Below, in pieces: positions 1 to 64,000 of a DNA stretch of 64,000 nt. Numbering within the stretch: position 1 is the first letter of the stretch; every line of letters begins with the position of its first letter. The DNA lies in assembly GCA_034190085.1 (NCBI GenBank), contig JAXHTS010000002.1:1-64000 (forward strand). The letters run 5' to 3'. The notes below the pieces were generated by a model that saw nothing but the letters and a program-made list of their open reading frames with translations, had not been told where the DNA came from and searched no databases. The position numbers and the translations under genes are program-made. This stretch comes from Spirochaetota bacterium. GTDB lineage: Bacteria > Spirochaetota > UBA4802 > JAFGDQ01.

Positions 1-44
1 GAATCAGGTAAATGCCATCCATCAGATTTTGATATTAAACCCAT
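1..44 (-). CDS. IS5-type transposase, N-terminus only (cut by window edge)
   Basis: An ATG at position 44 on the minus strand, preceded by a GGAGG box at positions 53-57, opens a frame reading MGLISKSDGWHLPDS up to the window edge. The WHLPDS phrase right after the start resembles the N-terminus of IS5-group transposases (typically WHVPDDLWERIEPLLP). Only 14 complete codons are visible, so the family call is tentative. The insertion-sequence end would lie between this start and the end of purD, but no terminal repeat can be defined with one end only. Confidence 0.5.
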   Translation of the reverse strand, partial: MGLISKSDGWHLPD

Positions 45-157
45 AACGATATCCTCCAGTAATATTATGCCTCTTAATGAAAGTATCGGCAAATATTACT
101 CCCTACTGGAATAGACTCTAATTGTAAAATCACACAATATAGAGATCATAATACATA

Positions 158-1408
158 TTATAAATACTTTTTTACCCTGTTGCCAATGTCCGGTCTATAA
201 TACATCCCCTCAAATGAAATCTTTTCGATTTCATTATAAACCTTATCCCTGGCAGAGATATAGTCATCGCTAATAGCCGTTACATTAAGCACCCTTCCCC
301 CATTTGTATAGAGGCTGCCGCCCTCAGTCCTTGTCCCTGCATGGAAGAGGATTATATCATCGCTTAGGGATTCAAGCCCCTTAATTTCCTTTCCCTTCTT
401 ATAATCCCCAGGATATCCCCCGGAAGCCAGAACAACGGTTATGGCAAATTTATCAAGAAAAAATAATTTTAAATCTTTCAGATTACCACTAATTGTCTTT
501 TGAAAGACATCCCCAAGTTTGCCATCCAGCAAGGGTAGAATAGCTTGGACCTCGGGATCTCCAAATCTAACATTGAACTCTAAAACCCTAATCTCATCAT
601 CACAAACGATTAGACCCGCATATAAAATTCCCTTAAAGGCGATCCCCTCCTCCCTCATCCCAGCTATCGTAGGTTTTAATATCTCAGTGCAAATCCTTTG
701 TAATTTCTTATCATTTATAAGTGGCGCAGGAGCATATGCACCCATACCTCCCGTATTGGGGCCTCTATCTTCATCAAAGATTCTCTTATGATCCTGCGCA
801 GCCACAAAGGGGAGTACCGTCTCACCATCAGAAATGCCTAACACCGAGACCTCCTCACCATCAATAAAATCCTCGATGAATACCCTTGTGTCATCCCTCA
901 CATTCTGATTCACAAAATCTATTGCTTCTTTCCTGCTTTCCGGAATACCTACCCCCTTTCCCGCGGCAAGACCATCAAGTTTAATAACCATTGGATAATT
1001 TTCGTATCCCTCGATATATTTAATAATACCATCCCTGCCTATAAAGTCAATATGCTTTGCCGTTGGTATGGCATATTTCTCCATTATTGATTTGGCAAAT
1101 AGCTTGCTTCCCTCAAGCATAGCAGCCCTTTTGCTTGGACCAATGACTGGGATTCTCTTACCCTCTAAGTAATCTACAATTCCTGAACATAGTGGCGCCT
1201 CCGGACCCACTATTACAGCGTCTATCCTCTGTTCAACACAGAATTTGGATATCCGATCAAAATCATCTATGGGCATATCAATCCTGTATTCATCCCTTAT
1301 CCCTCCGTTTCCCGGGGCGACAAACACCTCCCTAGCGCTCCCATCACTGAGCAATCTCCAATATAAAGCATGCTCCCTACCGCCAGAACCGATGATTAAG
1401 TATTTCAT
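158..1408 (-). CDS. purD: Phosphoribosylamine--glycine ligase (GAR synthetase)
   Basis: PurD ligates glycine to 5-phosphoribosylamine with ATP, the second step of de novo purine synthesis, in the cytoplasm. The protein begins MKYLIIGSGGREHAL, the PurD N-terminal signature. It contains VGPEAPL, DGLAAGKGV (ATP-grasp), the GPNTGGMGAYAPAP signature and EFNVRFGDPEVQ (metal/ATP site). The 416-residue length is normal for the family. An upstream in-frame ATG exists at 1420, but a GGGAGGAG ribosome site lies between the two ATGs and points to 1408. The only other purine gene in the window, purB, is 47 kb away, so there is no pur operon here. The 3' side abuts a probable insertion sequence. The assignment is firm. 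Confidence 0.97.
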   Translation of the reverse strand: MKYLIIGSGGREHALYWRLLSDGSAREVFVAPGNGGIRDEYRIDMPIDDFDRISKFCVEQRIDAVIVGPEAPLCSGIVDYLEGKRIPVIGPSKRAAMLEGSKLFAKSIMEKYAIPTAKHIDFIGRDGIIKYIEGYENYPMVIKLDGLAAGKGVGIPESRKEAIDFVNQNVRDDTRVFIEDFIDGEEVSVLGISDGETVLPFVAAQDHKRIFDEDRGPNTGGMGAYAPAPLINDKKLQRICTEILKPTIAGMREEGIAFKGILYAGLIVCDDEIRVLEFNVRFGDPEVQAILPLLDGKLGDVFQKTISGNLKDLKLFFLDKFAITVVLASGGYPGDYKKGKEIKGLESLSDDIILFHAGTRTEGGSLYTNGGRVLNVTAISDDYISARDKVYNEIEKISFEGMYYRPDIGNRVKKYL

Positions 1409-1607
1409 TACTCCTCCCATAATTATACAATGATATTCAGCCTTTACGAAAGAAATTACAAACCAATTTCCTTCATCCTATCACAGCTTTTGTAGCCGGA
1501 TCATATAGGACTCAACTCATAAATTATTCTATTAACAAAAAATCCTATAGTTGTGAAAGGGTATTAGCAGATGCTTTGCAGAAATAAAAAGGAAGCATTA
1601 AATTTTT

Positions 1608-3074
1608 TCAAGCCATATTTGTTCCTCTGAAGATGAAGTAGGCTTTGCCTATTCTAATCTCATCCCAATCATACAGCGCCTTTGGCCTAAGAAGCTTTTT
1701 GTCATTGAGGTAGGTTCCAAAATCAGAGGCCAAATCAAAAAGATAGTATGAATTCTTAACCCTCTTAATCTTAGCATGTCTTGGGGAAACTGTATCATCA
1801 TCAATAACGAGATGATTCCCCTCCCCGCTGCCAAGTGTAAACTCTTTATACACTATTGGTATTTTACCCCATTTTTCAGGCCCCTCTCTTCTCATAAGCC
1901 AGGGCTTTGAATATAAACTCTCATAATTCTCCGGATCTGATTCGATCTCCATCAAATCGCCTGTTTTGTCATACACCTCAGAATCCTTAGGGGAATCATG
2001 ATACATCTTAATTATCTTTGGCGGGACAGAGAGCCTTTCAATAATCTTGCTATTTCTTCTAAATGAATATATTATTATGAAGACTAACAGCAGTAATAAC
2101 AGAAAGATTAGGCCAAGCAATAATATCTCTGAGAGGTTCTTAAAATGAAATAAATCAAATCCTCTCTTTGTCGAAAACTCCACGCTGTCTCTATCCCTAA
2201 TAGAGCCGTATTTCAGCCTAACCTCTACTTTATGGGATTTTCCATCTGGCTTAGCCATGGATTGATAACTAATCATATAGTGATTGTTTAACATATTCAC
2301 TATGGTTCTATATATCGAATTCACTTCTTCCACTCTATGATTATATATCACCCTTCCGCCAGTTATTTTGGAGATCCTTGAAAGGATTTTTTTTCTTTGA
2401 GATGATTTTGAGCAAATAAAATATATTGGAATATCATTCTCTTTAGCATAATTTATGATATCATCAACCTCGATTGTGCTTCCCTCATCCTTGCCATCGG
2501 TAAACACAATAACAGCCTTTTTCAAAACATCAGCCTTAGTTAAAAGATTGATGGAATCATATATGCAATTATAAAGCATGGTCTTGGTGCCATGCCTCTG
2601 AACCTTTTCTATATTCTTAAACAACTTAATTTTATTGTTGGTAAAGCTGGTGAGCAGTGTGACCTCATCATTAAACCTGAAGACTGCTATTTTATCATTG
2701 GGCTGTGCATTATTTGCAATCTTCTTCGCTGACCTCTTAATCTCTGCGAGGAATTGTCGACTTATGCTCTTGCTCGTATCTATTGAAAATACAAGATAGA
2801 GAAAATCTTCTAAATTTGATTGGCTCTTTACAGTTACATAATTGACTCTATAATCATCCTCATAGAGAAGTATATTCTCCTCATCCAATCCTGTAATCAC
2901 CGTATTATCAATGTCCTTAACTGTGAGAAATAAATTAACCTGTGGGAAATCAGATTCTGCATCAATGCTTTTCAGTTTTATAAAAGGCCCTGCCAGAACT
3001 TGGGATTTACCTATAATTATAATTGTAATTATTAAAGACCAAATAAACTTAAGCCCACTACCATAAGGATTCAC
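1608..3074 (-). CDS. Exported/membrane VWA domain protein with cytoplasmic FHA domain
   Basis: The 488-residue protein starts with a hydrophobic signal/anchor (about residues 10-28). A von Willebrand A domain follows at about 85-265 with an intact MIDAS motif DTSKS at 99-103 and the FTDGKD strand at 191-196. A single strong transmembrane helix spans about 317-338, and a forkhead-associated domain covers about 408-484 (SPRH at 430-433, LASDFGTYLN). The VWA part should face the periplasm and bind a metal-dependent ligand, while the FHA part should bind phosphothreonine in the cytoplasm. That would let it couple an envelope event to a Ser/Thr kinase signal; this role is inference. The start is GTG, with AAAGG about eight bases upstream. 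A related VWA domain occurs in the protein at 14127-16172. No kinase or phosphatase lies next to it. Confidence 0.85.
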   Translation of the reverse strand: MNPYGSGLKFIWSLIITIIIIGKSQVLAGPFIKLKSIDAESDFPQVNLFLTVKDIDNTVITGLDEENILLYEDDYRVNYVTVKSQSNLEDFLYLVFSIDTSKSISRQFLAEIKRSAKKIANNAQPNDKIAVFRFNDEVTLLTSFTNNKIKLFKNIEKVQRHGTKTMLYNCIYDSINLLTKADVLKKAVIVFTDGKDEGSTIEVDDIINYAKENDIPIYFICSKSSQRKKILSRISKITGGRVIYNHRVEEVNSIYRTIVNMLNNHYMISYQSMAKPDGKSHKVEVRLKYGSIRDRDSVEFSTKRGFDLFHFKNLSEILLLGLIFLLLLLLVFIIIYSFRRNSKIIERLSVPPKIIKMYHDSPKDSEVYDKTGDLMEIESDPENYESLYSKPWLMRREGPEKWGKIPIVYKEFTLGSGEGNHLVIDDDTVSPRHAKIKRVKNSYYLFDLASDFGTYLNDKKLLRPKALYDWDEIRIGKAYFIFRGTNMA

Positions 3075-3502
3075 GGATATACCTTTCCACTCTATTTTAT
3101 TAAATTATTCAAAAAGATGCCATCATCTCAGTTTCATTATCGGACTAAAGAGTACTATATGCAATACTTTTCTCATTGACTCATTCACACATTGTGTAAA
3201 TTTGTTGTACATTAATGATAACAGTGCATCATCATAAGCACGTCCGCGAGTGAGGAGATGCTTTTTCACCTAATTCACTTAAGAATAGGCTTTTCTTTTT
3301 GACTTGGGTAGAGGCAACCAGATGCTTCCACTTTTAGGAAAGTTACAACTTGACAAGTAAATGTGAAAATGGTATTGATGAGTCATTCATACAAGTTCGA
3401 TAATAAGTGAGAATATCATAACGCCTATTGCTTTTATTAGGGACGAAGCAGCCATATCGCTTGCGCTTTAAGAATATTATTGCATTGAGGAAAAAATATT
3501 TT
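3075..3502. other. Non-coding stretch with possible promoter
   Basis: No convincing gene on either strand. The DNA between the divergent VWA-FHA gene and the NfeD-like gene is AT-rich. It contains one perfect -35 hexamer (listed separately) and otherwise no clear hairpin or repeat. Confidence 0.5.
3350..3378 (+). promoter_or_regulatory. Possible sigma-70-type promoter
   Basis: TTGACA at 3350-3355, a 17-base spacer, then TATTGA at 3373-3378. The -35 box is perfect but the -10 box matches consensus at only three of six bases. It lies about 125 bases before the NfeD-like gene. Confidence 0.3.
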
Positions 3503-3925
3503 ATGGATGAAAGGGGTTGGACAGTTCGCATCATATGGAGATATACGCTTCTCCAACTTCCTGCTATTGCTTTGCTTGTAATGAGCCTAATTATGGTTCG
3601 ACGATGGATATGGGATGATATGCCCTTTTGGCTTTTAGGGAGTATTATCGGTTTTTGGATTGCCAAGGATATAATAATGTTCAGGTATGTATGGAGATCT
3701 TATGACTGGGATCGTTCATCAGAATCGAACTCAATGATCGGTGAGCGGGGCCTTGCGAAGGAACGTTTGGCTCCCTTGGGATATATCCAGATACGAGGCG
3801 AGCTATGGCGCTCCAGGGTGATGGATGATAGTCCTCCGGTTGAGAAGGGAGAAACAGTCCAGGTACGCGATATCAATGGATTAACCCTACTAGTAGAAAG
3901 CTGTAATGAAGAAACTCAAAAATAA
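3503..3925 (+). CDS. Short NfeD-like membrane protein
   Basis: This 140-residue protein has two hydrophobic helices (IIWRYTLLQLPAIALLVMSL and the MPFWLLGSIIGFWIA segment). A C-terminal stretch follows that looks like the NfeD OB-fold: GERGLAKERL, GYIQIRGELW and ETVQVRDINGLTLLVE. The ending closely parallels that of the full NfeD at 9022-10353 (VHGEIWNAKS, VKDIMGMTLIVE). It lacks the ClpP-like protease domain and so belongs to the short NfeD type, which usually works beside SPFH proteins in membrane microdomains. The ATG at 3503 (MDERGW) is chosen over a TTG at 3428 because the TTG has no ribosome site; GAGG precedes the ATG, though 12 bases away. No SPFH gene is adjacent; the nearest is at 8142. 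Confidence 0.75.
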   Translation: MDERGWTVRIIWRYTLLQLPAIALLVMSLIMVRRWIWDDMPFWLLGSIIGFWIAKDIIMFRYVWRSYDWDRSSESNSMIGERGLAKERLAPLGYIQIRGELWRSRVMDDSPPVEKGETVQVRDINGLTLLVESCNEETQK

Positions 3926-4017
3926 AATATTCAACCATAGTATAGTTCAGTAAATAATGCCAATAATCGTGGTATAATGCTTAAACATAAATCATATATA
4001 CTTTGAGAAGATTTAGA

Positions 4018-4638
4018 ATGAGCTCAAGAATAGATGAGATAATTTCCTTCTGGTTTAGCGGATCACTGGATACAGCTGATCTAATTTCAGAAAGGATTAA
4101 AGTTTGGTTTCATACTGATGAAACATTCGATAATGAGATACGCGAAAGATTCCAATCCGATTATGAAGCAGCCATTCATGGACAACTTGATTCATGGAAA
4201 AACTCATCCCGTGGAATGCTTGCATTAATCCTCATACTCGATCAGTTTTCAAGGAATATGTTTAGAGGAACACAACAGGCTTTTGCACAGGATCACATTG
4301 CACTCCAGCTCTGTTTGGAGGGCATTGCACAGGGTAGGGATATAGAACTTAGTCAATTGGAAAGAGCCTTCTTCTATATGCCATTACAACATGCGGAGGA
4401 CAATGATCTTCAGGAATTAGGCATGAAAAAATACAAACAACTTCATAGCCAAACCCCAGAGGGAATAAAGAAAGAGATGCTCGGTTTTCTTAATGCCTCA
4501 ACAGAACATCGCAACATCATAAAACAGTTCGGTCGATTTCCTCATAGAAACCAAATTCTTAAACGCGCATCTACTAATGAAGAAGAAAAATTTCTAAAAA
4601 CCCAAAATTCTTGGTATGGACAAAGGCCTGTACAATAG
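4018..4638 (+). CDS. DUF924 family protein
   Basis: A soluble 206-residue all-helical protein. Its sequence fits the DUF924 family throughout: IISFWF near the start, WFHTDETFDNEIRERF, RGMLALILILDQFSRNMFRGT, and FFYMPLQHAED followed by a C-terminal NASTEHRNIIKQFGRFPHRN segment. The family is related in fold to TPR-like helical proteins and has no established biochemical role that I know of. The ATG at 4018 is preferred to a TTG at 4003. It precedes the 695-residue gene by 56 bases on the same strand, so co-transcription is possible. The family call is firm; the function is unknown. Confidence 0.88.
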   Translation: MSSRIDEIISFWFSGSLDTADLISERIKVWFHTDETFDNEIRERFQSDYEAAIHGQLDSWKNSSRGMLALILILDQFSRNMFRGTQQAFAQDHIALQLCLEGIAQGRDIELSQLERAFFYMPLQHAEDNDLQELGMKKYKQLHSQTPEGIKKEMLGFLNASTEHRNIIKQFGRFPHRNQILKRASTNEEEKFLKTQNSWYGQRPVQ

Positions 4639-4694
4639 GCAATTAACTGGCTTTCATGAAATGCTAAAAAACTGAAAGTGCAAGGGATTGAGTA

Positions 4695-6782
4695 ATGATA
4701 GAAATCTTTGAATCAATTATTAACACACTAATCAAGCCCAAAGAGGATGACTGTGCTTTCTATATTTATAATCCTATAGAACATCTAGATGATAAAAGTG
4801 AAAAAAATATAGACATCTTAAAGTCATTAAACGCCGCTTTCCTCATCACCCTTGCAGGCTCCAGACATCCATTTTATAAAAGAGCTAAAGATTATCTCTG
4901 CCGAATGGCAGACTCTTCACAACATATAGATGTAGCTCGATTTTATATTAATGGGACAGAGATAATCCGTCAAGAGATCGAATCTTTATATAAAGACGAT
5001 CCTGATTTTGCTGACAGAATGAACACTCTTTATAAATGGGTTTCCAATAAAAGGAATCTGAACAGCGTTGAAGAGACAACTGAAAAAATATGGTCAGTTT
5101 TTTTCCCAGAAGCGACCGACATGCATACTAACAGAAATCAAAGTGTAGAATCCTTACGTTCGAAACGTACAATAAATATTAAAGAATTGAATGCTACACC
5201 AATCGAGAATCCAGCTCAACAGGTGCTGTTTACATCAAATGTTCTCCTAACAACCCCTCCTGAATCTATATCTATAGATGATCTTCACTTCAGTTTTCAT
5301 TTAAAAGAAAAATTAGCTCAAACCTCCCAGGAGCCGCAACTATACTGGTATGATCATCCAATTCAGATTGGTGTGGAACCTGAGAATAACGAAGTCTTTT
5401 ATGGCCTAAGCAACTTGGATAGGACACTTGAGTTTGAACGCATCCGAGGAAATGCAACAGATAACTCAAGGCTTTCATGCGTATTGTCAGTTTCAGTAAC
5501 TCATCAAGGGCTACAGGATTTAGCAAAGGTATATCTTGAGGAAGAGTTTGCACATATTGGGGGTCTGAAAAATATTGATGTTTATGTTTTTACTGAAGCG
5601 GACACAGAGCATATTGTCACCGAAATTCTAATTCCTGCTGCTGAGCATTACCTTGGACGCAGTGATGCAAAGGAATTATTTGATATTTTTGGAGTGGATG
5701 GACAATATGGCAGACACTATAGCTTTCTGAAAGCAATCGCCGCCTTTTGGACAGTTTTCATTCAACCAAAAATTAAGGCCACCTTCAAGATCGACCTAGA
5801 TCAGAGCTTTCCGCAAAGAGAGCTGGTTGAGCAATCAGGGGCATCCGCCTTTGAACATCTATGCACGCCTCTCTGGGGAGCATATGGCGTTGACTCTGAT
5901 GGGAGAGATGTGGAATTCGGCATGATAGCCGGATCTCTGGTTAACGAATGCGATATCTGTAAATCTCTATTCACTCCCGATGTTCTGTTCCCAAACCGCA
6001 AGCTATCACCGGATGAATATATCTTTTTTAGTCATCTTCCTCAGGCAGTTTCAACTGAAGCGGAAATGATCACGCGTTACACCATTGATGAACTTGACGG
6101 CATAAAAAGATGCATCCAGCGTATTCACGTTACTGGTGGAACAAACGGGATATTAATAGACAGCCTCCGCAGATATAGACCGTTTACACCATCCTTCATT
6201 GGTCGAGCTGAAGATCAAGCATACATCTTATCCACGTTCACCAATTCGGGCACAAGTCTTGCATATGTTCATAAGGATGGGCTTATAATGAAACACGATA
6301 AGGATTCCTTCGCCCAGGATGCAATCCTTAATGCCTATATTGGCAAGCTTATTGGAGATTATATACGCATTATCTACTTTACTGCATATATCAGGATGCT
6401 CACAGATAATAACGTCAATAAGCTAAAAAAAATTATCGATCCATTTACAGGTTCCTTTGTCTCCTTTATCCCTGCAACCGTTGTTTATCTGCGCTTTTCA
6501 TTAAAGGCTGCCTCTCTCTTTACCGCCGGACAAGAGGAGCAGGGTGTAGAATTTATAACTGACGGTGCTGCGCGTCTAACAGACGCACTAAAGTTTGTCA
6601 GCGGCCCAAACAGCATACTCAAACAACAATATGAAAAGGAGCGTATTGGTTGGGAACTCTATTACGATACACTCACAGCATCGGAAAAGGCTCTCGAGAA
6701 TAACGACAACTTTGCATCAAAACTGCAAAGGAGAGCCAGGGCTAAGATTAACCAATGTGCTATCATGCTGAGCAAGCAATGA
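4695..6782 (+). CDS. Large protein of unknown function with glycosyltransferase-like central region
   Basis: I do not recognise a named family. The 695-residue soluble protein has no signal peptide. Three pieces in its centre resemble a GT-A nucleotide-sugar transferase: a DLD triplet at 367-369 (in KIDLDQ) that could be the metal-binding DxD motif, an FEHLCTPLWGAYGVDSDGR segment at about 387-404, and FIGRAEDQAY at 501-510, like the acidic ED motif seen late in GT2-type enzymes. The first 200 and last 150 residues are helical and unassigned. AAGGG lies eight bases before the ATG. The gene sits between a DUF924 gene and a tiny Cys-rich gene on the same strand. The glycosyltransferase reading is inference of low confidence; that the gene is real is near certain from its length. 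Confidence 0.6.
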   Translation: MIEIFESIINTLIKPKEDDCAFYIYNPIEHLDDKSEKNIDILKSLNAAFLITLAGSRHPFYKRAKDYLCRMADSSQHIDVARFYINGTEIIRQEIESLYKDDPDFADRMNTLYKWVSNKRNLNSVEETTEKIWSVFFPEATDMHTNRNQSVESLRSKRTINIKELNATPIENPAQQVLFTSNVLLTTPPESISIDDLHFSFHLKEKLAQTSQEPQLYWYDHPIQIGVEPENNEVFYGLSNLDRTLEFERIRGNATDNSRLSCVLSVSVTHQGLQDLAKVYLEEEFAHIGGLKNIDVYVFTEADTEHIVTEILIPAAEHYLGRSDAKELFDIFGVDGQYGRHYSFLKAIAAFWTVFIQPKIKATFKIDLDQSFPQRELVEQSGASAFEHLCTPLWGAYGVDSDGRDVEFGMIAGSLVNECDICKSLFTPDVLFPNRKLSPDEYIFFSHLPQAVSTEAEMITRYTIDELDGIKRCIQRIHVTGGTNGILIDSLRRYRPFTPSFIGRAEDQAYILSTFTNSGTSLAYVHKDGLIMKHDKDSFAQDAILNAYIGKLIGDYIRIIYFTAYIRMLTDNNVNKLKKIIDPFTGSFVSFIPATVVYLRFSLKAASLFTAGQEEQGVEFITDGAARLTDALKFVSGPNSILKQQYEKERIGWELYYDTLTASEKALENNDNFASKLQRRARAKINQCAIMLSKQ

Positions 6783-6848
6783 TATATATTTATAAATTAG
6801 CGCTTAGCGCTGATTAAAAAAATTAACATTTATCAGGAGGTATGAATC

Positions 6849-6992
6849 ATGAAGTCAAGATGTGAAAACTGCAAACTTCGTAGTTATGCAGAGAAAAAGC
6901 CAGATTCATTGATTAGCAAGATATGGAAATGGCATACGGGATGGTGCCCTGGATGGAAGAAATACCAGGCAGAGATAAACAAGACAAGTTAG
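6849..6992 (+). CDS. Small Cys/Trp-rich protein, 47 residues
   Basis: The frame starts at ATG 6849, eight bases after a strong GGAGG, and ends at TAG 6992. It reads MKSRCENCKLRSYAEKKP, continues to WKWHTGWCPGWKKY and ends NKTS. The CxxC pair at residues 5-8 plus a third Cys in a Trp-rich GWCPGW motif suggests a compact metal-binding or redox fold. The function is unknown. An overlapping ATG seven bases earlier runs into a stop after seven codons and is ignored. It lies 66 bases after the 695-residue gene and before the EcsC-like gene. The strong ribosome site and distinctive composition support a real gene. Confidence 0.7.
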   Translation: MKSRCENCKLRSYAEKKPDSLISKIWKWHTGWCPGWKKYQAEINKTS

Positions 6993-7055
6993 GGATCTGC
7001 TTGAGTAAGGAATTGCTATATAAGTTAGAGAAAAAAATAATAGTTGGATTCTGTT

Positions 7056-7835
7056 ATGACCATATCAGAAAATGATATTGATGAACTAAAATATGCTAAG
7101 GATCTTTTAGAAAATCCTGGTTTTGCAGCAAAAATTACAAATGTATTGGGAAGCACCATTGAGAAGGGATTTGATTTTGTTCCAATAAAGATGTCGGAGA
7201 TCATCCTTCATGCTGCAAGGGAATCATTGATGAAGGCTTTGGAATTTGCGGTTATCACGATGGATGACCGCAAAAAATCATCATCTTCTAATTTTTTTCA
7301 CAAAATGAGTGTAGCCGCAACCGGCGCAATTGGAGGCGCCTTTGGATTGCCAGCCCTTGGTGTTGAGTTGCCTGTCTCAACGATTATAATGCTTCGCTCT
7401 ATAGCTGATATTGCGCGAAGTGAAGGGGAAATGATTAAATCCATTGAGACAAAGCTGTCATGTCTGCAGGTATTCGCTCTGGGTGGAGAATCCAATGCAG
7501 ATGATGCAACTGATAGCGGATATTTCATGCTGCGTTCCGCCTTAGCCTATCAAGTTACAGAGGCTTCTAAATATATTATCGAAAAGGGTATATATGATAA
7601 GGGCGCGCCAGCCATTATCCGGCTTATCTCAACCATTGCATCCCGTTATGGAGTTAATATTTCCAAAAAAATTGCTGCTCAGGCTGTTCCTGTAGTAGGG
7701 GCAGGAGGGGGCGCTTTAATCAACACAATTTTCATCAATCACTATCAAGACATGGCGCGTGGTCATTTTATTGTTCGAAGGCTTGAACGAATCTATGGAA
7801 CAGAGGCTATTCAACTATTATATGAGAAGCTTTGA
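7056..7835 (+). CDS. EcsC family protein
   Basis: This 259-residue protein matches the EcsC family. It has an amphipathic helical start (DIDELKYAKDLLENPGF), AATGAIGGAFGLPALGVELPVSTIIMLRSIADIARSEGE in the middle, and QVFALGG followed by a glycine-rich AVPVVGAGGGALINTIF hydrophobic segment near the end. EcsC is the third gene of the B. subtilis ecs ABC-transporter operon, but most homologues, as here, occur away from any ABC transporter and their role is unknown. It is probably membrane-associated through the glycine-rich hairpins. The start at 7056 is preferred to a TTG four codons upstream; the ribosome site is weak either way. It is the last plus-strand gene of the 3.5-7.8 kb block. Confidence 0.88.
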   Translation: MTISENDIDELKYAKDLLENPGFAAKITNVLGSTIEKGFDFVPIKMSEIILHAARESLMKALEFAVITMDDRKKSSSSNFFHKMSVAATGAIGGAFGLPALGVELPVSTIIMLRSIADIARSEGEMIKSIETKLSCLQVFALGGESNADDATDSGYFMLRSALAYQVTEASKYIIEKGIYDKGAPAIIRLISTIASRYGVNISKKIAAQAVPVVGAGGGALINTIFINHYQDMARGHFIVRRLERIYGTEAIQLLYEKL

Positions 7836-8141
7836 TCTCATAACCTTGCCCCCAAATCAATATCTAAGCAAAATCCTCCCTAAACACCCTCAGACTGGAA
7901 ATAAATGTTATGGTCATATGACATCGCTGGCTGATTTTTGTATTATTTAATAAATATTTCGAAATGTAATAATATTTGATTAATCACCCTAGGAATGCAA
8001 GACTTTCTCACGTTGAGACAATTCATCTATCCTTGTATGAACCGGTGCAAGGGATTTTACCATGTTTTTTACCAACTCCAGAAAAACGACTTAAATCTCC
8101 AAGGCGTCATCATAGCCATAAGATTTCTATTTATCTTAATT
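7836..8141. other. Non-coding stretch between convergent genes
   Basis: About 300 bases between the ends of the EcsC-like gene and the slipin gene. Short open frames on the plus strand here have no ribosome site and no recognisable product. I see no strong terminator hairpin. Confidence 0.4.
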
Positions 8142-8906
8142 CTAACTCCCTGTATTCTTTTTTTGAAAGGGATTTAATAAATCAATCGGTATTGGGAATA
8201 GGGTTGTAGAATTATTCTCTGTTGCGACCTCCCTAAGGGTTTGCAGATATCTCAACTGCAATGCAATGGGATGCTCCTCCATAAGTCGAGCAGCCTCTAC
8301 CATCCTGGACGCCGCTTGAAACTCTCCTTCAGCGTTTATCACCTTTGCCCTTCTCTCCCTCTCTGCCTCTGCCTGCTTTGCCATTGCCCGCTGCATCTCC
8401 TGTGGAAGGTCAACATGCTTAACCTCAACAGCAGAAACCTTTATGCCCCATGGATCGGTCTGTGTATCCAAAACACTCTGCAATTCCTCGTTAATTCGAT
8501 CCCTGGCGCTCAGGAGGTCATCCAGCTCAACCATACCCAAAATACTCCTAAGCGTTGTCTGAGCGAGCTGAGAGGTGGCAAAGTAATAATCATCCACCTC
8601 TGTTACTGCCCTATTCGGTTCAATCACCCTGAAATAAACCACAGCATTAACCTTAACTGAGACATTATCCTTTGTGATAATATCCTGAGGGGGCACATCC
8701 ATAGCCACAAGTCTAAGATTAACCTTCACCCACTTATCTATAAAGGGGATTATTATAATTAAACCAGGCCCCTTTGGTCCCCGAGGGGGGTTAATCAGCC
8801 TCCCCAATCTAAATACAACAGCCCTCTCATATTCTTTCATAATTTTAATTGCTGAAATAACTAAAAGTACTATTAACACAACTAAGGTTGGGAATAAGCT
8901 AAACAT
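8142..8906 (-). CDS. SPFH/stomatin-type slipin
   Basis: A 254-residue membrane scaffold protein. An N-terminal hydrophobic helix ([17 protein letters not shown]) is followed by the band-7 domain: [53 protein letters not shown] and the conserved [17 protein letters not shown] coiled-coil tail ([24 protein letters not shown]) completes the slipin-2 type. Slipins oligomerise in the inner membrane and partner NfeD proteases. The NfeD gene lies 115 bases upstream on the same strand, the classic two-gene operon. The GGAGG between two in-frame ATGs selects the second ATG (8906). The usual family length is 250-270 residues. Confidence 0.95.
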
Positions 8907-9021
8907 AAAAACCTCCATAAAAGCATTTGTTCTATACTCTCAAAAAATTAAAACCTATATACCTAAGAATCAAACCTCATCTTTCCGTCAATCCTTCATC
9001 GCTTATTGTTGAAAAAGCCTG

Positions 9022-10353
9022 CTACTGGCCAATTTCCTTTTCAACGATCAAGGTCATCCCCATAATATCCTTCACTAAAACAGAATCATCTTTTCGAATA
9101 TCCTCATCTGATTTAGCATTCCATATCTCACCATGAACAATAATCTTCCCCTTTCCTGTAAAATCCATCATAGCAACTCCAGATTCGCCTACCATCCCCT
9201 GCATACCAGTAGTAACCTTATCCTTATGCACAACTATCACAGATCTTACAACAATAAAAAAGAAGCAGAGCAAAAATATAACCATTACAATGATAGAGGA
9301 TAGAGGGATTTGCCCGCCAGGTAAAGGAGAATCAAAGAGCATCATTGAACCAATAATAAATGATATAACTCCACTTATTGTTAGCAAACCATAGCTTGTA
9401 ATCTTGAGTTCCAATATGAATAACAATATTGCAAGAGCAATCAAAGAAAGGCCAGCAAAATTTATGGGAAGAACCCTAATTGCCAATAAAAAAATAAAAA
9501 ATGATGCGGCCCCAATAACACCAGGTAGGATTAATCCAGGACTCTTGATCTCCATACCAATTCCAATCACTGCAATTATAAAAAGGAGAAATACTACCTG
9601 TGGATCAGCAAAAAAATTGAGAATTCGTTGCTTCCAATCCATCTCATAGGAGATTTGACCAATATGAAGGGTGTTCAGCATGACCATATCTCCATTAACT
9701 TCTACTTTTCTATTATGAAGCTTCTTTATAAGATCATTCATGTCCTCAGCTATAAAATCTATTACGCCCAATCTCTCCGCTTCAATATATGTGCTAGATA
9801 TGGCATCCCTTACAGCCTTCTCTGTCCAATCCTCATTCCTCTTTCTCTTCTGAGCAAGGCTTTTGGCATAGGCTATCGTATCATTCAATACCTTCTTCTC
9901 CATTATGCCATCTATGTTTTTGCCCTCTTTATCCTTATTCCCAAAGTTCAAGAAGGGGCTCACCGGATGCATGGCGCCAATCTCAGTGCCAGGAGCCATT
10001 GCCGCTATATGAGCTGACAGCATAATATAACCCCCGGCAGAGGCAGCTTGAGCACCCTTAGGATAGGTATATACTACTACAGGCACTTCTGATGAGAGTA
10101 TTGATTTAATTATCTCCCTCATAGATGACATCATACCGCCAGGCGTATCCAGTTGAAGGACAACAAAATGCACCTGTTCTCTTCCAGCTTTTTCAATGGA
10201 TTTAACAATGTGCTCAGATATAATTGGATTTACTGATCCCTCAAGCTTTATTATTGCATACTTATTGGATGCAAATAGAACCGAAGAGAATAATGTTGTT
10301 GAAATTACATAAAATAACAGTATATAATATAATCTCTTTACCATGTTATTCAT
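9022..10353 (-). CDS. Full-length NfeD membrane serine protease (NfeD1b type)
   Basis: The protein has 443 residues. A signal peptide (about 1-29) is followed by a ClpP-like protease domain (about 32-225) with the nucleophile Ser106 in GAQAASAGGYI and the oxyanion region LDTPGGMMSS. Four to five membrane helices (about 228-375) and a C-terminal OB-fold NfeD domain (about 385-440) complete it. In Pyrococcus 1510-N this domain is a Ser-Lys protease that cleaves the C-terminus of the partner stomatin. The slipin gene directly downstream fits that pairing. The start ATG has GGAG four bases upstream; a second ATG three codons later is possible. The assignment is firm; the physiological substrate here is inferred. 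Confidence 0.95.
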   Translation of the reverse strand: MNNMVKRLYYILLFYVISTTLFSSVLFASNKYAIIKLEGSVNPIISEHIVKSIEKAGREQVHFVVLQLDTPGGMMSSMREIIKSILSSEVPVVVYTYPKGAQAASAGGYIMLSAHIAAMAPGTEIGAMHPVSPFLNFGNKDKEGKNIDGIMEKKVLNDTIAYAKSLAQKRKRNEDWTEKAVRDAISSTYIEAERLGVIDFIAEDMNDLIKKLHNRKVEVNGDMVMLNTLHIGQISYEMDWKQRILNFFADPQVVFLLFIIAVIGIGMEIKSPGLILPGVIGAASFFIFLLAIRVLPINFAGLSLIALAILLFILELKITSYGLLTISGVISFIIGSMMLFDSPLPGGQIPLSSIIVMVIFLLCFFFIVVRSVIVVHKDKVTTGMQGMVGESGVAMMDFTGKGKIIVHGEIWNAKSDEDIRKDDSVLVKDIMGMTLIVEKEIGQ

Positions 10354-10422
10354 CTCACTCCAAATCTAATTTGTCTATTTATGCATTAAAATTGTATTAT
10401 TAAAGATATTCAAGCTATAAGA

Positions 10423-10439
10423 TAACCTAGGGTAGGTTA
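10423..10439. repeat. 7-bp inverted repeat, possible operator
   Basis: TAACCTA, a three-base GGG centre, then TAGGTTA: a perfect 7-bp dyad. It sits about 70 bases upstream of nfeD and could be a protein-binding site for the nfeD/slipin operon. No independent support. Confidence 0.35.
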
Positions 10440-10557
10440 ACATATAAATTAACATACACTCATATCAAAGCCACAACAAGTTGAAGAGCAAGGCCTATGA
10501 TTGGTTATTCAGCAAGTCACTTATCAGGATAGTCAATCTACTATAGTTATCATTTTG

Positions 10558-10587
10558 GGTCAAATCTATTTTATGATTGACCTTTTT
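10558..10587 (+). terminator. Terminator-like hairpin
   Basis: GGTCAA pairs with TTGACC, extendable by two pairs across one bulged A, followed directly by five T. It points along the plus strand yet no plus-strand gene lies upstream within 2.7 kb. It may block readthrough or attenuate the HEAT-repeat gene 135 bases downstream. Confidence 0.35.
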
Positions 10588-10721
10588 ATCCGATAATTAT
10601 TGAAGATATTGAGGTAATTCTATAATACGATGAACTAAAAATAAATAAGACAATTCATGATTCACAAATTTATAATATGCATGCACACGACTGGAAGGAT
10701 TGTCGGACAAAGGACAGGATA

Positions 10722-12077
10722 ATGGATTATACATCTGTTTTCTCCAAGAATACTTTTTCCGATTATTGCGCTAATCTTAGACCTTTTACAGGAAGGATGC
10801 TATTTCTTATGTTTTTAATATTCTTATCCCTAATGCTCTATCAAAATCTATTTGCTCAAGAAAAAAATATAAAACCTTCTATCAAGGATGAAAGAGAGGG
10901 CATGATACAGAAGGAAGGTGAAGAGACAAAAGACGGCAGCAAAGATATAAATAATATAACTCAACCAGATTCTACAAAAAATTCAAAAGAAGACAATGAA
11001 AATAATATAGAAAATATCGAGACTGAGAAGGTTACAATTGAAAATGGACAAACAGAGGATAAGGATTTTGAGAGAGAGAAAAAACTAGCTGATAGGATAG
11101 AGAAAATTATTGATTACGGCACACATAAAGAGAGGAAAAGGGCGATAAACAATATTCTACTCATAAAGAATGTTGAATTAAAGGACAAGCTCGAAAAAAA
11201 GCTTATTGATACAATTAGAGACGAAATTGACTCTGATGTCAAGGTTAAGGCCATTACAGTAGCTGGGGAACTGGAGCTAGCAATGGCGATCCCTGAACTC
11301 CAAGACTCTTTAAATGACGAATCCGAGGATGTGCAAATTGCTGCAGTTTATGCAATCAAAAAGATAGGCGATCAAAGCACTAAACAGAGTCTCATTCTTA
11401 AATTTAAGGAACAGTCGCTGGATAATAATTCAATTCTAATTGAGGCATTGATTGATACTCTTGGTGAATTTAATGCCGTTGAATTACGTGAATACGCCAT
11501 AAAGGCGATTGAGGATGATAATACCACTAAAGATATCCGAGAGTTATTAGTATTATTTCTTGGTAACATCGGATCCATAGAATCTAAGGATTTTTTAATT
11601 AAGCTACTAAAGGATGAGGAAGAAGAAAAGGGAATAAGGGCTTTTGCTGCTAATTCAATTGCGCGCCTCGGTATCAGAGAGGCTGCTGGGGATATTGATG
11701 AGATAGTAAAACAGATTGAATCATATTCATACAAAAAGAAGAAGCGATACTATAATTTATACATATATTGCATTGCCGCTTTGGCAAAAATAGGAGATGA
11801 GAAAGCAATTCCACGACTCATAAATTCTCTTAGAAGCGACAGCTCAATAGTGAGATTAAGAGCGATAAATCTCATTAAAGAGCTAAACGATAGTAGAGCT
11901 ATTGATATACTAAAATATAAGATGAAGCATGATCCAAGTCCAAGAGTACAGAGTTCAGCCAAAAAGGCCTTGGAAGAACTGGGTGTGATAATAGATAATA
12001 AAAAGCGGGAAGTCAAGGAGATGGGTCAAGAGGAGGAGAACATTTCCATGCCCAGTGAAAAAGAACCTAATGAATAA
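10722..12077 (+). CDS. Exported HEAT-repeat protein
   Basis: The 451-residue protein has a hydrophobic N-terminal segment (MLFLMFLIFLSLMLYQNLFA) that looks like a signal peptide or anchor. A low-complexity acidic/Asn region (about 30-120) follows, and then roughly seven HEAT/Armadillo-type repeats. Repeat cores include VKAITVAGELELAMAIPELQ, VQIAAVYAIKKIGDQS, IRAFAANSIARLGIREAAGD, YIYCIAALAKIGDEKAIPRL and VRLRAINLIKELNDSRAI. It is likely a periplasmic or membrane-anchored protein-interaction scaffold; the partner is unknown. The ATG at 10722 has AAGGA seven bases upstream and is preferred to an ATG at 10677 that has none. The next gene starts 10 bases downstream, so the two are likely co-transcribed. 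Confidence 0.85.
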   Translation: MDYTSVFSKNTFSDYCANLRPFTGRMLFLMFLIFLSLMLYQNLFAQEKNIKPSIKDEREGMIQKEGEETKDGSKDINNITQPDSTKNSKEDNENNIENIETEKVTIENGQTEDKDFEREKKLADRIEKIIDYGTHKERKRAINNILLIKNVELKDKLEKKLIDTIRDEIDSDVKVKAITVAGELELAMAIPELQDSLNDESEDVQIAAVYAIKKIGDQSTKQSLILKFKEQSLDNNSILIEALIDTLGEFNAVELREYAIKAIEDDNTTKDIRELLVLFLGNIGSIESKDFLIKLLKDEEEEKGIRAFAANSIARLGIREAAGDIDEIVKQIESYSYKKKKRYYNLYIYCIAALAKIGDEKAIPRLINSLRSDSSIVRLRAINLIKELNDSRAIDILKYKMKHDPSPRVQSSAKKALEELGVIIDNKKREVKEMGQEEENISMPSEKEPNE

Positions 12078-12087
12078 GGGAGGAAGG

Positions 12088-12504
12088 ATGTACAGGAATA
12101 ATTCATATGAAAGAGCTGGTCTAAGGAATAGACTTAAAGAGTTATCCATTCTCTTCTGCTTTATCATTACCTCAGCTTTAACCTCACTTATGGTGATGAA
12201 TCTAACAATATACCCTATTGCCATGTTTTCCATTCAACATAGTGTAATATACACCTATATAATCAACCACCTCATATGGTTGATTATAATCGCACTGTTA
12301 TTATATAAATTCATAAAAAAGCTTTATATGATGAAAAAATATAGCGCAAAACTTCATCATATAATAAAGGATATGCTATTAAAACCAATGATATTCTTTG
12401 CCACATCCCTAATCATCCTTGTTCTAATTATCACAACAGTATCGATCATGTATCTTCTATTACAAAACAACTATTACCTTTTATACCGACTAACGAATAT
12501 TTAA
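12088..12504 (+). CDS. Small integral membrane protein, unknown
   Basis: The 138-residue protein shows three hydrophobic helices: LSILFCFIITSALTSLMVMN, YIINHLIWLIIIALLLYKF and PMIFFATSLIILVLIITTVS. A short basic stretch separates the second and third. No motif is recognised. The ATG at 12088 follows GGGAGGAAGG directly and is preferred to a GTG start at 12055 that would overlap the HEAT-repeat gene. It lies between the HEAT-repeat gene and an inactive-looking hydrolase gene, with 10- and 9-base gaps, suggesting a three-gene operon. Confidence 0.75.
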   Translation: MYRNNSYERAGLRNRLKELSILFCFIITSALTSLMVMNLTIYPIAMFSIQHSVIYTYIINHLIWLIIIALLLYKFIKKLYMMKKYSAKLHHIIKDMLLKPMIFFATSLIILVLIITTVSIMYLLLQNNYYLLYRLTNI

Positions 12505-12513
12505 ATTATCCCT

Positions 12514-13452
12514 ATGCCAAGCACCAATTCATTCGATCTCTTTTTCCAAAACTTTCCCCCTCTCAATAGGGCTGAGGATTACATCGAATTCTGGAAAAGA
12601 TCAATTTCTGAGTTAAAAAGGATAAGCATTGATCCAACCTTTGAGAAGGAAGGGGGCGATTCAGGTTTCTTTGATATCATAAATGTGAGCTTCAGGGGTT
12701 ATCTGAAATCAAGAATAAGAGGAAAACTCTATTTGCCCAAACACATTGAGAAGCCCAGAGTAATAATATCAATTCCGGATTACAACCTAATGCCTGGATA
12801 TGAACAATACCCTCTTGACAAGGAGTTGGCCTTCTTTTTTTTAGAATTGAGGGGCCATGATATACTTAATACTATAACAACAAAAGAAGAAAAACTACCT
12901 GGATTTATACTAGACAATATCCTTGTCAAGGATAGCTTCTACGTTAAAAGCATATATCTGGATGTTTACAGAATCATTGACTTGTTGAGGCTCTATGATA
13001 GGTTGGATTGCAACTCCATCGGTCTAATAGGTAAGGGTTTGGGGGCTGCTGCTGGCCTCTTTGCAACAGTATATTCAGACAGGATTAAAGCCATTGTTCT
13101 TGATACTCCTTCCTTTTGTCATCTGGAATTGAGCCAAAATATTTCAAAAAGCGATACAACGAAAGAGATCAATCAATTTCTATCAAATCACAGGGGTAAG
13201 AAAAAGATTATCAAAAAGAATCTATCCTATTTCGATGCAATAAACCTTGCAGAAGAGATAATTTGTCCTACCCTTGTTACAGTAGGCTTAAAGGATATCC
13301 TGTCCCCCCCCCAATGTGTATTTGCCCTCTTCAATCATTTAGTATGCGATAAAACTGTTGAGGTTTATCCTGAGGGAGGGAATGAAGCTGGTGGGAAAAT
13401 GCAGTTTACAAAATCAATTCAATGGTTAAAGGCAAGACTCTTGGATTTATAG
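12514..13452 (+). CDS. Acetyl-xylan-esterase-like alpha/beta hydrolase lacking catalytic Ser and His
   Basis: The 312-residue protein follows the AXE1/cephalosporin-C deacetylase fold. Matching features are a strand/loop at VIISIPDYN, LRGHD at 112-116 (family RGQG loop), DVYRIIDLL, and a C-terminal block TVGLKDILSPPQCVFALFNHL that matches the family G-L-x-D-x-x-x-P-P-x-x-x-F-A-x-x-N pattern. The nucleophile elbow, normally GGSQGG, reads GKGLG at 173-177, so the Ser position is Gly175. The acid Asp261 is kept. The His position in the family YPxxxHE motif is Asn290 (YPEGGNE). By sequence it is a pseudoenzyme or has changed chemistry. It ends 13 bases from the convergent pcm gene. No ribosome site is obvious. 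Confidence 0.8.
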   Translation: MPSTNSFDLFFQNFPPLNRAEDYIEFWKRSISELKRISIDPTFEKEGGDSGFFDIINVSFRGYLKSRIRGKLYLPKHIEKPRVIISIPDYNLMPGYEQYPLDKELAFFFLELRGHDILNTITTKEEKLPGFILDNILVKDSFYVKSIYLDVYRIIDLLRLYDRLDCNSIGLIGKGLGAAAGLFATVYSDRIKAIVLDTPSFCHLELSQNISKSDTTKEINQFLSNHRGKKKIIKKNLSYFDAINLAEEIICPTLVTVGLKDILSPPQCVFALFNHLVCDKTVEVYPEGGNEAGGKMQFTKSIQWLKARLLDL

Positions 13453-13465
13453 GAAGGATTTCACT

Positions 13466-14092
13466 TCATCTTTTTTTCTGAATATGCACAGAATCATTAG
13501 TAATCAGGGGCACAAAAAGTGCGTCACCTAAATCATCTTCTATTATGCTATCCTCACTCCTTTTAATATATCTGAATATTCTATGCTCCCCATCCCTCTC
13601 AATGGGAATTACCAATACTCCATTTATCTTTAATTTGTCAAATAACTCAAAGGGAATAGATATTGCACCTGCAGAAACAATAATGCCATCAAAAAGGTCA
13701 TTCAATTTAAGAAAATTTTCACCATGTATTAAATCAATATTCCTATACCCTAATTTAAATATTAAAACATCCCTTGCCCTTTTGGATAATTCTTTAATCC
13801 TCTCAAGGGTAATCACATGAGTCGCGATCTCAGCAAGAACCGCTGATTGATATCCAGAGCCAGTGCCAATCTCAAGGATCCTCTCATCCCCCATCAAATT
13901 CAACGCCTGAACCATCTTCGCTATAGTTGAGGGTTTGGAAGTTGTCTGATTAAAACCTATTGGGAGAGAAATATTATCATAGGCTCTATATCTGAGTGCC
14001 TCGGAAATAAATAGATGACGCGGCACCCCCTCCATTGCGTCCAATACCCTTTTTGAGTAGATACCATATCGCTTGTGTATTTCATTCACCAT
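13466..14092 (-). CDS. pcm: Protein-L-isoaspartate O-methyltransferase
   Basis: This 208-residue methyltransferase uses S-adenosylmethionine to methylate isoaspartyl residues in damaged proteins and start their repair. Evidence: RVLDAMEGVPRHLFI near the start, LPIGFNQTTSKPSTIAKM (family PIGxGQTISxP), SAM motif I ILEIGTGSGYQSAVLAE, and VITLER and GVLVIPIE strands further on. An in-frame ATG at 14179 would overlap the upstream gene by 53 bases. The ATG at 14092 has AGGAAGG just before it and gives the family's usual length, so it is preferred. The middle of the active-site loop departs slightly from consensus (Asn for Gly before QT). It follows the TPR-NHL-VWA gene by 34 bases. Confidence 0.92.
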   Translation of the reverse strand: MVNEIHKRYGIYSKRVLDAMEGVPRHLFISEALRYRAYDNISLPIGFNQTTSKPSTIAKMVQALNLMGDERILEIGTGSGYQSAVLAEIATHVITLERIKELSKRARDVLIFKLGYRNIDLIHGENFLKLNDLFDGIIVSAGAISIPFELFDKLKINGVLVIPIERDGEHRIFRYIKRSEDSIIEDDLGDALFVPLITNDSVHIQKKR

Positions 14093-14126
14093 ACCCTTCC
14101 TGGCTAAAGAAGAGTTATCTATCTCT

Positions 14127-16172
14127 CTATGGTACAAAATAACCTCCCCATTCCACCCCTTTCTGCTCCTTGTGATCAACCTCTATCTTTACATCCGACC
14201 ACCATCCCTTAATTGAGGGCGCCTTATATGTTGAATAAACCAGAACATATCTATTCTCTTCTGATTTTTTTATGGTATTATATATATTCCTTAAATTATT
14301 CAACTCAGTCACCATATAAACCGCACCTCCAGTCTCATTTGCTATCTCTTGGAGGGTCAAATTTTTCTCTTTAAATACAATTATATATATTGGAACATAA
14401 TGACTCCTAGCATACTCAATTACTACCCTTTTCGTATATCTTTGAAAGGAATTGGTCTCAACCCTCCCATCAGTAATAAGCACAACTGCCCTTCTGTTTA
14501 GCCTTGGCAAGAGATCGCTAACAGCGTTATAAAGAGTTTTTCCCAATCTCTTACCATCTCCATATTCTCTTTTTCGTAAGGCTCTGAGCGTTCTCTGTCT
14601 GCTCCAATCAAAACCATTGCCTACCCAGTAATCGCTGTTATAGTTTATCACCTCAATTGAATCATTTTTCCTCATCTTCTTAAGGATAAATTCTGCTACC
14701 CAAGGGATATCATAATGATATCTCCTATTCTCCACTGATCTATCAACACAGAGTGCTATTGAAACTGATGGACTTTTATTGTATAGATAATCCACATATA
14801 TACCTGAAATATTGGCGCTATCCTCAAGGATCTTAAAATCATTTCTCTTCAAACGATAAATCGGCCTTCCGGCTCGATCCCTAACATTCAAATAGAATGC
14901 AATTATCGGATATCGCTCAACATCCACCATTGTTATCTCAATATCAAGATTTGTATACCGATTCACAAGTGGCGAAAAGACGGATACACTCTCCTGCTTA
15001 TAATCAAGACAATAGAGAAAGCCATCTCTATCATTGATTGCGGAAAACAATTTTACAAAACTCCTCTTTCCATTCTCCCAGGAATGGAATCTGAACACCT
15101 CCTTATTATCCAATCGGTACCAGAAAAGGCCCGTCTCTTCATCCGAGATCAGCAGCATGTCATTGTAGACACTTATACCCCTAGGCCTCTCTACACCCTT
15201 TACCGATATATAGGAAATATAATTTCCGCTAATATCAAAACAGGATACCCTGGCATTTCCAGTATCAGTAACATAGACCAAATCCTTATGAACGGTTACA
15301 CCTGTAGGATTCTTCAACTGCCCCTCATATTCGCCAAATTCACCAAATTTTAGGATAAAATCGCCATCATTATTAAATTTCTGCACTCTATGGTTCCCTG
15401 AATCAACAACATATATGTTGCCAGCCTCATCAAAACAGACGCCCTCCGGGCCATAGAACATGCCATCCCCCTCTCCTGATCTCCCAAAGGTCTTAATAAC
15501 ATTGCATTCTCGATCCATTATGTATATGCTTTCAAGCTTAAAATCAGAAACAACTATTCTATCATTGTGATAGTCAATCCCGAATAGCCTGCCCGCTGTT
15601 CCAGGACTACAGACAGAAATACCCTCGCCATTGGAATCGAGTTTAACCAACTTACCTAAGGAGAAGGAGGTGATATACAAATTCCTCTCCCTGTCGATTG
15701 CAACATCAACAGGATCAGAAAATTTATACCTCCCCAAATAAGAGGAAATATACTCATCAGTAAATATATAATTAAATGAATCTGACTCAATAGGATAATG
15801 ACCCTTTGTCTCGCGATATTTCAGGGTGTTTATCTTATTCTGGATTGTGACAGGATTAGAGGTTACATTTGCAAGAATTTCCCACTTCTGTATCGCATCC
15901 TCTACAAAACCAGCCAACTTGTATGATCGCGCAAGATACTCCCTTGCAGTATAATAATCAGGATATTCAGATATGGCTTTTCTGAAAAATTCAACAGCAG
16001 CAAGATACTGCATCTGGTTAAAATAGCCAATACCCTTTTTGAAGTGATTCTTAGCAGACTCAAACTTTATAGCATCATCTGATAGGGGGAATCCTGGATT
16101 AATAAATATTCCGAAGGAAAAAAATAATATAAAATAAAATACTAAGATGGGAATATTTTGTTTATTTAGCAT
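14127..16172 (-). CDS. Exported TPR - NHL beta-propeller - VWA protein
   Basis: This is a 681-residue mosaic: a signal peptide (about 1-30), two TPR repeats (about 35-105, e.g. YLAAVEFFRKAISEYPDYY), and five to six NHL-type propeller blades (about 135-390, e.g. FYGPEGVCFDEAGNIYVVDSGNHRVQKF and GQLKNPTGVTVHKDLVYVTDTGNARV). A C-terminal VWA-like domain spans about 415-670. Its MIDAS reads DRSVE, so the second Ser of DxSxS is Glu and metal binding may be altered; VLITDGRV is present. Such proteins are probably periplasmic or surface-bound scaffolds, but the ligand is unknown. The VWA part resembles that at 1608-3074, including the TGG-V-Y segment. pcm follows after 34 bases. Confidence 0.88.
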   Translation of the reverse strand: MLNKQNIPILVFYFILFFSFGIFINPGFPLSDDAIKFESAKNHFKKGIGYFNQMQYLAAVEFFRKAISEYPDYYTAREYLARSYKLAGFVEDAIQKWEILANVTSNPVTIQNKINTLKYRETKGHYPIESDSFNYIFTDEYISSYLGRYKFSDPVDVAIDRERNLYITSFSLGKLVKLDSNGEGISVCSPGTAGRLFGIDYHNDRIVVSDFKLESIYIMDRECNVIKTFGRSGEGDGMFYGPEGVCFDEAGNIYVVDSGNHRVQKFNNDGDFILKFGEFGEYEGQLKNPTGVTVHKDLVYVTDTGNARVSCFDISGNYISYISVKGVERPRGISVYNDMLLISDEETGLFWYRLDNKEVFRFHSWENGKRSFVKLFSAINDRDGFLYCLDYKQESVSVFSPLVNRYTNLDIEITMVDVERYPIIAFYLNVRDRAGRPIYRLKRNDFKILEDSANISGIYVDYLYNKSPSVSIALCVDRSVENRRYHYDIPWVAEFILKKMRKNDSIEVINYNSDYWVGNGFDWSRQRTLRALRKREYGDGKRLGKTLYNAVSDLLPRLNRRAVVLITDGRVETNSFQRYTKRVVIEYARSHYVPIYIIVFKEKNLTLQEIANETGGAVYMVTELNNLRNIYNTIKKSEENRYVLVYSTYKAPSIKGWWSDVKIEVDHKEQKGVEWGGYFVP

Positions 16173-16222
16173 AATTATTCAATAAATCACAAAAGCGATC
16201 TCACTCATACAATCGTCAAATA

Positions 16223-19039
16223 TTAACCCTTATTCAACACTCTTTTTATATAATGTCCAGTATAGGATCTCTTCTCCTTTGCTATATCTTCCGGTGTGCC
16301 CTCTGCAATTACTTCACCACCCTCATCCCCGCCCTCAGGTCCAAGATCAATAATCCAATCCGCAGTCTTGATAACATCGAGATTATGCTCAATAACGATA
16401 ACCGTGTTACCCTTGTCAACAAGGGAGTTCAAGACCTCCAAGAGTTTCTGAATATCAGCAAAATGAAGGCCAGTTGTCGGCTCATCGAGTATATATAATG
16501 TCTTTCCAGTGGCTCTTTTAGAGAGTTCAGTTGCAAGCTTTACTCTTTGAGCCTCACCACCGGAAAGGGTGGTTGCTGATTGACCAAGTTTAATATATCC
16601 TAATCCAACCCTATTTAATGTCTCAAGCTTTAAACGAACCTGAGGTATATTTTCAAAAAAGGCAAATGCCTCTTCAACGGTCATATCGAGTATCTCATGA
16701 ATATTTTTCCCCTTATATCTTACCTCCAATGTCTCGTGATTATATCTTTTACCCTTGCATACCTCACAGGTTATATATACATCTGAAAGAAAGTGCATCT
16801 CAATCCTCTTCATGCCATCCCCTTGGCATGATTCGCATCTTCCCCCAGACACATTGAAAGAAAATCTTCCAGGCTTGTATCCCCTAATGCTGGCTTCAGG
16901 GAGTTTGGAGAAGAGTTCCCTGACTGGAGTGAAAAGTCCCGTGTAGGTAGCAGGATTTGATCTCGGTGTTCTTCCTATTGGGGACTGGTCAATATCAATA
17001 ACCTTGTCCAATTTCTCAATACCAAGGATCCTCTCAAACTCTCCTGGATGGCATTTCGTTCTCATCAAAAGAGAGGATAGGGCCTTGTAGAGGATCTCAA
17101 TTATTAGGGTAGATTTCCCTGATCCGGATACCCCTGTTATGCATGAGAATATCCCTAAAGGAAATTTTACATTTATCCCTCTTAGATTATTCTCTCTTGC
17201 GCCAATGATCTCAATGAATCCCTTAGCCGCCCTCCTGCATTCAGGAATAGGTATGGTTAGTCTTTTGGAAAGATACTTGCCAGTTAATGATTTCTCCTTC
17301 TTGGCAATCTCCAGAGGAGTGCCCTTCGCTACAAGATATCCGCCATTAAGACCAGCTCCTGGACCAAGATCAATAACATAATCCGATGCTCTAATAGTCT
17401 CTTCGTCGTGCTCCACAACAATGACAGTATTACCCAGGTCTCTCAAATATTTTAGTGTATTGAGCAATCTCCTGTTATCCCTCTGATGAAGTCCGATACT
17501 AGGCTCATCGAGTATATATATAACCCCCATTAAACTTGATCCGATCTGAGTTGCAAGGCGTATTCTCTGAGCCTCGCCACCTGATAGGGTGCCAGCTGGT
17601 CTGGCCAGTGTTAAATAATCTATACCAACATCCTTAAGAAATTTTATCCTCATGATTATCTCTTTAAGAACCTGCTGTGAAATCTTCTCTTGAGTCTTGT
17701 TTAATTTAATATTACTAAAAAAATCATAACTTTCCTTTATGGTAAGAGAGGTAATATCATCAATTGATCTATCCGTAACCTTTACAGCTAGAGACTCATG
17801 CCTAAGCCTCTTGCCATTACACTGATTGCATCTCTGCTGGGACATGAAACCCTCCATCCATTCCCTCATCCCCTCTGACTTGGTTTCCATATATCGCCTC
17901 TCAAGATTCGGCAACACCCCCTCAAAGGGCCTTGAAAATCTATACTCCAGATTATGTCTCTTAACATCATAATCTATATTTTCTCCCCCGGTTCCGTAAA
18001 GTATTATCTCCTTTATTCTCTCGGGTAGTTCCCTCCATGGACAACGCGCGTCAAAATCAAAATTTCTCTCTAATGTCTCTATCTGCTCTTTATACCAATA
18101 ACTCGTTGTTTTACCCCAAACCTCCAACACACCTTCATATAATGATTTATCTGGATCAGAGATCAATAGATCAGGAGAGAACCTCATAATATACCCTAAT
18201 CCATCACACTTCTCACATGCTCCATAAGGGCTGTTAAAGGAAAACATCCTCGGGGAGAGTTCTTGTATGGATACACCACAATCCGGACAGGAGAGTTCAG
18301 TGGAAAATAGTCTCTCTTCTTCATCAGTAACAATCACAACCAATCCGCCGGTTATCTCCAATGCTGTTTCAATAGAATCTGAAAGTCTAGATCTTATGCC
18401 TTCTTTCAATACTATTCTATCGACAACAATCTCAATATTGTGCTTCTGATTCTTATTTAATCTTATCCCATTGTCCAGGTTGTGTATTTCACCGTTTATC
18501 CTCACCCTCACAAAGCCATTCTTCCTTGCTGAAGAGAGAATCTCCTCATGCTCTCCCTTCCTTCCCCTTACAACAGGTGCTAATATTTGCATCTTTGTAC
18601 CAATTGCAAGGATTAAAAGGGCTTCTACAATTTGATCAATAGATTGGGATGAAATCTTCCTACCACATTTGTAGCAATAGGGTATGCCAATTCTTGCGTA
18701 TAACAACCTAAGATAATCGTAGATTTCTGTAACCGTCCCTACGGTTGACCTGGGATTTCGATGAGTTGTTTTCTGTTCAATTGAAATTGCAGGTGATAAG
18801 CCGTCAATAAAATCAACATCCGGCTTTTCCATAAGTCCAATAAACTGTCTTGCATAGGCTGAAAGAGACTCAACATATCTACGTTGGCCTTCAGCATAAA
18901 TAGTATCAAAGGCTAATGAGGATTTCCCTGAACCAGAGAGGCCGGTAATGACAATTAGCTGGTCTCTTGGAATATCAATTGAAATATTTTTTAGGTTATG
19001 CTCTCGCGCCCCTTTTATCCGAATAGACCTTTTACTCAT
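16223..19039 (-). CDS. uvrA: UvrABC system protein A
   Basis: UvrA is the damage-recognition ATPase of nucleotide excision repair. At 938 residues it has the usual length. It carries two ABC ATPase modules with Walker [15 protein letters not shown] near residue 31 and [10 protein letters not shown] in the second half, and the signatures [16 protein letters not shown] and [15 protein letters not shown]. Both modules keep ILDEPS/TTGLH Walker B segments. Zinc-binding Cys clusters are visible at CPDCG through CEKCDGLG and CESCQGDG through CEVCKGKRY. The conserved [14 protein letters not shown] precedes the second module. Its ATG overlaps the stop of the upstream acidic zinc-ribbon gene by four bases, so the two are translationally coupled. 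The assignment is certain. Confidence 0.98.
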
Positions 19040-19332
19040 ATTTGAGTTATATTAGTGGAACCACACATGGGACATATTGTATCCTGTCCAATATCTTCCA
19101 TATCCCATTCATCCTTTTTAAAGATATCCTCCCATCTATAATCACACTCTTCGCAAGCGAAACTCGCTTCAATTCCCTTTTCAAATGTGCTAGCGCTCTC
19201 AACATTCTCCTCTTCCTCCCCCTCCTTTTCCTCCTCATCTTCATCAATCAACTCATCTTCCCCAAAAGTTTGCTCATAATACTCATCGCTATAAACTTCA
19301 TCATTATAATCTTTTTCAAATTCATTTACCAT
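19036..19332 (-). CDS. Acidic protein with C-terminal zinc ribbon
   Basis: The 98-residue protein has a very acidic first half (long Glu/Asp run around residues 25-45). A C-terminal zinc ribbon has two CxxC pairs, CEEC and CPMC, separated by about 26 residues, and ends GSTNITQI. The ribbon resembles FmdB-type regulatory zinc ribbons but the pairing is not diagnostic. The start at 19332 follows a GGGTGGG box; an earlier frame opening at 19371 is less likely. The four-base overlap with uvrA suggests co-expression and perhaps a role linked to UvrA. That link is inference from position alone. Confidence 0.75.
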
Positions 19333-19556
19333 AGACCCACCCTGAATAATTTGTAATATAAAACGAGTCACTTCTCAAGAAGTATGAGTACAAGTTAAAC
19401 CTCCATATCAATCCCAACATTTACAGGGATCAGTCTGGAGTGAAAACAAGATCGATTGGTAAAAATTATCCCTATAATGAGATGAATTTTCAAGTAAAAC
19501 TATTATAATTGCAATTTTTTTTTTATTTTTCGGGCAATGGTAATGCGTCCTAATCC

Positions 19557-22064
19557 TTAATAATCCCTTGTTGTCTTCTGTGGTAGAAATTCCATCTTAT
19601 GTAGTCCAATATCAGAAAATGATTTGATTGATATTGAAATGAAATAGGATCTCTCATAATAGATCAACCTATCACGATTCTCCGGTCCAATATTTTCCAT
19701 TTTTCTATTGATATGAAAGTAAAATCCTAGTTCCCAACAATGCAAATCATGTATAACATCAATGCGTAAATTCCTAAAGGAAAAAACAACATTTCCCGAT
19801 CTCTCTGTATCATAAAAATAGAGTGATTCTTCCATATCATTGAAGAGATTCTCATTAATTTCAGGAGTTACATCATCATCAAAATACCTATCAATTCTAT
19901 CTGCCTGAGAATTCCCTTCAATGTTTACTCGCCAATATCTTGATATATCAGCATTCAACTTCCATCTGAGGGACATCATATCCCTGAAGTGAAACCTGAA
20001 ATCATGAAAATAACTATAACCTAGCTCAAGGGCCCTAATCAATCTAATGCCAGGCACAGAGAAGTTGCCACAAGTAAAGGAGAGATCAAGGGTATTATAT
20101 CCAGAATTACTTTCTTTTGTAATATAGCAGTAATTATTCAAAATATTTAAACCCATATAGAATAATCCTCTACCTCTCCCTGAATGTTTCTCTTTATTAA
20201 GATATTTATACATATCGAAAAAAAAATTATTCACAAATATAATATTTCTCCACCTCTCATCCTCAAATGGCCACTTTCGTCTAGCCTCATAACTCGTCGT
20301 TATTGACATATTTACTCCATCAAAAGGGTAAAGATACACACCCCCTTCAAAATAATTCAACTTTTCATGAATAAAGGGTTCTATTACTTCCCTTTCGAGG
20401 AAAGACCTTCTGTAACGGTGAGCAACCTGTAGATAATAATTGGTTAAACCAAATCTCAAAGTATTAGAAGCCTCAATATACTGATATGAATTCTTATCAG
20501 CGGTTATTTCACGGGCTTCTCTATCATCATCATTATCGTTAAAAGTACCACCCCGCACCCATTCTCCATTATAACCTAATCTAAATTCTGGGGTATACGT
20601 TACAAATGTTAATAACGGGAATACTGTATTAATATTATAATATCCCGATGATTTGTATATATTGCTATAATAATGTCCCTCTCGATACTCCTCCAGCGAT
20701 TCTCCAAAAAGAAAAATATTCCAGTTAATAATCTGTCCTTGCCGCTTATTATTGGTTGATTTGTCATTATCACCGAATATGTGAAAGGATCCGTTATAAC
20801 TAAGACTCATAAAGGGTAACCTATCATAATTAGGCACATAATACCCATTTCTTTCATAATGCTTTACCTTTTCCCTCTCCCTCTCATCCCATAACCATTC
20901 TCTCTGCATTAGGAGTGAGACAGAATGCCTATCCCCTCTATCACCAATAGACAATTGCCAATTGAGATTATTTCTAACATTAATTTCATCCGTTGGGACA
21001 CGATAAAGCATCTCAAAAGTAGTCAATGGCTCATATCTATCATCAAAAAACCTCTCAAACTCATTATTATTCATCCATTCAAAATTCAGCTTACAATACG
21101 AATTGGAGTTTTTACGTCTATTAAAAATATAATAAGAGTTTAACATTGATTTAAACCAATTATCGTTTCCTTCCTCTGGGGTTGGTATGTTGTCCAGGTC
21201 TTCATTTACATATTTATATTTTGAGCCAGCAAGATAAAGATAGAGATCTAAATCATCCCTGTTCCGCCAATATTCCACCCCACCATATTGACCGAGTTTT
21301 TCATAAGCATCTGCCTTAAACTTCCATCTATTACTTTTTATAGTTGTATACTTCAGAGTGTTTTGTGCGAATTTCCCCCTTCTATTGCTCTTTCCAAACT
21401 GTGTTATTATTCCAAATCCCTCTTCAGATTGAACTACAACCGGAAAATAGAACATTGGCACATCACCAACCTTATAGATTGCATTGAAGGCGATCAATCT
21501 ATCCCCGCTATAGATCCATAACTTCTTTACCCTGAAGTGATAATGTGGTCTTACCAGATCACAGGAGGTCATATTAACATTCTCTGTGATATAGGTTCTT
21601 TTTAGCACTATTCGAACCATTCTGCTATTGAATATCCTTGGCTCTTTATCAGACTTTACGTTATATAACACTCCTGCCCTATCTTTTACATTGTAAACAG
21701 CCTTCTCCGCCTCCAACCTGTTCTCTCCATCATCATAAATTACACGGCCCGTAAGGGTTACATCCCCAGTATTTCTGTTATAATCTACATTTTGTGAATA
21801 AAGAACCTTTCCATCAAAATCCATCTTTATATTGCCCGATAGTCTCAGAATACCATCCCCAGAGTCAGCCATATTGATATACTCTCCCTCATCTGCTCCT
21901 GAAAATACAACCCCATCATTATCATTATCTAAGGAAACACCCTTTCCATCCTGAATATCTTCACCCTCAGTCTTTAATTGAGAATATCCACTAATTGGGG
22001 ATAATAATATAATTATGAATAAAATAAAAATTAAAGGGAAAATCTCAAATTTATTAGTCTTCAT
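19557..22064 (-). CDS. lptD: LptD/OstA-like outer-membrane LPS-assembly protein
   Basis: The 835-residue protein begins with a signal peptide (FPLIFILFIIILLSPISGYS). An OstA/LptA-type jellyroll region follows at about 55-160, with repeated short strands such as ILRLSGNIKMDFDGKVLYSQNVDYN and DVTLTGRVIYDDGENRLEAEKAVYN. The rest is aromatic-rich alternating sequence, many Tyr/Trp/Arg strands typical of a large beta-barrel. LptD inserts lipopolysaccharide into the outer leaflet. The family is diverse, so it could be another OstA-domain barrel, but size, order and strand content fit LptD. If right, the organism carries LPS or a similar glycolipid, which argues for a Leptospira-like rather than Treponema-like envelope. 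No ribosome site is obvious. Confidence 0.8.
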   Translation of the reverse strand: MKTNKFEIFPLIFILFIIILLSPISGYSQLKTEGEDIQDGKGVSLDNDNDGVVFSGADEGEYINMADSGDGILRLSGNIKMDFDGKVLYSQNVDYNRNTGDVTLTGRVIYDDGENRLEAEKAVYNVKDRAGVLYNVKSDKEPRIFNSRMVRIVLKRTYITENVNMTSCDLVRPHYHFRVKKLWIYSGDRLIAFNAIYKVGDVPMFYFPVVVQSEEGFGIITQFGKSNRRGKFAQNTLKYTTIKSNRWKFKADAYEKLGQYGGVEYWRNRDDLDLYLYLAGSKYKYVNEDLDNIPTPEEGNDNWFKSMLNSYYIFNRRKNSNSYCKLNFEWMNNNEFERFFDDRYEPLTTFEMLYRVPTDEINVRNNLNWQLSIGDRGDRHSVSLLMQREWLWDEREREKVKHYERNGYYVPNYDRLPFMSLSYNGSFHIFGDNDKSTNNKRQGQIINWNIFLFGESLEEYREGHYYSNIYKSSGYYNINTVFPLLTFVTYTPEFRLGYNGEWVRGGTFNDNDDDREAREITADKNSYQYIEASNTLRFGLTNYYLQVAHRYRRSFLEREVIEPFIHEKLNYFEGGVYLYPFDGVNMSITTSYEARRKWPFEDERWRNIIFVNNFFFDMYKYLNKEKHSGRGRGLFYMGLNILNNYCYITKESNSGYNTLDLSFTCGNFSVPGIRLIRALELGYSYFHDFRFHFRDMMSLRWKLNADISRYWRVNIEGNSQADRIDRYFDDDVTPEINENLFNDMEESLYFYDTERSGNVVFSFRNLRIDVIHDLHCWELGFYFHINRKMENIGPENRDRLIYYERSYFISISIKSFSDIGLHKMEFLPQKTTRDY

Positions 22065-22151
22065 AGTATATTTGTATATTTTCAGCTATCATTAATCTCA
22101 CCCTATTTTGCGAGAATCCCTAATTCTTACCCTAACCCTCTCTTGTGCATA

Positions 22152-22838
22152 TCAGTTTATAATCCTTATCCTCTTATCCTTCACAGGTTCAGGCCTATTT
22201 TCAATTATTCGATCCCTGACTTTTATACCCTTCTCTTCTACAAATTTAAAATTAATAATTTCCCTCAAAGGCTTGATCCTATCTGATAAAATTATATCCC
22301 ACACACCGAAAAATCCCCCAGATGTGGATTGCTCTTTGAAAAGCAGATCAATCTTTCCATCTGTGGTCAGTTCAAATGGGATTTCAATCATATATGGATT
22401 TTCATCCTCAGCAATACTACCAAATTTTAGTGTTCTTAGGAGTTTTCCATCTATTATTATTTTCAACAACGCTGGTATAAATATATTATCAGTATTATGA
22501 AAAATAACAAACTCTATCCAAATCCGATATCTTTTATGGTAATTCAGTCCGGTGATAGATATATGAGAACCGAGTTTGGAAATGAACCTCGCTCTATTAT
22601 CAACAATAGGTCCCTTATCATGAATGAGTTGAAGCCTCATACCTGAGCCCCAATATAGAATCTCCTCACTGCTCATCGGTCGAAACCATCCTCTGATATA
22701 TTTTGCATCCCTGCCTGAACCAAGATTATATTCAAGATAATCAGATATTGAATCCTCGGAAGATAGAGAATATGCTTTATCAGAAAAGGAATATATAGCA
22801 ATTAGCAACACAAGATTCAGATTTGAGAATAATTTCAT
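22152..22838 (-). CDS. Exported protein of unknown function
   Basis: The 228-residue protein has an N-terminal signal (LFSNLNLVLLIAIYSFSDKAYS) and a predicted beta-rich body. Visible phrases include RGWFRPMSSEEILYWGSGMRLQL, LGSHISITGLNYHKRYRIWIEF and GKIDLLFKEQSTSGGFFGVWDIILS, which together look like a carbohydrate-binding or jelly-roll domain. I do not recognise a named family. The ATG at 22838 follows GAGGAG and is preferred to a TTG five codons earlier. It lies 87 bases upstream of the LptD-like gene on the same strand, so it may belong to the same transcript and act in the periplasm; this is inference. Confidence 0.65.
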   Translation of the reverse strand: MKLFSNLNLVLLIAIYSFSDKAYSLSSEDSISDYLEYNLGSGRDAKYIRGWFRPMSSEEILYWGSGMRLQLIHDKGPIVDNRARFISKLGSHISITGLNYHKRYRIWIEFVIFHNTDNIFIPALLKIIIDGKLLRTLKFGSIAEDENPYMIEIPFELTTDGKIDLLFKEQSTSGGFFGVWDIILSDRIKPLREIINFKFVEEKGIKVRDRIIENRPEPVKDKRIRIIN

Positions 22839-23140
22839 CCCTATGCTCCTCAATAATTATGATAAGTAGAATACCCTTAGTCCCTTTGGTGATCACTATT
22901 ACGGAATATTCAAAATAAATGCAAATAAAAGATGACCATAGACTTAATTTATAACAAAATCTCGGTTAATATATAATGGTAAATATAAAAAAAACCTCTT
23001 CGGTTCAATCAACTATAATTTTTATATTCTTAAAATCTTATTCTGCCCTTTTTTGAGAACCAAGAGCATTTGTAAAACTATGATTAGCCTTGACTTTTTA
23101 TATACTCCTGATAATAGATTGTCAAAAAGGAGGCATTTTT
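22839..23140. other. Divergent intergenic region
   Basis: About 300 AT-rich bases between the exported-protein gene and the enoyl-CoA hydratase gene. TTGACT at 23090-23095 could be a -35 box for the latter, but no good -10 lies at the right spacing. I see nothing else. Confidence 0.4.
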
Positions 23141-23920
23141 ATGGAAAATATCATATTAACAAAAGAGGATCAAATTGCTATTCTTACAATTAACAGACCC
23201 AATTTTAAAAATGCGCTCGATGGCAAAACCTATGAAGAATTTGGTATCGCCATTGATGATGTAAAGTCAGATTCATCGATCAGGGTATTAATTATTACTG
23301 GAGCTGGGGATTCATTCTGTTCCGGACTAGATCTTAGTTATGCAGCAAGCATGAAAGATCAAAGTATGGGGGATTTTAGAGCCGGCATGAAAAGACTTCA
23401 GAGCATATTCAACTTCGAAGAGATTTATAAACCTGTTATTGCCGCAGTCAAGGGATATGCTCTGGGAAATGGATGCGACATCGCATTGGCCAGCGACTTT
23501 ATAATTGCAGGCGAAAGCGCTAAGTTTGCTATGGCGTATACCAATCTTGGTCTGATACCAGATCTCGGTGGAACATTTCGACTTCCCAGATTGGTTGGTC
23601 CAGCCAAGGCAAAGGAGCTTATCCTTACAGGAGAAAAAATCGATGCCAAAACCGCCCTTGATATTGGTATAGCAGGTAAATTAGTCCCTGATGAAAAACT
23701 TATGGATGAAGCCAATAAATTTGCGCAAAAACTGGCTAAAAGATCTCCAATAGCGCTTTCCTTAGCTAAGAAGGCTATAAACAACAGTCTGGGTACAAAC
23801 CTATACAACTCCCTAGAGTACGAAGCATATATGCAGAACATTTGCATGAATAGCAATGACACAGCAGAAGCGGTTATGGCTTTTTTAGAAAAAAGGGAAC
23901 CTAATTTTACTGGCACATAG
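23141..23920 (+). CDS. Enoyl-CoA hydratase/isomerase family protein, PaaG-like
   Basis: A 259-residue crotonase-fold enzyme acting on acyl-CoA. Evidence: ILTINRPNFKNALDG near the start, the CoA-binding SFCSGLDLS (58-66), the oxyanion block KGYALGNGCDIALASDF and NLGLIPDLGGTFRLPRLVG. The two glutamates of classical hydratases are absent: the first is Asp113 and the second aligns with Thr134. Asp141 in LIPDLGGT matches the acid used by PaaG-type isomerases, so isomerase activity is more likely than simple hydration. AAGGAGG sits eight bases before the ATG at 23141, which fixes the start. It stands alone with no other beta-oxidation gene adjacent. Confidence 0.9.
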   Translation: MENIILTKEDQIAILTINRPNFKNALDGKTYEEFGIAIDDVKSDSSIRVLIITGAGDSFCSGLDLSYAASMKDQSMGDFRAGMKRLQSIFNFEEIYKPVIAAVKGYALGNGCDIALASDFIIAGESAKFAMAYTNLGLIPDLGGTFRLPRLVGPAKAKELILTGEKIDAKTALDIGIAGKLVPDEKLMDEANKFAQKLAKRSPIALSLAKKAINNSLGTNLYNSLEYEAYMQNICMNSNDTAEAVMAFLEKREPNFTGT

Positions 23921-24035
23921 TAGAGTGGATATCACCTATTGTAATAAATCTTCCCCTCTTCTTCATAACGATGAGAGGAATTTCTCAAATTTCTCTTAGA
24001 GAAGGTTGAAATAGTCTCTACTCCTATAAATAAAT

Positions 24036-25694
24036 ATGTCCAATATAAGAATTTTACAAGTAACTTATATTATTCTATTCCTAATCACATCAATTGACCA
24101 CTTGTATTCTGGATATTTTGAAGAGGGATGTAAGTTATATATTCAAAAAAAATACGATATAGCAAAGGAAAAATTCCTTCAATCAGCTAAAAAATACGAA
24201 AACGGCAATGCCTATTATTTTTTGGGTGAAATTGAAAAAGTTGAGGGGAACTTTAAAAAATCAGAAGAATACTTCAGGGCAGCAATTACCAAAAGGATAT
24301 CTAAAAAATATCTTCAATTAGCATATTGGAACCTGATTGTAATCAAGGAGCAGGACAGATCCTATAAGGAGATGGTGCAGCTTTGTCAGGAACTATGGGA
24401 AAGAACAGGGGATGATGGGGCTAAAAAAAAGGTAGAGTCGCTTATTAACAAACTTTTATGGACTGATAACCAAGATGCCATAGACTTATATCAACAGGGA
24501 ATTATTCTAAAAAGAAAAACTAAAATTGATGAAGCCAAAAGCGCCTTCTTTGAGGCAATAGAATTGGACTCCTCTTTTATGGCCCCAAAGTTTGAGATTG
24601 GATTACAATATTATAAAGAAGGCAAAATCGATTATTCGATTAATTATCTTATGTCAATAGCAGAAAAGATCCCCTTTTATGGAGAAATACACCTTTTATT
24701 GGGGAATATCTATTTTAATAGACAACTTTTCACCAATTCAATACCTCACTTTGATAAAGCACTAGTCTATGGGTTTCTTGACAAAAAGGCCAAGTTTGCC
24801 CTACGATTAAAAAGAGGCACCTCATATTATAATACCTTAAATTATGATAAGGCAAAGGTAGATATAGAGAAGATACTTGAATTTGATAAGAAGTCTATTG
24901 AGCCTCTATTGCTATTATCAGCAATATATATCAAGGAGGCTAATTATGATGATGCTTTAAAAACCCTGAATAAAGCAGAGATGATTCATCCGGTTAATGC
25001 TGAAATTATCTTTCAAATTGGAAGTATATACTACAAAAAGCAAGATACTAAATATATAGCACTTTTTGATAGATTATTCAATAAGGTCTATTCATCGAAT
25101 AGTGAAATACCAAATAAGTACTATAAGGCCTTTATTATTCTTATTAAATACTATTTTAACAATGCAAGATATTCGAGAGCATCAGAAATCATTGAGTTTC
25201 TTCCTGATAATTTCAAAGATTACGATATTATTCTAATCTCTGCTAAGACATATTACAACCTTTCAAGTTATGACAAGTCAATAGAATACTTTGAGAAGAT
25301 AAACTTGACCAATGATGATAGGTATACCCTATGTAAGGCTTATACTCTAAGTGAAATGATTGACAAGGCCAGGGATATTTTATGGAGTCTATCATACTAT
25401 GATGACTACTTCAATAGGGCTAAGAATGATCAGATTCTCAAGGAGCTTGCATTAAATATTGAAAAAGAAAAAAACAGAATAATAAGACAGAATACTATGA
25501 ATGAGAGCAACGCTCAGGTAGACGAGGATAAAGATCAAATCATCTTAGAGGACGAAGAGATCCAAAAGGATGAGAAGGAAATCGTGAACGATGATGAGAT
25601 AGATACAGATAAAGAAGACACAATAGATGATAATGAAGTAAAGACAAAAGAGGAAATGGTTGATACTGAAGAAGACTTGCATATTACAGAATAA
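24036..25694 (+). CDS. Exported TPR-repeat protein with acidic tail
   Basis: The 552-residue protein has a signal peptide (VTYIILFLITSIDHLYSG). About ten TPR-like helical pairs follow, for example KYDIAKEKFLQSAKKYENGNAYYFLGEI, KIDEAKSAFFEAIELDSSF, LLGNIYFNRQLFTNSIPHFDKAL, NYDDALKTLNKAEMIHPVN and SYDKSIEYFEKI. The last 60 residues are a low-complexity Glu/Asp/Lys tail. It is a periplasmic or envelope interaction scaffold; the partner is unknown. It lies 105 bases before the degenerate ABC ATPase gene on the same strand, so a shared transcript is possible. Similar Glu-rich sequence occurs in the HEAT-repeat protein at 10.7 kb. Confidence 0.85.
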   Translation: MSNIRILQVTYIILFLITSIDHLYSGYFEEGCKLYIQKKYDIAKEKFLQSAKKYENGNAYYFLGEIEKVEGNFKKSEEYFRAAITKRISKKYLQLAYWNLIVIKEQDRSYKEMVQLCQELWERTGDDGAKKKVESLINKLLWTDNQDAIDLYQQGIILKRKTKIDEAKSAFFEAIELDSSFMAPKFEIGLQYYKEGKIDYSINYLMSIAEKIPFYGEIHLLLGNIYFNRQLFTNSIPHFDKALVYGFLDKKAKFALRLKRGTSYYNTLNYDKAKVDIEKILEFDKKSIEPLLLLSAIYIKEANYDDALKTLNKAEMIHPVNAEIIFQIGSIYYKKQDTKYIALFDRLFNKVYSSNSEIPNKYYKAFIILIKYYFNNARYSRASEIIEFLPDNFKDYDIILISAKTYYNLSSYDKSIEYFEKINLTNDDRYTLCKAYTLSEMIDKARDILWSLSYYDDYFNRAKNDQILKELALNIEKEKNRIIRQNTMNESNAQVDEDKDQIILEDEEIQKDEKEIVNDDEIDTDKEDTIDDNEVKTKEEMVDTEEDLHITE

Positions 25695-25798
25695 GCAGAT
25701 ATAATGATACTGTTGAATTCTCTCATTAGCATTAATTTTTAAATAATAATTCCCCTATAAGCATGAAAATAGAATAAATCATCATAACTGTATGCTCA

Positions 25799-26572
25799 AT
25801 GATTGAGATAAGAGATCTATCTTTAACTCGTAATAAGACAGAGATTTTACAAAACATCAATCTATCATTTAATGAAGGCGATGTGATTGGTATTATTGGC
25901 GAGGCAGGTGCTGGTAAAACAGCATTATTACAAATCCTTGCCGGAGTGATTAAGGATTATAAAGGAGATGTAATTATTAAGAATAATAATTTACTATCCT
26001 TAACAAAAGGGCATCATCAACTGCTGATATCATCCCTTTTGAATAGCATCCCCTCAAATGATGAATATACTCTATATGATTCCCTTCTTGAAGCACGAAA
26101 ACCATTTAAAAAATTCTTAAATCCCCTTACCGAACTCGATCTTCAACTTACGGAAGAGTATCTGAATCTATTTGAACTCGACAGATTTAAAGAAAAAAAG
26201 ATATGCACACTCTCAGATGGTATTATTAAACGTACTCTTCTTGCTTCCTCGTTTATCAGAGATGCTGCTACGCTTATTATTGACAATCCCACATGTGATT
26301 TGGATATTCGCTCAATATCATTGCTTCAAAAGGCCATATCCAAATATGTTATTGATGGCGATAAAATACTGATAATTGCATCCAATGACATTAATTTTAT
26401 AATACAGACTGTAGACCGAATCATTATTCTTCAGGATGGCCACCTTGTATTGGAGACAAGGCCAGACGCTATTGATGGTGAGTTGATAAAGAGGTATTTT
26501 AATTTAGAGGTGATCTTTTCAAGAAACATGTATAATGGGAAACCGGATATTCAACTCTTCCCTGTGAATTGA
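25799..26572 (+). CDS. ABC transporter ATP-binding protein with degenerate catalytic motifs
   Basis: The 257-residue ATP-binding subunit has Walker A GEAGAGKT at 34-41 intact. The signature LSGGQ reads LSDGI at 137-141. Walker B reads LIIDNP, so the catalytic Glu is Asn162, and the switch His aligns with Asn195 (ASNDI). ATP binding is plausible but hydrolysis is doubtful. Overall order (A-loop, Walker A, signature, Walker B, D-loop CDLD, H-loop) is that of a normal ABC-2-type ATPase. No permease gene is adjacent, so its partner is elsewhere or it acts alone. It follows the TPR gene and converges on the STAS gene 38 bases away. Confidence 0.85.
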   Translation: MIEIRDLSLTRNKTEILQNINLSFNEGDVIGIIGEAGAGKTALLQILAGVIKDYKGDVIIKNNNLLSLTKGHHQLLISSLLNSIPSNDEYTLYDSLLEARKPFKKFLNPLTELDLQLTEEYLNLFELDRFKEKKICTLSDGIIKRTLLASSFIRDAATLIIDNPTCDLDIRSISLLQKAISKYVIDGDKILIIASNDINFIIQTVDRIIILQDGHLVLETRPDAIDGELIKRYFNLEVIFSRNMYNGKPDIQLFPVN

Positions 26573-26610
26573 TAATAAGCATCCCTTGTACTTACCAAAA
26601 TAAATTACAT

Positions 26611-26970
26611 TTAAGTGTAATGTCTTATCTTCATCTGCCCCTCCTCAATACTCTCGACAAAAATAAAGTGGTCACAAACATCCATTACCTTCATCATCTT
26701 TATTATGTCATCCTGTAATCTCAAAAGCACAACCCTTTTGTTTCTACTACGAGCGTCTGAACATATATTTATCAAGGAATTTAATCCCGAGGAGGTAAGT
26801 ATGTTTACTTCTTCCATATTAATTATTACATTATTTTTTTGGATAAGCTCATATAATAGTTGTTCAAATTCCCCTTTTGTAACATTTGAAATGTGTCCAT
26901 TTAGTTTGACAATCTTATTCCCTTCCTGATCCATTATTGAATAGTTTAATCCATCTTTCAATATCAACAC
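26611..26970 (-). CDS. STAS domain protein (anti-anti-sigma factor type)
   Basis: The roughly 119-residue protein is a single STAS domain. It shows IVKLNGHISNVTKGEFEQLL, VIINMEEVNILTSSGLNSLINI (the Ser in LTSSGL aligns with the phosphorylated Ser of SpoIIAA/RsbV), and KRVVLLRLQDDIIKMMKVMDVCDHFIFVESIEE at the end. Such proteins bind anti-sigma kinases or act in other partner-switch circuits. No RsbW-type kinase lies nearby. The start is uncertain: TTG codons at 26970 or 26964 and an ATG at 26934 are all possible. It follows the oxidoreductase gene by only eight bases, so they form a two-gene unit. Confidence 0.88.
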   Translation of the reverse strand: MLILKDGLNYSIMDQEGNKIVKLNGHISNVTKGEFEQLLYELIQKNNVIINMEEVNILTSSGLNSLINICSDARSRNKRVVLLRLQDDIIKMMKVMDVCDHFIFVESIEEGQMKIRHYT

Positions 26971-26978
26971 CCTTTATG

Positions 26979-27968
26979 TTAATTCATAGCCATGAGTTCC
27001 TCTCTCTGAATTTGACTTCTAACCATATCCTCTATCTCCAATGCTAATTCTAAAATTTTTATATCATCCTCATTAGAGTTTATTGGATTAACATTCTTTT
27101 TAATTGAGTCATAAAAATGCTCTAATTCCTGCTTTAATGGATTCTCCTTATGAACAAAAAGCTCTTCCACAAATGATTCTTGACTATACTTAATCTCTTC
27201 CTTTGTCAACAGGTATGCTTGGGATGATTGTCTATGAATATGGATATCCTGAGTAGCATAATCAAGAAAGATATATGATTTCTCCTGGCTTACTGCTAAA
27301 GTTCTTACCTTACGCTGTGTTACCCTTGAAGCAGTCACAGTGGCCACACAACCATTCTCAAACTGCAGAAGAGCAGTAGCATAGTCCTCAAAGGCAGTAA
27401 AAACAGAGCCACCGGTAGCCTTTACCGAGACTAAGGGGGAATTGACAATATTCATTACTATATCAATATCATGAATCATCAGATCAAGCACAACACCAAC
27501 ATCCCGAATCCTCTCAGTAAAGGGTGTTAAACGTCTGGATTCAATAATCAACGGATTAGTTACAATTTTATAAAGTTCCTGCACCGCTCCATTGAATCTT
27601 TCAACATGTCCAGCCTGAAAGATCAATCCCTTCCTCTTTGCATTATTTGCAAGCTCCTTCGCCTGCTCCACATTCTCGGTAACAGGCTTTTCAACGAGAA
27701 CATGAACATCATTATCAAGAGCTAAGGAAGCATATTTATAATGAAGATAGGTTGGAACAGCTATTATGACTGAATCCACATCATTCATCATATCCATAAT
27801 ATTATCATAATTTTTTGTCTCATATTTTTGTGATATCTCCCTTGCCCTCTCTGCATTTGTGTCATAAATTCCAGATAGAATAAATTGTCCCTTGAGAGTG
27901 TTTGCAACAGTAACATGATACTGCCCCATATGACCCACACCTATAATCCCAACTCGTAGTCTTCTCAT
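26979..27968 (-). CDS. Gfo/Idh/MocA family NAD(P)-dependent oxidoreductase
   Basis: The 329-residue protein has an N-terminal Rossmann fold (LRVGIIGVGHMGQYH), the SGIYDTNAERA strand and the family motif VEKPVTENVEQA. The phrase AGHVERFNGAVQEL starts the C-terminal domain, and MIHDIDIVM carries the conserved His-Asp. These enzymes oxidise or reduce sugar derivatives. The GHVERFN phrase is common in UDP-GlcNAc 3-dehydrogenases (GnnA) that supply diamino-sugar for lipid A in Leptospira, which would fit the LptD-like gene in this window. No GnnB transaminase is adjacent, so the substrate remains open. It forms a pair with the STAS gene. Confidence 0.88.
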   Translation of the reverse strand: MRRLRVGIIGVGHMGQYHVTVANTLKGQFILSGIYDTNAERAREISQKYETKNYDNIMDMMNDVDSVIIAVPTYLHYKYASLALDNDVHVLVEKPVTENVEQAKELANNAKRKGLIFQAGHVERFNGAVQELYKIVTNPLIIESRRLTPFTERIRDVGVVLDLMIHDIDIVMNIVNSPLVSVKATGGSVFTAFEDYATALLQFENGCVATVTASRVTQRKVRTLAVSQEKSYIFLDYATQDIHIHRQSSQAYLLTKEEIKYSQESFVEELFVHKENPLKQELEHFYDSIKKNVNPINSNEDDIKILELALEIEDMVRSQIQREELMAMN

Positions 27969-28293
27969 ATTTATATACTCCCATTATAACAAAATGGCTA
28001 TGAATTGATTTTATCTAATGAATAATAAGCTTGCTTATGCCTGAATATTTTTTATATGATAATTATTAAAATTTCAATAAAAAAAATCGAAAAACCAACT
28101 ATTTTGGATTGTTACAAACCAATACTCATGCTTACCCTCCAATCTTTTGCAAAATCAGAAACATCAGATATTGAATAAAATAATTGCTTAAAAAGCATTG
28201 AACGGGATATCAAATAGGGATTGATAAATATTGTTATCTTTTCAAATAAAAGTAAGAGTAAAGTAAACACTGTTAAGATTATTAAAATTTTAC
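27969..28293. other. Non-coding stretch, 325 bases
   Basis: Very AT-rich DNA between aroB and the oxidoreductase gene. On the minus strand, about 28170-28200, a short GCTT/AAGC stem followed by a T-rich run might be a weak aroB terminator. No gene seen. Confidence 0.4.
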
Positions 28294-29373
28294 TCAGAAT
28301 TTCTCAATAACTTTCCTAATAATATCCTCTTCAATATTTTGATTATAAACCGGTTTCCCTAATCCCTTTAAGAGTACAAAATTAAACTTACCTTCTTCAT
28401 TCTTCTTATCATACTTCATATGCCTTACAATATCATCTGCACATAGATTATATCTCTTTTCTAACAGACGATACCGATCCATAATATTATTGACTACTTC
28501 TATTTCATCATTTGAAAGCCATCCATAATCTATAGATATCTTCATCTCAATATTCAATCCAATAGCCACTGCTTCACCATGAGATATCCCCCGGTACTCC
28601 ATCAATGACTCAATTGCATGTCCAATAGTATGACCTAAGTTTAAGATTGCTCGTAGGTTTCCCTCCCTTTCATCCTTCTCTACTATTTCCGATTTAAATG
28701 CTGCAGACAAAAATACAAGCTCCTGAATACAATCAATTCTTTTAATTGAATCCAAATCGTTTTCAAGCAAGATAGAAAGCAATCTACTTTCTCCAAGAAG
28801 CGCATGCTTCAATATCTCGACTAAACCATTTTTTAACTCATTCTCTGGTAGTGTCTTCAAAAAACTAACATCAGAAATCACTAACTCTGGTTGATAAAAA
28901 GCTCCAATAATATTCTTCCCAGAGGAAATATTTACAGCAACCTTACCCCCTATACTTGCATCAACCATTGCCAGCAGAGTGGTAGGAACATGTATAATTG
29001 GTATGCCCCGCATATATACAGCAGCTATAAATCCTGAAAAATCTCCAACAGCCCCTCCCCCAATGCCAATTATAACTGATTTCCTATTATATCCCTTCCC
29101 TAAAAGTTGATATAAATATTTTTCAGAATTCTTATAACTTTTATTCTCTTCACCATCCTCCATTAGAAGTATATCATAATTATCATATCTCTTAAGGGAA
29201 TTCTCAATGTAATCTTGATATAAATTAAATACCTTTGAACTAATTATCAAAGCGAATCTCTCCTTCGACAAAAGCTCACGCTTTATTTCAATTTGAGGTA
29301 ATATATAATCTCCTATTATAATATCATAACATTTACTCTTCGTCTTAACATGAACAATTCTATTATCATTCAT
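28294..29373 (-). CDS. aroB: 3-dehydroquinate synthase
   Basis: AroB converts DAHP to 3-dehydroquinate, step two of the shikimate pathway, using NAD and a divalent metal. The 359-residue protein contains GIGGGAVGDFSGFIAAVYMRGIPIIHVPTTLLAMVDASIGGKVAVN, GKNIIGAFYQP, the lysine/metal region LKNGLVEILKHALL and LNLGHTIGHAIE with the metal His residues. The length is standard. The first pathway enzyme, aroF, is encoded at 34755 on the same strand but with rnc, acpP, rpmF, rpsA and cmk in between. Its flanking spacers exceed 300 bases on both sides, so it may have its own promoter. Confidence 0.97.
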   Translation of the reverse strand: MNDNRIVHVKTKSKCYDIIIGDYILPQIEIKRELLSKERFALIISSKVFNLYQDYIENSLKRYDNYDILLMEDGEENKSYKNSEKYLYQLLGKGYNRKSVIIGIGGGAVGDFSGFIAAVYMRGIPIIHVPTTLLAMVDASIGGKVAVNISSGKNIIGAFYQPELVISDVSFLKTLPENELKNGLVEILKHALLGESRLLSILLENDLDSIKRIDCIQELVFLSAAFKSEIVEKDEREGNLRAILNLGHTIGHAIESLMEYRGISHGEAVAIGLNIEMKISIDYGWLSNDEIEVVNNIMDRYRLLEKRYNLCADDIVRHMKYDKKNEEGKFNFVLLKGLGKPVYNQNIEEDIIRKVIEKF

Positions 29374-29699
29374 TTTATTATAATATTCCTTTATCTTCTA
29401 TTGCTGAAGAAAAAAATTCATTAATAATTTATTTCTATCTTCACTAAAACAGACTCTTGATATTACTCTGGTCACAGTTGAAAATTTTATGTATAAACAT
29501 ATTATAAGAGATTAATAACAATACTAAATATAGCTTATTATACTCTAAGTTTTTAAGAAGTAACTCATAATCTCTTTGTATATTGAGTAAATTATTTCAG
29601 ATATAATCGATTATATTCGATTCTTGGATGGGAAATAAGTGGCATATAATTTATATTGTGATCATCAGATACATGCTCTTATGCATCAATCAACCTCAG
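29374..29699. other. Non-coding stretch, 326 bases
   Basis: AT-rich DNA between rnc and aroB. No open frame with a ribosome site, no tRNA fold and no strong hairpin recognised. Confidence 0.4.
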
Positions 29700-30446
29700 T
29701 TAAATAGAAATAATCCCTTCTTCAAGCTCTCCTAATACCTTCTTTGCAGCTTCCAATTCCGCCTTACCCTTGCTGCTTCCAACTCCAATTGACATATCTC
29801 TGCCATGAATCACTAGTTTAACCGTAAATTCCTTTTTATGATCCGGACCATTCTCCTTTATCACAACGTATGAAGGCCTCTCCTTATATCTCTTCTGAAC
29901 AAATTCCTGTAAGGTTGTCTTGGGATCTCTTAAATATGATAAATTATCGATTCTTTCAATATCTCTTTTAAGTAGAGCAAGTACAAATTTTTTACTCTCC
30001 TTAAGACCAGAATCAAGATAAATTGCGCCTATTATTGCCTCAAGAGTATTAGCTAAAATTGAAGGTCTATCCCTTCCTCCGCTCCTCTCCTCACCTTTGC
30101 TGATTAGTATAAAATATCCAAGTTTAACTTCTGATGCGACCTTGGCTAGAGTCGCTTCAGAGACTACCGCTGACTTTATCTTGGCCAAATCGCCTTCTAA
30201 ATAATCCTCATACCGCTTAAAGAGATATTCATTGACGACTAGCGCTAAAACCGAATCCCCTAAATACTCCAGCTTCTCATTATCCTTCATATCAAATCCA
30301 GCTTCATTCACATAGGAACGATGAGTTAGCGCTCTATTCAATAAACTCTTATCTCTGAACTTAACCTTAATAACATCCTGGAGTTTATTTAATTGTCTAT
30401 CTCTCTTCTTTCTTCTCTGTTTTCGTCCTTCCTTTTTATTTTCCAT
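29700..30446 (-). CDS. rnc: Ribonuclease III
   Basis: RNase III cleaves double-stranded RNA in rRNA and mRNA processing. The 248-residue protein begins with a basic stretch and then the RNase III domain: ALTHRSYVNE, the catalytic signature NEKLEYLGDSVLALVV, SILANTLEAIIGAIYLDSG (catalytic Glu). The C-terminal double-stranded RNA-binding domain follows (TTLQEFVQKRYKERPSYVV, FTVKLVIHGRDMSIGVGSSKGKAELEAAKKVL). Length is normal. It lies downstream of acpP as in many bacteria, although a 294-base spacer separates them. The N-terminal basic tail (KKEGRKQRRKKRDRQ) is longer than usual. Confidence 0.97.
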   Translation of the reverse strand: MENKKEGRKQRRKKRDRQLNKLQDVIKVKFRDKSLLNRALTHRSYVNEAGFDMKDNEKLEYLGDSVLALVVNEYLFKRYEDYLEGDLAKIKSAVVSEATLAKVASEVKLGYFILISKGEERSGGRDRPSILANTLEAIIGAIYLDSGLKESKKFVLALLKRDIERIDNLSYLRDPKTTLQEFVQKRYKERPSYVVIKENGPDHKKEFTVKLVIHGRDMSIGVGSSKGKAELEAAKKVLGELEEGIISI

Positions 30447-30740
30447 ATATATATGTTATTGTTATTCAGTCTGTCAATTTAATATAGATTTACTAATTAT
30501 CATGATTTCAGTATATAATTTATTTCAATAATACTGACTCCAGCCAATTTAAGACGTATATAGCAAAATGTGTTAAGCAATATTGTATTAAGAAAGCCTA
30601 CAAAGGCATTATCAATTATTGTGATTACTATAGCCTTGGAATTACACCAATTGCGCTTTTACTAATCGAAATCCTTTTAATCAAATCAATTATCTCAATA
30701 GATAGACAGATTGATTTTATCGTTTACTAATTGTTCGTAA

Positions 30741-30977
30741 TTATTTCAATTTAGATTCAATGTATTTAACTACATCATCTACTGTTACGATGCTTTCCGC
30801 ATCTTCATCCGGTATCTCAATATCAAACTCTTCCTCAAGAGCCATTACTAGCTCGACTGTATCTAAAGAATCCGCTCCAAGATCATCTACAAAAGAAGCA
30901 TTGGGGGTTATCTCAGATTCATCGATTCCAAGCTGATCAACTATTATCATCTTTACTTTTTCAAAATCAACTGCCAT
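30741..30977 (-). CDS. acpP: Acyl carrier protein
   Basis: AcpP carries growing acyl chains in fatty-acid synthesis on a phosphopantetheine arm. The 78-residue acidic protein has the modification site in [21 protein letters not shown] and ends with [31 protein letters not shown] precedes the ATG, an excellent ribosome site. Neighbours rpmF upstream and rnc downstream follow the common rpmF-acpP-rnc order, but plsX, fabH, fabD, fabG and fabF, which often lie between, are missing. Spacers of about 300 bases lie on both sides. Confidence 0.98.
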
Positions 30978-31278
30978 TTGATTGTTATCCTCCTTATAAT
31001 GAAAATACTTATGTTGGGAATATTTATATTAACATTGGAAAAGAAAAGATATGGCACACTTTACAAAAAATTTTATAGAATTATTATCGTAATAAATCTA
31101 TAACGATATAAGTCTATTAATTTCATGTCATGATATAATATTTGATTATCAAATATTATATCTAAAAACAAAGCTGAAAAAATAATCTGCCAATTCTCTA
31201 TTTGTTATTAATCATTTAATAATTTTATAGTAAACAAATCAACGAAAACATACTAATAAAATAAAAATGAAACCCCTA
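30978..31278. other. Non-coding stretch, 301 bases
   Basis: Extremely AT-rich DNA between rpmF and acpP, rich in short AT-only inverted repeats such as TTTGATTATCAAA near 31140. It probably contains the acpP promoter. No gene seen. Confidence 0.45.
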
Positions 31279-31473
31279 TTATTTTTCCTTTAATCTTACT
31301 TTCGGCTCAATGACCAACTGCCCTTTATAATGACCACATTCTGAACAAACCCTATGAGGAAGGGTGTAAACGCCACATTTTGGGCAAGGCCTTAAATTTT
31401 TAACACCTAGTGAATCATGAGACCTTCTCATTCTTGATTTCGATTTTGATTTTCTTCTTTTTGGTACAGCCAC
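31279..31473 (-). CDS. rpmF: 50S ribosomal protein L32
   Basis: The 64-residue basic protein begins [19 protein letters not shown], the L32 signature. It carries a zinc ribbon with CPKC and CSEC pairs ([17 protein letters not shown]) and ends in KVRLKEK. It is part of the large ribosomal subunit. The zinc-binding (C+) form is present, so no zinc-independent paralogue is implied here. It lies between the TPR gene (79 bases upstream) and acpP. Confidence 0.98.
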
Positions 31474-31552
31474 AACTAAACTCCAATGTTTTTATTCCAA
31501 CTTTAGAAGCTGGGATATCTATCTTCACATTTTACCCAGACTCTCGATTTGC

Positions 31553-32287
31553 CTATTTATCCTTTGTTGTAAGATATTCAAGTAGAAATAATCTATTCTT
31601 TGCTTTATTTGTAAAAAGAGAGAAAGGATATTGAGAGATTAACCTATTGTAATACTCCCTCGCCTTAATAGTATTCCCTTTCTTCTGATATATTCGTCCC
31701 ATATCAAAGTAAATTCCATCAGCTATCATACTATTGGAATACTCCCTCTCCAACCTTTGATATATTTGAAATGCTTCTTCAAGTTCACCCAAATGCTCAC
31801 ATACATTTCCAGCTTTTCTAAGCGCAAATGGAGCGAAAAAGGACGAAGGGGATTCCTCTACAAATTTCAAGAAATATTCCTTCGCATCCCTAAACATTTT
31901 CTGAGATTCATAAAGATCCGCGATTACATAATATCCATTTTCATTAACATACCCCCAATAGGATGAATCAATCAGTTTTTTGAGTTTATCAATTGTCTCC
32001 TGAAATCTCTGAATTTCAATACTCTCATCAATACTCTTTTCGTTAGAATATGAATTTCTGTACTCCTCGATAATTTTTTCAAATTCAACAATTTCCCTAT
32101 TCTCTTCACTCCTATAGTATACCACTCCTGTAATAATGATTATTACAATTAACACCCCTATTGATAAAGTATATAGAATAATTTTCTTATTTCGCTTAAT
32201 ATATTCCTTAATAATCATCAAGGATCTTTCAATAATATTCCTATTTATTTGTATACCACTTTTATCCAATTGTATCCTATACCTCAT
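31553..32287 (-). CDS. Membrane-anchored TPR protein
   Basis: The 244-residue protein has a cytoplasmic basic start, one transmembrane helix (IILYTLSIGVLIVIIIITGVVYY) and periplasmic TPR repeats (GYYVIADLYESQKMFRDAKEYFLKFVEES, ALRKAGNVCEHLGELEEAFQIYQRLEREY, IYFDMGRIYQKKGNTIKAREYYNRLISQYP). The layout resembles YfgM-type periplasmic chaperone-associated proteins, but this is structural similarity only. The start at 32287 overlaps the end of rpsA by 11 bases; an internal ATG at 32218 is an alternative. It is probably the last gene of the scpA-to-rpsA operon. Confidence 0.8.
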   Translation of the reverse strand: MRYRIQLDKSGIQINRNIIERSLMIIKEYIKRNKKIILYTLSIGVLIVIIIITGVVYYRSEENREIVEFEKIIEEYRNSYSNEKSIDESIEIQRFQETIDKLKKLIDSSYWGYVNENGYYVIADLYESQKMFRDAKEYFLKFVEESPSSFFAPFALRKAGNVCEHLGELEEAFQIYQRLEREYSNSMIADGIYFDMGRIYQKKGNTIKAREYYNRLISQYPFSLFTNKAKNRLFLLEYLTTKDK

Positions 32288-33950
32288 TCTTCATTTTAAT
32301 AATATCCCCAATAGTGACTCTTTTGGGACTAGTATCACTTAATATTTTATTAACCTCATCCTCTTCCATAATTTGATTATATTCCTTTATGCTCAAAGAA
32401 AGTCTTTTCTTCTCGACATCAATTCCAAGAATAATTGCGCTAACCTGTTGACTAATCTTGTATTGCTCTGCTAAATTATCTACTCTCCTATGACTAACCT
32501 CAGAAATATGAACCAATCCCTCAACATCATCATTTATTTTAATAAATAAACCAAAGGGAACAATCCCAGAAATAATCCCTGCGACAACACTTCCAGCAGG
32601 ATATTTTTCTTTTATAACCTCCCAGGGAGACTTTGTAAGCTGCTTAATGCCACAGGATATCTTCATATCTTCCGATTTAATATCTAGAATCTTAAATTCA
32701 ACCTCATTTCCAATTTTATAGGATCCTAGCGAGTTCTGGGAGTTTCCATCCCAACTGACATCGGAGATGTGAATCAAGCCATCTATACCCTCCATCAATT
32801 CAACGAACATTCCAAAACTCACAATTTTTTTAATTTTTCTACGATGAACAGAATCAATTCCAAAACTTTCCTCGATGGTATCCCATGGATTTGGATGAAG
32901 CTGCTTATAGCCCAATGATATTCTTCCTTCCTCCTTGTTGATATCAAGGACCTTTACATCTATAAGCTCACCCTTATGGAAGACATCTCTTGAATTAACA
33001 TTCCTCTTAGTCCAGGATATATTGTATGAATTTAAAAATCCTTCAATTCCCTCTTCAATTTCAATATAAACCCCAGAATCAGTTAATGTGACTACCCTAC
33101 CCGATACAACATCATCAACATGATACTTCTCATCTATTCGAAGCCATGGATCCTCTATAAGCTGTTTTATTCCTAGTGATATCTTACCCTCTTCTCTGTT
33201 ATAATTTAATAATACGAATTCTCTCTCCTCTCCAATGGTTAATATTTTTTTTTGCTTAAAGACCTTTCTCCATGACATATCATTTTTATTCACATATGCC
33301 TTTAAACCCTCTATATCTATGATTGCACCTGACTCGACAAATCTTGCGACCCTTCCCATCACCCTATCCCCAAGACTGTATTTTGAGACAAAATTATTCC
33401 ACTGCCTCTCTCTTTCCTCTTCAAGATATTCCTTTCTTGAAATTATAACAGTCTTCCTCTCCTCATCAATACCCTTAATCTTAAACCAAATAGGAGCATT
33501 GTCTACATTTGTTTTGCCTACTCTGATATTTGCTGTATGAGAAAATGGTAAAAAAGCATTCACCCCACCACAGTCAACCAGAATACCCTTGTTAACAGAA
33601 TTTTTTATTGTGCCTAATATATTTTCAGATTTATCCTTATGAGTTTCTATAAACTTAAGCCATCTCTTCTCTTCTTCAGCTATCCGTTTTGAAAAGACAT
33701 ACATTCCATCAATCATTCTCCTATTGACGAGCATCACTTCAACAACACTGCCTATTTCAGGATTTATATCAAATTCATCTATACTCACCCTACCGTCAGA
33801 TTTTGTACCAACATTCACATAGACAAATTCATCGTCAACTGTAACAACCTCTCCCTGAATTACCTTCCCTAAGGGAACCACACCAAAGGCTGTATCAGTA
33901 ACCTCTTGCATGTCTATGCTTTCTTCTGAATTCTCATTTAACTCTTCCAT
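32277..33950 (-). CDS. rpsA: 30S ribosomal protein S1
   Basis: The 557-residue protein has six S1 RNA-binding domains, each with the V-x-G-x-V-x-x-x-x-x-x-G-x-x-V/I pattern. Examples are GKVIQGEVVTVDDEFVYVNVG, ILGTIKNSVNKGILVDCGG, VMGRVARFVESGAIIDIEG, VSGRVVTLTDSGVYIEIEEG, HRRKIKKIVSFGMFVELMEG and VAGIISGIVPFGLFIKINDD. S1 brings mRNA to the ribosome. The length is the classical six-domain size. cmk lies 114 bases upstream, the widely conserved cmk-rpsA order. The C-terminus overlaps the following TPR gene by 11 bases. Confidence 0.97.
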   Translation of the reverse strand: MEELNENSEESIDMQEVTDTAFGVVPLGKVIQGEVVTVDDEFVYVNVGTKSDGRVSIDEFDINPEIGSVVEVMLVNRRMIDGMYVFSKRIAEEEKRWLKFIETHKDKSENILGTIKNSVNKGILVDCGGVNAFLPFSHTANIRVGKTNVDNAPIWFKIKGIDEERKTVIISRKEYLEEERERQWNNFVSKYSLGDRVMGRVARFVESGAIIDIEGLKAYVNKNDMSWRKVFKQKKILTIGEEREFVLLNYNREEGKISLGIKQLIEDPWLRIDEKYHVDDVVSGRVVTLTDSGVYIEIEEGIEGFLNSYNISWTKRNVNSRDVFHKGELIDVKVLDINKEEGRISLGYKQLHPNPWDTIEESFGIDSVHRRKIKKIVSFGMFVELMEGIDGLIHISDVSWDGNSQNSLGSYKIGNEVEFKILDIKSEDMKISCGIKQLTKSPWEVIKEKYPAGSVVAGIISGIVPFGLFIKINDDVEGLVHISEVSHRRVDNLAEQYKISQQVSAIILGIDVEKKRLSLSIKEYNQIMEEDEVNKILSDTSPKRVTIGDIIKMKNEV

Positions 33951-34064
33951 AACCTATCACTCTATATTCATTTCGGATTTTTTCATCCTGAAAACACATT
34001 ATCATCTTAACTCATATTTTGGATGAATCTACATAACTGCTTGCTCTCAAGCAAAACAAAACAT

Positions 34065-34739
34065 CTATGAGGAGATTATTGCGATAATTCTCTGAATTAC
34101 CTCCTCCTTGTTCATATTAGATGTATCGAGATAAAATGAATCATCAGCCTTCATCAACGATCCGAAGGGTCTCCCTGAATCCTCAGCATCTCTCAGCACA
34201 ATCTGGTTTTTAATATCCTCCGCGTCAACTGTTTTTCCCTTTCCTTTAAACTCTTCAGTTCTTCGACATGCCCTCACATCTACAGATGCGTCAAGATAGA
34301 TCTTTACATCTGCTTTAGGGAAAACCACGGTTCCAATGTCCCTTCCCTCCATTATTATTGAATCACCCATTGACCATTCTCTTAAAAGATCATTAACATA
34401 ACCTCTAATCCTTATATCATCTGAGACAATTCCAATGTTATTAATTATTATTTCATCCCTTATATCTCCAGAAACGTCCACCCCATTTAGAAAGGTTGAT
34501 GAGGTTCCATCATTATTGAAGGTTTGGCTAATTGATAATTCTTTTAAGCTGTTAAGGTAATCTCTGCCAACTTCAATTTTATCATATTTTCTCAATAGAA
34601 ATAGTGTAATCGTCCTATAAATCGCTCCTGAATCGATGTATTTTAATCCCAGCCTCCTTGCAACCTCCCTGGAGACGCTACTCTTTCCTGCACCTGCAGG
34701 GCCATCCAAGGCAATTACTATTCTACTATCTATCGTCAT
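34065..34739 (-). CDS. cmk: Cytidylate kinase
   Basis: Cmk phosphorylates CMP and dCMP with ATP. The 224-residue protein begins IVIALDGPAGAGKSSVSREVARRLGLKYIDSGAIYR, with the P-loop and the CMP-binding DSGAxYR motif. It continues with EGRDIGTVVFPKADVKIYLDAS and the lid region RRTEEF, then VLRDAEDSGRPFGSLMKADDSFYLDTS. The length matches the family. It sits between aroF (15 bases upstream) and rpsA, forming part of a long operon. Confidence 0.98.
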   Translation of the reverse strand: MTIDSRIVIALDGPAGAGKSSVSREVARRLGLKYIDSGAIYRTITLFLLRKYDKIEVGRDYLNSLKELSISQTFNNDGTSSTFLNGVDVSGDIRDEIIINNIGIVSDDIRIRGYVNDLLREWSMGDSIIMEGRDIGTVVFPKADVKIYLDASVDVRACRRTEEFKGKGKTVDAEDIKNQIVLRDAEDSGRPFGSLMKADDSFYLDTSNMNKEEVIQRIIAIISS

Positions 34740-34754
34740 AATCCATTTTCATCA

Positions 34755-35771
34755 TCAGTACACCTCTCGCCCAATGACTCCTGATAATTTATGTAGTTTC
34801 GATATCAAGCCTTCAAGGGTATTAAAATCTATGGTTTGCTGTCCATCGGACAACGCATCCTCTGGATTAGGATGAGCCTCTACCATTATACCATCAGCCC
34901 CTGCGGCTATATAGGCCATTGCTGCAGCGGGCACATAATCCTTCAATCCCATGGCATGGCTTGGATCACAGATTATTGGCAAATGACTCATATCCTTGAC
35001 TACAGGCACCGCCCCAACATCAAGGGTATTTCGTGTTATATCCTCAAAGGTCCTGATGCCGCGTGGACAGAGCATTACCTCCTTATTACCCTGCGATAAT
35101 ATATACTCAGCAGACATTAAAAACTCTGTTATGGTTGCGTTCATCCCTCTTTTGAGCAATACAGGCTTATTTATCTTTCCTACCTCTTTAAGGAGATTAT
35201 AATTCTGCATATTTCTCGTCCCCACTTGCAGAATGTCAGCATACTCTGCTACTAGAGAAACATCTCTAGGATCCATAACCTCAGTTACTATACCTAAACC
35301 TGTAACCGCCCTCGCTTCAGCAAGGAACTTAAGCCCATCCCCTCCGAAACCCTGGAATGAATAGGGCGAGGTTCTGGGCTTGAATGCCCCAGCCCTAAAG
35401 AGGTCTGCGCCTGCCCGCTTAACCATCTTTGCATGATCAACAACCTCTTTTTCTCCCTCAACAGAACAGGGACCAGCAATGACAACAATCCTCTTTCCAC
35501 CGATTTCAACACCACCAATATCAATTACAGTTCTTTCTGGATGAGTCTCTTTGCTAACCAACTTAAAGGGTCGTAGAATAGGTTTGACAGATTCCACACC
35601 GGCAAGAGCCTCAAGAGGTTGCTCTCTTATAACATCCTCATCGCCAATGGTGGTAATAATTGTTCTATGTTCACCGCGAGAAACATGCGGTTGTATATTC
35701 AATGATTTTATTTTTTCAACAATATGATCAACCTCTTCCTGGCTTATACCCGGCTTCAACACAATGAGCAT
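34755..35771 (-). CDS. aroF: 3-deoxy-7-phosphoheptulonate synthase (DAHP synthase, type I-beta)
   Basis: The enzyme condenses PEP and erythrose-4-phosphate, the entry to aromatic synthesis. The 338-residue protein has an N-terminal ferredoxin-like regulatory domain (about 1-70, [20 protein letters not shown]). The barrel follows with [76 protein letters not shown] and the metal/His motif CDPSHAMG. The architecture matches the Thermotoga-type enzyme, in which the N-terminal domain senses Tyr/Phe. pheA lies 56 bases upstream and cmk 15 bases downstream, so an aromatic unit is embedded in the operon. Confidence 0.96.
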
Positions 35772-35827
35772 TTTTCATCCTCAACAACGATTAAATCCTT
35801 CCTGATATCTCACACCTAAATAATTCT

Positions 35828-36880
35828 TCATTCTGCTGGATAGGAACCAAGAATCTTTAAAAATTGCGTTTCCTCACGCATCTCATCAAGAGCAATTTTA
35901 ACGACTCTATCATCCTGGTGACCATTGAAGTCAATGAAAAAATTATATTCCCATTTCTTTTTCTTATTTGGCCTAGATTCAATTTTTGTCATGTTTACAC
36001 CAGCATCACTGAATGGCTTTAATAAACTATATAGAGTTCCAGATTTATCCTTCCCTTTCAGAGCACAAACGATGGAAGTTTTATCCCTACCAGTTGGTGG
36101 ATTGTCCATCTGACCAATGACAAGAAACCTTGTATAATTATGCCTTGAATCCTCAATATTAGTAGCCAAAGTCCTTAAGGAATAGATAACAGCGGAAGTC
36201 TCAGATGCGATTGCAGCTGAATACTTATCCCAAGTCGCAATTTCAGCTGCTTGAGCCGTTGAATCAATATAATGAATCTCAGCATTTGGAAGATTCCTTC
36301 TAATCCAACCCTTACACTGAGCAATGGGTTGAGGGTGAGAATAGAGTTTCTTTACACCTTTAAGCTCCTCGCATAAGGAGAGCAAGCTATAGGAGATTCT
36401 CAAAAATTTTTCAGATACTATCTTAAGATCTGTATCTAAAAGCTCATCAAGGGTATAGGTTACAGCTCCCTCTGTACTATTTTCAACAGGCACAACACCA
36501 AAGGATACTCTTCCCATCTCAACCTCATGAAAAACATCAGAGATGGTGTTTTGTGACACTGATATAATTGACTCACCAAATATTTCTACAAGGGCAATAT
36601 GACAAAATGTGCCAACAGGCCCAAGATAGGCTACCTTTATTGGTTGTACTAATGATTGAGAACAGGAAATCAATTCTTTATACATTTTTTTGAGAATAGC
36701 ATTGGTGACAGGCCCTTTGTTATATGTCTCAATCAACCTTGAGGTTATAGCGATATCTTCTGCGGAAAAAGCACACCCAGAATCATGCAAATGCTTTTTT
36801 TTCACTTCAATATACAATCTCGTTCTTTCTGAGAATAAGGCAATAATCTCCTTATCAAGATCCTCTATGCTTTTATTCAT
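35828..36880 (-). CDS. pheA: Chorismate mutase-like/prephenate dehydratase (P-protein), mutase domain degenerate
   Basis: The 350-residue protein has an N-terminal AroQ chorismate-mutase-like helix bundle (about 1-85), a prephenate dehydratase domain (about 86-265) and a C-terminal ACT domain (ESRPNKKKKWEYNF) that senses phenylalanine. PDT signatures are visible: VAYLGPVGTFCHIA, VPVENSTEGAV and NYTRFLVIG with the TRF motif. In the mutase part, by hand alignment to E. coli PheA, Arg28 is kept (Arg19) but Arg11, Lys39, Arg51 and Glu52 become Asn2, His30, Asp42 and Ile43. An in-frame TAG lies two codons upstream, so no longer N-terminus exists. Dehydratase activity is likely, mutase activity doubtful. 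The start is three bases after the scpB stop. Confidence 0.92.
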   Translation of the reverse strand: MNKSIEDLDKEIIALFSERTRLYIEVKKKHLHDSGCAFSAEDIAITSRLIETYNKGPVTNAILKKMYKELISCSQSLVQPIKVAYLGPVGTFCHIALVEIFGESIISVSQNTISDVFHEVEMGRVSFGVVPVENSTEGAVTYTLDELLDTDLKIVSEKFLRISYSLLSLCEELKGVKKLYSHPQPIAQCKGWIRRNLPNAEIHYIDSTAQAAEIATWDKYSAAIASETSAVIYSLRTLATNIEDSRHNYTRFLVIGQMDNPPTGRDKTSIVCALKGKDKSGTLYSLLKPFSDAGVNMTKIESRPNKKKKWEYNFFIDFNGHQDDRVVKIALDEMREETQFLKILGSYPAE

Positions 36881-36883
36881 GTG

Positions 36884-37567
36884 CTATCCCTCATCTTCAA
36901 ATTCCAAAGATAATTCCTTTATTTCTGACAACTTAGGCAAGTCAGTAAGATCATTTAAACCTAGAAGCCTTAAAAAATCATCAGTGGTGGAATATATTAG
37001 CGGTCTTCCAGGCAGATTTTTACGCCCAGCTGGTTTTATCAATCTTTTTTCTATTAATTTAGCTATCATAATCCTGGAGGATACACCCCTCAATTCATCA
37101 ATATCAGCCAATACTATAGGTTGTTTATAGGCTATTATGGCAAGGGTCTCAAGCATACCCTTTGAGAGGCTCATCTTTTTCTTTAGTCCCATTACCTCCC
37201 TTATTTCATCTGCATATTTTCTATCAGTTACAAACTGGAATCCACCAGATATTTCAGCTAGTTTTATTCCACCATCCCTTTCTTCATATTCTTCAACCAA
37301 TGATTTTAATATCTCCTTTATGCTTTTAGAATCAAGGCCTATATTTCTAACAAAAAAAGGCACTGTTAATGGATCACTCGATATAAATAGTAATGCCTCG
37401 ATTAGACCCCTTTTCTCCCTTCTCCTTTCACACTTTCGATCAGTACAATCATCATCAACGTCTCTGCCTTTCCTTGATTGAACATCTCTTAGCTCAATAA
37501 CATTACAATCATCTATTGAATTATCGGCAATTACGATGGAAGTTGCTCCATCATTTATCCTTTCCAT
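36884..37567 (-). CDS. scpB: Segregation and condensation protein B
   Basis: ScpB is a winged-helix dimer that joins ScpA and Smc in bacterial condensin. Signatures: GLIEALLFISSDPLTVPFF, GGFQFVTDRKYADEI, LSKGMLETLAIIAYKQPIVLADIDELRGVSS and the end of the second winged helix AGRKNLPGRPLIYSTTDDFLRLLGL. A non-conserved charged N-terminal extension of about 50 residues precedes the first domain. The start is uncertain among TTG 37588, ATG 37576 and ATG 37567. pheA follows three bases after the stop and in the same reading frame. scpA is encoded 130-150 bases upstream. Confidence 0.95.
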   Translation of the reverse strand: MERINDGATSIVIADNSIDDCNVIELRDVQSRKGRDVDDDCTDRKCERRREKRGLIEALLFISSDPLTVPFFVRNIGLDSKSIKEILKSLVEEYEERDGGIKLAEISGGFQFVTDRKYADEIREVMGLKKKMSLSKGMLETLAIIAYKQPIVLADIDELRGVSSRIMIAKLIEKRLIKPAGRKNLPGRPLIYSTTDDFLRLLGLNDLTDLPKLSEIKELSLEFEDEG

Positions 37568-37717
37568 TTCTCTCATTCCCTTTGTCAAAATATCGATCTG
37601 GTAAATATACTTATTTATTAAAGCCCTTATTCATTATATGATCTGAATAATTTCATTGAGCAGAACAATTTAATTATATCATAGAAGAAAAAAACTTTTT
37701 CCTCATATTATTTTCAT

Positions 37718-38479
37718 TTATTGATAAGAAACATTATCAACTCGAAATATCCATATATTCCCAAAAACCACACTCTGCATCAATCTTATTTTGCTCATTT
37801 TATTCATTTCTAATATAGCCAAAAAAGATGCAATAATCTCTACTCTGTGGGAGTTATTAGAGAATATGTCAGTAAATATAATTTGATCCTTCACCCTTAA
37901 TAGATTCAAAATATGAATGATAATATCACTAACATGAATCTCGTCTAAAATAATTTCATCATTATCATCTTCTCCATCTGTATTCAGCAATTTCACAAAG
38001 GCATTCATAAGATCAATAACGGAAACCTCAACAAATTCCTCCTCATTCACTATTTCAGTATGAATCGTGTCTCTTGTAAAAAAATCAGCTTGTCTCTCAA
38101 TATTCTCTAAAAGATTTACAGAAGCTAGTTGAAATTTCCTGTATTCCAACAATTTCTGTATTAGCTCATGATCAATAGGAAGAGTAAAAAACTCATCTTC
38201 GATCTCTTCGCCAGGCAAAAGCGACTTTGATTTAAAATAAAGCAACTCTGAGGCCATTAAAATGAATTCAGAGGCTATCTGCATATCCATCTCTTTCATC
38301 AAACGCAAATAATCCAAATATTGATCAGTTATCTGGGAGATGTATATCTGAGTTATATCGATCTTGGCTTTTCTAATTAAACTCCACAGAAGATCAAGAG
38401 GTCCTTCAAAATTATCTATGTGCAAAATATATTTATTGGTATCCTGATCATTCAAATTTTTGTCTAATACTCTTTGCAT
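37718..38479 (-). CDS. scpA: Segregation and condensation protein A
   Basis: ScpA is the kleisin subunit of bacterial condensin, bridging the Smc heads. The 253-residue protein begins YILHIDNFEGPLDLLWSLIRKAKIDITQIYISQITDQYLDYL, the family signature. It continues ASEFILMASELLYFKSKSLLPGEE and ends with a small winged-helix (RVEIIASFLAILEMNKMSKIRLMQS). The length is normal. It is the first gene of the probable operon scpA-scpB-pheA-aroF-cmk-rpsA and is preceded by a 354-base spacer that likely holds the promoter. Confidence 0.96.
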   Translation of the reverse strand: MQRVLDKNLNDQDTNKYILHIDNFEGPLDLLWSLIRKAKIDITQIYISQITDQYLDYLRLMKEMDMQIASEFILMASELLYFKSKSLLPGEEIEDEFFTLPIDHELIQKLLEYRKFQLASVNLLENIERQADFFTRDTIHTEIVNEEEFVEVSVIDLMNAFVKLLNTDGEDDNDEIILDEIHVSDIIIHILNLLRVKDQIIFTDIFSNNSHRVEIIASFLAILEMNKMSKIRLMQSVVFGNIWIFRVDNVSYQ

Positions 38480-38833
38480 ATTCCTTTATTGAATCAATGA
38501 TATTATAAAGTCTATAACTAATTTTTATCTTTTTATCAAGATACAACAATAGCGTTTAACTTAATAGTGTAAACCCTAAAAAATCTGCCTATATAATTTC
38601 TCGAAATCCCCATATGATAGGATAGGATTGTACTTAATAATATTCTTCGCTATGTAGGGTAAGGATAGCTCGTGGAATACTGGATAAAAGCTGAGTTGAA
38701 AATACATGTCTAATTATTAAAGGCTCTCATCTTCATTAGTTTTCTCCAACAAATCAGAATGCCTTGCTTCTATTCAAATATCTATCCTTCTTTATTTACT
38801 TTATTCGATAATGTTACTCTATTTTCACTTTTA
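38480..38833. other. Non-coding stretch between cheY and scpA
   Basis: About 350 AT-rich bases. Probably contains the terminator of cheY and the promoter of the scpA operon, but no single site stands out. A plus-strand open frame across this spacer overlaps the end of cheY and has no ribosome site. Confidence 0.4.
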
Positions 38834-39193
38834 TCAAGAGAGAGCCTTTTCAGCAGCTTTTTGAAGTCTTTCCGGAGGGAATGGTTTTACAACAAAATCC
38901 TTTACTCCAAGCTTAATGGCCTTAGTCAAAAGATTCTCCTGACCAAGAGCTGTTACCATTATTATCTTCGCCGAGGGGTCCATGGTTAAAATATCCTCAG
39001 CAGCTTCTATGCCATCCTTCTCCCGCATTGTAATGTCCATGGTAACCAAATCTGGTTTTATCCTCTTATAGAGCGACACTGCTTCATTCCCATTTTCAGC
39101 CTCTCCTACTATTTCATGCCCTTTGGGTACAAGTGCATCTTTTACAAGAGTTCTCATGAACTTAGCGTCATCTACAATTAATATTTTTGCCAT
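38834..39193 (-). CDS. cheY: Chemotaxis response regulator CheY
   Basis: The 119-residue single receiver domain has the acidic pair Asp8-Asp9, the phosphorylation site Asp53 (VTMDITMREKDG), the switch Thr in VTALGQ and the Lys in VVKPF. No output domain follows, so it is a CheY-type regulator that would carry the signal from CheA to the flagellar switch. It lies 281 bases downstream of cheB on the same strand and is likely part of the same locus with its own promoter. The last 10 residues resemble CheY of spirochaetes and Thermotoga type. Confidence 0.92.
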   Translation of the reverse strand: MAKILIVDDAKFMRTLVKDALVPKGHEIVGEAENGNEAVSLYKRIKPDLVTMDITMREKDGIEAAEDILTMDPSAKIIMVTALGQENLLTKAIKLGVKDFVVKPFPPERLQKAAEKALS

Positions 39194-39474
39194 AACCTAT
39201 CTCCATAAAAAATTATATGCATTCTCAGATACAAGTCACATGAATCTTAGTTTATACATACATGTATTACTCTGATGCAGTAAAATCATACGCCTTAATT
39301 GCATCACGTTCATTAAAATAATTATGACACCTAAAATAAATTAAAGACTTTCTTTAAATGTATATATATAGTCGTTAATCCTTCCAACCCTTACAATCAG
39401 ATCAAAAACTTAGATCTATTCTATTTGAAATCAAAATGCTCAATCTTCACCAGTAAATAAAGATATCACATGGT

Positions 39475-40539
39475 TTACAGTTGTTCAACTATTTTTTTAG
39501 GTATTTCTGATAAAGAAACGACTTCATCAATCGATCCCATCTGAACAGCAACCCTATTCATACCATAAACAACCGAAGTCTTTTCATCCTGAGCAATAGT
39601 ATAGCCACCCTTTTCTTTAACGTGTGAAATACCATCCGCTCCATCCCTACCCATTCCTGTCATAATAACACATAAAGCATTGCTTTCACATGTTTCAGCC
39701 ATTGAATTAAAGAGAACATCAATTGATGGCATATGGCCCGATATCTTCTCACCTTTATAAAGCCTTATTATATTTCCACTTCTGTGATTCTCAAGCACCA
39801 TGTGTGAGTGTCCCGGAGCTATATAACCAGAAGCAGGTAGTATTTTGTCACCATCTTCAGCTTCTTTCACGTTAAGCGACGAACTCTTATTTAGTCTTTC
39901 AGCAAAGGCATTTGTAAACCCCTCGGGCATATGCTGCACAACTAATACTGGCGATGGAAATCCATTGGGGATATCTTTGAATATCTTCAACAATGCAGCA
40001 GGACCGCCTGTTGAAGTGCCTATTCCAACTATCTTCTTTGTGTCATCCTTGATAGACTCTTCCCTTAACTTAACATTCTTACCCTTCCTATCCCCTTCAC
40101 TTATCGACTTGACCTCTTCATGAGGAACTGTAACCTTACATCCATAAACAGATTTTACTTTTTCTATTAAAAGATTAGATATTTCTCTAGTAGACAATGA
40201 AACATTACTAGATGGCTTAGGAATAAAATCCACAGCCCCATACTCAAGGGCTTTAAAGGTTGCTTCCGCGCCATGCTGGGTTAAAACGCTCATCATGATA
40301 ACAGGTTTTGGATTTGTCCTGATAATGTTACGCAAAGACTCAAGCCCATCCATAATAGGCATCTCAATATCCATCGTTATAACATCTGGATTGAGTTCAT
40401 TATTCCTATAGATAGCAGTTTTCCCATTATTGACAGTGCCTACAACCTCTATATCCGGATCACTTTCCAGAATATCACTGATTATCTTTCTTACAAGCGG
40501 GGAATCTTCAACAACAAGCACCTTGATTTTATTAGGCAT
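39475..40539 (-). CDS. cheB: Chemotaxis protein-glutamate methylesterase CheB
   Basis: CheB removes methyl groups from (and deamidates) chemoreceptors. The 354-residue protein has an N-terminal receiver (Asp57 in VITMDIEMPIMDG) and a C-terminal esterase. The catalytic Ser lies in GIGTSTGGPAALL, the His in VVQHMPEGFT and the Asp in MTGMGRDGADG. The linker is short and charged. Its start lies two bases after the cheA stop. No cheR methyltransferase and no receptor gene lie in the window, so the opposing enzyme is encoded elsewhere. Confidence 0.97.
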   Translation of the reverse strand: MPNKIKVLVVEDSPLVRKIISDILESDPDIEVVGTVNNGKTAIYRNNELNPDVITMDIEMPIMDGLESLRNIIRTNPKPVIMMSVLTQHGAEATFKALEYGAVDFIPKPSSNVSLSTREISNLLIEKVKSVYGCKVTVPHEEVKSISEGDRKGKNVKLREESIKDDTKKIVGIGTSTGGPAALLKIFKDIPNGFPSPVLVVQHMPEGFTNAFAERLNKSSSLNVKEAEDGDKILPASGYIAPGHSHMVLENHRSGNIIRLYKGEKISGHMPSIDVLFNSMAETCESNALCVIMTGMGRDGADGISHVKEKGGYTIAQDEKTSVVYGMNRVAVQMGSIDEVVSLSEIPKKIVEQL

Positions 40540-40541
40540 TG

Positions 40542-43500
40542 TTACCTCATATCTTCAATAATCTTTTTCAGAGCTTCTGTATCCATGAACACTAACATCT
40601 TGCCTAAAACACTGTCATCATCATCAAAATAAAATTCCGTATCCATCAACAATGAATAATCTCCTGATATCTTATTCTCCACAAGTATTGAATTCATTGT
40701 AGATTGAATAAAATCATGTACCACACTAGGAACGGATGGTCTAATCGCTAATCCTGTTTTGTCAGATAATACATTTAATATTGAACATCCAACTATATTA
40801 GTTAACTCCTTTAATGCTGATCCTCCATCCTCATCCAATTCTTTGGTTTTACCACTTTCAGTGCCATAGAGCATATCAATTAACTCAAACCCAATATCTT
40901 CACTCAAAAGAAAAAGTATAGCCCCTTTAATGTCTCCAACAAGAATGAAATAAACACCAATATAGACGCTATCAATCTCACCAATTATTGAGGGCATATT
41001 ATTCAACGGAATAATTTTCACTTCCGGAATCGAAAGGGCAATTTTTTTATTTAGTATACTGGAGAGTGATTCAGCCGCATTTGTTATACCAATATTTGCG
41101 ACTATTTGAATTTTCTGTATATCCCTTTTATCTATCTGAAGCGAATTCATTATATCTTCATTCAATCTATCATCATCCAAAGTACGCTCAATATTTGTCT
41201 GCAACTCCTCCTTAAAATCGATCAATGCCTCTTGTACCCTTTTCTGAATATCTTCATCCTCGACCTCAATAACTATGGAATCATCTAAGGCTCCATCACC
41301 ATCCTCAATAACCTGAGACTTATGAATTTCTAACTCACCCTCCTCCCTGATTGTTGGCATTCTCTCTTTCTCAGATAAAGCATCTTCCGTTTTCTCCTCA
41401 GGATCGCTTTCTTGTTCTTCAACAATTCCAATATCTCTTTGATCAGAGCCAGTCTTCTCTTCCCCTATTGTCTGGGAATCAAAGAGCATCACCCTCTCAT
41501 CTTCTATTTTTTCCGATCCAACAAGTCCCTTATCCAAATCCCCATCACCTTCTACCTTAGGAATTTCTAAAACTTGTTCAACTTCAAAATCCTCCTTCTC
41601 AATTACTCTCTGCTTGGACAACCTCTCCTCATTAGAAATAACATTGCTTATCATAGATTGGACATCAAGGATTAAGCATATGCTCCCGTCTCCAAGAATT
41701 GAAACACCCGAAAGGCCCTCAATATAGGTATAATTCTCTTCAATTGATTTGATAACAATTTCCTGCTTTCCTTCTAAGGAATCAACAATCACTCCAATTT
41801 TTCGATTACCATATCCAACAACAACAACAGAAATCCTCTTATCAGTATCAAGATCCCTCTCTATCCCAACAAAGTCACTAAGCCTTATTAATGATAATAT
41901 TTCACCTCGGAGATTTATTACCTCATATCCCTCAATTGTAGTAATATCTGAATAAAATATTTTTATTGTTTCAACTACATCGGGCAAGGGAATAGCGTAC
42001 ACCTCATCTTTTACTGTAACCATAATTGCAGGTGTAATGGCGAGCGTTAGTGGAAAGGTAAGAATAAATTTTGTCCCCATTCCAACCTCAGTTTCAATTC
42101 TAACATTTCCACTCAATTCATTAACGATCTCTCGCACAACATTCATGCCTACTCCACGGCCTGATATATCAGTGACAACATCAGAAGTGGAAAAACCTGG
42201 AGAAAAAATAAAATCATAGATATCATCATTATCCATGTTAGCCAAAATCTCATTGGTTGTAATTCCTTTCTCTAAAGCCTTGCTCTTGATCTTCTCTATA
42301 TTTAAACCCCGTCCGTCATCACTTACCTCAACTATAATCTGATTTCCTCGCTGGTAAGCACTAAGGGTTATTGTAGCCTCTTCTGATTTTCCCAATTTTC
42401 TCCTTTCCTCTGGCGATTCCACTCCATGATCAATCGCATTTCTCATTAAATGCATCAGGGGTTCACCAATTGCATCAATCACCTTTTTGTCTAGCTCTGT
42501 ATCCTCTCCCTTAAGATCCAACTTTACCAATTTATTAAACTCCTTTGAAAGATCTCTAACCAATCGCTTAAACCTAACGAAAATTTGACCAATAGGGAGC
42601 ATACGAGTTTTCATTATTCCGCTCTGAAGGTCCTTTGCAATTCGGGACATCTGATCCATTCGATTCTTAAACTCACTTATGAGCGTCTTACTTATTTGAA
42701 CATCCTTCATCTCCTCATAAAGTTTATGAAATCCGGAATTTGATATTACAAGTTCACCTACATTATTTAACAGCATATCTAGTTTATCTACCGAAACCTT
42801 CACTATTTTTATCCCGGGCACCCTTTTATCCCCAGTCTTAGCAGTTTGTTCAATTTTTTCATCTTCTTCATCAATAATCTCTTCTTTGCCAATATTCGTC
42901 TTATCCTCTCCAAGAGGATCTAAAGAATCCTCACCTTCCCCTTTTTCAGTCTCCTCAACAAGTGTTTCATTCCCATGAAATCTTAATGCCATCTTTTCAT
43001 TCTTTTTTATAAGACTAATCTTCCTCATATCAATCCGGCTTATAAGATCCAGTTCACATGCCCTTCTCAACTCTTCTACAGATTGATCAGTTAACAGAAT
43101 AACCCTAAAGACATTATTGTTCCATTCATCATTTAATTCGTCCTCTGAAGGCATAGTCTTCATTATATCGCTAATCTGTTGTAGATTATTTATAATGAGT
43201 TGTGATTTTACCCATTTCATTGGAGCGGAGGGATTTATATAGATTGCTATCTCAGAGCATGATCTCCCAGACCTCAATCCTTTATGTATAAGCTTTCTCT
43301 CATCAGGAGTTAAATTAGTTTCGAGTTCCTCCTTTTTTTCTGATATTACTTCTCGCCTTTCATAGGTAGTATCCCCGGTCCCTTCAGCAACCTCTTGAAT
43401 CCGATCCATAATCTCCTTCAAGTTCTGATTAGGTTCTTCACCAGCAGCAACTGAAGAGATTATTGAGTTTATAACATCAAAACACTTAAATAAAACGTCA

Positions 43501-43763
43501 ACAATATCAGGACGAATCTTCATTGTCCCATCCCGAATGCCCTGCAGGAGGTTTTCCATTTTATGTGCAAGATCGCTAAGATCACACAAACCTACGAAAG
43601 CTGCGGAGCTTTTTAGAGAATGGGCTGTTCTAAATATGTTATTAATAGTATCACTATTATTAGGATTTTTTTCGAGTTCTAAAAGATTTTGATTTAGCTC
43701 CTGAAGCTGTTCATCTGCCTCTTCCAAAAATAATTCCTGATATTCACCAATGCTAAATGTCAT
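40542..43763 (-). CDS. cheA: CheA histidine kinase with C-terminal CheC-type phosphatase domain
   Basis: At 1073 residues this is far longer than usual CheA (about 650-750). Order: Hpt with phospho-His48 (RTAHSLKSSA); a helical region about 150-270 in the P2 place; dimerisation about 318-385; HATPase about 385-570 with LMRNAIDHGVE and DDGRGL; CheW-like domain about 600-735; acidic linker about 736-860; then a CheC-like double repeat. The second repeat carries the full phosphatase consensus S982-x3-E986-x2-N989-x22-P1012. The first keeps N890-x22-P913 but has Ile887 instead of Glu. The frame is continuous. CheC removes phosphate from CheY; here it may do so within the kinase complex (inference). 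cheW is upstream, cheB two bases downstream. Confidence 0.95.
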   Translation of the reverse strand: MTFSIGEYQELFLEEADEQLQELNQNLLELEKNPNNSDTINNIFRTAHSLKSSAAFVGLCDLSDLAHKMENLLQGIRDGTMKIRPDIVDVLFKCFDVINSIISSVAAGEEPNQNLKEIMDRIQEVAEGTGDTTYERREVISEKKEELETNLTPDERKLIHKGLRSGRSCSEIAIYINPSAPMKWVKSQLIINNLQQISDIMKTMPSEDELNDEWNNNVFRVILLTDQSVEELRRACELDLISRIDMRKISLIKKNEKMALRFHGNETLVEETEKGEGEDSLDPLGEDKTNIGKEEIIDEEDEKIEQTAKTGDKRVPGIKIVKVSVDKLDMLLNNVGELVISNSGFHKLYEEMKDVQISKTLISEFKNRMDQMSRIAKDLQSGIMKTRMLPIGQIFVRFKRLVRDLSKEFNKLVKLDLKGEDTELDKKVIDAIGEPLMHLMRNAIDHGVESPEERRKLGKSEEATITLSAYQRGNQIIVEVSDDGRGLNIEKIKSKALEKGITTNEILANMDNDDIYDFIFSPGFSTSDVVTDISGRGVGMNVVREIVNELSGNVRIETEVGMGTKFILTFPLTLAITPAIMVTVKDEVYAIPLPDVVETIKIFYSDITTIEGYEVINLRGEILSLIRLSDFVGIERDLDTDKRISVVVVGYGNRKIGVIVDSLEGKQEIVIKSIEENYTYIEGLSGVSILGDGSICLILDVQSMISNVISNEERLSKQRVIEKEDFEVEQVLEIPKVEGDGDLDKGLVGSEKIEDERVMLFDSQTIGEEKTGSDQRDIGIVEEQESDPEEKTEDALSEKERMPTIREEGELEIHKSQVIEDGDGALDDSIVIEVEDEDIQKRVQEALIDFKEELQTNIERTLDDDRLNEDIMNSLQIDKRDIQKIQIVANIGITNAAESLSSILNKKIALSIPEVKIIPLNNMPSIIGEIDSVYIGVYFILVGDIKGAILFLLSEDIGFELIDMLYGTESGKTKELDEDGGSALKELTNIVGCSILNVLSDKTGLAIRPSVPSVVHDFIQSTMNSILVENKISGDYSLLMDTEFYFDDDDSVLGKMLVFMDTEALKKIIEDMR

Positions 43764-43803
43764 TGTTTGTCACTTATCATCCTTTCATCGTTATATGTAA
43801 TCA

Positions 43804-44337
43804 TCATTGATCCTCTCTTGGCTTCGATTCCTCGAATAGCATATTATCTAAACTCAAGATTACAATCAATCTATCTTCAACCCTTCCAACTCCACTGATA
43901 AACTCCTCCGAAACGCCCTCAATTAGTTCATTAGGCTGATCAACATTATTTTGCGGAAGTCTTACCACATGAAGAACTACATCTACAATGAGACCCACAA
44001 GTTTATCATTTGTCTCAACTACAATTATTCTCGTTGAGTCTGTAATCTCACCCTTCTCAAAGCCAAATCGCTCCCGCACATCAACAACAGGGATCACATG
44101 ACCCCTTAAATTAATAACCCCTCTAATAAAGGATGGAACATTCGGTAGTCTTGTGATATCTGCTATTTTCAATATCTCATGTACTGAAAGTATATCAATT
44201 CCATATTCTATTTCATCTAACAATAAAAATGTAACAAGTTGAATTACGTTCTCATCAACTAATGACTCTAAATCTTCCTCGTTATCGCCTTTCTCAATTA
44301 TGCCGGTCTTATCATTTTCTACTTTAGATATACTCAT
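43804..44337 (-). CDS. cheW: Chemotaxis coupling protein CheW
   Basis: The 177-residue adaptor bridges CheA and chemoreceptors. After an acidic, non-conserved N-terminus of about 30 residues comes the CheW fold: LVTFLLLDEIEYGIDILSVHEILKIADITRLPNVPSFIRGVINLRGHVIPVVDVRERFG. VVETNDKLVGLIVDVVLHVVRL and FISGVGRVEDRLIVILSLDNML follow. The ATG at 44337 is preferred to a TTG three codons upstream. It is the first gene of the cheW-cheA-cheB set, 40 bases before cheA. Confidence 0.95.
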   Translation of the reverse strand: MSISKVENDKTGIIEKGDNEEDLESLVDENVIQLVTFLLLDEIEYGIDILSVHEILKIADITRLPNVPSFIRGVINLRGHVIPVVDVRERFGFEKGEITDSTRIIVVETNDKLVGLIVDVVLHVVRLPQNNVDQPNELIEGVSEEFISGVGRVEDRLIVILSLDNMLFEESKPREDQ

Positions 44338-44824
44338 ATGGATCAACCTAATTTATTAAACATTTCGCTATGTCTTATAATCGATTATATCTTTTTATAT
44401 ATGACAAAGGAACTAACCAACTACAAGACTAAGAGCTATAATCACTTAATACTCATTCGTAGGAATGAATTCATGACAACCCCTATGCCCCCCCTCAAAC
44501 GCAGCGAATGATTTCATCAATAATTACAACAAAAAAAGGCATTTAATAAATACCTGAATAAATATTATTTTTTAGAGTAATTTAGAAACTCACATAACAC
44601 GACAGGATAACCCTAAATATCTATAAGATAAAGAGGTAAATATATTTTCATACTAAAATTACTAGCGATAATAATGTTATAGCATATTATCTCCCATTTC
44701 AAGCATTTTTAGATAATAATCAACATTAAGTGAAAGTAGCATGTAACTTCTTTATCTATTTTTATTGATCAGGATTGTGAAGATGATGTTTGATTCATAA
44801 TCTTTATCGCAAATACGCTATAGA
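44338..44824. other. Non-coding stretch, about 490 bases
   Basis: Between glpQ-like and cheW. AT-rich, apart from a C-rich patch near 44485. It probably contains the promoter of the chemotaxis operon. I see no gene, no tRNA and no clear hairpin. Confidence 0.4.
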
Positions 44825-45619
44825 TCAATTATCATTTGCTATTTGTTTTAATAGAATTGGATCATCTGAGATTATTCCATCAACCCCCAGATTAAACAAC
44901 CGTATGATATCGTCTCTATTATTTATAGTCCACACATGCACTTGGATTCCCTTATTATGAGCATGTTTTACGAATGATTTTGTAACAATCCTGATTGGCC
45001 CGAAATGCTCTGGTATCTGTAAGGCATCACCATTAAAATGAGAAGTGAGAAACATGAATCCTGTTTTATACAGCGTATAGAATCCCAACGCTTCCCATAA
45101 GCTGAAGGAAGTTGCCATATCTGGAAACAATTTCCTAATGCCCTTCAAATTAACGCTATGCTCTGATGCTGTCAACACCCTATTCTGTGCATTATGCCTT
45201 TTGATAATATCCGCATAATATCCGATCTGTTCTTGATTTTTTTCCTTAAGGTCAATATTAAATCTTTGATTAGGGAATTCATTCAGCATTTCTTCAAGGG
45301 ATAGCAATTTTATATTTTTCCCCTTAAATGGATAGGTTTTGCCATTATCTTTTGTAAATCGAAATCCCGCATCAAACTGCTTTAGTTCTTTTATTGAATA
45401 ATCCCTTACATTTCCAACACCTTCTGTTAACCTTTCAAGACTTTCATCATGAATAACAATAAATCCCTTATCCTTAGTAAAATGAATATCCGTTTCAATC
45501 ACATCAACCCCTAGTTCTACAGCCCTTTTAAAAGAGAGAAGAGTATTTTCCGGAAATTCGATTGGCACACCTCTATGTGCAAATACCCTTGTATCGTTAT
45601 CAAAAAAATGTTTTGCCAT
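44825..45619 (-). CDS. Glycerophosphodiester phosphodiesterase, cytoplasmic type
   Basis: The enzyme splits glycerophosphodiesters to glycerol-3-phosphate and an alcohol. The 264-residue TIM-barrel protein has the GDPD signature FAHRGVPIEFPENTLLSFKRAVELGVDVIETDIHFTKD with the catalytic His-Arg and Glu/Asp residues. IVIHDESLERLTEG carries the second His, and FNIDLKEKN follows. The end reads VHVWTINNRDDIIRLFNLGVDGIISDDP. There is no signal peptide, so it resembles UgpQ rather than periplasmic GlpQ. It stands alone, with long spacers on both sides. Confidence 0.93.
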   Translation of the reverse strand: MAKHFFDNDTRVFAHRGVPIEFPENTLLSFKRAVELGVDVIETDIHFTKDKGFIVIHDESLERLTEGVGNVRDYSIKELKQFDAGFRFTKDNGKTYPFKGKNIKLLSLEEMLNEFPNQRFNIDLKEKNQEQIGYYADIIKRHNAQNRVLTASEHSVNLKGIRKLFPDMATSFSLWEALGFYTLYKTGFMFLTSHFNGDALQIPEHFGPIRIVTKSFVKHAHNKGIQVHVWTINNRDDIIRLFNLGVDGIISDDPILLKQIANDN

Positions 45620-45964
45620 AGTGTATTCCTTTAATTTACGTTTAATAAAAAGAGTTTAATCCTTACTCCGAACTCATCAGGATGCATAAGGATTCATCTC
45701 CATTAATATACATCCATCAAAACACATTCAATAATTTCTTATAATTTTTTGTTGATTTTTCATACCGATTCATTATAATCATAACAGATATTGTCAATAT
45801 AGCATACTAATTATTTTTCTGGTTCATAACAATATTACATTATATTATTATAATGTAATGAAATATACTAACTTGCAGGAAAATAAATCAAGGGCGGTTT
45901 TAGCATATTCAAATTTCAACACCTTTAGAAGGACGTAGTTTCATGGGATTTGTCCATATTCAAA

Positions 45965-45978
45965 GGGTATAAATACCC
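45965..45978. repeat. 14-base perfect palindrome
   Basis: GGGTATAAATACCC. The two-base centre and GC ends make it a plausible regulator-binding site ahead of the gene at 46094; a hairpin is also possible. Confidence 0.4.
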
Positions 45979-46025
45979 ATGAACAATTTCTAATATTGAA
46001 ATCAATATGCTCTTAAACTCAGTCC

Positions 46026-46048
46026 TCATGAAAAGATGTGAACCCTTA
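46026..46048. repeat. 23-base repeat, copy 1
   Basis: Begins TCATGAAAAG and ends AACCCTTA. It matches the stretch at 50127-50149 at 20 of 23 positions. It lies 46 bases before the gene at 46094. Confidence 0.35.
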
Positions 46049-46093
46049 TGGGGGTAGTTTTATGCATAATCACAACCTAAAGGATTAATAATT

Positions 46094-46642
46094 ATGGCAA
46101 AAGCAACATCACTATTAAAAGCATATCTAAGTGAATCCATTCCATCTAGGGGAGGATTTATTATCTCAGCCTATTTTGATCCAGATTCCATTTATGCCAG
46201 ATACGAGATAACAGCATATGTCAATGTCAAGGAGATATTAAAAAATCAGGATGGCCTACAATTCAATACTGATGGGAACAGAACACACATCCTTGTGGAG
46301 CCACCTACATACCCACAAAAATCTGTAGAACCAACATTTAGGGATCAAGATAAATCTATACCCTATCGATTCAACGAGTTACACATTTATTCTGGGAGGA
46401 AACAGGAAAAGATCATGATACCTAAAGAGCCGACCATGCTTCATTCCTATTTTAGTGTTACGGATACTCATGGAGAAAATTTTTCTTTCGTATTTCACCC
46501 AACAGAGGATGTTTATGTGGCAATGAGAAAATTCATTGCAGATACACTCTATAATGACTGTAACATAGAAAAAAATGATGCTCTTGAAGCATCTAAACTT
46601 GCTCTTGAGACAATTAAAAAATTCAGCATATGGAAGAAATAG
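46094..46642 (+). CDS. Protein of unknown function, 182 residues
   Basis: I do not recognise a family. The protein has no signal peptide or membrane helix. Visible phrases are FIISAYFDPDSIYARYEITAYVNVKEIL, TDGNRTHILVEPPTYP, ELHIYSGRKQEKIMIPKEPTMLHSYF and a helical C-terminus NDALEASKLALETIKKF. Alternating hydrophobic residues suggest a beta-rich cytoplasmic fold followed by two helices. The start ATG is preceded by AAAGGATTAATAATT, a modest ribosome site. It is isolated, with spacers of 474 and 342 bases, so probably has its own promoter. A palindrome lies upstream. Confidence 0.7.
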   Translation: MAKATSLLKAYLSESIPSRGGFIISAYFDPDSIYARYEITAYVNVKEILKNQDGLQFNTDGNRTHILVEPPTYPQKSVEPTFRDQDKSIPYRFNELHIYSGRKQEKIMIPKEPTMLHSYFSVTDTHGENFSFVFHPTEDVYVAMRKFIADTLYNDCNIEKNDALEASKLALETIKKFSIWKK

Positions 46643-46984
46643 GTTTTAATAAAAATATTGACAAAATTGATTATAGGGATTATTAACTATCATTATTATA
46701 AACTGACATATCTGTTCCTTATAAAAATATTATAATAAATAAATTTATACTTGATATTCTATAAATAGTCTATTTTTGCTCATCTCTATGAGCAATTTGG
46801 AATTATACGGTTGCGCCCTCTACTACATAATATTTACGCTAAAACTCCCTGTACCATTGACAAAAGGGGAATTCAAGGATAGGTTATTTTACCACAATGA
46901 ATGATAGTAATAAAATTAGACAATAGGCTTTTCAATTCATATGCAACTAATTATTTCACATAAAGGCTGGACAATTCAATTAAT
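46643..46984. other. Non-coding stretch, 342 bases
   Basis: AT-rich; presumably the promoter region of corC-recO. No gene or distinct hairpin recognised. Confidence 0.4.
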
Positions 46985-47830
46985 ATGACTTCAGATGAAT
47001 CCTGGTATAAAAAGAGTATTTCAGGAATAAAAAAATTTTTTCAAAAACCCATTAAACCCAAAGATGAAGAAGGAAGAGATGATGACATCTTCTTTGATTC
47101 TATTGCCTTTGATAGATTAGAAAGACCCCAACAGGAGATAATAAAAAGTATAATCGAACTCCCTAATAAAAATGCCAGGGAGATAATGATTCCCAGAGTG
47201 GATGTGATCAGCACTTCATCGAAGACAACACTAAAAGCTCTTCTAAAACTCGTCACCAACACAGACCATACAAGAATACCTGTATATGATGGCACAATTG
47301 ACAATATCATTGGCATATTATATCTAAAAGACATATTCAAATTTTTAATAGACAAACCTCGCAACTTTCAGCTAAGGAAAAATCTTCACAAACCCCACTT
47401 TATCCCAGAAACAATACCGTTAGACGATCTTCTTCTTGAGTTTAAAAAAATCAAACTGCATATTGCTATTGTTGTTGATGAATATGGGGGATTTAGCGGT
47501 ATATTAACGTTAGAGGATATCTTGGAAGAGATTGTTGGTGAAATCAATAATAGCGCAAATGATGAATTGCATTCTGCCCAGAAAATAGGCAAGAATATTT
47601 ATAAAGTAGATTCAAGAATGCCAATATCAGATTTTAATGAAGAAGCTGGAATATATCTACCAACGGATGAGTTTGATACAATCGGGGGATTCGTTTTTGA
47701 TCTATTTGGGAAGATCCCCCAAAAGAATGAAACTGTCAAGTATGAGAACACATCCTTTAAGATATCCGATATAAAGGGCACTCGTATTGATCGAATTCTT
47801 ATAAGAATTTCCGGTAGAGAACAAGATTGA
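46985..47830 (+). CDS. CBS-pair and CorC/HlyC domain protein (TlyC type)
   Basis: The 281-residue cytoplasmic protein has two CBS domains (REIMIPRVDVISTSSKTTLKALLKLVTNTDHTRIPVYDGTIDNIIGILYLKDIF, then FIPETIPLDDLLLEFKKIKLHIAIVVDEYGGFSGILTLEDILEEIVGEI). A C-terminal CorC/HlyC transporter-associated domain follows (IYKVDSRMPISDFNEEAGIYLPTDEFDTIGGFVFDLFGKIP). It lacks the DUF21 membrane part found in the CorB/CNNM forms. Homologues were named hemolysin C or TlyC in Brachyspira and CorC in E. coli (magnesium/cobalt efflux); the true role is unsettled. recO starts two bases after the stop. Confidence 0.92.
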   Translation: MTSDESWYKKSISGIKKFFQKPIKPKDEEGRDDDIFFDSIAFDRLERPQQEIIKSIIELPNKNAREIMIPRVDVISTSSKTTLKALLKLVTNTDHTRIPVYDGTIDNIIGILYLKDIFKFLIDKPRNFQLRKNLHKPHFIPETIPLDDLLLEFKKIKLHIAIVVDEYGGFSGILTLEDILEEIVGEINNSANDELHSAQKIGKNIYKVDSRMPISDFNEEAGIYLPTDEFDTIGGFVFDLFGKIPQKNETVKYENTSFKISDIKGTRIDRILIRISGREQD

Positions 47831-47832
47831 TT

Positions 47833-48585
47833 ATGGAAATTCAAAAAACTACCGGGATTGTATTGTCGTCCGTCACATTAGGCGAAGCTGATAAGATTGC
47901 CAGAATATATACTAAAGAGTATGGGAAGAGAAATTTTATTTTTAAAGGCATTAAAAAGAGCAAAAGGCGCCCCATAACTGTTGCAGAACCAGGCACAATC
48001 TCAAAGTTAGTATATTATTTCCATGAAGATAAGGATATCTATTTAGTTAATGAATTTCAAATCTTCAAACAATACTTTGCCATTCGAAACAATTTTAAAA
48101 AAATTGTGGTTCTCTATTTTCTGCTCGAAACAGCAGAAAAGACATCCGCTTACAATGATCCAAACAGGTCTATCTTTGATCTGATTGTGGCGGGAATAGA
48201 TAACCTTGTAAAAACAGAATACCTTGAACACTTCTCTGTTTTTTTCATTCTTCATATTTTAAGGCTTAATGGCATTCTGCCTGATCTTAATATATGTAAA
48301 ATGTGCCACAGACATGATTATGATGAATTCGCTATAGACCTCACTGATTTTTACCCCATTTGCAGGAACTGTTCTAATTCAATGAAAAACAATAAAATGC
48401 TTTTTCACATGAGAATAAAAGAATATATTGATCTGGTTTTATTACAGAAATACGTTTCCATAAATCATTCCCTATTCCCTGTAGAAGATATACTTAATCT
48501 GTTATTTTATTTAATTCTTTTTATTGAAAGCTATTTTCATGTTGAAATCAAATCAAAAAATTTTATCCTCCAAAAACATTACTAA
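47833..48585 (+). CDS. recO: DNA repair protein RecO
   Basis: RecO loads RecA at gaps with RecF and RecR. The 250-residue protein shows an OB-fold N-terminus (KTTGIVLSSVTLGEADKIARIYTKEYGKRNFIFKGIKKSKRR), the helical middle, and a zinc-binding knuckle CKMCHRH through CRNC. The C-terminus is AT-rich in codon use and less conserved. The ATG at 47833 is chosen over a TTG that overlaps the corC stop. Position two bases after corC implies translational coupling. RecF and RecR are not in the window. Confidence 0.92.
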   Translation: MEIQKTTGIVLSSVTLGEADKIARIYTKEYGKRNFIFKGIKKSKRRPITVAEPGTISKLVYYFHEDKDIYLVNEFQIFKQYFAIRNNFKKIVVLYFLLETAEKTSAYNDPNRSIFDLIVAGIDNLVKTEYLEHFSVFFILHILRLNGILPDLNICKMCHRHDYDEFAIDLTDFYPICRNCSNSMKNNKMLFHMRIKEYIDLVLLQKYVSINHSLFPVEDILNLLFYLILFIESYFHVEIKSKNFILQKHY

Positions 48586-48709
48586 CATTAGATGATATAT
48601 TATTTATAAATCCATTATAACAAAATTCATTCATTGATGACATTTACTATTCATACCATTAATATTTAGGCATATTTATTAATATTATCAATAAGGGGAG
48701 ATAAAGTAT

Positions 48710-50005
48710 ATGATTGAACGATATTCAAGAGAAGAGATTGCCACAATATGGTCGCTTGAAAACAAATTCAGGATATGGCTCGATATTGAAATAGCCGCAT
48801 GCGAAGCATGGGCTGAGCTTGGGATTATTCCTCAGGAAGACCTCATCACTATTAAAGAAAAAGCAGCCTTTAATGTTAATAGAATAATTGAAATTGAAGC
48901 AGAGGTTCATCACGATGTGATCGCCTTCCTGACGTCAGTTGCAGAAAATGTAGGGCCATCCAGCAGATACATCCATTACGGCTTAACATCCAGCGATATT
49001 GGAGACACCGCCCTATCCATACAGCTGAAACAATCAGGGGAAATAATATTAAAGGGAATAGATGCCCTAATAACAGAACTAAAAAATTGTGCAATCACCT
49101 ACAAAAACACACCCTGTATAGGAAGATCACACGGCGTTCATGCTGAGCCGACCACATTTGGTTTAAAGATAGCACTATACTTTGATGAATTTAGAAGAAA
49201 CCGAGAAAGACTTTTAAGATCAATAGAGAATATCTCCATAGGCAAATTATCAGGAGCAGTTGGAACCTTCAGCAACATACCCCCTCCAATTGAATCTTAT
49301 GTATGTCAAAAATTCGGTCTTAAACCAGCTCCAGTTTCTACACAAATAATACAGCGTGACAGACACGCTGAGTTTATGGCTGCAATTGCAATCGCTGCCG
49401 GCAGCCTGGACAAACTCGCTACAGAGATAAGGCACCTCCAAAAGACTGAGGTTAGAGAGGTTGAAGAGCCATTTCAGAAGGGCCAGAAGGGTTCTTCAGC
49501 AATGCCTCACAAAAGAAACCCGATTCTATGCGAGAGGGTATCAGGTTTATGTCGGGTAATAAAGTCAAATATGAATGTAGCATTAGATAACATAACACTA
49601 TGGCATGAAAGAGATATATCACATTCATCTGCTGAGAGAGTAATCTTGCCTGATTCCACAATAGCCCTGGATTATCTAATTCATAGAATGATATTTATAA
49701 TAAAGAATCTCCATGTCTATCCAGATTCAATGCTGGAGAATCTAAATAGAACTGGTGGACTCTTCTTTTCTCAATCCCTTCTACTTAAACTAGTTGAAAA
49801 TGGATTAACCAGAGAAGAATCATATAAACTGGTGCAGCGCATTGCAATGAGAGTCTGGGACAGAGAAAATAATCTCCAAGAACTCGCTAAAAGGGAAAAA
49901 TCTATTATGCAGAAGCTATCAGAAGATGAATTTAGTGAGATATTCAGTATTGATAAGTATTTAACAAACATCGATTATATTTTCAAAAGGGTTGGATTGG
50001 AGTAA
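48710..50005 (+). CDS. purB: Adenylosuccinate lyase
   Basis: PurB performs two fumarate-releasing steps, SAICAR to AICAR and adenylosuccinate to AMP. The 431-residue protein has the fumarase/aspartase fold: YSREEIATIWSLENKFRIWLDIEIAACEAWAELG at the start, HHDVIAFLTSVAENVG, HYGLTSSDIGDTALS, RSHGVHAEPTTFGLK, the signature loop GQKGSSAMPHKRNPILCER with the catalytic Ser, and HERDISHSSAERVILPDS. The ribosome site GGGGAGATAAAGTAT precedes the ATG. It is encoded alone; purD lies 47 kb away. Confidence 0.98.
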   Translation: MIERYSREEIATIWSLENKFRIWLDIEIAACEAWAELGIIPQEDLITIKEKAAFNVNRIIEIEAEVHHDVIAFLTSVAENVGPSSRYIHYGLTSSDIGDTALSIQLKQSGEIILKGIDALITELKNCAITYKNTPCIGRSHGVHAEPTTFGLKIALYFDEFRRNRERLLRSIENISIGKLSGAVGTFSNIPPPIESYVCQKFGLKPAPVSTQIIQRDRHAEFMAAIAIAAGSLDKLATEIRHLQKTEVREVEEPFQKGQKGSSAMPHKRNPILCERVSGLCRVIKSNMNVALDNITLWHERDISHSSAERVILPDSTIALDYLIHRMIFIIKNLHVYPDSMLENLNRTGGLFFSQSLLLKLVENGLTREESYKLVQRIAMRVWDRENNLQELAKREKSIMQKLSEDEFSEIFSIDKYLTNIDYIFKRVGLE

Positions 50006-50126
50006 AGGCAAGTTTAAACTCAGTTATCAAACCCAAAGAGTAGCATGATATAATCAAGCTTAGATATATAACCATCCTGATCTATAATAACCGCTAAGGA
50101 TACATTCCTATCATTAATTCGTATTT

Positions 50127-50149
50127 TCATGAAAAGTTGTTAACCCCTA
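50127..50149. repeat. 23-base repeat, copy 2
   Basis: Begins TCATGAAAAG and ends AACCCCTA; matches 46026-46048 at 20 of 23 positions. It lies just left of the 14-bp stem-loop. Confidence 0.35.
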
Positions 50150-50151
50150 AA

Positions 50152-50194
50152 AAAGTGTCATAATCTCAATCAGGGGTGGGGATTATGACACTTT
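50152..50194. repeat. 14-bp perfect stem-loop (terminator or mobile-element remnant)
   Basis: Left arm 50152-50165 begins AAAGTGTCATAATC; the right arm 50181-50194 is its exact reverse complement; the loop is 15 bases and G-rich. It lies about 150 bases after purB. The A-tract before and T-tract at the end of the right arm allow a bidirectional terminator. The stem length also fits a small transposable-element remnant. Confidence 0.6.
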
Positions 50195-50339
50195 ACCCAC
50201 TATTTTAAAAACTTACAAAGATTGCTATTTTTCAAATTGCGTCTAAATTGTTCTTGCTCAAATAACATACGCTTTTTAAAAAAGTAAAAAATTTTTCATA
50301 AAAGGAAAATATACATTAACATACAATCAGGAGAATTTC

Positions 50340-51668
50340 ATGAAACTCTTTTGCTTACTTTGTATTTCAATCGTAATATTATTAGCATTTATATTCATTT
50401 GTGTTAGTAGACTACTTGCTGGAAGCGTATATCACACATCTTATCAAAGCGTTGAATTTATTAGATCATTAAACAGGAACGCATCAACTGAAGTAGACGC
50501 AACATTCTTCAATCCCGCTGGAACTGCAAGGTTGGAGGATGGGCTTTACTTTTATTTAAGCAACCATTCTCTTTTTCAGACTAAGACAATAGAGGATACA
50601 ACCATATTACCAGCCAGCATGAATTCTGTTCAATTGAAGGATGAATATGTAGGTGATGTTAATGCATATATCTTCCCTAATGCCTATGTAGTCTACAAGA
50701 CCGAGGATTGGGCATTTTTTGGTGGTTTACTACCTTTAGCCGGAGGTGGCAGCGCGGATTTTTCAGAGGGATTTCCTTCATTACAAATAAGCGCTCTTAG
50801 ATTAATTGGCAATCCCCTTGATGAAGGAGACCCAAGTTCTACAGTTACTGGTTTAGATTCATTTATATCAGAATTCAAGGGGTCATCCGTCTATTTTAGC
50901 GGTCAGCTCGGATTAGCTTATAATTTAAATGATACTATATCCATAGCACTTGCTGGAAGAACGGCATATGCCTACAACAAATATGATGGAAAGATAACAG
51001 CCATATACTCAACCCAAGCAGATGAGCAACGCTCCTTAACACAAAATATCGACTTTAAGGAGACAGGTATATGCTATTCTATAATAACAGGAGTGAATGC
51101 TGCCCCGACTTCAGAGCTTAATATTGGCGTTAAATTTGAGTATAATACCAAATTAGTGTTAGAACGTGATAAATCTAGCGGAGATACTAGTAGTTACCCT
51201 GATGGCGAACGGACAAAAAAGACACTACCCATGGTAGCTACACTCGGAATATCATATATGATAATGCCAGGACTTAGGATTGAGACTGACTTTAGCAATT
51301 ATTTTAATAAGCAAGTTGATTGGGATGGCGCGGAGGATGATTACAATCATGGTTGGGAAGCAGGCATAGGATTGGAATATGTTATAAACTCTAAACTCAA
51401 GGCAAGTGCTGGTTATCTCTACACAATTAAAGGAGCAACTGAAGAGTCTCTCTCTGAAATGAGCATGTATCTCGATCTACATCAAATCGGATTAGGAGCT
51501 GTGTATAGCGTTAATCAAGATGTTGATGTTTCCATCGGATATATGTATGGAATATATATGGAAGAAGAAGTGGATAGCCTATCTAAAAATTTTGGTTTAG
51601 AAGGGACTCTAAAACTTGACCAGACGGTATGGGATATTGGAATTGGATTAACATACAAGGCCATGTAG
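50340..51668 (+). CDS. FadL/OmpP1-type outer-membrane protein (porin 1)
   Basis: The 442-residue protein has a signal peptide (CISIVILLAFIFICVSRLLAG) and then the FadL family pattern. ASTEVDATFFNPAGTARLEDGL near residue 52-73 is the N-terminal hatch signature. About 14 amphipathic strands follow (for example VYFSGQLGLAYNLNDTISIALAGRTAYAYNKYDG, LNIGVKFEYNTKL, GLRIETDFSNYFNKQVDW, KLKASAGYLYTIKGA and the closing strand TVWDIGIGLTYKAM). Family members transport long-chain fatty acids or other hydrophobic compounds across the outer membrane. The ribosome site CAGGAGAATTTC precedes the ATG. It faces the sensor-kinase block, whose genes converge on it. Confidence 0.9.
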   Translation: MKLFCLLCISIVILLAFIFICVSRLLAGSVYHTSYQSVEFIRSLNRNASTEVDATFFNPAGTARLEDGLYFYLSNHSLFQTKTIEDTTILPASMNSVQLKDEYVGDVNAYIFPNAYVVYKTEDWAFFGGLLPLAGGGSADFSEGFPSLQISALRLIGNPLDEGDPSSTVTGLDSFISEFKGSSVYFSGQLGLAYNLNDTISIALAGRTAYAYNKYDGKITAIYSTQADEQRSLTQNIDFKETGICYSIITGVNAAPTSELNIGVKFEYNTKLVLERDKSSGDTSSYPDGERTKKTLPMVATLGISYMIMPGLRIETDFSNYFNKQVDWDGAEDDYNHGWEAGIGLEYVINSKLKASAGYLYTIKGATEESLSEMSMYLDLHQIGLGAVYSVNQDVDVSIGYMYGIYMEEEVDSLSKNFGLEGTLKLDQTVWDIGIGLTYKAM

Positions 51669-52027
51669 ATTTATTTATTAAGATTATTCTCTTACGTGCA
51701 AGGATGGGATTGACTTCAAATTCGATAAAACAAGTATTTAAACCAAGATTACAGAATCAATTATACTCATTCTAAATAGGTTTGCAAAAAATCTTTATCC
51801 AAAATTAACCAACTTTTAACCGTAACTCCTCGTAATCAGAAGACTTACAGAAGTTAAGATATAATAAAAATTTTATACTTTCGTAATCTCAAGTCGACTG
51901 AGTATAGCGCATTAGACAGGGTGGATGACCGACTAAGGGAGCATGAGAATGGAGTAAATACTTGGGAACAAACCATGGAGTAGAATCAGAATAAATTGTC
52001 CGAGGAGACTGAGGTGGATAGGATCAA
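51669..52027. other. Non-coding stretch with possible decayed coding fragment
   Basis: 359 bases between convergent genes. The right third (51858-51983) reads on the plus strand as a stop-free stretch with the phrase DRVDDRLREHENG but no start codon, which may be a gene remnant. The rest is AT-rich without structure. Confidence 0.4.
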
Positions 52028-54421
52028 TCAATTTCCTATACTCGATTTAAAATATCTTGCCTCTATATTTGTATATTTTACTGAATTTCTTTTTAGAATT
52101 GCAATGTCATGAAGTATTTCAAATATCTCATGAACTTCGAAAGGTTTCTGAATAAAGGCATAAGCTCCTTTTTGAACGAATTGATTGTTATCCAAATCTA
52201 GTTTTCCACTCATAAATACAACCGGCACCTGTGGATCTACCGCTTTTATTTTTTCAAATACCTGATAACCAGTCATATCCGGCATTACCACATCAAGAAA
52301 AACCACATCAGGTCTACATCTAAGCAAAGAAGTAATAGCTCTCTCCCCTTTATTTTCAATAATATAGTTTTCAATGCAGGCTTTCCGAAATATCAATTTC
52401 ATTAAATCAATCATCTTTTCCTCATCGTCAATAACTATCACTCGTAAATCTTTAATCTTTTCTATTCCTAAATCGAATACTTTTGCTTTTTGGGTCTCCT
52501 CCCTCACCAATCCTGATGCAACAGTAGGCATTTTTATAATGAAAGTTGTGCCTTTGCCATACTCAGATTCAACTGCAATTGTACCATTATGTTGTTTTAT
52601 TATCGTTTGTGTCACGGAAAGGCCTAATCCAGAACCGAGTATTCCCAGGTTATCCTTTGCCCAGCCACCCTTAGTTGTAAAAAAGGGATCAAATATTTTT
52701 ATCCTCGTGGCTTCTTCCATGCCAATTCCTGTATCAGAAAATCTTATCTCAACATGTTTATTCTCTTCTTTTACTGAAATTGAAATCTTTCCTTTCCCTT
52801 TGGGTTTAATGGCATGTGATGCATTTATTATGAGGTTAATGAATACCTGCTCAATCTGACCCCGATCATAAGAGACTCTACTATGATCTTTATATTCTCT
52901 CTCAACTTTAATACTTTCCAAATACAACTGCTTCTCTTGAATTTTTATTATTTCATCAATAGTCTTGGTAATATCCATTGATATGAATTTTAGCTCCTTA
53001 GGTTTGGCATATGCCATCAATTTTTTTACTAAATCACTACCACGTTTAGAAATGCCTTCAATAACATGTAGAGAATCCTTAATCTCAGTAACAGAATCTT
53101 CCGCATTTGATAATTGAGCATGACCCAGAATGATGGTAAGCAAATTATTAAACTCATGTGCGACACCGCTTGCGAGTTGTCCTAAAGCCTCCATCTTTTG
53201 CATTTTTACAATTTGAACTTCAATCTCCTTTTTTGCTTCTTCTGCGCGCTTTAGATCTGTAATGTCAGATATCACCATCAGGATGCAGTCTTTTCTTAAT
53301 ATTACAGCACGGCTTATGCTTATCTCAACCCAAAAGGGTTGTCCATGTTTGTCTTGGATATTCCATTCAAAATGTACAATCTTTTTATAAGAATCAGGGG
53401 CATTTATGAGGTCAACAACCTTGTCATTAACAATTTGATCAAATATTTCAACTACACCCTTTCGCAATACTTCCTCTCTCTTCTTTCCAAACATATTACA
53501 ATAGGCTATATTTACAGACTCGATTCTTAATGATTTGTTTATTGTTAAGATGGCATCTGGCACATTGGATACAATGTTCTCGTAATGTTCCTTTAACCTA
53601 TTTATTTCTAAATCAGCCTTTATTCTGTCAGTCATATCCCTTAAAATACACTGTATGCCAATCACAACATTTTCATTCATAATTGGTCTCATCCCCAACT
53701 CCCCAATTCTATCCTCATTATTCCCGGCTGTAACTATTACCTCTACCGTATCCATCTGCTTCCCTTCCAATATCTCTTTAGACTTAATTTCGTACATTCT
53801 ATCCTTAATGGAAGAGATAATCATTCTATCGCTCTTTCCAATCAATTCCTTTTTCTTATATTTCGTAACCTCCTCCATCTTCTGATTCACAGAAGTAAAA
53901 ATCCCGTTTGTATTAACAGTATAAATAATATCACTAGCTGAATCATATAAGTCCCTGTATCTCTCTTCAGATAACTCCAACTCATACATCTTTATTTGAA
54001 GCGAATTTAACAATTTTTTGTTCTCCAACTCCAATCTATAACTATGTACCGCATTATAGATAGGTTTTAAAAGCTGCTCAATATCCTCAAGGGGTTTCAA
54101 TAAATAATCATAGGCCTTTAAGGAGACAGCTTCTCTAGCAGTATCCAGACTTGCGAATCCTGTTAATAGAATAACAGGCAAATCTTCATCCAATTCATTC
54201 ACCTTCGACAAAAACTCGATTCCATCCATTCCCGGCAATTTTATGTCACATATAATCACCTCATAATCATTGGAATCAAATTTGTTCAACCCCTCTTCAG
54301 CAGTGCCAACTGCTTCCACCTTAATATTCCTTTTTATAAGACTCGAAGCCATGGCATATCTGAAATCCTCGTCGTCTTCAATTAATAATAAATTAATTGT
54401 TCCTAATTTCTGAATATCCAT
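52028..54421 (-). CDS. Hybrid sensor kinase: receiver - PAS - PAS - histidine kinase - receiver
   Basis: The 797-residue soluble protein has an N-terminal receiver (1-125, Asp59 in VIICDIKLPGMDG) and two PAS domains (about 150-270 YRDLYDSASDIIYTVNTNGIFTSVN; about 285-400 NIVSNVPDAILTINKSLRIESVN). A HisKA with GVAHEFNNLLTIILGHAQ follows, then an HATPase (INLIINASHAIKPKGKGKISI, FSDTGIGM, GSGLGLSV), and a C-terminal receiver with RPDVVFLDVVMPDMTG. There is no membrane segment, so the signal is cytoplasmic or arrives through the first receiver. A leading receiver lets another kinase drive it; the V4R-type kinase gene 20 bases upstream is the natural candidate. No output regulator with DNA-binding domain is nearby. 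Confidence 0.93.
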   Translation of the reverse strand: MDIQKLGTINLLLIEDDEDFRYAMASSLIKRNIKVEAVGTAEEGLNKFDSNDYEVIICDIKLPGMDGIEFLSKVNELDEDLPVILLTGFASLDTAREAVSLKAYDYLLKPLEDIEQLLKPIYNAVHSYRLELENKKLLNSLQIKMYELELSEERYRDLYDSASDIIYTVNTNGIFTSVNQKMEEVTKYKKKELIGKSDRMIISSIKDRMYEIKSKEILEGKQMDTVEVIVTAGNNEDRIGELGMRPIMNENVVIGIQCILRDMTDRIKADLEINRLKEHYENIVSNVPDAILTINKSLRIESVNIAYCNMFGKKREEVLRKGVVEIFDQIVNDKVVDLINAPDSYKKIVHFEWNIQDKHGQPFWVEISISRAVILRKDCILMVISDITDLKRAEEAKKEIEVQIVKMQKMEALGQLASGVAHEFNNLLTIILGHAQLSNAEDSVTEIKDSLHVIEGISKRGSDLVKKLMAYAKPKELKFISMDITKTIDEIIKIQEKQLYLESIKVEREYKDHSRVSYDRGQIEQVFINLIINASHAIKPKGKGKISISVKEENKHVEIRFSDTGIGMEEATRIKIFDPFFTTKGGWAKDNLGILGSGLGLSVTQTIIKQHNGTIAVESEYGKGTTFIIKMPTVASGLVREETQKAKVFDLGIEKIKDLRVIVIDDEEKMIDLMKLIFRKACIENYIIENKGERAITSLLRCRPDVVFLDVVMPDMTGYQVFEKIKAVDPQVPVVFMSGKLDLDNNQFVQKGAYAFIQKPFEVHEIFEILHDIAILKRNSVKYTNIEARYFKSSIGN

Positions 54422-54441
54422 TTGTTTAAGCTCCTCCCCAA

Positions 54442-56064
54442 TTATTGATTGTAAGGAATGATTACTGTATATTTTGTCCCCCTGCCCGATTCGTTATTAA
54501 CAATCATATCCCCATTAAAACGCTTAATTATATTGTAACTTATGGCCAAACCCAACGCGCTTCTTTCCCCATATTCTTTTTTTATGGAGAATGGATCAAA
54601 TGCTATGTTTAAATCATCCTCAGAAACACATTTATCATTATTTGAAATCTCAACTATAACATTATCTGCGGTGTTGTTGGTTTTCACAAAAATCCGTCCC
54701 TCTTTCTTGATGGGCTCCATAGCTTTTCTAAAGATATAAATAAAAACCTGCTTCATCTGCATAGAATCTGCCTTAATCGTTGGCAGATTTGGGCTAAGTT
54801 CTTTTAATATTGTTACATCTAAATATGGGTTTTCTACTTTAATTTTAGTTGTAATAATTTCTAAAATCTCGTTAAAATCCAAATCAATTAAACTTAGACT
54901 ATCACTTTCCCTGGAAAAGGAGAGCAGTTCATTTACAATATCCTTGCACTCGCTGGTGGACTTAACAATGCTGTTTAAATGATCCCAACGCAAATCATCA
55001 TTGGAAATGTCCTCCAATACATCCTGCACATAGCTCCGAACAGCTCCAACGGGATTATTCAGCTCATGAGCCATTCCTGCCGCTAACTGACCTACTGTGG
55101 CCATCTTTTCCTCATGGATTAAATGATCTCTGCTGGCTTTCAATTCTGCAAGGCGCTTCTGCAGTTCTTCATTAGTCTTTTGAAGCTCTTCAGTCCTCTC
55201 CTCCACCTTTTGCAATAATTCCTCATTTAGTTTTTCAACACTTACAAGAGAATCGATTAACGCCAAATTCTGTTCATCATTCATTCTTATATTATCATTC
55301 AGTGTTCTCTTGTAATCTATTATTCGACCTCCCCAAAAAAATGCAACAGGAATCAACATTATTGATAAGATTGATAATTGAAATATGCTAATTATTTCCC
55401 ATTGTAATAGCAAATAAGATAAATATACCACAATGAGTCCCCCTAGTAAAGCATAAAACCTGAGCCTCTTATATGCATAATTAATCCACCTTACTTCGTA
55501 AATACATGAATCCGCTCCCTCCGCAGCACACTGAGTCTCTGTAATTTTAGCATAAGGCAAATTCCAGAATGTCGGCACAGCGCATAGCTGTCCCTTGACA
55601 TTAAGACAATTATTCTTATCCTGCTTTAAGTCGTCTTTCAGCCGAAAATCAATAACTGCTTTATTTCTCTTAAAAAATAAGAGTCTAAAGTTTCCAACTC
55701 TTGCCCAATGATCAATAAACCTGCTGCAATTTTTGTAAAAAGTAATAGGTGACGGGAAAATATTCATTATCGTTTTAAGAATGCCCCAAGTCTCAATAAA
55801 TCTGACTGCATTCAATCCGTATGTATAGGGTGTTTTCGGGTCTCCTGTATACTCAACCATCGCTTTAAGCAAATTACAGAAATATTCATAGCTTACCCAG
55901 TTGTCATTCTTTTCAAAAAATTCCAAAGGCATTCCAGTACCTTCAATGAGTTTCCTTAACTCCTCCTTTCCATACTCCTCTTCAAATGAATATAATAAAT
56001 GATTTACTACTGTAAGACCAAAATCCATTCTTGTATTTTTTGGATCAATAGCAACGTTTTTCAT
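54442..56064 (-). CDS. Membrane histidine kinase with N-terminal V4R-like sensor, paralogue 1
   Basis: The 540-residue protein has an N-terminal cytoplasmic sensor (about 1-200) ending in NVKGQLCAVPTF and TQCAAEGADSCIYEVRWIN, which resembles the V4R/4-vinyl-reductase and heme-NO-binding-like families (Cys, Gly, Cys, aromatic pattern). Two membrane helices follow (FYALLGGLIVVYLSYLLL and FQLSILSIMLIPVAFFWGG), then a coiled coil (about 265-325), a HisKA with GMAHELNNPVGAVRS and an HATPase with IEISNNDK and SALGLAISYNIIKRFNGD. V4R domains are thought to bind small hydrophobic ligands. The paralogue lies 306 bases upstream. The ATPase N-box is divergent (VFIYIFRKAMEPIKKEGR), with Arg in the place of the usual Asn. 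Confidence 0.88.
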   Translation of the reverse strand: MKNVAIDPKNTRMDFGLTVVNHLLYSFEEEYGKEELRKLIEGTGMPLEFFEKNDNWVSYEYFCNLLKAMVEYTGDPKTPYTYGLNAVRFIETWGILKTIMNIFPSPITFYKNCSRFIDHWARVGNFRLLFFKRNKAVIDFRLKDDLKQDKNNCLNVKGQLCAVPTFWNLPYAKITETQCAAEGADSCIYEVRWINYAYKRLRFYALLGGLIVVYLSYLLLQWEIISIFQLSILSIMLIPVAFFWGGRIIDYKRTLNDNIRMNDEQNLALIDSLVSVEKLNEELLQKVEERTEELQKTNEELQKRLAELKASRDHLIHEEKMATVGQLAAGMAHELNNPVGAVRSYVQDVLEDISNDDLRWDHLNSIVKSTSECKDIVNELLSFSRESDSLSLIDLDFNEILEIITTKIKVENPYLDVTILKELSPNLPTIKADSMQMKQVFIYIFRKAMEPIKKEGRIFVKTNNTADNVIVEISNNDKCVSEDDLNIAFDPFSIKKEYGERSALGLAISYNIIKRFNGDMIVNNESGRGTKYTVIIPYNQ

Positions 56065-56370
56065 AAAAATTCCTTCTTAAATTATTCTCATTTTATAGCA
56101 TTGAAGATAGGCACAATGTAGCTAAATTATTTAAATCATATTTTCCCGATCATTCAGCTTACGATAAGATTAAATTATATCGTATGTCATTCTGGCCGGA
56201 GTGCCGAAATCTTCTGGTTTTTTTAAAAGGTTATATATTCCTCCTTACGCAGAGCCTGCACCTGTGTTTACTGATGAATGATATATATCAAAGTTAGTCA
56301 ATAGTGCATTGTTACTCCCACTTTATAAGCAGTTACTAAAATCTGCATAGGGATCCATTTCCCTTATTCT
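56065..56370. other. Non-coding stretch between paralogous kinase genes
   Basis: 306 bases. Contains a hairpin-like element at 56186-56212, listed separately; otherwise AT-rich with no gene. Confidence 0.45.
56186..56212. repeat. Small dispersed-repeat-like hairpin
   Basis: GTCATTCTGGC, a CGGAGT centre, then GCCGAAATC. The arms pair with one wobble and one mismatch. It resembles the intergenic hairpins of the GTCATTC..GGAATC kind common in many bacteria. Only one copy is seen in the window. Confidence 0.3.
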
Positions 56371-58011
56371 TTAAGTCTCTGAGCTTCTTTCCACAAAAAG
56401 AGGTATAGTTACAGTAAACATTGTTCCCTTGCCAGGCTTGCTCTGTACTCGTATATCCCCATTAAAACGTTTAATGATATTGTAGCTTATAGCCAGGCCA
56501 AGTCCCTTACTCTTCCCAGGAGCCTTGGTAGTAAAAAAGGGATCAAATACTTTATTCATATTTTCCTTAGGTATTTCTTCACCATTATTAAAAATTCTGG
56601 CAAGTACACTATCCTCAACCATCTCTGTCTTTATTATTATCTGTCCCTTTCCCTTAATAGCATCGCTGGCATTCATAATGATGTTCATAAAAACCTGCTG
56701 AAGCAGCATGGAGTCTGCCTTGATTTTGGGTAAAACTTGGGTTAAATCTTTTATTATAATTTTATATGGATTTGATATCTCCTCTTCAGCATTTACAATA
56801 CATTTTTCTAATATATCGTTAATATCAACCAAAACTAAACTTGTATCACCAATATTATTTGAAAAGGAAAGTAAATCATTCACAATATTCTCACAACGAT
56901 CTGCGGCCTTCACTGCTTTTATCAAGCGTTCCTCACATGAATCACCCTCACCAATCAGCATTGTTTCATCAATAGCATCATGCAGACAACTCTGAATAGC
57001 GCTAACAGGGCCATTAAGCTCATGCGCCAATCTCACTGCCAGCCTGCCAACTGCAGCCATCTTCTCAGATTGTATCATTTGTGACTCATTACTTCTCAAT
57101 TCAGTGTATGTCTTAAGCAGCCGCTCATTGCTCCTTCTAAGCTCTTCACTCCTCTCTACCACTTTCTTTTGAAGAGATTCTTTCAGTTTTTCAATATTGA
57201 TTAACATATCAACTAGCGTATCATTTTGTTCCTCTATTACCTCAATATTATCCTTCAGCGTTTTCCTATCGTCTAATATCATGCCACATAAAAAAAATCC
57301 TACTGGAATAATGATAAATGCTGCTTTGGATAACATAGATAAATCAATTATCTCCAAGCTTATCAGAATATAAATTACTAATGTATTAACTATTCCTAAT
57401 AATAAAGTAAATAATCCGACTCTCCTATATGATTTATTAATCCAATTAATCTCATATATGCATGAATCAGCACCTTCAGCAGCACACTGGACTTCTTTAA
57501 TACATGCATTTGGTAATCCCAGTATGTTAGGGAAAGAAGCTAGTTGCCCTTTAATATTTTTACAATTGTTTTTTGTTTGTGGAAAATGTAATAATGGAAT
57601 AAATTTTATAATTGCCCAATTTCTTCCTTTATCTTCTATTACCCACCTACTATTTTTTGAGAAGAGAGAAGAATACTTTACTAAGGACTTATAAATAAAT
57701 CCAACATTCCTTAAGATTTTACAGATTATTTCTAGCGGTCCCCATGCCATATCAAATATAGCATAAGCACCTGCTTTATAGGGAACATTAATATCTCCAG
57801 TATATTCAACTAAAGCATTTAAAACATTGTTAAAATATTGATAGGATATCCAATTATTCCCATCTTCTAAATAATCTAAAGACATCCCTGTCTGTTCAAT
57901 AAAATTATATAATTCATCTCTTCCATAATGTTCCCCAAAATATAAAAGAATATGTCTAATTACCCTACAACTTAAATGCATTTGGGTTTTTTGCGGATCA
58001 ATATATTTCAT
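56371..58011 (-). CDS. Membrane histidine kinase with N-terminal V4R-like sensor, paralogue 2
   Basis: The 546-residue protein has the same architecture as the kinase at 54442: sensor region with NIKGQLASFPNILGLPNA and VQCAAEGADSCIYEINWIN, two membrane helices (VGLFTLLLGIVNTLVIYILISLE and LSKAAFIIIPVGFFLCGM), a coiled coil, HisKA with RLAHELNGPVSAIQS and HATPase with NIIMNASDAIKGKGQ and GLGLAISYNIIKRFNGD. Here the ATPase N-box Asn is intact, unlike the other copy. The paralogues differ at about half of positions, so duplication is old. Its start overlaps the end of the FemAB/GNAT-like gene by 14 bases, so both are translated from one message. Confidence 0.9.
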   Translation of the reverse strand: MKYIDPQKTQMHLSCRVIRHILLYFGEHYGRDELYNFIEQTGMSLDYLEDGNNWISYQYFNNVLNALVEYTGDINVPYKAGAYAIFDMAWGPLEIICKILRNVGFIYKSLVKYSSLFSKNSRWVIEDKGRNWAIIKFIPLLHFPQTKNNCKNIKGQLASFPNILGLPNACIKEVQCAAEGADSCIYEINWINKSYRRVGLFTLLLGIVNTLVIYILISLEIIDLSMLSKAAFIIIPVGFFLCGMILDDRKTLKDNIEVIEEQNDTLVDMLINIEKLKESLQKKVVERSEELRRSNERLLKTYTELRSNESQMIQSEKMAAVGRLAVRLAHELNGPVSAIQSCLHDAIDETMLIGEGDSCEERLIKAVKAADRCENIVNDLLSFSNNIGDTSLVLVDINDILEKCIVNAEEEISNPYKIIIKDLTQVLPKIKADSMLLQQVFMNIIMNASDAIKGKGQIIIKTEMVEDSVLARIFNNGEEIPKENMNKVFDPFFTTKAPGKSKGLGLAISYNIIKRFNGDIRVQSKPGKGTMFTVTIPLFVERSSET

Positions 58012-59149
58012 ATATTTTATTAAAAATCCTTCTACCTTTAAACTTTATACTTTTATCTATTTCTCTTTCTAATCTAGGTATGAATCGATTAAAAAAGCTA
58101 TACTTATTCTTTATAAATAAATAAAAAGGCTTCAATTCAGATCCTAATTCTATTTTGGGAATATATGTTGAAATTCCTAGATCAATTTCTTTTGCTCTTT
58201 CTTCTATTCCGATTCTCACTAAATTATATAGAAGATTAAAATATATCGAATATTTTTTATTATATTTATAATCTAATCCTGAATAAAGAAATCGTAATGT
58301 ATAATCATCAAAGAATACCAACAAAAATCCCACAATATCATTCTCCTTAATAGCTGAAATTATTTTAACTTTTTTATTTAAATACTTATTTATATTAATA
58401 AAATATTCTCTATTAATTAACTCTCTCTGTATTTCGTTTGTGCTATTATAGATATTCAACCATAATTGTAAAAGAAGTTGAGCATCTTTTATTAAGTTTT
58501 CCTTTACTTCTATCTTGATATCTCCATCTCTCATTTTATTAATATTTTTTTTTAATTTATGTCTATAATGACTTCTTAAAGAATTTACATATTCATCAAA
58601 GGAATTCCATCTGATATTCATAACTGCTAATGGAAATGATTTCATTTTAATATATCCGAACTTCTCAAAAGTTAGTAATAAATGCTCGATTTCTGATTCA
58701 AAAAAATCTCTGATAATAATTAAAGATGCCTTACAATTTATAAATATCTCTTCAACTTGATTTAATATTAATTTCAATAAATGATGCTGTTCATTTTTAT
58801 TAACATTAAAGGAAAATGGATTTCCTAAAGATATAGCCCCTCCACACTCAAGAGTATTTATATATAAGAATCTAAAATTAAAAGTTTTTCTTATAAACAC
58901 AAACATCTTTTTCACAATTCCATCAAGAAAAGCATCTAATGGATAAGATGTTAGATATATACATGTATTTCCTATCAATTCTTCATTGGAGTAAACTAAT
59001 AGATATTTTAATTGAAAATTTTGGATCTTTGATTTTTCTACTGCTTTTAGATAATCATATGTAAAAAACAAATTATTTTTGGCAATGACACTATCCCATT
59101 CAGTTTTTGTTACTTCATTTATATTATCAATGACCTTTATCTTATACAT
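57998..59149 (-). CDS. FemAB/GNAT-like acyl- or aminoacyl-transferase
   Basis: The 383-residue protein resembles the double-GNAT FemAB-like family (Acetyltransf_6 type). It shows FFTYDYLKAVEKS near the start, LLVYSNEELIGNTCIYL, the family-typical SFDEYVNSLRSHYRHKLKKNINKM at about 188-212, SAIKENDIVGFLLVFFDDYTLRFLYSGLDYKYN and IEERAKEIDLGISTYIPKIELGSELKPFYLFIKNK. Members transfer acyl or amino-acid groups to lipids, sugars or peptides; the substrate here is unknown. Codon use is noticeably more AT-rich than in the housekeeping genes, suggesting recent acquisition. It lies 25 bases after the radical SAM gene and overlaps the kinase gene by 14 bases. Confidence 0.75.
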   Translation of the reverse strand: MYKIKVIDNINEVTKTEWDSVIAKNNLFFTYDYLKAVEKSKIQNFQLKYLLVYSNEELIGNTCIYLTSYPLDAFLDGIVKKMFVFIRKTFNFRFLYINTLECGGAISLGNPFSFNVNKNEQHHLLKLILNQVEEIFINCKASLIIIRDFFESEIEHLLLTFEKFGYIKMKSFPLAVMNIRWNSFDEYVNSLRSHYRHKLKKNINKMRDGDIKIEVKENLIKDAQLLLQLWLNIYNSTNEIQRELINREYFININKYLNKKVKIISAIKENDIVGFLLVFFDDYTLRFLYSGLDYKYNKKYSIYFNLLYNLVRIGIEERAKEIDLGISTYIPKIELGSELKPFYLFIKNKYSFFNRFIPRLEREIDKSIKFKGRRIFNKIYEIY

Positions 59150-59174
59150 TTTAGATTTTTACTACCTCTCAAAT

Positions 59175-60509
59175 TTAAAATTTTCTTTCAGGGAGAATAT
59201 ATCTTAAATAATCCTTGTTTAAAGAATAAGTAAAAATTGATGAAGTAACACTTTTAGTAACAATCAGTGTCTTTAAAAACTGTTTTAGGATATTATAACT
59301 TGATAAAGTATTATGAATTACATAATCATATCCACGCACTAATTGGTCGACTGTCATTAATTTAGGAATAATCATAAGTTGATCCATATCACATCGATCC
59401 CAATCAGAAGGGAAATTTGAGTATATTATACGATCTTCCATCTTTAATCTCTCAAACAATTTAGTACCTGGGAATGGGGTTAAGAATGCAAGTTGTAATA
59501 CATCGATTTTAGTATCTTGAATAAATCTTACTAATTCATCAAAAATTGTAATATCTTCATTATCATTTCCGACAATAAATGATCCTATCACACCTATACC
59601 ATGTTTATGAATAATAGAAATAGCATGTTTAAATCTATCAGTTCCTAATTTTAAGTTAACACCTTTTCTCATTTCTTTTAAAGTAACATCTTTAATAGAT
59701 TCAATGCCTATATATAATGCCCTACAACCACTCTTATATGCGTATTTTAAAACATCCTCATTCTCAATTATATTTATCGAAGTCTGAGTACCCCATATCT
59801 TTCTAATTTTTCTATCCATCATTCCCTTAAAAAGATCTATAGCTCTTTCTTCTGCTTTTTTTCCTACCCCAAGTATATTATCATCTACGAAATATACAAC
59901 TTTCTTCATGATTGTTTGCAACTCATCCAACACTTCTTCAACAGGTCTTTGTCTGTATTCAGCACCATTAAAAGCTGTGACACTACAAAATTCACAATTA
60001 AAGGGGCATCCTCTAGACGTTTGTATAACATCCATTTTATACTTTTCGGAAAACAAATCTCGTTTAGGGATTGGTAGATTCACAAGTGAAGGTTTGTCTC
60101 CTACATACTTTTCTTTTAATTGACCATTTTCGAAATCTGATATAACTTTCATCCAAATAGATTCAGCCTCACCAACAACGACTGTATTAACATATTTGGC
60201 AGCTTCTTCAGGCATCATAGAAACATGTATTCCCCCTATAACTGTAGGTATGCCCTTCTGTTTAAATTCACTAGCCAATTTGTATGCTCTTGTTGCATTG
60301 ACTGAATATGAGGTAATTCCTACCAAATCAGGTTTTTCATTTATATCAAGCTTTTCTACATACTCATCTACTATCTTTATATGCCAATCACTTGGAGTAA
60401 GTGCTGCAATATAACCCAAGGCTAATGGTGGCATACCCCAAGCTTCAGTATCTCCATATCCTTGTGTCATTTCTTTTGGGACGGGATGTATTAATAATAA
60501 CTTTTTCAT
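59175..60509 (-). CDS. B12-binding-type radical SAM protein 1
   Basis: The 444-residue protein has an N-terminal cobalamin-binding Rossmann-like domain (about 1-150; DLVGITSYSVNATRAYKLASEFKQKGIPTVIGGIHVSMMPEEA; VVVGEAE) without the DxHxxG base-off motif. The radical SAM barrel follows with CPFNCEFC at about 175-182 binding the 4Fe-4S cluster, then YFVDDNILG, ALYIGIESI, IGSFIVGNDNEDITIFDELVRF and LTPFPGTKLFERL. The C-terminal segment is of the type seen in HpnP/HpnR and related methyltransferases. Substrates in the family include hopanoids and other lipids. The substrate is unknown. It is encoded before the FemAB/GNAT-like gene with a 25-base gap. Confidence 0.9.
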   Translation of the reverse strand: MKKLLLIHPVPKEMTQGYGDTEAWGMPPLALGYIAALTPSDWHIKIVDEYVEKLDINEKPDLVGITSYSVNATRAYKLASEFKQKGIPTVIGGIHVSMMPEEAAKYVNTVVVGEAESIWMKVISDFENGQLKEKYVGDKPSLVNLPIPKRDLFSEKYKMDVIQTSRGCPFNCEFCSVTAFNGAEYRQRPVEEVLDELQTIMKKVVYFVDDNILGVGKKAEERAIDLFKGMMDRKIRKIWGTQTSINIIENEDVLKYAYKSGCRALYIGIESIKDVTLKEMRKGVNLKLGTDRFKHAISIIHKHGIGVIGSFIVGNDNEDITIFDELVRFIQDTKIDVLQLAFLTPFPGTKLFERLKMEDRIIYSNFPSDWDRCDMDQLMIIPKLMTVDQLVRGYDYVIHNTLSSYNILKQFLKTLIVTKSVTSSIFTYSLNKDYLRYILPERKF

Positions 60510-60798
60510 AATATTAGCATCATACCTTTTAATGTGTTATTGTTAAAATAGACATACAACTGTTAGCATATTCAAATTCTTATATAAAAGAGTATTTTCT
60601 GAAAGTATTGACAATCGTTTATCACATATTCTATTAATATGAATTTCTATTTCAATATTATATTCTTCAATTACAGAACATTATAGCATCACACTCTTTT
60701 TCATTTATTTTGAAAATACTATTGTAGACTTAAACTTTCATACTTTATGAATACTAAATAAATATTATTATATTCCTTCTATAAAAAAGTAAATAATT
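60510..60798. other. Non-coding stretch, 289 bases
   Basis: Strongly AT-rich spacer between the two radical SAM genes. No ribosome site or open frame of note. May separate two transcripts. Confidence 0.4.
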
Positions 60799-62148
60799 TC
60801 AGTTAACGCCACTCCAAGGATCTAATCTCTTACCTGTGGCAATATGAAAATGAAGCTGAAATAATAAATCATCAAGAAGTGAACCTTTTTTATCAGGTGT
60901 TAAATAGAATTTTTTAAATTTCCACAATCTTTTAATGATATTCTTATAAGAATAGAATGTATAATAACTTTTCCAAACATTATCTTGCAAATCCTGAATG
61001 GATATATTTTTTGGGGAAAATACAATATGGTTTAAATCATATTTTGACCAATCTTTTTCAAATATTCTTCCCTCACAATCCAATTTTTGATAGAGATCTG
61101 TCCCGGGATATGGTGTTACAGTAAATATTCTGATGAAATTAACATCATTGTCTAGCAAAAATTCCAATGTTCGCTTAAGGAGTTCTACATCATCATTTTC
61201 CAGTCCGAACATTATCATAACATGAGGGCTGATTCCATTTGATTTCAGTAGTTTAAAGAGCCGCGCATATTCTTCTGGTTTGTTGAACGATTTATTAACA
61301 CTTTTTAAATTACATATATTTAATGATTCAATGCCTAATATAACCTCATGGCAGCCACTTTCACCAGCTAATTCGACTAACTTAGGATTATTTAAAACCC
61401 GAGTACTAAATTGACTGAACCATCTAATCTTAAGCGGAGTAATTTCTTTGAATAATTGTTCAGAGTATTTTGAATTTGCTGCCAAGTTATCATCAACAAA
61501 AAAAAAGTCACGAGCTTTTGAAGCATCTATCTCCCGAAGGACATTATCAATAGGCTTTGTTCTATATTTGCCCCCGAAGAATTTTGTAACTGAACAATAA
61601 CTGCAACTAAAGGGACATCCTCTTGTTGTGAAGATTGGCATTGCTGGTGTCTTTGCAAAGGGGGCTTTTAGGCACTTGTCTGAATTATTCAAATCAAATC
61701 GAGGAATAACTAATTTTTTCAAATCTGGGAACACATCATTTTTGTATATTGAATTTAGCTTATTATTTTTCTGAAAATCCCGAACCACCTTTTCCCATAG
61801 ATTTTCTGCTTCTCCAACTACTACACTATCCACATGTTGTAAAGCTTCTTGAGGTAATGCTGTTGCATGGATGCCTCCCATCACAACGGTTTTGCCTCGC
61901 TTTTTGAATTCTTGGGCTATCTGATATGCACGTGGCGCGTGACAAGTTAATGCAGTAATTCCAACTATATCTAGATCCTCACTAAAATCTATAGTATCAA
62001 TATACTCATTGGTAATGGAGACTTCAACATCATTGGGAGTTAATGCAGCTATGGTGGATAATGTGCCTGATGGCAATAATATCTTCTTGTATTTGATTGG
62101 TTTTCCAGAATCATCGAGCTGTGCTGGTTGGATTAACCTAATCTTCAT
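60799..62148 (-). CDS. B12-binding-type radical SAM protein 2
   Basis: The 449-residue protein shares the layout of the neighbouring radical SAM protein: cobalamin-type domain (DIVGITALTCHAPRAYQIAQEFKKRGKTVVMGGIHATALPQEALQHVDSVVVGEAE), cluster motif CPFSCSYC in TTRGCPFSCSYCSVTKFFGGKYR, DFFFVDDNLAANSKYSEQLF, EVILGIESLN, PHVMIMFGLENDDVELLKRTLEF and TVTPYPGTDLYQKLDCEGRI. Its sequence differs enough to suggest a distinct substrate rather than a recent copy. An 86-residue frame overlaps its start by 11 bases. The order porin, small protein, radical SAM 2 implies an operon running leftward from 63728. Confidence 0.9.
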   Translation of the reverse strand: MKIRLIQPAQLDDSGKPIKYKKILLPSGTLSTIAALTPNDVEVSITNEYIDTIDFSEDLDIVGITALTCHAPRAYQIAQEFKKRGKTVVMGGIHATALPQEALQHVDSVVVGEAENLWEKVVRDFQKNNKLNSIYKNDVFPDLKKLVIPRFDLNNSDKCLKAPFAKTPAMPIFTTRGCPFSCSYCSVTKFFGGKYRTKPIDNVLREIDASKARDFFFVDDNLAANSKYSEQLFKEITPLKIRWFSQFSTRVLNNPKLVELAGESGCHEVILGIESLNICNLKSVNKSFNKPEEYARLFKLLKSNGISPHVMIMFGLENDDVELLKRTLEFLLDNDVNFIRIFTVTPYPGTDLYQKLDCEGRIFEKDWSKYDLNHIVFSPKNISIQDLQDNVWKSYYTFYSYKNIIKRLWKFKKFYLTPDKKGSLLDDLLFQLHFHIATGKRLDPWSGVN

Positions 62149-62398
62149 TTTTCTTCCTCATATAATCTTTGCATAATAAATCTATGTTCGGAATAAGGTA
62201 ATTAAAATCTTCTGAACGGGATAGCAAAGCATCACTAATATTTTTCCTATAATAGATATAGTAAATTTTTCCAATATAAACGCTGACGTTTATAATAAAT
62301 AAAAATGCTTCCTTTGTAATATTAAGTTTTAAATAATTGTAATGCAATGTGGATGTTGATGTAGAAGAAGCAGAGAAGATTAAACAAAGTGTGTTCAT
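62138..62398 (-). CDS. Small protein of unknown function, 86 residues
   Basis: The frame starts MNTLCLIFSASSTSTSTLHYN and ends NIDLLCKDYMRKKNED. A hydrophobic segment EAFLFIINVSVYIGKIYYIYY in the middle may be a membrane helix or a buried strand. GGGAGGATC just before the ATG is a strong ribosome site, which is the main reason to accept the gene. It overlaps the start of radical SAM 2 by 11 bases, suggesting translational coupling. No homologue is recognised. Confidence 0.55.
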   Translation of the reverse strand: MNTLCLIFSASSTSTSTLHYNYLKLNITKEAFLFIINVSVYIGKIYYIYYRKNISDALLSRSEDFNYLIPNIDLLCKDYMRKKNED

Positions 62399-62447
62399 GA
62401 TCCTCCCAACCAGAATATAACATTATCCCAGTGGTCGCACTTTCAAA

Positions 62448-63728
62448 TTAAAATCCATAAGTAACACTAACAGAATAGCCAACAGCAAAATTTTCATATT
62501 CGCCATCAATGCTGGATGAAGAGCTTATTTCATTGTAATCGACATTGTTATTAATGGTTCTATCTTCATAGAAGATCAACTGAAGCGCGCCATCTATGCT
62601 CAAATTGCCTTTCCGAAAGCCAAGCCCGGAGGTCAGGAATTGCATATCTGTATCCGGCAGATTGGGTCTCCAATTCTCGTCAGGAACCGCGTTTTCATTG
62701 TAGATGTAGCCAGCTCGAAGGCATATATATTCATTTACTTTATATTCCAAACCAAATTTGTAAGCAAAGGTATTCTCATACCCATATTCCTGTGTGATTC
62801 TATCTGGCAACAGGGGTGGTACGGGCGAGTCGATTTTAATCACAACAGAATCAAGAGTCTCCCAATTGGTCCAATCTATATTAAACTCCAATTTTAACTC
62901 CTCCACTGGTCGATAGGCATATCCTATTACTACTGTGGCTGGGAAATCAAAAGAGGTTTCTCCGCTCGTTTTATATGATGGGCCAATTCCAATGGAATCG
63001 GGAATATTTGTTAATTCGAAATCGCCCTCGTATTCCAGTTTAAAAGGGCTTTTAAAAGCAGCGGCAAAATTGTGGTGGTCGTTTATACTATACAGAATTC
63101 CCAGGTTATAGCCAAAGGCATATCCATCACCCTTCAACCCTCTTTTCCCATCAAGAGCGCCTGACAATCCCATAGAAGTCTCATAGTCGATCATACTTTC
63201 CAGCGTTACTTGAGAATAATAAATACTAACTCCAAATCCAATGGATAAATCTTTCACTACTTCCCAACCCAATGAAGGATTCACATCAATAACTGTGAGA
63301 TCAGAATATGTATCAACATATCTGGCGAATCCAGTGTCACTCCATTCACTAGCAAGGCCGTTTGGAACGGTGATGCCAATACCAATAACTAAGTTCTCAG
63401 TATTCAAATCACTGGTGACAAAACAATTTGGAATATATTGCCATTCGTCCAGCATTTCCTCTTTTGCGCCTGAAGGACTTTTGTGTTCAGGCCAACCGTT
63501 AGTAATCGTAACCCCGGTTGACGCCTGTATACCATCCAATTGCGTCAACCCCGCTGGATTAAAGGCTATAGCCGAGGGATCATCTGCCTGCGCAATAAAT
63601 GCTTCTCCCATTGCTGTTGCTTTTGTGCTCTTAACGCCAAGAACTCTCAATCCATTAGCATGAAGAAGATCATTGTAAAAAGAAGTCACAAGACCCAACA
63701 TTACAAACCATAGAATACATCTACTCAT
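62448..63728 (-). CDS. FadL/OmpP1-type outer-membrane protein (porin 2)
   Basis: The 426-residue protein has a signal peptide (CILWFVMLGLVTSFYNDLLHANG) and the FadL pattern: GVKSTKATAMGEAFIAQADDPSAIAFNPAGLTQLDGIQASTG. The classic NPAG hatch motif is followed by a barrel with VEELKLEFNIDWTNWETLDSVVIKI, YENTFAYKFGLEYKVNEYICLRAGYIYN and ENFAVGYSVSVTYGF at the end. It would transport hydrophobic molecules such as long-chain fatty acids. It is closer to classical FadL than porin 1. GGAG seven bases before the ATG fixes the start. It heads the probable operon with the small protein and radical SAM 2, which is a hint to the nature of their substrate. Confidence 0.93.
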   Translation of the reverse strand: MSRCILWFVMLGLVTSFYNDLLHANGLRVLGVKSTKATAMGEAFIAQADDPSAIAFNPAGLTQLDGIQASTGVTITNGWPEHKSPSGAKEEMLDEWQYIPNCFVTSDLNTENLVIGIGITVPNGLASEWSDTGFARYVDTYSDLTVIDVNPSLGWEVVKDLSIGFGVSIYYSQVTLESMIDYETSMGLSGALDGKRGLKGDGYAFGYNLGILYSINDHHNFAAAFKSPFKLEYEGDFELTNIPDSIGIGPSYKTSGETSFDFPATVVIGYAYRPVEELKLEFNIDWTNWETLDSVVIKIDSPVPPLLPDRITQEYGYENTFAYKFGLEYKVNEYICLRAGYIYNENAVPDENWRPNLPDTDMQFLTSGLGFRKGNLSIDGALQLIFYEDRTINNNVDYNEISSSSSIDGEYENFAVGYSVSVTYGF

Positions 63729-63863
63729 CAGTCGCTCCTAGGTACTGTATCACGTAAAGAAGGAAACAACATACTGGAGGGAATTATTCATAATTTTCAT
63801 CCAAATAATATCTGACTCTTACACTCCCCTTCCCAAAAAACGTGCCCCCTTATCGTCAAAGAA

Positions 63864-63901
63864 GGGCTGTCTCATGATAATTATTGCGGTGATGACAGCC
63901 C
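63864..63901 (-). terminator. Hairpin, probable terminator of a gene beyond the window
   Basis: GGGCTGTC at 63864-63871 pairs with GACAGCCC at 63894-63901 around a 22-base loop, with three further pairs across a bulge. On the minus strand it is followed by a short TTCTTT tract. It lies upstream of porin 2, so it likely ends a transcript entering from the right; an insertion-sequence end is an alternative. Confidence 0.4.
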
Positions 63902-63975
63902 CTCTTGCTGAAACACTCCCCAAACCCCCAATGGGGACCTCATGTATGTTTTTCAGCTTTTACCGACGTCAACTT

Positions 63976-63987
63976 ATACAATTGTAT
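63976..63987. repeat. 12-base AT-rich palindrome
   Basis: ATACAATTGTAT is a perfect dyad 250 bases upstream of porin 2. It could be a regulator site, but AT-rich palindromes occur by chance in such DNA. Confidence 0.25.
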
Positions 63988-64000
63988 CAATTCTAATAAC

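Follow-up and report, generated by a model that had tools for sequence, protein, structure and literature searches.

The question raised by this locus is whether a CheA chemotaxis kinase carries its own CheY-P phosphatase. The window, that is, the whole stretch of 64,000 nucleotides that was analysed (contig JAXHTS010000002.1 of the Spirochaetota assembly GCA_034190085.1), contains a single uninterrupted frame of 1073 aa with no internal stop at 40542–43763 on the reverse strand. Its Pfam and NCBIfam domain matches identify it as a cheA-cheC fusion gene. The same strand carries cheW (43804–44346; a 180 aa ORF from TTG, with an ATG start 3 codons in; Pfam CheW 8.8e-36), cheB (39475–40539; 354 aa; Pfam CheB_methylest 2.8e-66; sequence ATGAGGTAACAATG), and cheY (38834–39193; 119 aa; Pfam Response_reg 1.4e-27; gene order conserved). 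The cheY product is presumed to be the substrate of the kinase and CheC halves alike. The ATG of cheB lies 2 bases past the cheA stop, and the two genes are thus probably translationally coupled. The genes cheR and cheD are absent from this che cluster. Unannotated gaps with no recognised gene flank cheY, at 39194–39474 (about 280 bases) and 38480–38833 (about 350 bases), and an Rfam scan of the window gave no match.

The kinase half is that of a complete CheA. The Pfam matches follow the order Hpt, P2, H-kinase_dim, HATPase_c, and CheW, then CheC and CheX, and all of them exceed the curated cut-offs. The Hpt domain (P1, residues 8–97, 43473–43742, Pfam 8e-19) has the phospho-accepting H48 and the motif TAHSLKS from residue 46. 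It is followed by the response-regulator-binding P2 domain (residues 171–244, 43032–43253, Pfam P2 1e-11), the dimerization domain (P3, residues 320–386, 42606–42806, Pfam H-kinase_dim 1e-16), the ATPase/kinase domain with N, G1, and G2 box motifs (P4, residues 435–573, 42045–42461, Pfam HATPase_c 1e-17), and the CheW-like domain (P5, residues 580–706, 41646–42026, Pfam CheW 1.7e-29), all encoded on the reverse strand. The kinase motifs H48, N box, DDGRG, and GRGVGM are complete, and the Hpt domain with its phospho-histidine and the dimerization, HATPase_c, and CheW domains in order place the protein in the CheA family. After the CheW-like domain comes an acidic linker (residues ~713–875, 41139–41627, reverse strand), with 33% Asp/Glu over residues 713–868. 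Across 93 fused proteins the linker measures 19–485 aa, with a median of 149.

The initial annotation had placed two CheC-type repeats behind the CheW-like domain and the acidic linker, and profiles, a PDB search, and a fold model confirm this. The CheC domain comprises residues 876–1072 (40548–41138, reverse strand). The NCBIfam model CheC_Thtogales (NF041093) covers it entirely at 2.7e-32 (model positions 2–199 of 201), with a score below the equivalog cut-off of 250 bits, and Pfam CheC (4e-9) and CheX (1.6e-7) both exceed their curated cut-offs. A sequence search of the PDB finds CheC of T. maritima (1xkr) at 2e-20 with the single sequence and at 1e-39 with a profile. The AlphaFold2 model of the domain has a pLDDT of 92 and a pTM of 0.88, and in Foldseek it superposes on 1xkr (5.8e-19, TM 0.86), with FliY and CheX ranking after. 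The profile search and the fold prediction, both proposed earlier as checks, thus point to CheC, and the full-length two-repeat fold with an E-x2-N site in the second repeat is that of the CheC family. CheX as the identity of the domain is ruled out by domain length and scores; the CheX profile matches residues 941–1016 only, whereas the CheC model matches 876–1072. FliY does not fit either, as Pfam gives no FliN match and the chain ends at the CheC domain.

The two repeats differ in their catalytic residues, which are as first read. The second-repeat helix (residues 978–1003, 40755–40832, reverse strand), helical in the model, contains the predicted phosphatase site E986 (codon 40806–40808) and N989 (codon 40797–40799), and the motif read directly is S982, E986, N989, and P1012. 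The first-repeat helix (residues 879–904, 41052–41129, reverse strand) keeps N890, and the repeat also keeps P913, but I887 occupies the catalytic Glu position and the site is predicted to be inactive. Conservation was assessed in 93 distinct fused proteins from 19 family-level groups with a median pairwise identity of 25%, a count of sequences and not of independent events. No column other than those of E986, N989, and P1012 is invariant. All of the proteins (93/93) have the second-repeat E/N pair, while an intact first-repeat pair is found in 0/93, the Glu place there being mostly V, S, L, or I. By comparison, both sites are present in most of the stand-alone CheC sequences retrieved for this phylum. 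This suggests that selection keeps exactly one catalytic site in the fused proteins. Such a contrast between repeats of the same proteins is not easily accounted for unless one site is under selection. A chance motif match is ruled out by profile, fold, and conservation.

The same pattern bears on the idea that the domain is a non-catalytic module for CheY binding or oligomerization. The catalytic site of the first repeat has already been lost, and this repeat is strongly worn in the groups f22, f38, f41, and f46, as such a module would allow. A bare scaffold needs no E and N pair, however, and the second site stays invariant in all 93 proteins amid general variation, which makes this explanation improbable.

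The fusion is widely kept among spirochetes. Relatives were sampled from 393 genomes of the phylum, 46 of them in the order of the window, and the CheC-type domain is present in 44 of these 46; the assemblies of the other two are fragmentary. With few exceptions, namely contig-end fragments and one frameshifted locus, the copies in the order belong to a single long CheA frame. In the UBA5368 assembly (L086/L114), frame breaks split both cheA-cheC and scpA, and are probably sequencing errors. A scan of genome contigs with a closer alignment (A2) gave 26 loci, of which 25 belong to metagenome genomes labelled Spirochaetes, Spirochaetota, or Spirochaetia and the remaining one is labelled just 'uncultured bacterium'. 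One of these loci, that of UBA5368, falls within the order of the window. A paper that places its Spirochaetota butyrate degraders in class UBA4802 lists the families UBA5368 and UBA5550 under Spirochaetota (PMC13248872), so the window probably belongs to class UBA4802. A search with a profile built from the fused domain (A5) adds CheA-borne copies in f9, f10, f11, f19, f22, f27, f28, f29, f34, f38, f41, and f46, with f19 as a weak, long-branched case. In all, 19 or more family-level groups of Spirochaetota have the fusion. From the order of the window to groups f34 and f11, the genes follow one and the same order, cheW-cheA·cheC-cheB-cheY-scpA. An assembly chimera or frame-joining error could be imagined for a genome in 86 contigs, and absence of the fusion from all relatives had been named as its sign. 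Independent assemblies of dozens of species share both the fusion and the gene order, so an artefact is very nearly out of the question.

In four of these groups (f22, f38, f41, and f46), Pfam gives no CheC above its cut-off in the members scanned. At seven loci there (L053, L054, L055, L056, L057, L058, and L061), CheAs of 925–1347 aa have a C-terminal CheC missed by Pfam, with the second-repeat E/N intact. A profile of this far group (A4) matches the near group at 9e-34 and T. maritima CheC at 2e-16, and a far-group model folds as CheC (pLDDT 88; Foldseek 1.5e-9, TM 0.71). Because profile and fold identify CheC in groups that Pfam misses, the fusion extends beyond the Leptospirae already surveyed. 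In several families it may have escaped notice through the failure of domain libraries to recognise the domain. In a tree of CheC sequences the fused copies cluster together, with weak root support (30). Two genomes have two distinct CheA-CheC fusions each (L148 and L052 in G002; L042 and L074 in G193). One CheA of f11 (L047) has two P2-like matches; P2 duplication is reported to be general in Borreliales, with several independent events elsewhere (PMC10782961).

The initial annotation knew of no described case of the fusion, and this does not hold. In a survey of 2023 (PMC10782961), Berry, Andrianova and Zhulin describe F1 CheAs of Leptospirae with a fused CheC/CheX and suggest that such proteins act as both kinase and phosphatase; literature searches on CheA-CheC fusions gave no description beyond theirs. 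The protein of the window resembles the Leptospirae fusions in joining a classical CheA to a CheC/CheX-type domain, and the domain order matches. Group f34, in which one genome has a gene for the marker LipL32 and which is therefore probably leptospiral, shares both the fusion and the gene order with the window. In contrast to the Leptospirae survey, the window belongs to another order, and the domain here is a full two-repeat CheC with one predicted live site, found in 19 family groups and in some of them below the Pfam cut-off. Stand-alone T. maritima CheC (PDB 1xkr/2f9z) has the same fold and two-repeat plan and aligns over the full length with a TM-score of 0.86, but it is a separate protein with E/N in both repeats, whereas the domain of the window is kinase-tethered and has E/N in the second repeat only. 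CheX, as in the B. burgdorferi CheX-CheY complex (PDB 3hzh), also has one E/N site per chain; it is a shorter protein, and the longer domain of the window is a much closer match to CheC. CheA3 of Rhodobacter sphaeroides (Porter et al. 2008, cited in PMC10782961) is likewise a CheA-family protein with a phosphatase activity directed at a CheY, an activity that for the protein of the window is predicted. No CheC domain is reported for CheA3, and it lacks a working kinase domain of its own, unlike the CheA of the window.

Free phosphatases accompany the fusion. It had been suggested that the fused domain perhaps replaces free CheC, CheX, and CheZ. CheZ is indeed missing, with 0/46 genomes of the order having it. 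The genome of the window, however, has at least three CheD and three stand-alone CheX, the latter with no che genes close by; CheX and CheD are each present in 46/46 genomes of the order. Replacement of the free phosphatases is ruled out by the presence of CheX and CheD in the genome. A second che cluster of the same genome (L138, G000 contig C72, 5971–12493) comprises a CheA that lacks the CheC domain, together with CheY, CheW, CheD, CheR, a second CheD, and CheB, and its cheR is flanked by the two cheD genes. Contig C51 has one more CheD. The F1 and F8 systems have been assigned to Leptospirae by Muok et al. 2020 (PMC7666581), and the two che clusters of this genome are in line with that assignment.

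The best reading of a full-length CheC, one invariant E/N site, an intact kinase, inherited synteny, the known E/N chemistry, and the proposal of Berry et al. 2023 is a bifunctional CheA, in which the tethered CheC domain would act as a single-site CheY-P phosphatase opposing its own kinase. Its probability is put at roughly 60%. Of the earlier suggestion of a kinase with its own phosphatase, what is supported is a CheC-type domain with one complete predicted site on a complete CheA, the first repeat having lost its Glu. The five N-terminal domains would phosphorylate CheY and CheB within the receptor array, and the CheC domain, on its flexible acidic linker, would reach CheY near the array and dephosphorylate CheY-P close to its site of production with the one active site, E986 and N989. 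In CheC, CheX, and FliY it is established that the Asn orients the water and the Glu bridges to the lysine of the receiver (PMC3035606). By analogy with the CheX-CheY complex, N989 would orient the attacking water and E986 would form a salt bridge with the active-site lysine of the receiver. The CheY-P signal would then be brief and spatially confined, and free CheX would work elsewhere. CheZ of E. coli is held at the receptor array and is all-helical, unrelated to CheC, and unfused. Like array-held CheZ, the fusion of the window would put CheY-P removal beside CheY-P production. Free CheX in the same genome means that a tethered phosphatase is not strictly necessary.

Alternatively, the tethered CheC may be mainly a dock for CheD gated by CheY-P, with phosphatase activity secondary. 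High CheY-P would bind the domain, CheD would be drawn off the receptors, and kinase activity would fall, which places the CheC/CheD/CheYp feedback inside the kinase. For CheC of B. subtilis, dephosphorylation has a minor role, with an activity 6% that of FliY, and CheD binding matters more (PMC3513319); conservation of E/N could therefore mark CheY-P sensing and not signal removal. CheD is present throughout the order and in 32/33 other sampled fusion-bearing genomes. At five loci in the four families f9, f10, f27, and f28 (L036, L037, L051, L052, and L148), cheD lies directly behind cheA-cheC, within about 20 bases or overlapping. In other bacteria, cheD behind free cheC is the classic order. 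The arrangement at these loci suggests that the fused domain derived from a CheD-partnered CheC. D1017 (40713–40715, reverse strand) aligns with D143 of T. maritima CheC and, from the alignment, is a possible CheD-contact position; the CheD-contact Asp of B. subtilis CheC is D149 (PMC3513319). All sampled members of the order of the window, and the four cheD-adjacent families, retain an Asp aligned with D143, whereas f34 and f11 mostly have Gly at this place; the Asp is lost in f34, f11, f22, and f38, while E/N is lost nowhere. The role of this Asp as a CheD contact is putative. The cluster of the window, moreover, has no cheD of its own, its CheD genes lying elsewhere in the genome. Docking as the main function is the chief rival reading, less probable than the phosphatase one. 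The phosphatase and docking readings are not exclusive, and E/N conservation alone separates neither from the other.

The architecture is already known in kind. What is new is its much wider spread, the invariance of one site against the loss of the other, and the position of cheD directly behind the fusion gene in some families. These give a wider and sharper base for the one-paragraph suggestion of the 2023 survey, a kinase and an opposing predicted phosphatase in one chain. Tentatively, the fusion may be an old and widely kept spirochete kinase-borne CheC with one surviving predicted site, missed by domain libraries, which would tie CheY-P removal and CheD adaptation into the kinase and give an array with in-built negative feedback. 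The fusion is under strong selection across a phylum that swims by internal flagella. Because one chain has all the parts and evolution switched off one of two sites, it offers a clean test of where CheY-P is removed, and of CheC as phosphatase versus CheD sink.

Follow-up and report, generated by a model that had tools for sequence, protein, structure and literature searches.

Organization of the locus

Near the end of the window, i.e. the whole 64,000-nucleotide stretch of DNA analysed, the minus strand carries a block of genes for an outer-membrane channel, radical SAM proteins, a transferase and sensor kinases. The six ORFs of the original prediction are all open on this strand at the positions proposed, but the bounds drawn around them (56371–63728) are too narrow, since an α-oxoamine synthase (AOS) upstream and two further kinases downstream also belong to the block. 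The AOS gene (450 amino acids) lies on the same strand just beyond the window end (contig positions 64003–65355, corresponding to 14004–15356 of region L001). It is separated by the gap at 63729–64000 from the gene of a FadL/TodX channel of 426 amino acids (62448–63728), and the porin assignment is borne out by PF03349 (212.7 bits for a cut-off of 29.7; 8.8e-63). A terminator-like hairpin occurs between AOS and FadL (L001 13866–13846), with five such matches found and 5.6 expected by chance. The next ORF, of 86 amino acids (62138–62398), had been taken for a small protein; it is open, but its status as a gene is doubtful, as the family search gave no match and its codon score is poor (−0.045 per codon, compared with a range of 0.139 to 0.400 among seven scored genes of the window).

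Two radical SAM proteins, putative tailoring enzymes, are encoded at 60799–62148 and 59175–60509. Their radical SAM identity was predicted correctly, but not the idea that only one is of the B12-type, since PF04055 and the B12-binding PF02310 exceed their cut-offs in both (2.8e-16 and 7e-11 in the first; 1.4e-14 and 6.5e-13 in the second). A CxxxCxxC motif can be read from the translated radical SAM sequence. With BchE, HpnJ, HpnR and ladderane-type B12-radical SAM enzymes they share the domain order and distant profile matches, but both fall far under all equivalog cut-offs of these families, including those of BchE/HpnJ, the nearest NCBIfam families of the first protein. The 289-bp spacer at 60510, once suspected of splitting the block into two transcripts, is real (20.1% GC); promoter-like matches across the region are at chance level (64 found, 62.2 expected).

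Downstream lie a FemAB-like tandem-GNAT transferase of 383 amino acids (57998–59149), recognized as predicted by PF04339 (52.7 bits, cut-off 27; 4.9e-14) and PF13480 (25.9 bits, cut-off 22), and three kinase genes, all on the minus strand. HK2 (56371–58011) combines a heme-less H-NOX/V4R-type domain, a hydrophobic hairpin, HisKA and HATPase_c. HK1 (54442–56064) is its paralogue, with a degenerate ATPase domain. The last (52028–54421) is a hybrid kinase of REC-PAS-PAS-HisKA-HATPase-REC architecture, a probable phosphorelay partner whose counterparts also come after HK1 in genomes G001 and G002. No exporter or flippase was recognized in the cluster.

A conserved core with variable middle genes

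In the regions examined, AOS and the FemAB-like transferase form a cluster in seven genomes belonging to two groups. Six of these genomes also carry V4R-like histidine kinases on the contig concerned; in the seventh, G070, AOS-FemAB and the V4R kinase are on separate contigs. The genes in the middle of the cluster differ: FadL and two B12-radical SAMs in the window, a CrtI-like flavoprotein in G001 and G002, FadL in G296 (an orthologue, 53%), a 120-amino-acid FadL remnant in G339 and an FkbM methyltransferase in G572. The recurring core is therefore AOS, the FemAB-like enzyme and the V4R-like kinase(s), while the porin and the radical SAMs are accessory. Among the genomes compared, the window genome alone showed the exact set of porin, two radical SAMs, FemAB and kinase. 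Thus, the linkage of a hydrophobic-molecule system to a V4R-type sensor recurs as originally proposed, but not the gene set and bounds as drawn.

The pairing is rare. Strong FemAB matches (E <1e-40) and strong V4R matches (E <1e-49, with profile A4 built without G070) fall in the same four of 296 genomes of the window's phylum. FemAB matches overall, weaker ones included, concern 16 of these 296 genomes, and nine further FemAB regions (L066 to L074) contain no AOS match. In the second group, three of 334 genomes give strong V4R matches with profile A6, built without G339 and G572, and all three possess AOS-FemAB. Of the 72 genomes of this group with a FemAB match, fewer than 20 were sampled, through 20 neighbourhood regions (L207 to L210 partly); two of its five top FemAB matches (G351 and G605; L202 and L203) have neither AOS nor a V4R kinase nearby.

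Conservation of the neighbourhood had been suggested as a check, and it gives a divided answer: FemAB and kinase stay linked, but the radical SAMs are scattered in relatives. None was found in the clusters of G001, G002, G339 and G572, nor in the part of the G296 cluster visible on its contig. The 20 regions around matches of the first radical SAM protein contain no FemAB or FadL match, and their kinase matches are weak (at most 101 bits). With matches in 58 of 59 genomes, the radical SAMs are too big a family to serve as a tracer of the system. The best match of the second protein in G070 is the gene directly upstream of the V4R-type kinase. No FadL homologue was found in G001, G002 and G070.

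The synthase, the transferase and the sensor kinases

The best PDB match of AOS is serine palmitoyltransferase (8guh/3a2b, 1e-91), the match to CqsA being far weaker (1.8e-30). AOS reaches no NCBIfam equivalog cut-off: its best match, NF047600, scores 410.2 bits for a cut-off of 640, and NF005526 scores 192.5 bits for a cut-off of 428; together with the weak CqsA match, this places it outside the CqsA/LqsA branch. It forms one clade (support 96/95) with five other AOSs of the system, the G070 enzyme sitting outside these six; BioF sequences, including that of G000, fall apart from it. A role in biotin synthesis was ruled out since BioA and BioD of G000 stand next to a BioF of their own (L080). 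The AlphaFold2 model of the FemAB-like enzyme (pLDDT 86.2) matches FemX/FemA folds with Z ~22 and N-myristoyltransferase folds with Z ~17; judged from fold and linkage, it is a probable N-acyltransferase.

The assignment of HK2 as a V4R-like kinase holds at the superfamily level, being backed by HATPase_c (78.8 bits) and by fold and motif, but PF02830 (V4R) gives only 15.0 bits for a cut-off of 31; the other sub-threshold score is 12.8 bits. The N-terminal 190 residues are modelled as a soluble domain, followed by one hydrophobic hairpin (by eye). The predicted fold is that of H-NOX (Z 15.8, rmsd 2.7, 171 residues aligned), with Z-scores of 10.4 against palmitate-bound TRAPPC3 (6aq3) and 10.6 against Bet3; a family missing from the VIA-align and Foldseek lists was not taken as absent. 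The cysteine zinc motif of V4R domains, with spacings of 26 and 8 residues, is present in all 15 rows of A6.

The defining ligand of H-NOX proteins is a conserved proximal heme histidine, and a Tyr-x-Ser-x-Arg motif is tied to their heme sensing. In A6 no column has histidine in more than four of the 15 rows except position 173, next to a zinc cysteine (Glu in eight rows, His in seven), and no Tyr-x-Ser-x-Arg pattern is seen at positions −2, −4 and −6 relative to Cys150. Heme sensing was ruled out as the conserved histidine is lacking. A parallel exists with H-NOX domains and with the V4R sensory domain of DmpR, MopR (E 1.1e-3) and XylR in fold and zinc motif spacing: Cys150, Cys176 and Cys184 in the window correspond to Cys151, Cys177 and Cys185 of DmpR (PMC7264223). 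In the module, however, the domain belongs to histidine kinases that have a membrane hairpin, lacks the conserved heme histidine and scores under the PF02830 cut-off.

HK2 retains the phosphorylatable His and the N-box, and its ATPase activity may be impaired since Asn replaces the Asp of the G1-box; HK1 retains the His and has lost the N-box Asn and the G1-box. Complementary decay of the two kinases, found in sister genera, suggests that HK1 and HK2 work as a heteromer. In G068 and G078, the same sensor domain is fused to a FeeM-like (N-acyl-amino-acid-synthase-like) domain.

A putative circuit for a self-made lipid

The block is part of a rare bacterial module that probably produces a fatty amide and detects it through dedicated kinases. 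The main reading, with a probability of about one half, is that the module both makes and senses a lipid of the cell's own, presumably a long-chain acyl amide. As expected from its family, the PLP-dependent AOS would condense an acyl thioester with an amino acid into a long-chain aminoketone, the amine of which would be acylated by the FemAB-like enzyme to give an N-acyl lipid amide. Tailoring would be lineage-specific, relying on the two B12-radical SAMs in the window (methylation or C–C bond formation) and on the CrtI-like flavoprotein or the FkbM methyltransferase elsewhere. Where present, FadL may let the hydrophobic product back in across the outer membrane, as it takes up long-chain acyl-homoserine lactones in rhizobia (PMC9938287). 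The cytoplasm-facing sensor domains of HK2 and HK1, of computed fold and motif, would bind the product as their presumed ligand, and the kinases, probably as a heteromer, would pass phosphate via the hybrid kinase to a response regulator. The net effect would be an autoinducer-type or product-feedback circuit.

Signalling by an AOS-type synthase and its cognate kinase has precedents in the α-hydroxyketone systems CqsA/CqsS of Vibrio and LqsA/LqsS of Legionella, in which the PLP-dependent AOS-type enzyme likewise has a membrane-bound histidine kinase and regulators as neighbours (PMC3376566). AOS, HK2 and HK1 stand in one run here, and an AOS-superfamily synthase beside a sensor histidine kinase recurs elsewhere. 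However, the AOS of the window is far closer to serine palmitoyltransferase/KBL than to CqsA; all seven genomes have a FemAB-like transferase in addition; and the six-helix membrane receptor of CqsS/LqsS is replaced by an H-NOX/V4R-type domain. The best reading of the likeness is that the cluster may work like CqsA/CqsS with other parts. It may also be compared with FeeM-type N-acyl amino acid synthases and LuxI-type synthases, the FeeM-like fusions of G068 and G078 representing a related module in which FeeM occupies the place of AOS and FemAB.

Alternatively, AOS and FemAB may build a structural lipid resembling ceramide, which the radical SAMs would tailor, with kinases that just monitor lipid supply and no cell-to-cell signal. 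The serine palmitoyltransferase match and the succession of AOS and a GNAT-fold transferase agree with this, since the bacterial ceramide pathway (Spt, bCerS, CerR) has Spt and a cytoplasmic acyltransferase at its centre (PMC11087976), and SPT-ACP-ligase-SDR clusters occur within the order (L082, L083). However, no SDR match that could represent a CerR-type reductase lies within 6 kb of AOS in L001, L063, L064, L065 and L128, and the AOS falls outside the clade of AOSs adjoining the WVPPL-type GNAT. The latter, common beside other AOSs, we take to be a candidate bCerS; the module transferase is of another family with no detectable relationship to it (hhalign probability 0.4%). Further, an AOS-SDR-WVPPL cluster exists separately in G002 (L081), and two dedicated kinases plus regulators per cluster seem heavy for lipid homeostasis, so that this explanation is unlikely, if a serious one.

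Somewhat less probable is that the radical SAM pair and FadL are just insertions, specific to the window's lineage, that separate AOS from FemAB and act on another substrate, which is compatible with the self-made lipid reading of the core. The clusters devoid of radical SAMs and the patchy GC content of the block (22.9% in FemAB, 40.9% in FadL) favour insertion, but G070 and G068, with only 13 and nine matching genes, respectively, also have B12-radical SAM genes immediately next to V4R-type kinases, and FadL reappears in G296 and as the G339 remnant.

It is quite improbable that the FemAB-like enzyme is a FemX-like aminoacyl-tRNA-dependent transferase whose product is an aminoacylated aminoketone or a lipopeptide rather than an N-acyl lipid. 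Its closest solved folds, FemX, FemA and the tRNA-dependent Sbb17/Sba18 (Z 22 to 23), do use aminoacyl-tRNA and not acyl-CoA, but N-myristoyltransferase and other CoA users also score (Z 17 to 19), and an acyl-CoA ligase follows FemAB in the G070 cluster. The original idea that FadL imports a foreign hydrophobic compound for the radical SAMs to modify and the kinase to sense is very improbable despite the linkage on one strand and the general suitability of FadL and V4R chemistry for hydrophobic ligands, as the recurring cluster can do without radical SAMs and FadL and AOS and FemAB are synthetic enzymes; carrying a synthase, the cluster more likely makes its molecule than imports it.

The module with a self-made lipid is not described in the literature found, in a search mostly without subscription journals. 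Tentatively, it may represent a new class of lipid autoinducer circuit, combining an acyl-amide signal made by AOS and FemAB, swappable tailoring, heme-less H-NOX-fold kinases and, in the window's family, a heteromer of His donor and ATPase donor; the FeeM-V4R-kinase fusions would embody the same idea with another synthase. If so, it would be a second AOS-based route to a lipid signal besides CAI-1/LAI-1, and orphan V4R/H-NOX-like kinase domains would gain a ligand class, namely fatty acyl amides made by their neighbours. B12-radical SAM enzymes would also emerge as modifiers of a signalling lipid, and the division of His and ATPase functions between adjacent kinases, whose single-copy relatives are intact, would clearly exemplify heteromeric kinase specialization in evolution.

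Gene content of the run

The block had originally been predicted to encode a porin, a small protein, two radical SAM proteins, a FemAB-like transferase and a V4R kinase, and ORF reading bears out the positions and minus strand of all six ORFs. Pfam supports the family calls for FadL (62448-63728), the radical SAM proteins 1 (60799-62148) and 2 (59175-60509), the FemAB-like tandem-GNAT transferase (57998-59149, FemAB_like; hereafter FemAB) and the kinase core of HK2 (56371-58011), with V4R staying sub-threshold. The B12-type assignment of radical SAM 1 stands, and radical SAM 2 has a B12-binding domain as well; the small protein, an 86-aa ORF (62138-62398), is doubtful as a gene. The run is prolonged by the paralogous kinase HK1 (54442-56064), by a hybrid kinase (52028-54421) and, past the window end on the same strand as FadL and 274 bp before it, by an alpha-oxoamine synthase (AOS; contig 64003-65355). 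GC content is 22.9% in the FemAB gene, 35.5% in the window, 42% in AOS and 41% in FadL. By eye, a second gene resembling FadL/OmpP1-type outer-membrane proteins lies on the plus strand (50340-51668), with no NCBIfam match at 1e-5.

Distribution of the AOS-FemAB-V4R module

FemAB traces the system better than the radical SAM proteins, whose nearest relatives lie, by neighbourhood annotation, in surroundings unrelated to the window block. It has matches in 16 of 296 genomes of the window's phylum, strong in four, and strong V4R matches (E<1e-49, with a profile built without genome G070) occur in the same four (4/296), three of which come from one family and are thus not independent. The two genomes from the window's own family (L063, L064) share the order hybrid kinase, AOS, CrtI-like flavoprotein, FemAB, HK2, HK1, hybrid kinase, in which the genes running from AOS through HK1 lie 13 to 75 bp apart. 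In G070, AOS adjoins FemAB, followed by an acyl-CoA ligase (L065), and the V4R-type kinase lies on a separate contig (L174), directly downstream of a B12-radical SAM gene. The G070 AOS and FemAB (L065 6157-7761, 7865-9298) each carry an extra domain of ~120 residues, PilZ-like by eye and unreported by Pfam. Another genome, G093, has a tight run (L066 497-6450) of two radical SAM genes, a FemAB/GNAT-like gene, a further GNAT and a LysA-type decarboxylase.

Scanning named genomes with the AOS alignment gave the module in one of 80 retained loci, from Candidatus Omnitrophota (L128, genome G296), ordered REC-PAS-LuxR, FadL, AOS, FemAB and a V4R-type kinase truncated at the contig end. In that phylum FemAB has matches in 72 of 334 genomes; among the best five, the module is present in G296, G339 (REC protein, FadL remnant, AOS, FemAB, V4R-type kinase, REC-kinase) and G572 (HTH-REC, AOS, FemAB, FkbM methyltransferase, V4R-type kinase, two kinases), and none was found within the stretch seen in G351 and G605. 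Strong V4R matches occur in 3/334 genomes, two of them outside the V4R profile, and all three have AOS-FemAB. Altogether AOS-FemAB clustering was found in seven genomes, six of which have a V4R-type kinase on the contig that carries the cluster. In the second phylum, many FemAB-like genes of greater distance (L204-L218; e.g. L216 3936-7545, 8470-9663) share a recurring cluster with genes for a DegT-type aminotransferase, a hydrolase and a CrtI/amine-oxidase-like flavoprotein, joined in some loci by FabF/FabZ/FabG-like genes (hydrolase and Fab assigned by eye); the cluster may encode an uncharacterised lipid pathway.

FadL has an orthologue (53%) within the G296 cluster and a C-terminal remnant in G339; no homologue was found in G001, G002 or G070. 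The radical SAM genes lie inside the AOS-FemAB cluster in the window genome only, but a B12-radical SAM gene directly adjoins the V4R-type kinases of G070 and G068. Radical SAM 2 has 13 matches in G070, the top one being the kinase's neighbour, a suggestive pattern that falls short of proof. A G031 gene related to radical SAM 1 precedes an acyl-CoA dehydrogenase gene and ETF genes.

Sensor domain and paired kinases

The AlphaFold2 model of the sensor domain (15-row alignment, pLDDT 88.6) matches H-NOX (Z 15.8, rmsd 2.7, 171 residues), a VirS N-terminal fragment (Z 14.3), Bet3 (Z 10.6) and palmitate-bound TRAPPC3 (Z 10.4), in agreement with profile matches to H-NOX (0.0018), MJ1460 (0.0056) and MopR (0.6). 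Cys150, Cys176 and Cys184, with E/H at 173, are present in 15/15 rows; the cysteines are spaced like those that bind zinc in DmpR (151, 177, 185), whereas the DmpR Glu (172) lies five residues before the second Cys and the sensor E/H three. No heme histidine is conserved in these rows. Fold, profile and zinc-cysteine matches thus bear out the V4R call at the level of the superfamily.

G068 and G078 have this domain C-terminal to a FeeM-like domain (PF21926, 8.4e-8 in L180), which puts synthase and sensor within a single protein. The L179 fusion (10053-12422) comprises FeeM-like N-acyl amino acid synthase, V4R-type and kinase ATPase domains and matches the FeeM-like proteins that the two loci encode separately (E 1e-21 and 1e-26); that of L180 (8275-9801) is truncated at the contig end. 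Both loci have the free FeeM-like gene upstream of the fusion, and L179 a B12-radical SAM gene downstream. In further proteins (L175, L176, L181, L224-L226), the domain is linked to HD-GYP-like output, in some cases GAF-like as well (by eye), so that in these phyla it is an input module of general use.

In G001 and G002, HK2 lacks the phospho-acceptor His and has intact N, G1 and G2 boxes, and HK1 retains the His and has damaged G1 and G2 boxes. Both window kinases retain the His; HK1 is without the N-box Asn and G1, and in HK2 the G1 Asp is replaced by Asn. Where the kinase is single-copy (G339, G572, G070), every box is present. Such complementary losses following duplication suggest that HK1 and HK2 may act as a heteromer.

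Enzymes and overall reading

The closest solved relative of AOS is serine palmitoyltransferase (1e-91), followed by KBL, BioF and CqsA; it reaches no NCBIfam equivalog cut-off that would assign a substrate. Six of the module genomes have AOSs that group in a single clade (96/95), subdivided by phylum, with that of G070 outside. In a larger tree, module AOSs are separate from the BioF clade and from AOSs adjoined by a WVPPL-type GNAT (26/93 rows). The FemAB model (pLDDT 86.2) matches FemX, FemA and the tRNA-dependent Sbb17 at Z scores of about 22 to 23, with MprF and N-myristoyltransferases next at about 17 to 19; acyl-CoA and aminoacyl-tRNA donors are indistinguishable by fold alone, and the AOS linkage favours acylation.

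The original observation of the gene block holds, and its interpretation shifts. Most likely, the whole is a module that produces and senses its own fatty amide, for which we infer the synthesis steps, the ligand and the direction of signalling; its plan would be like that of CqsA/CqsS, built from different parts.
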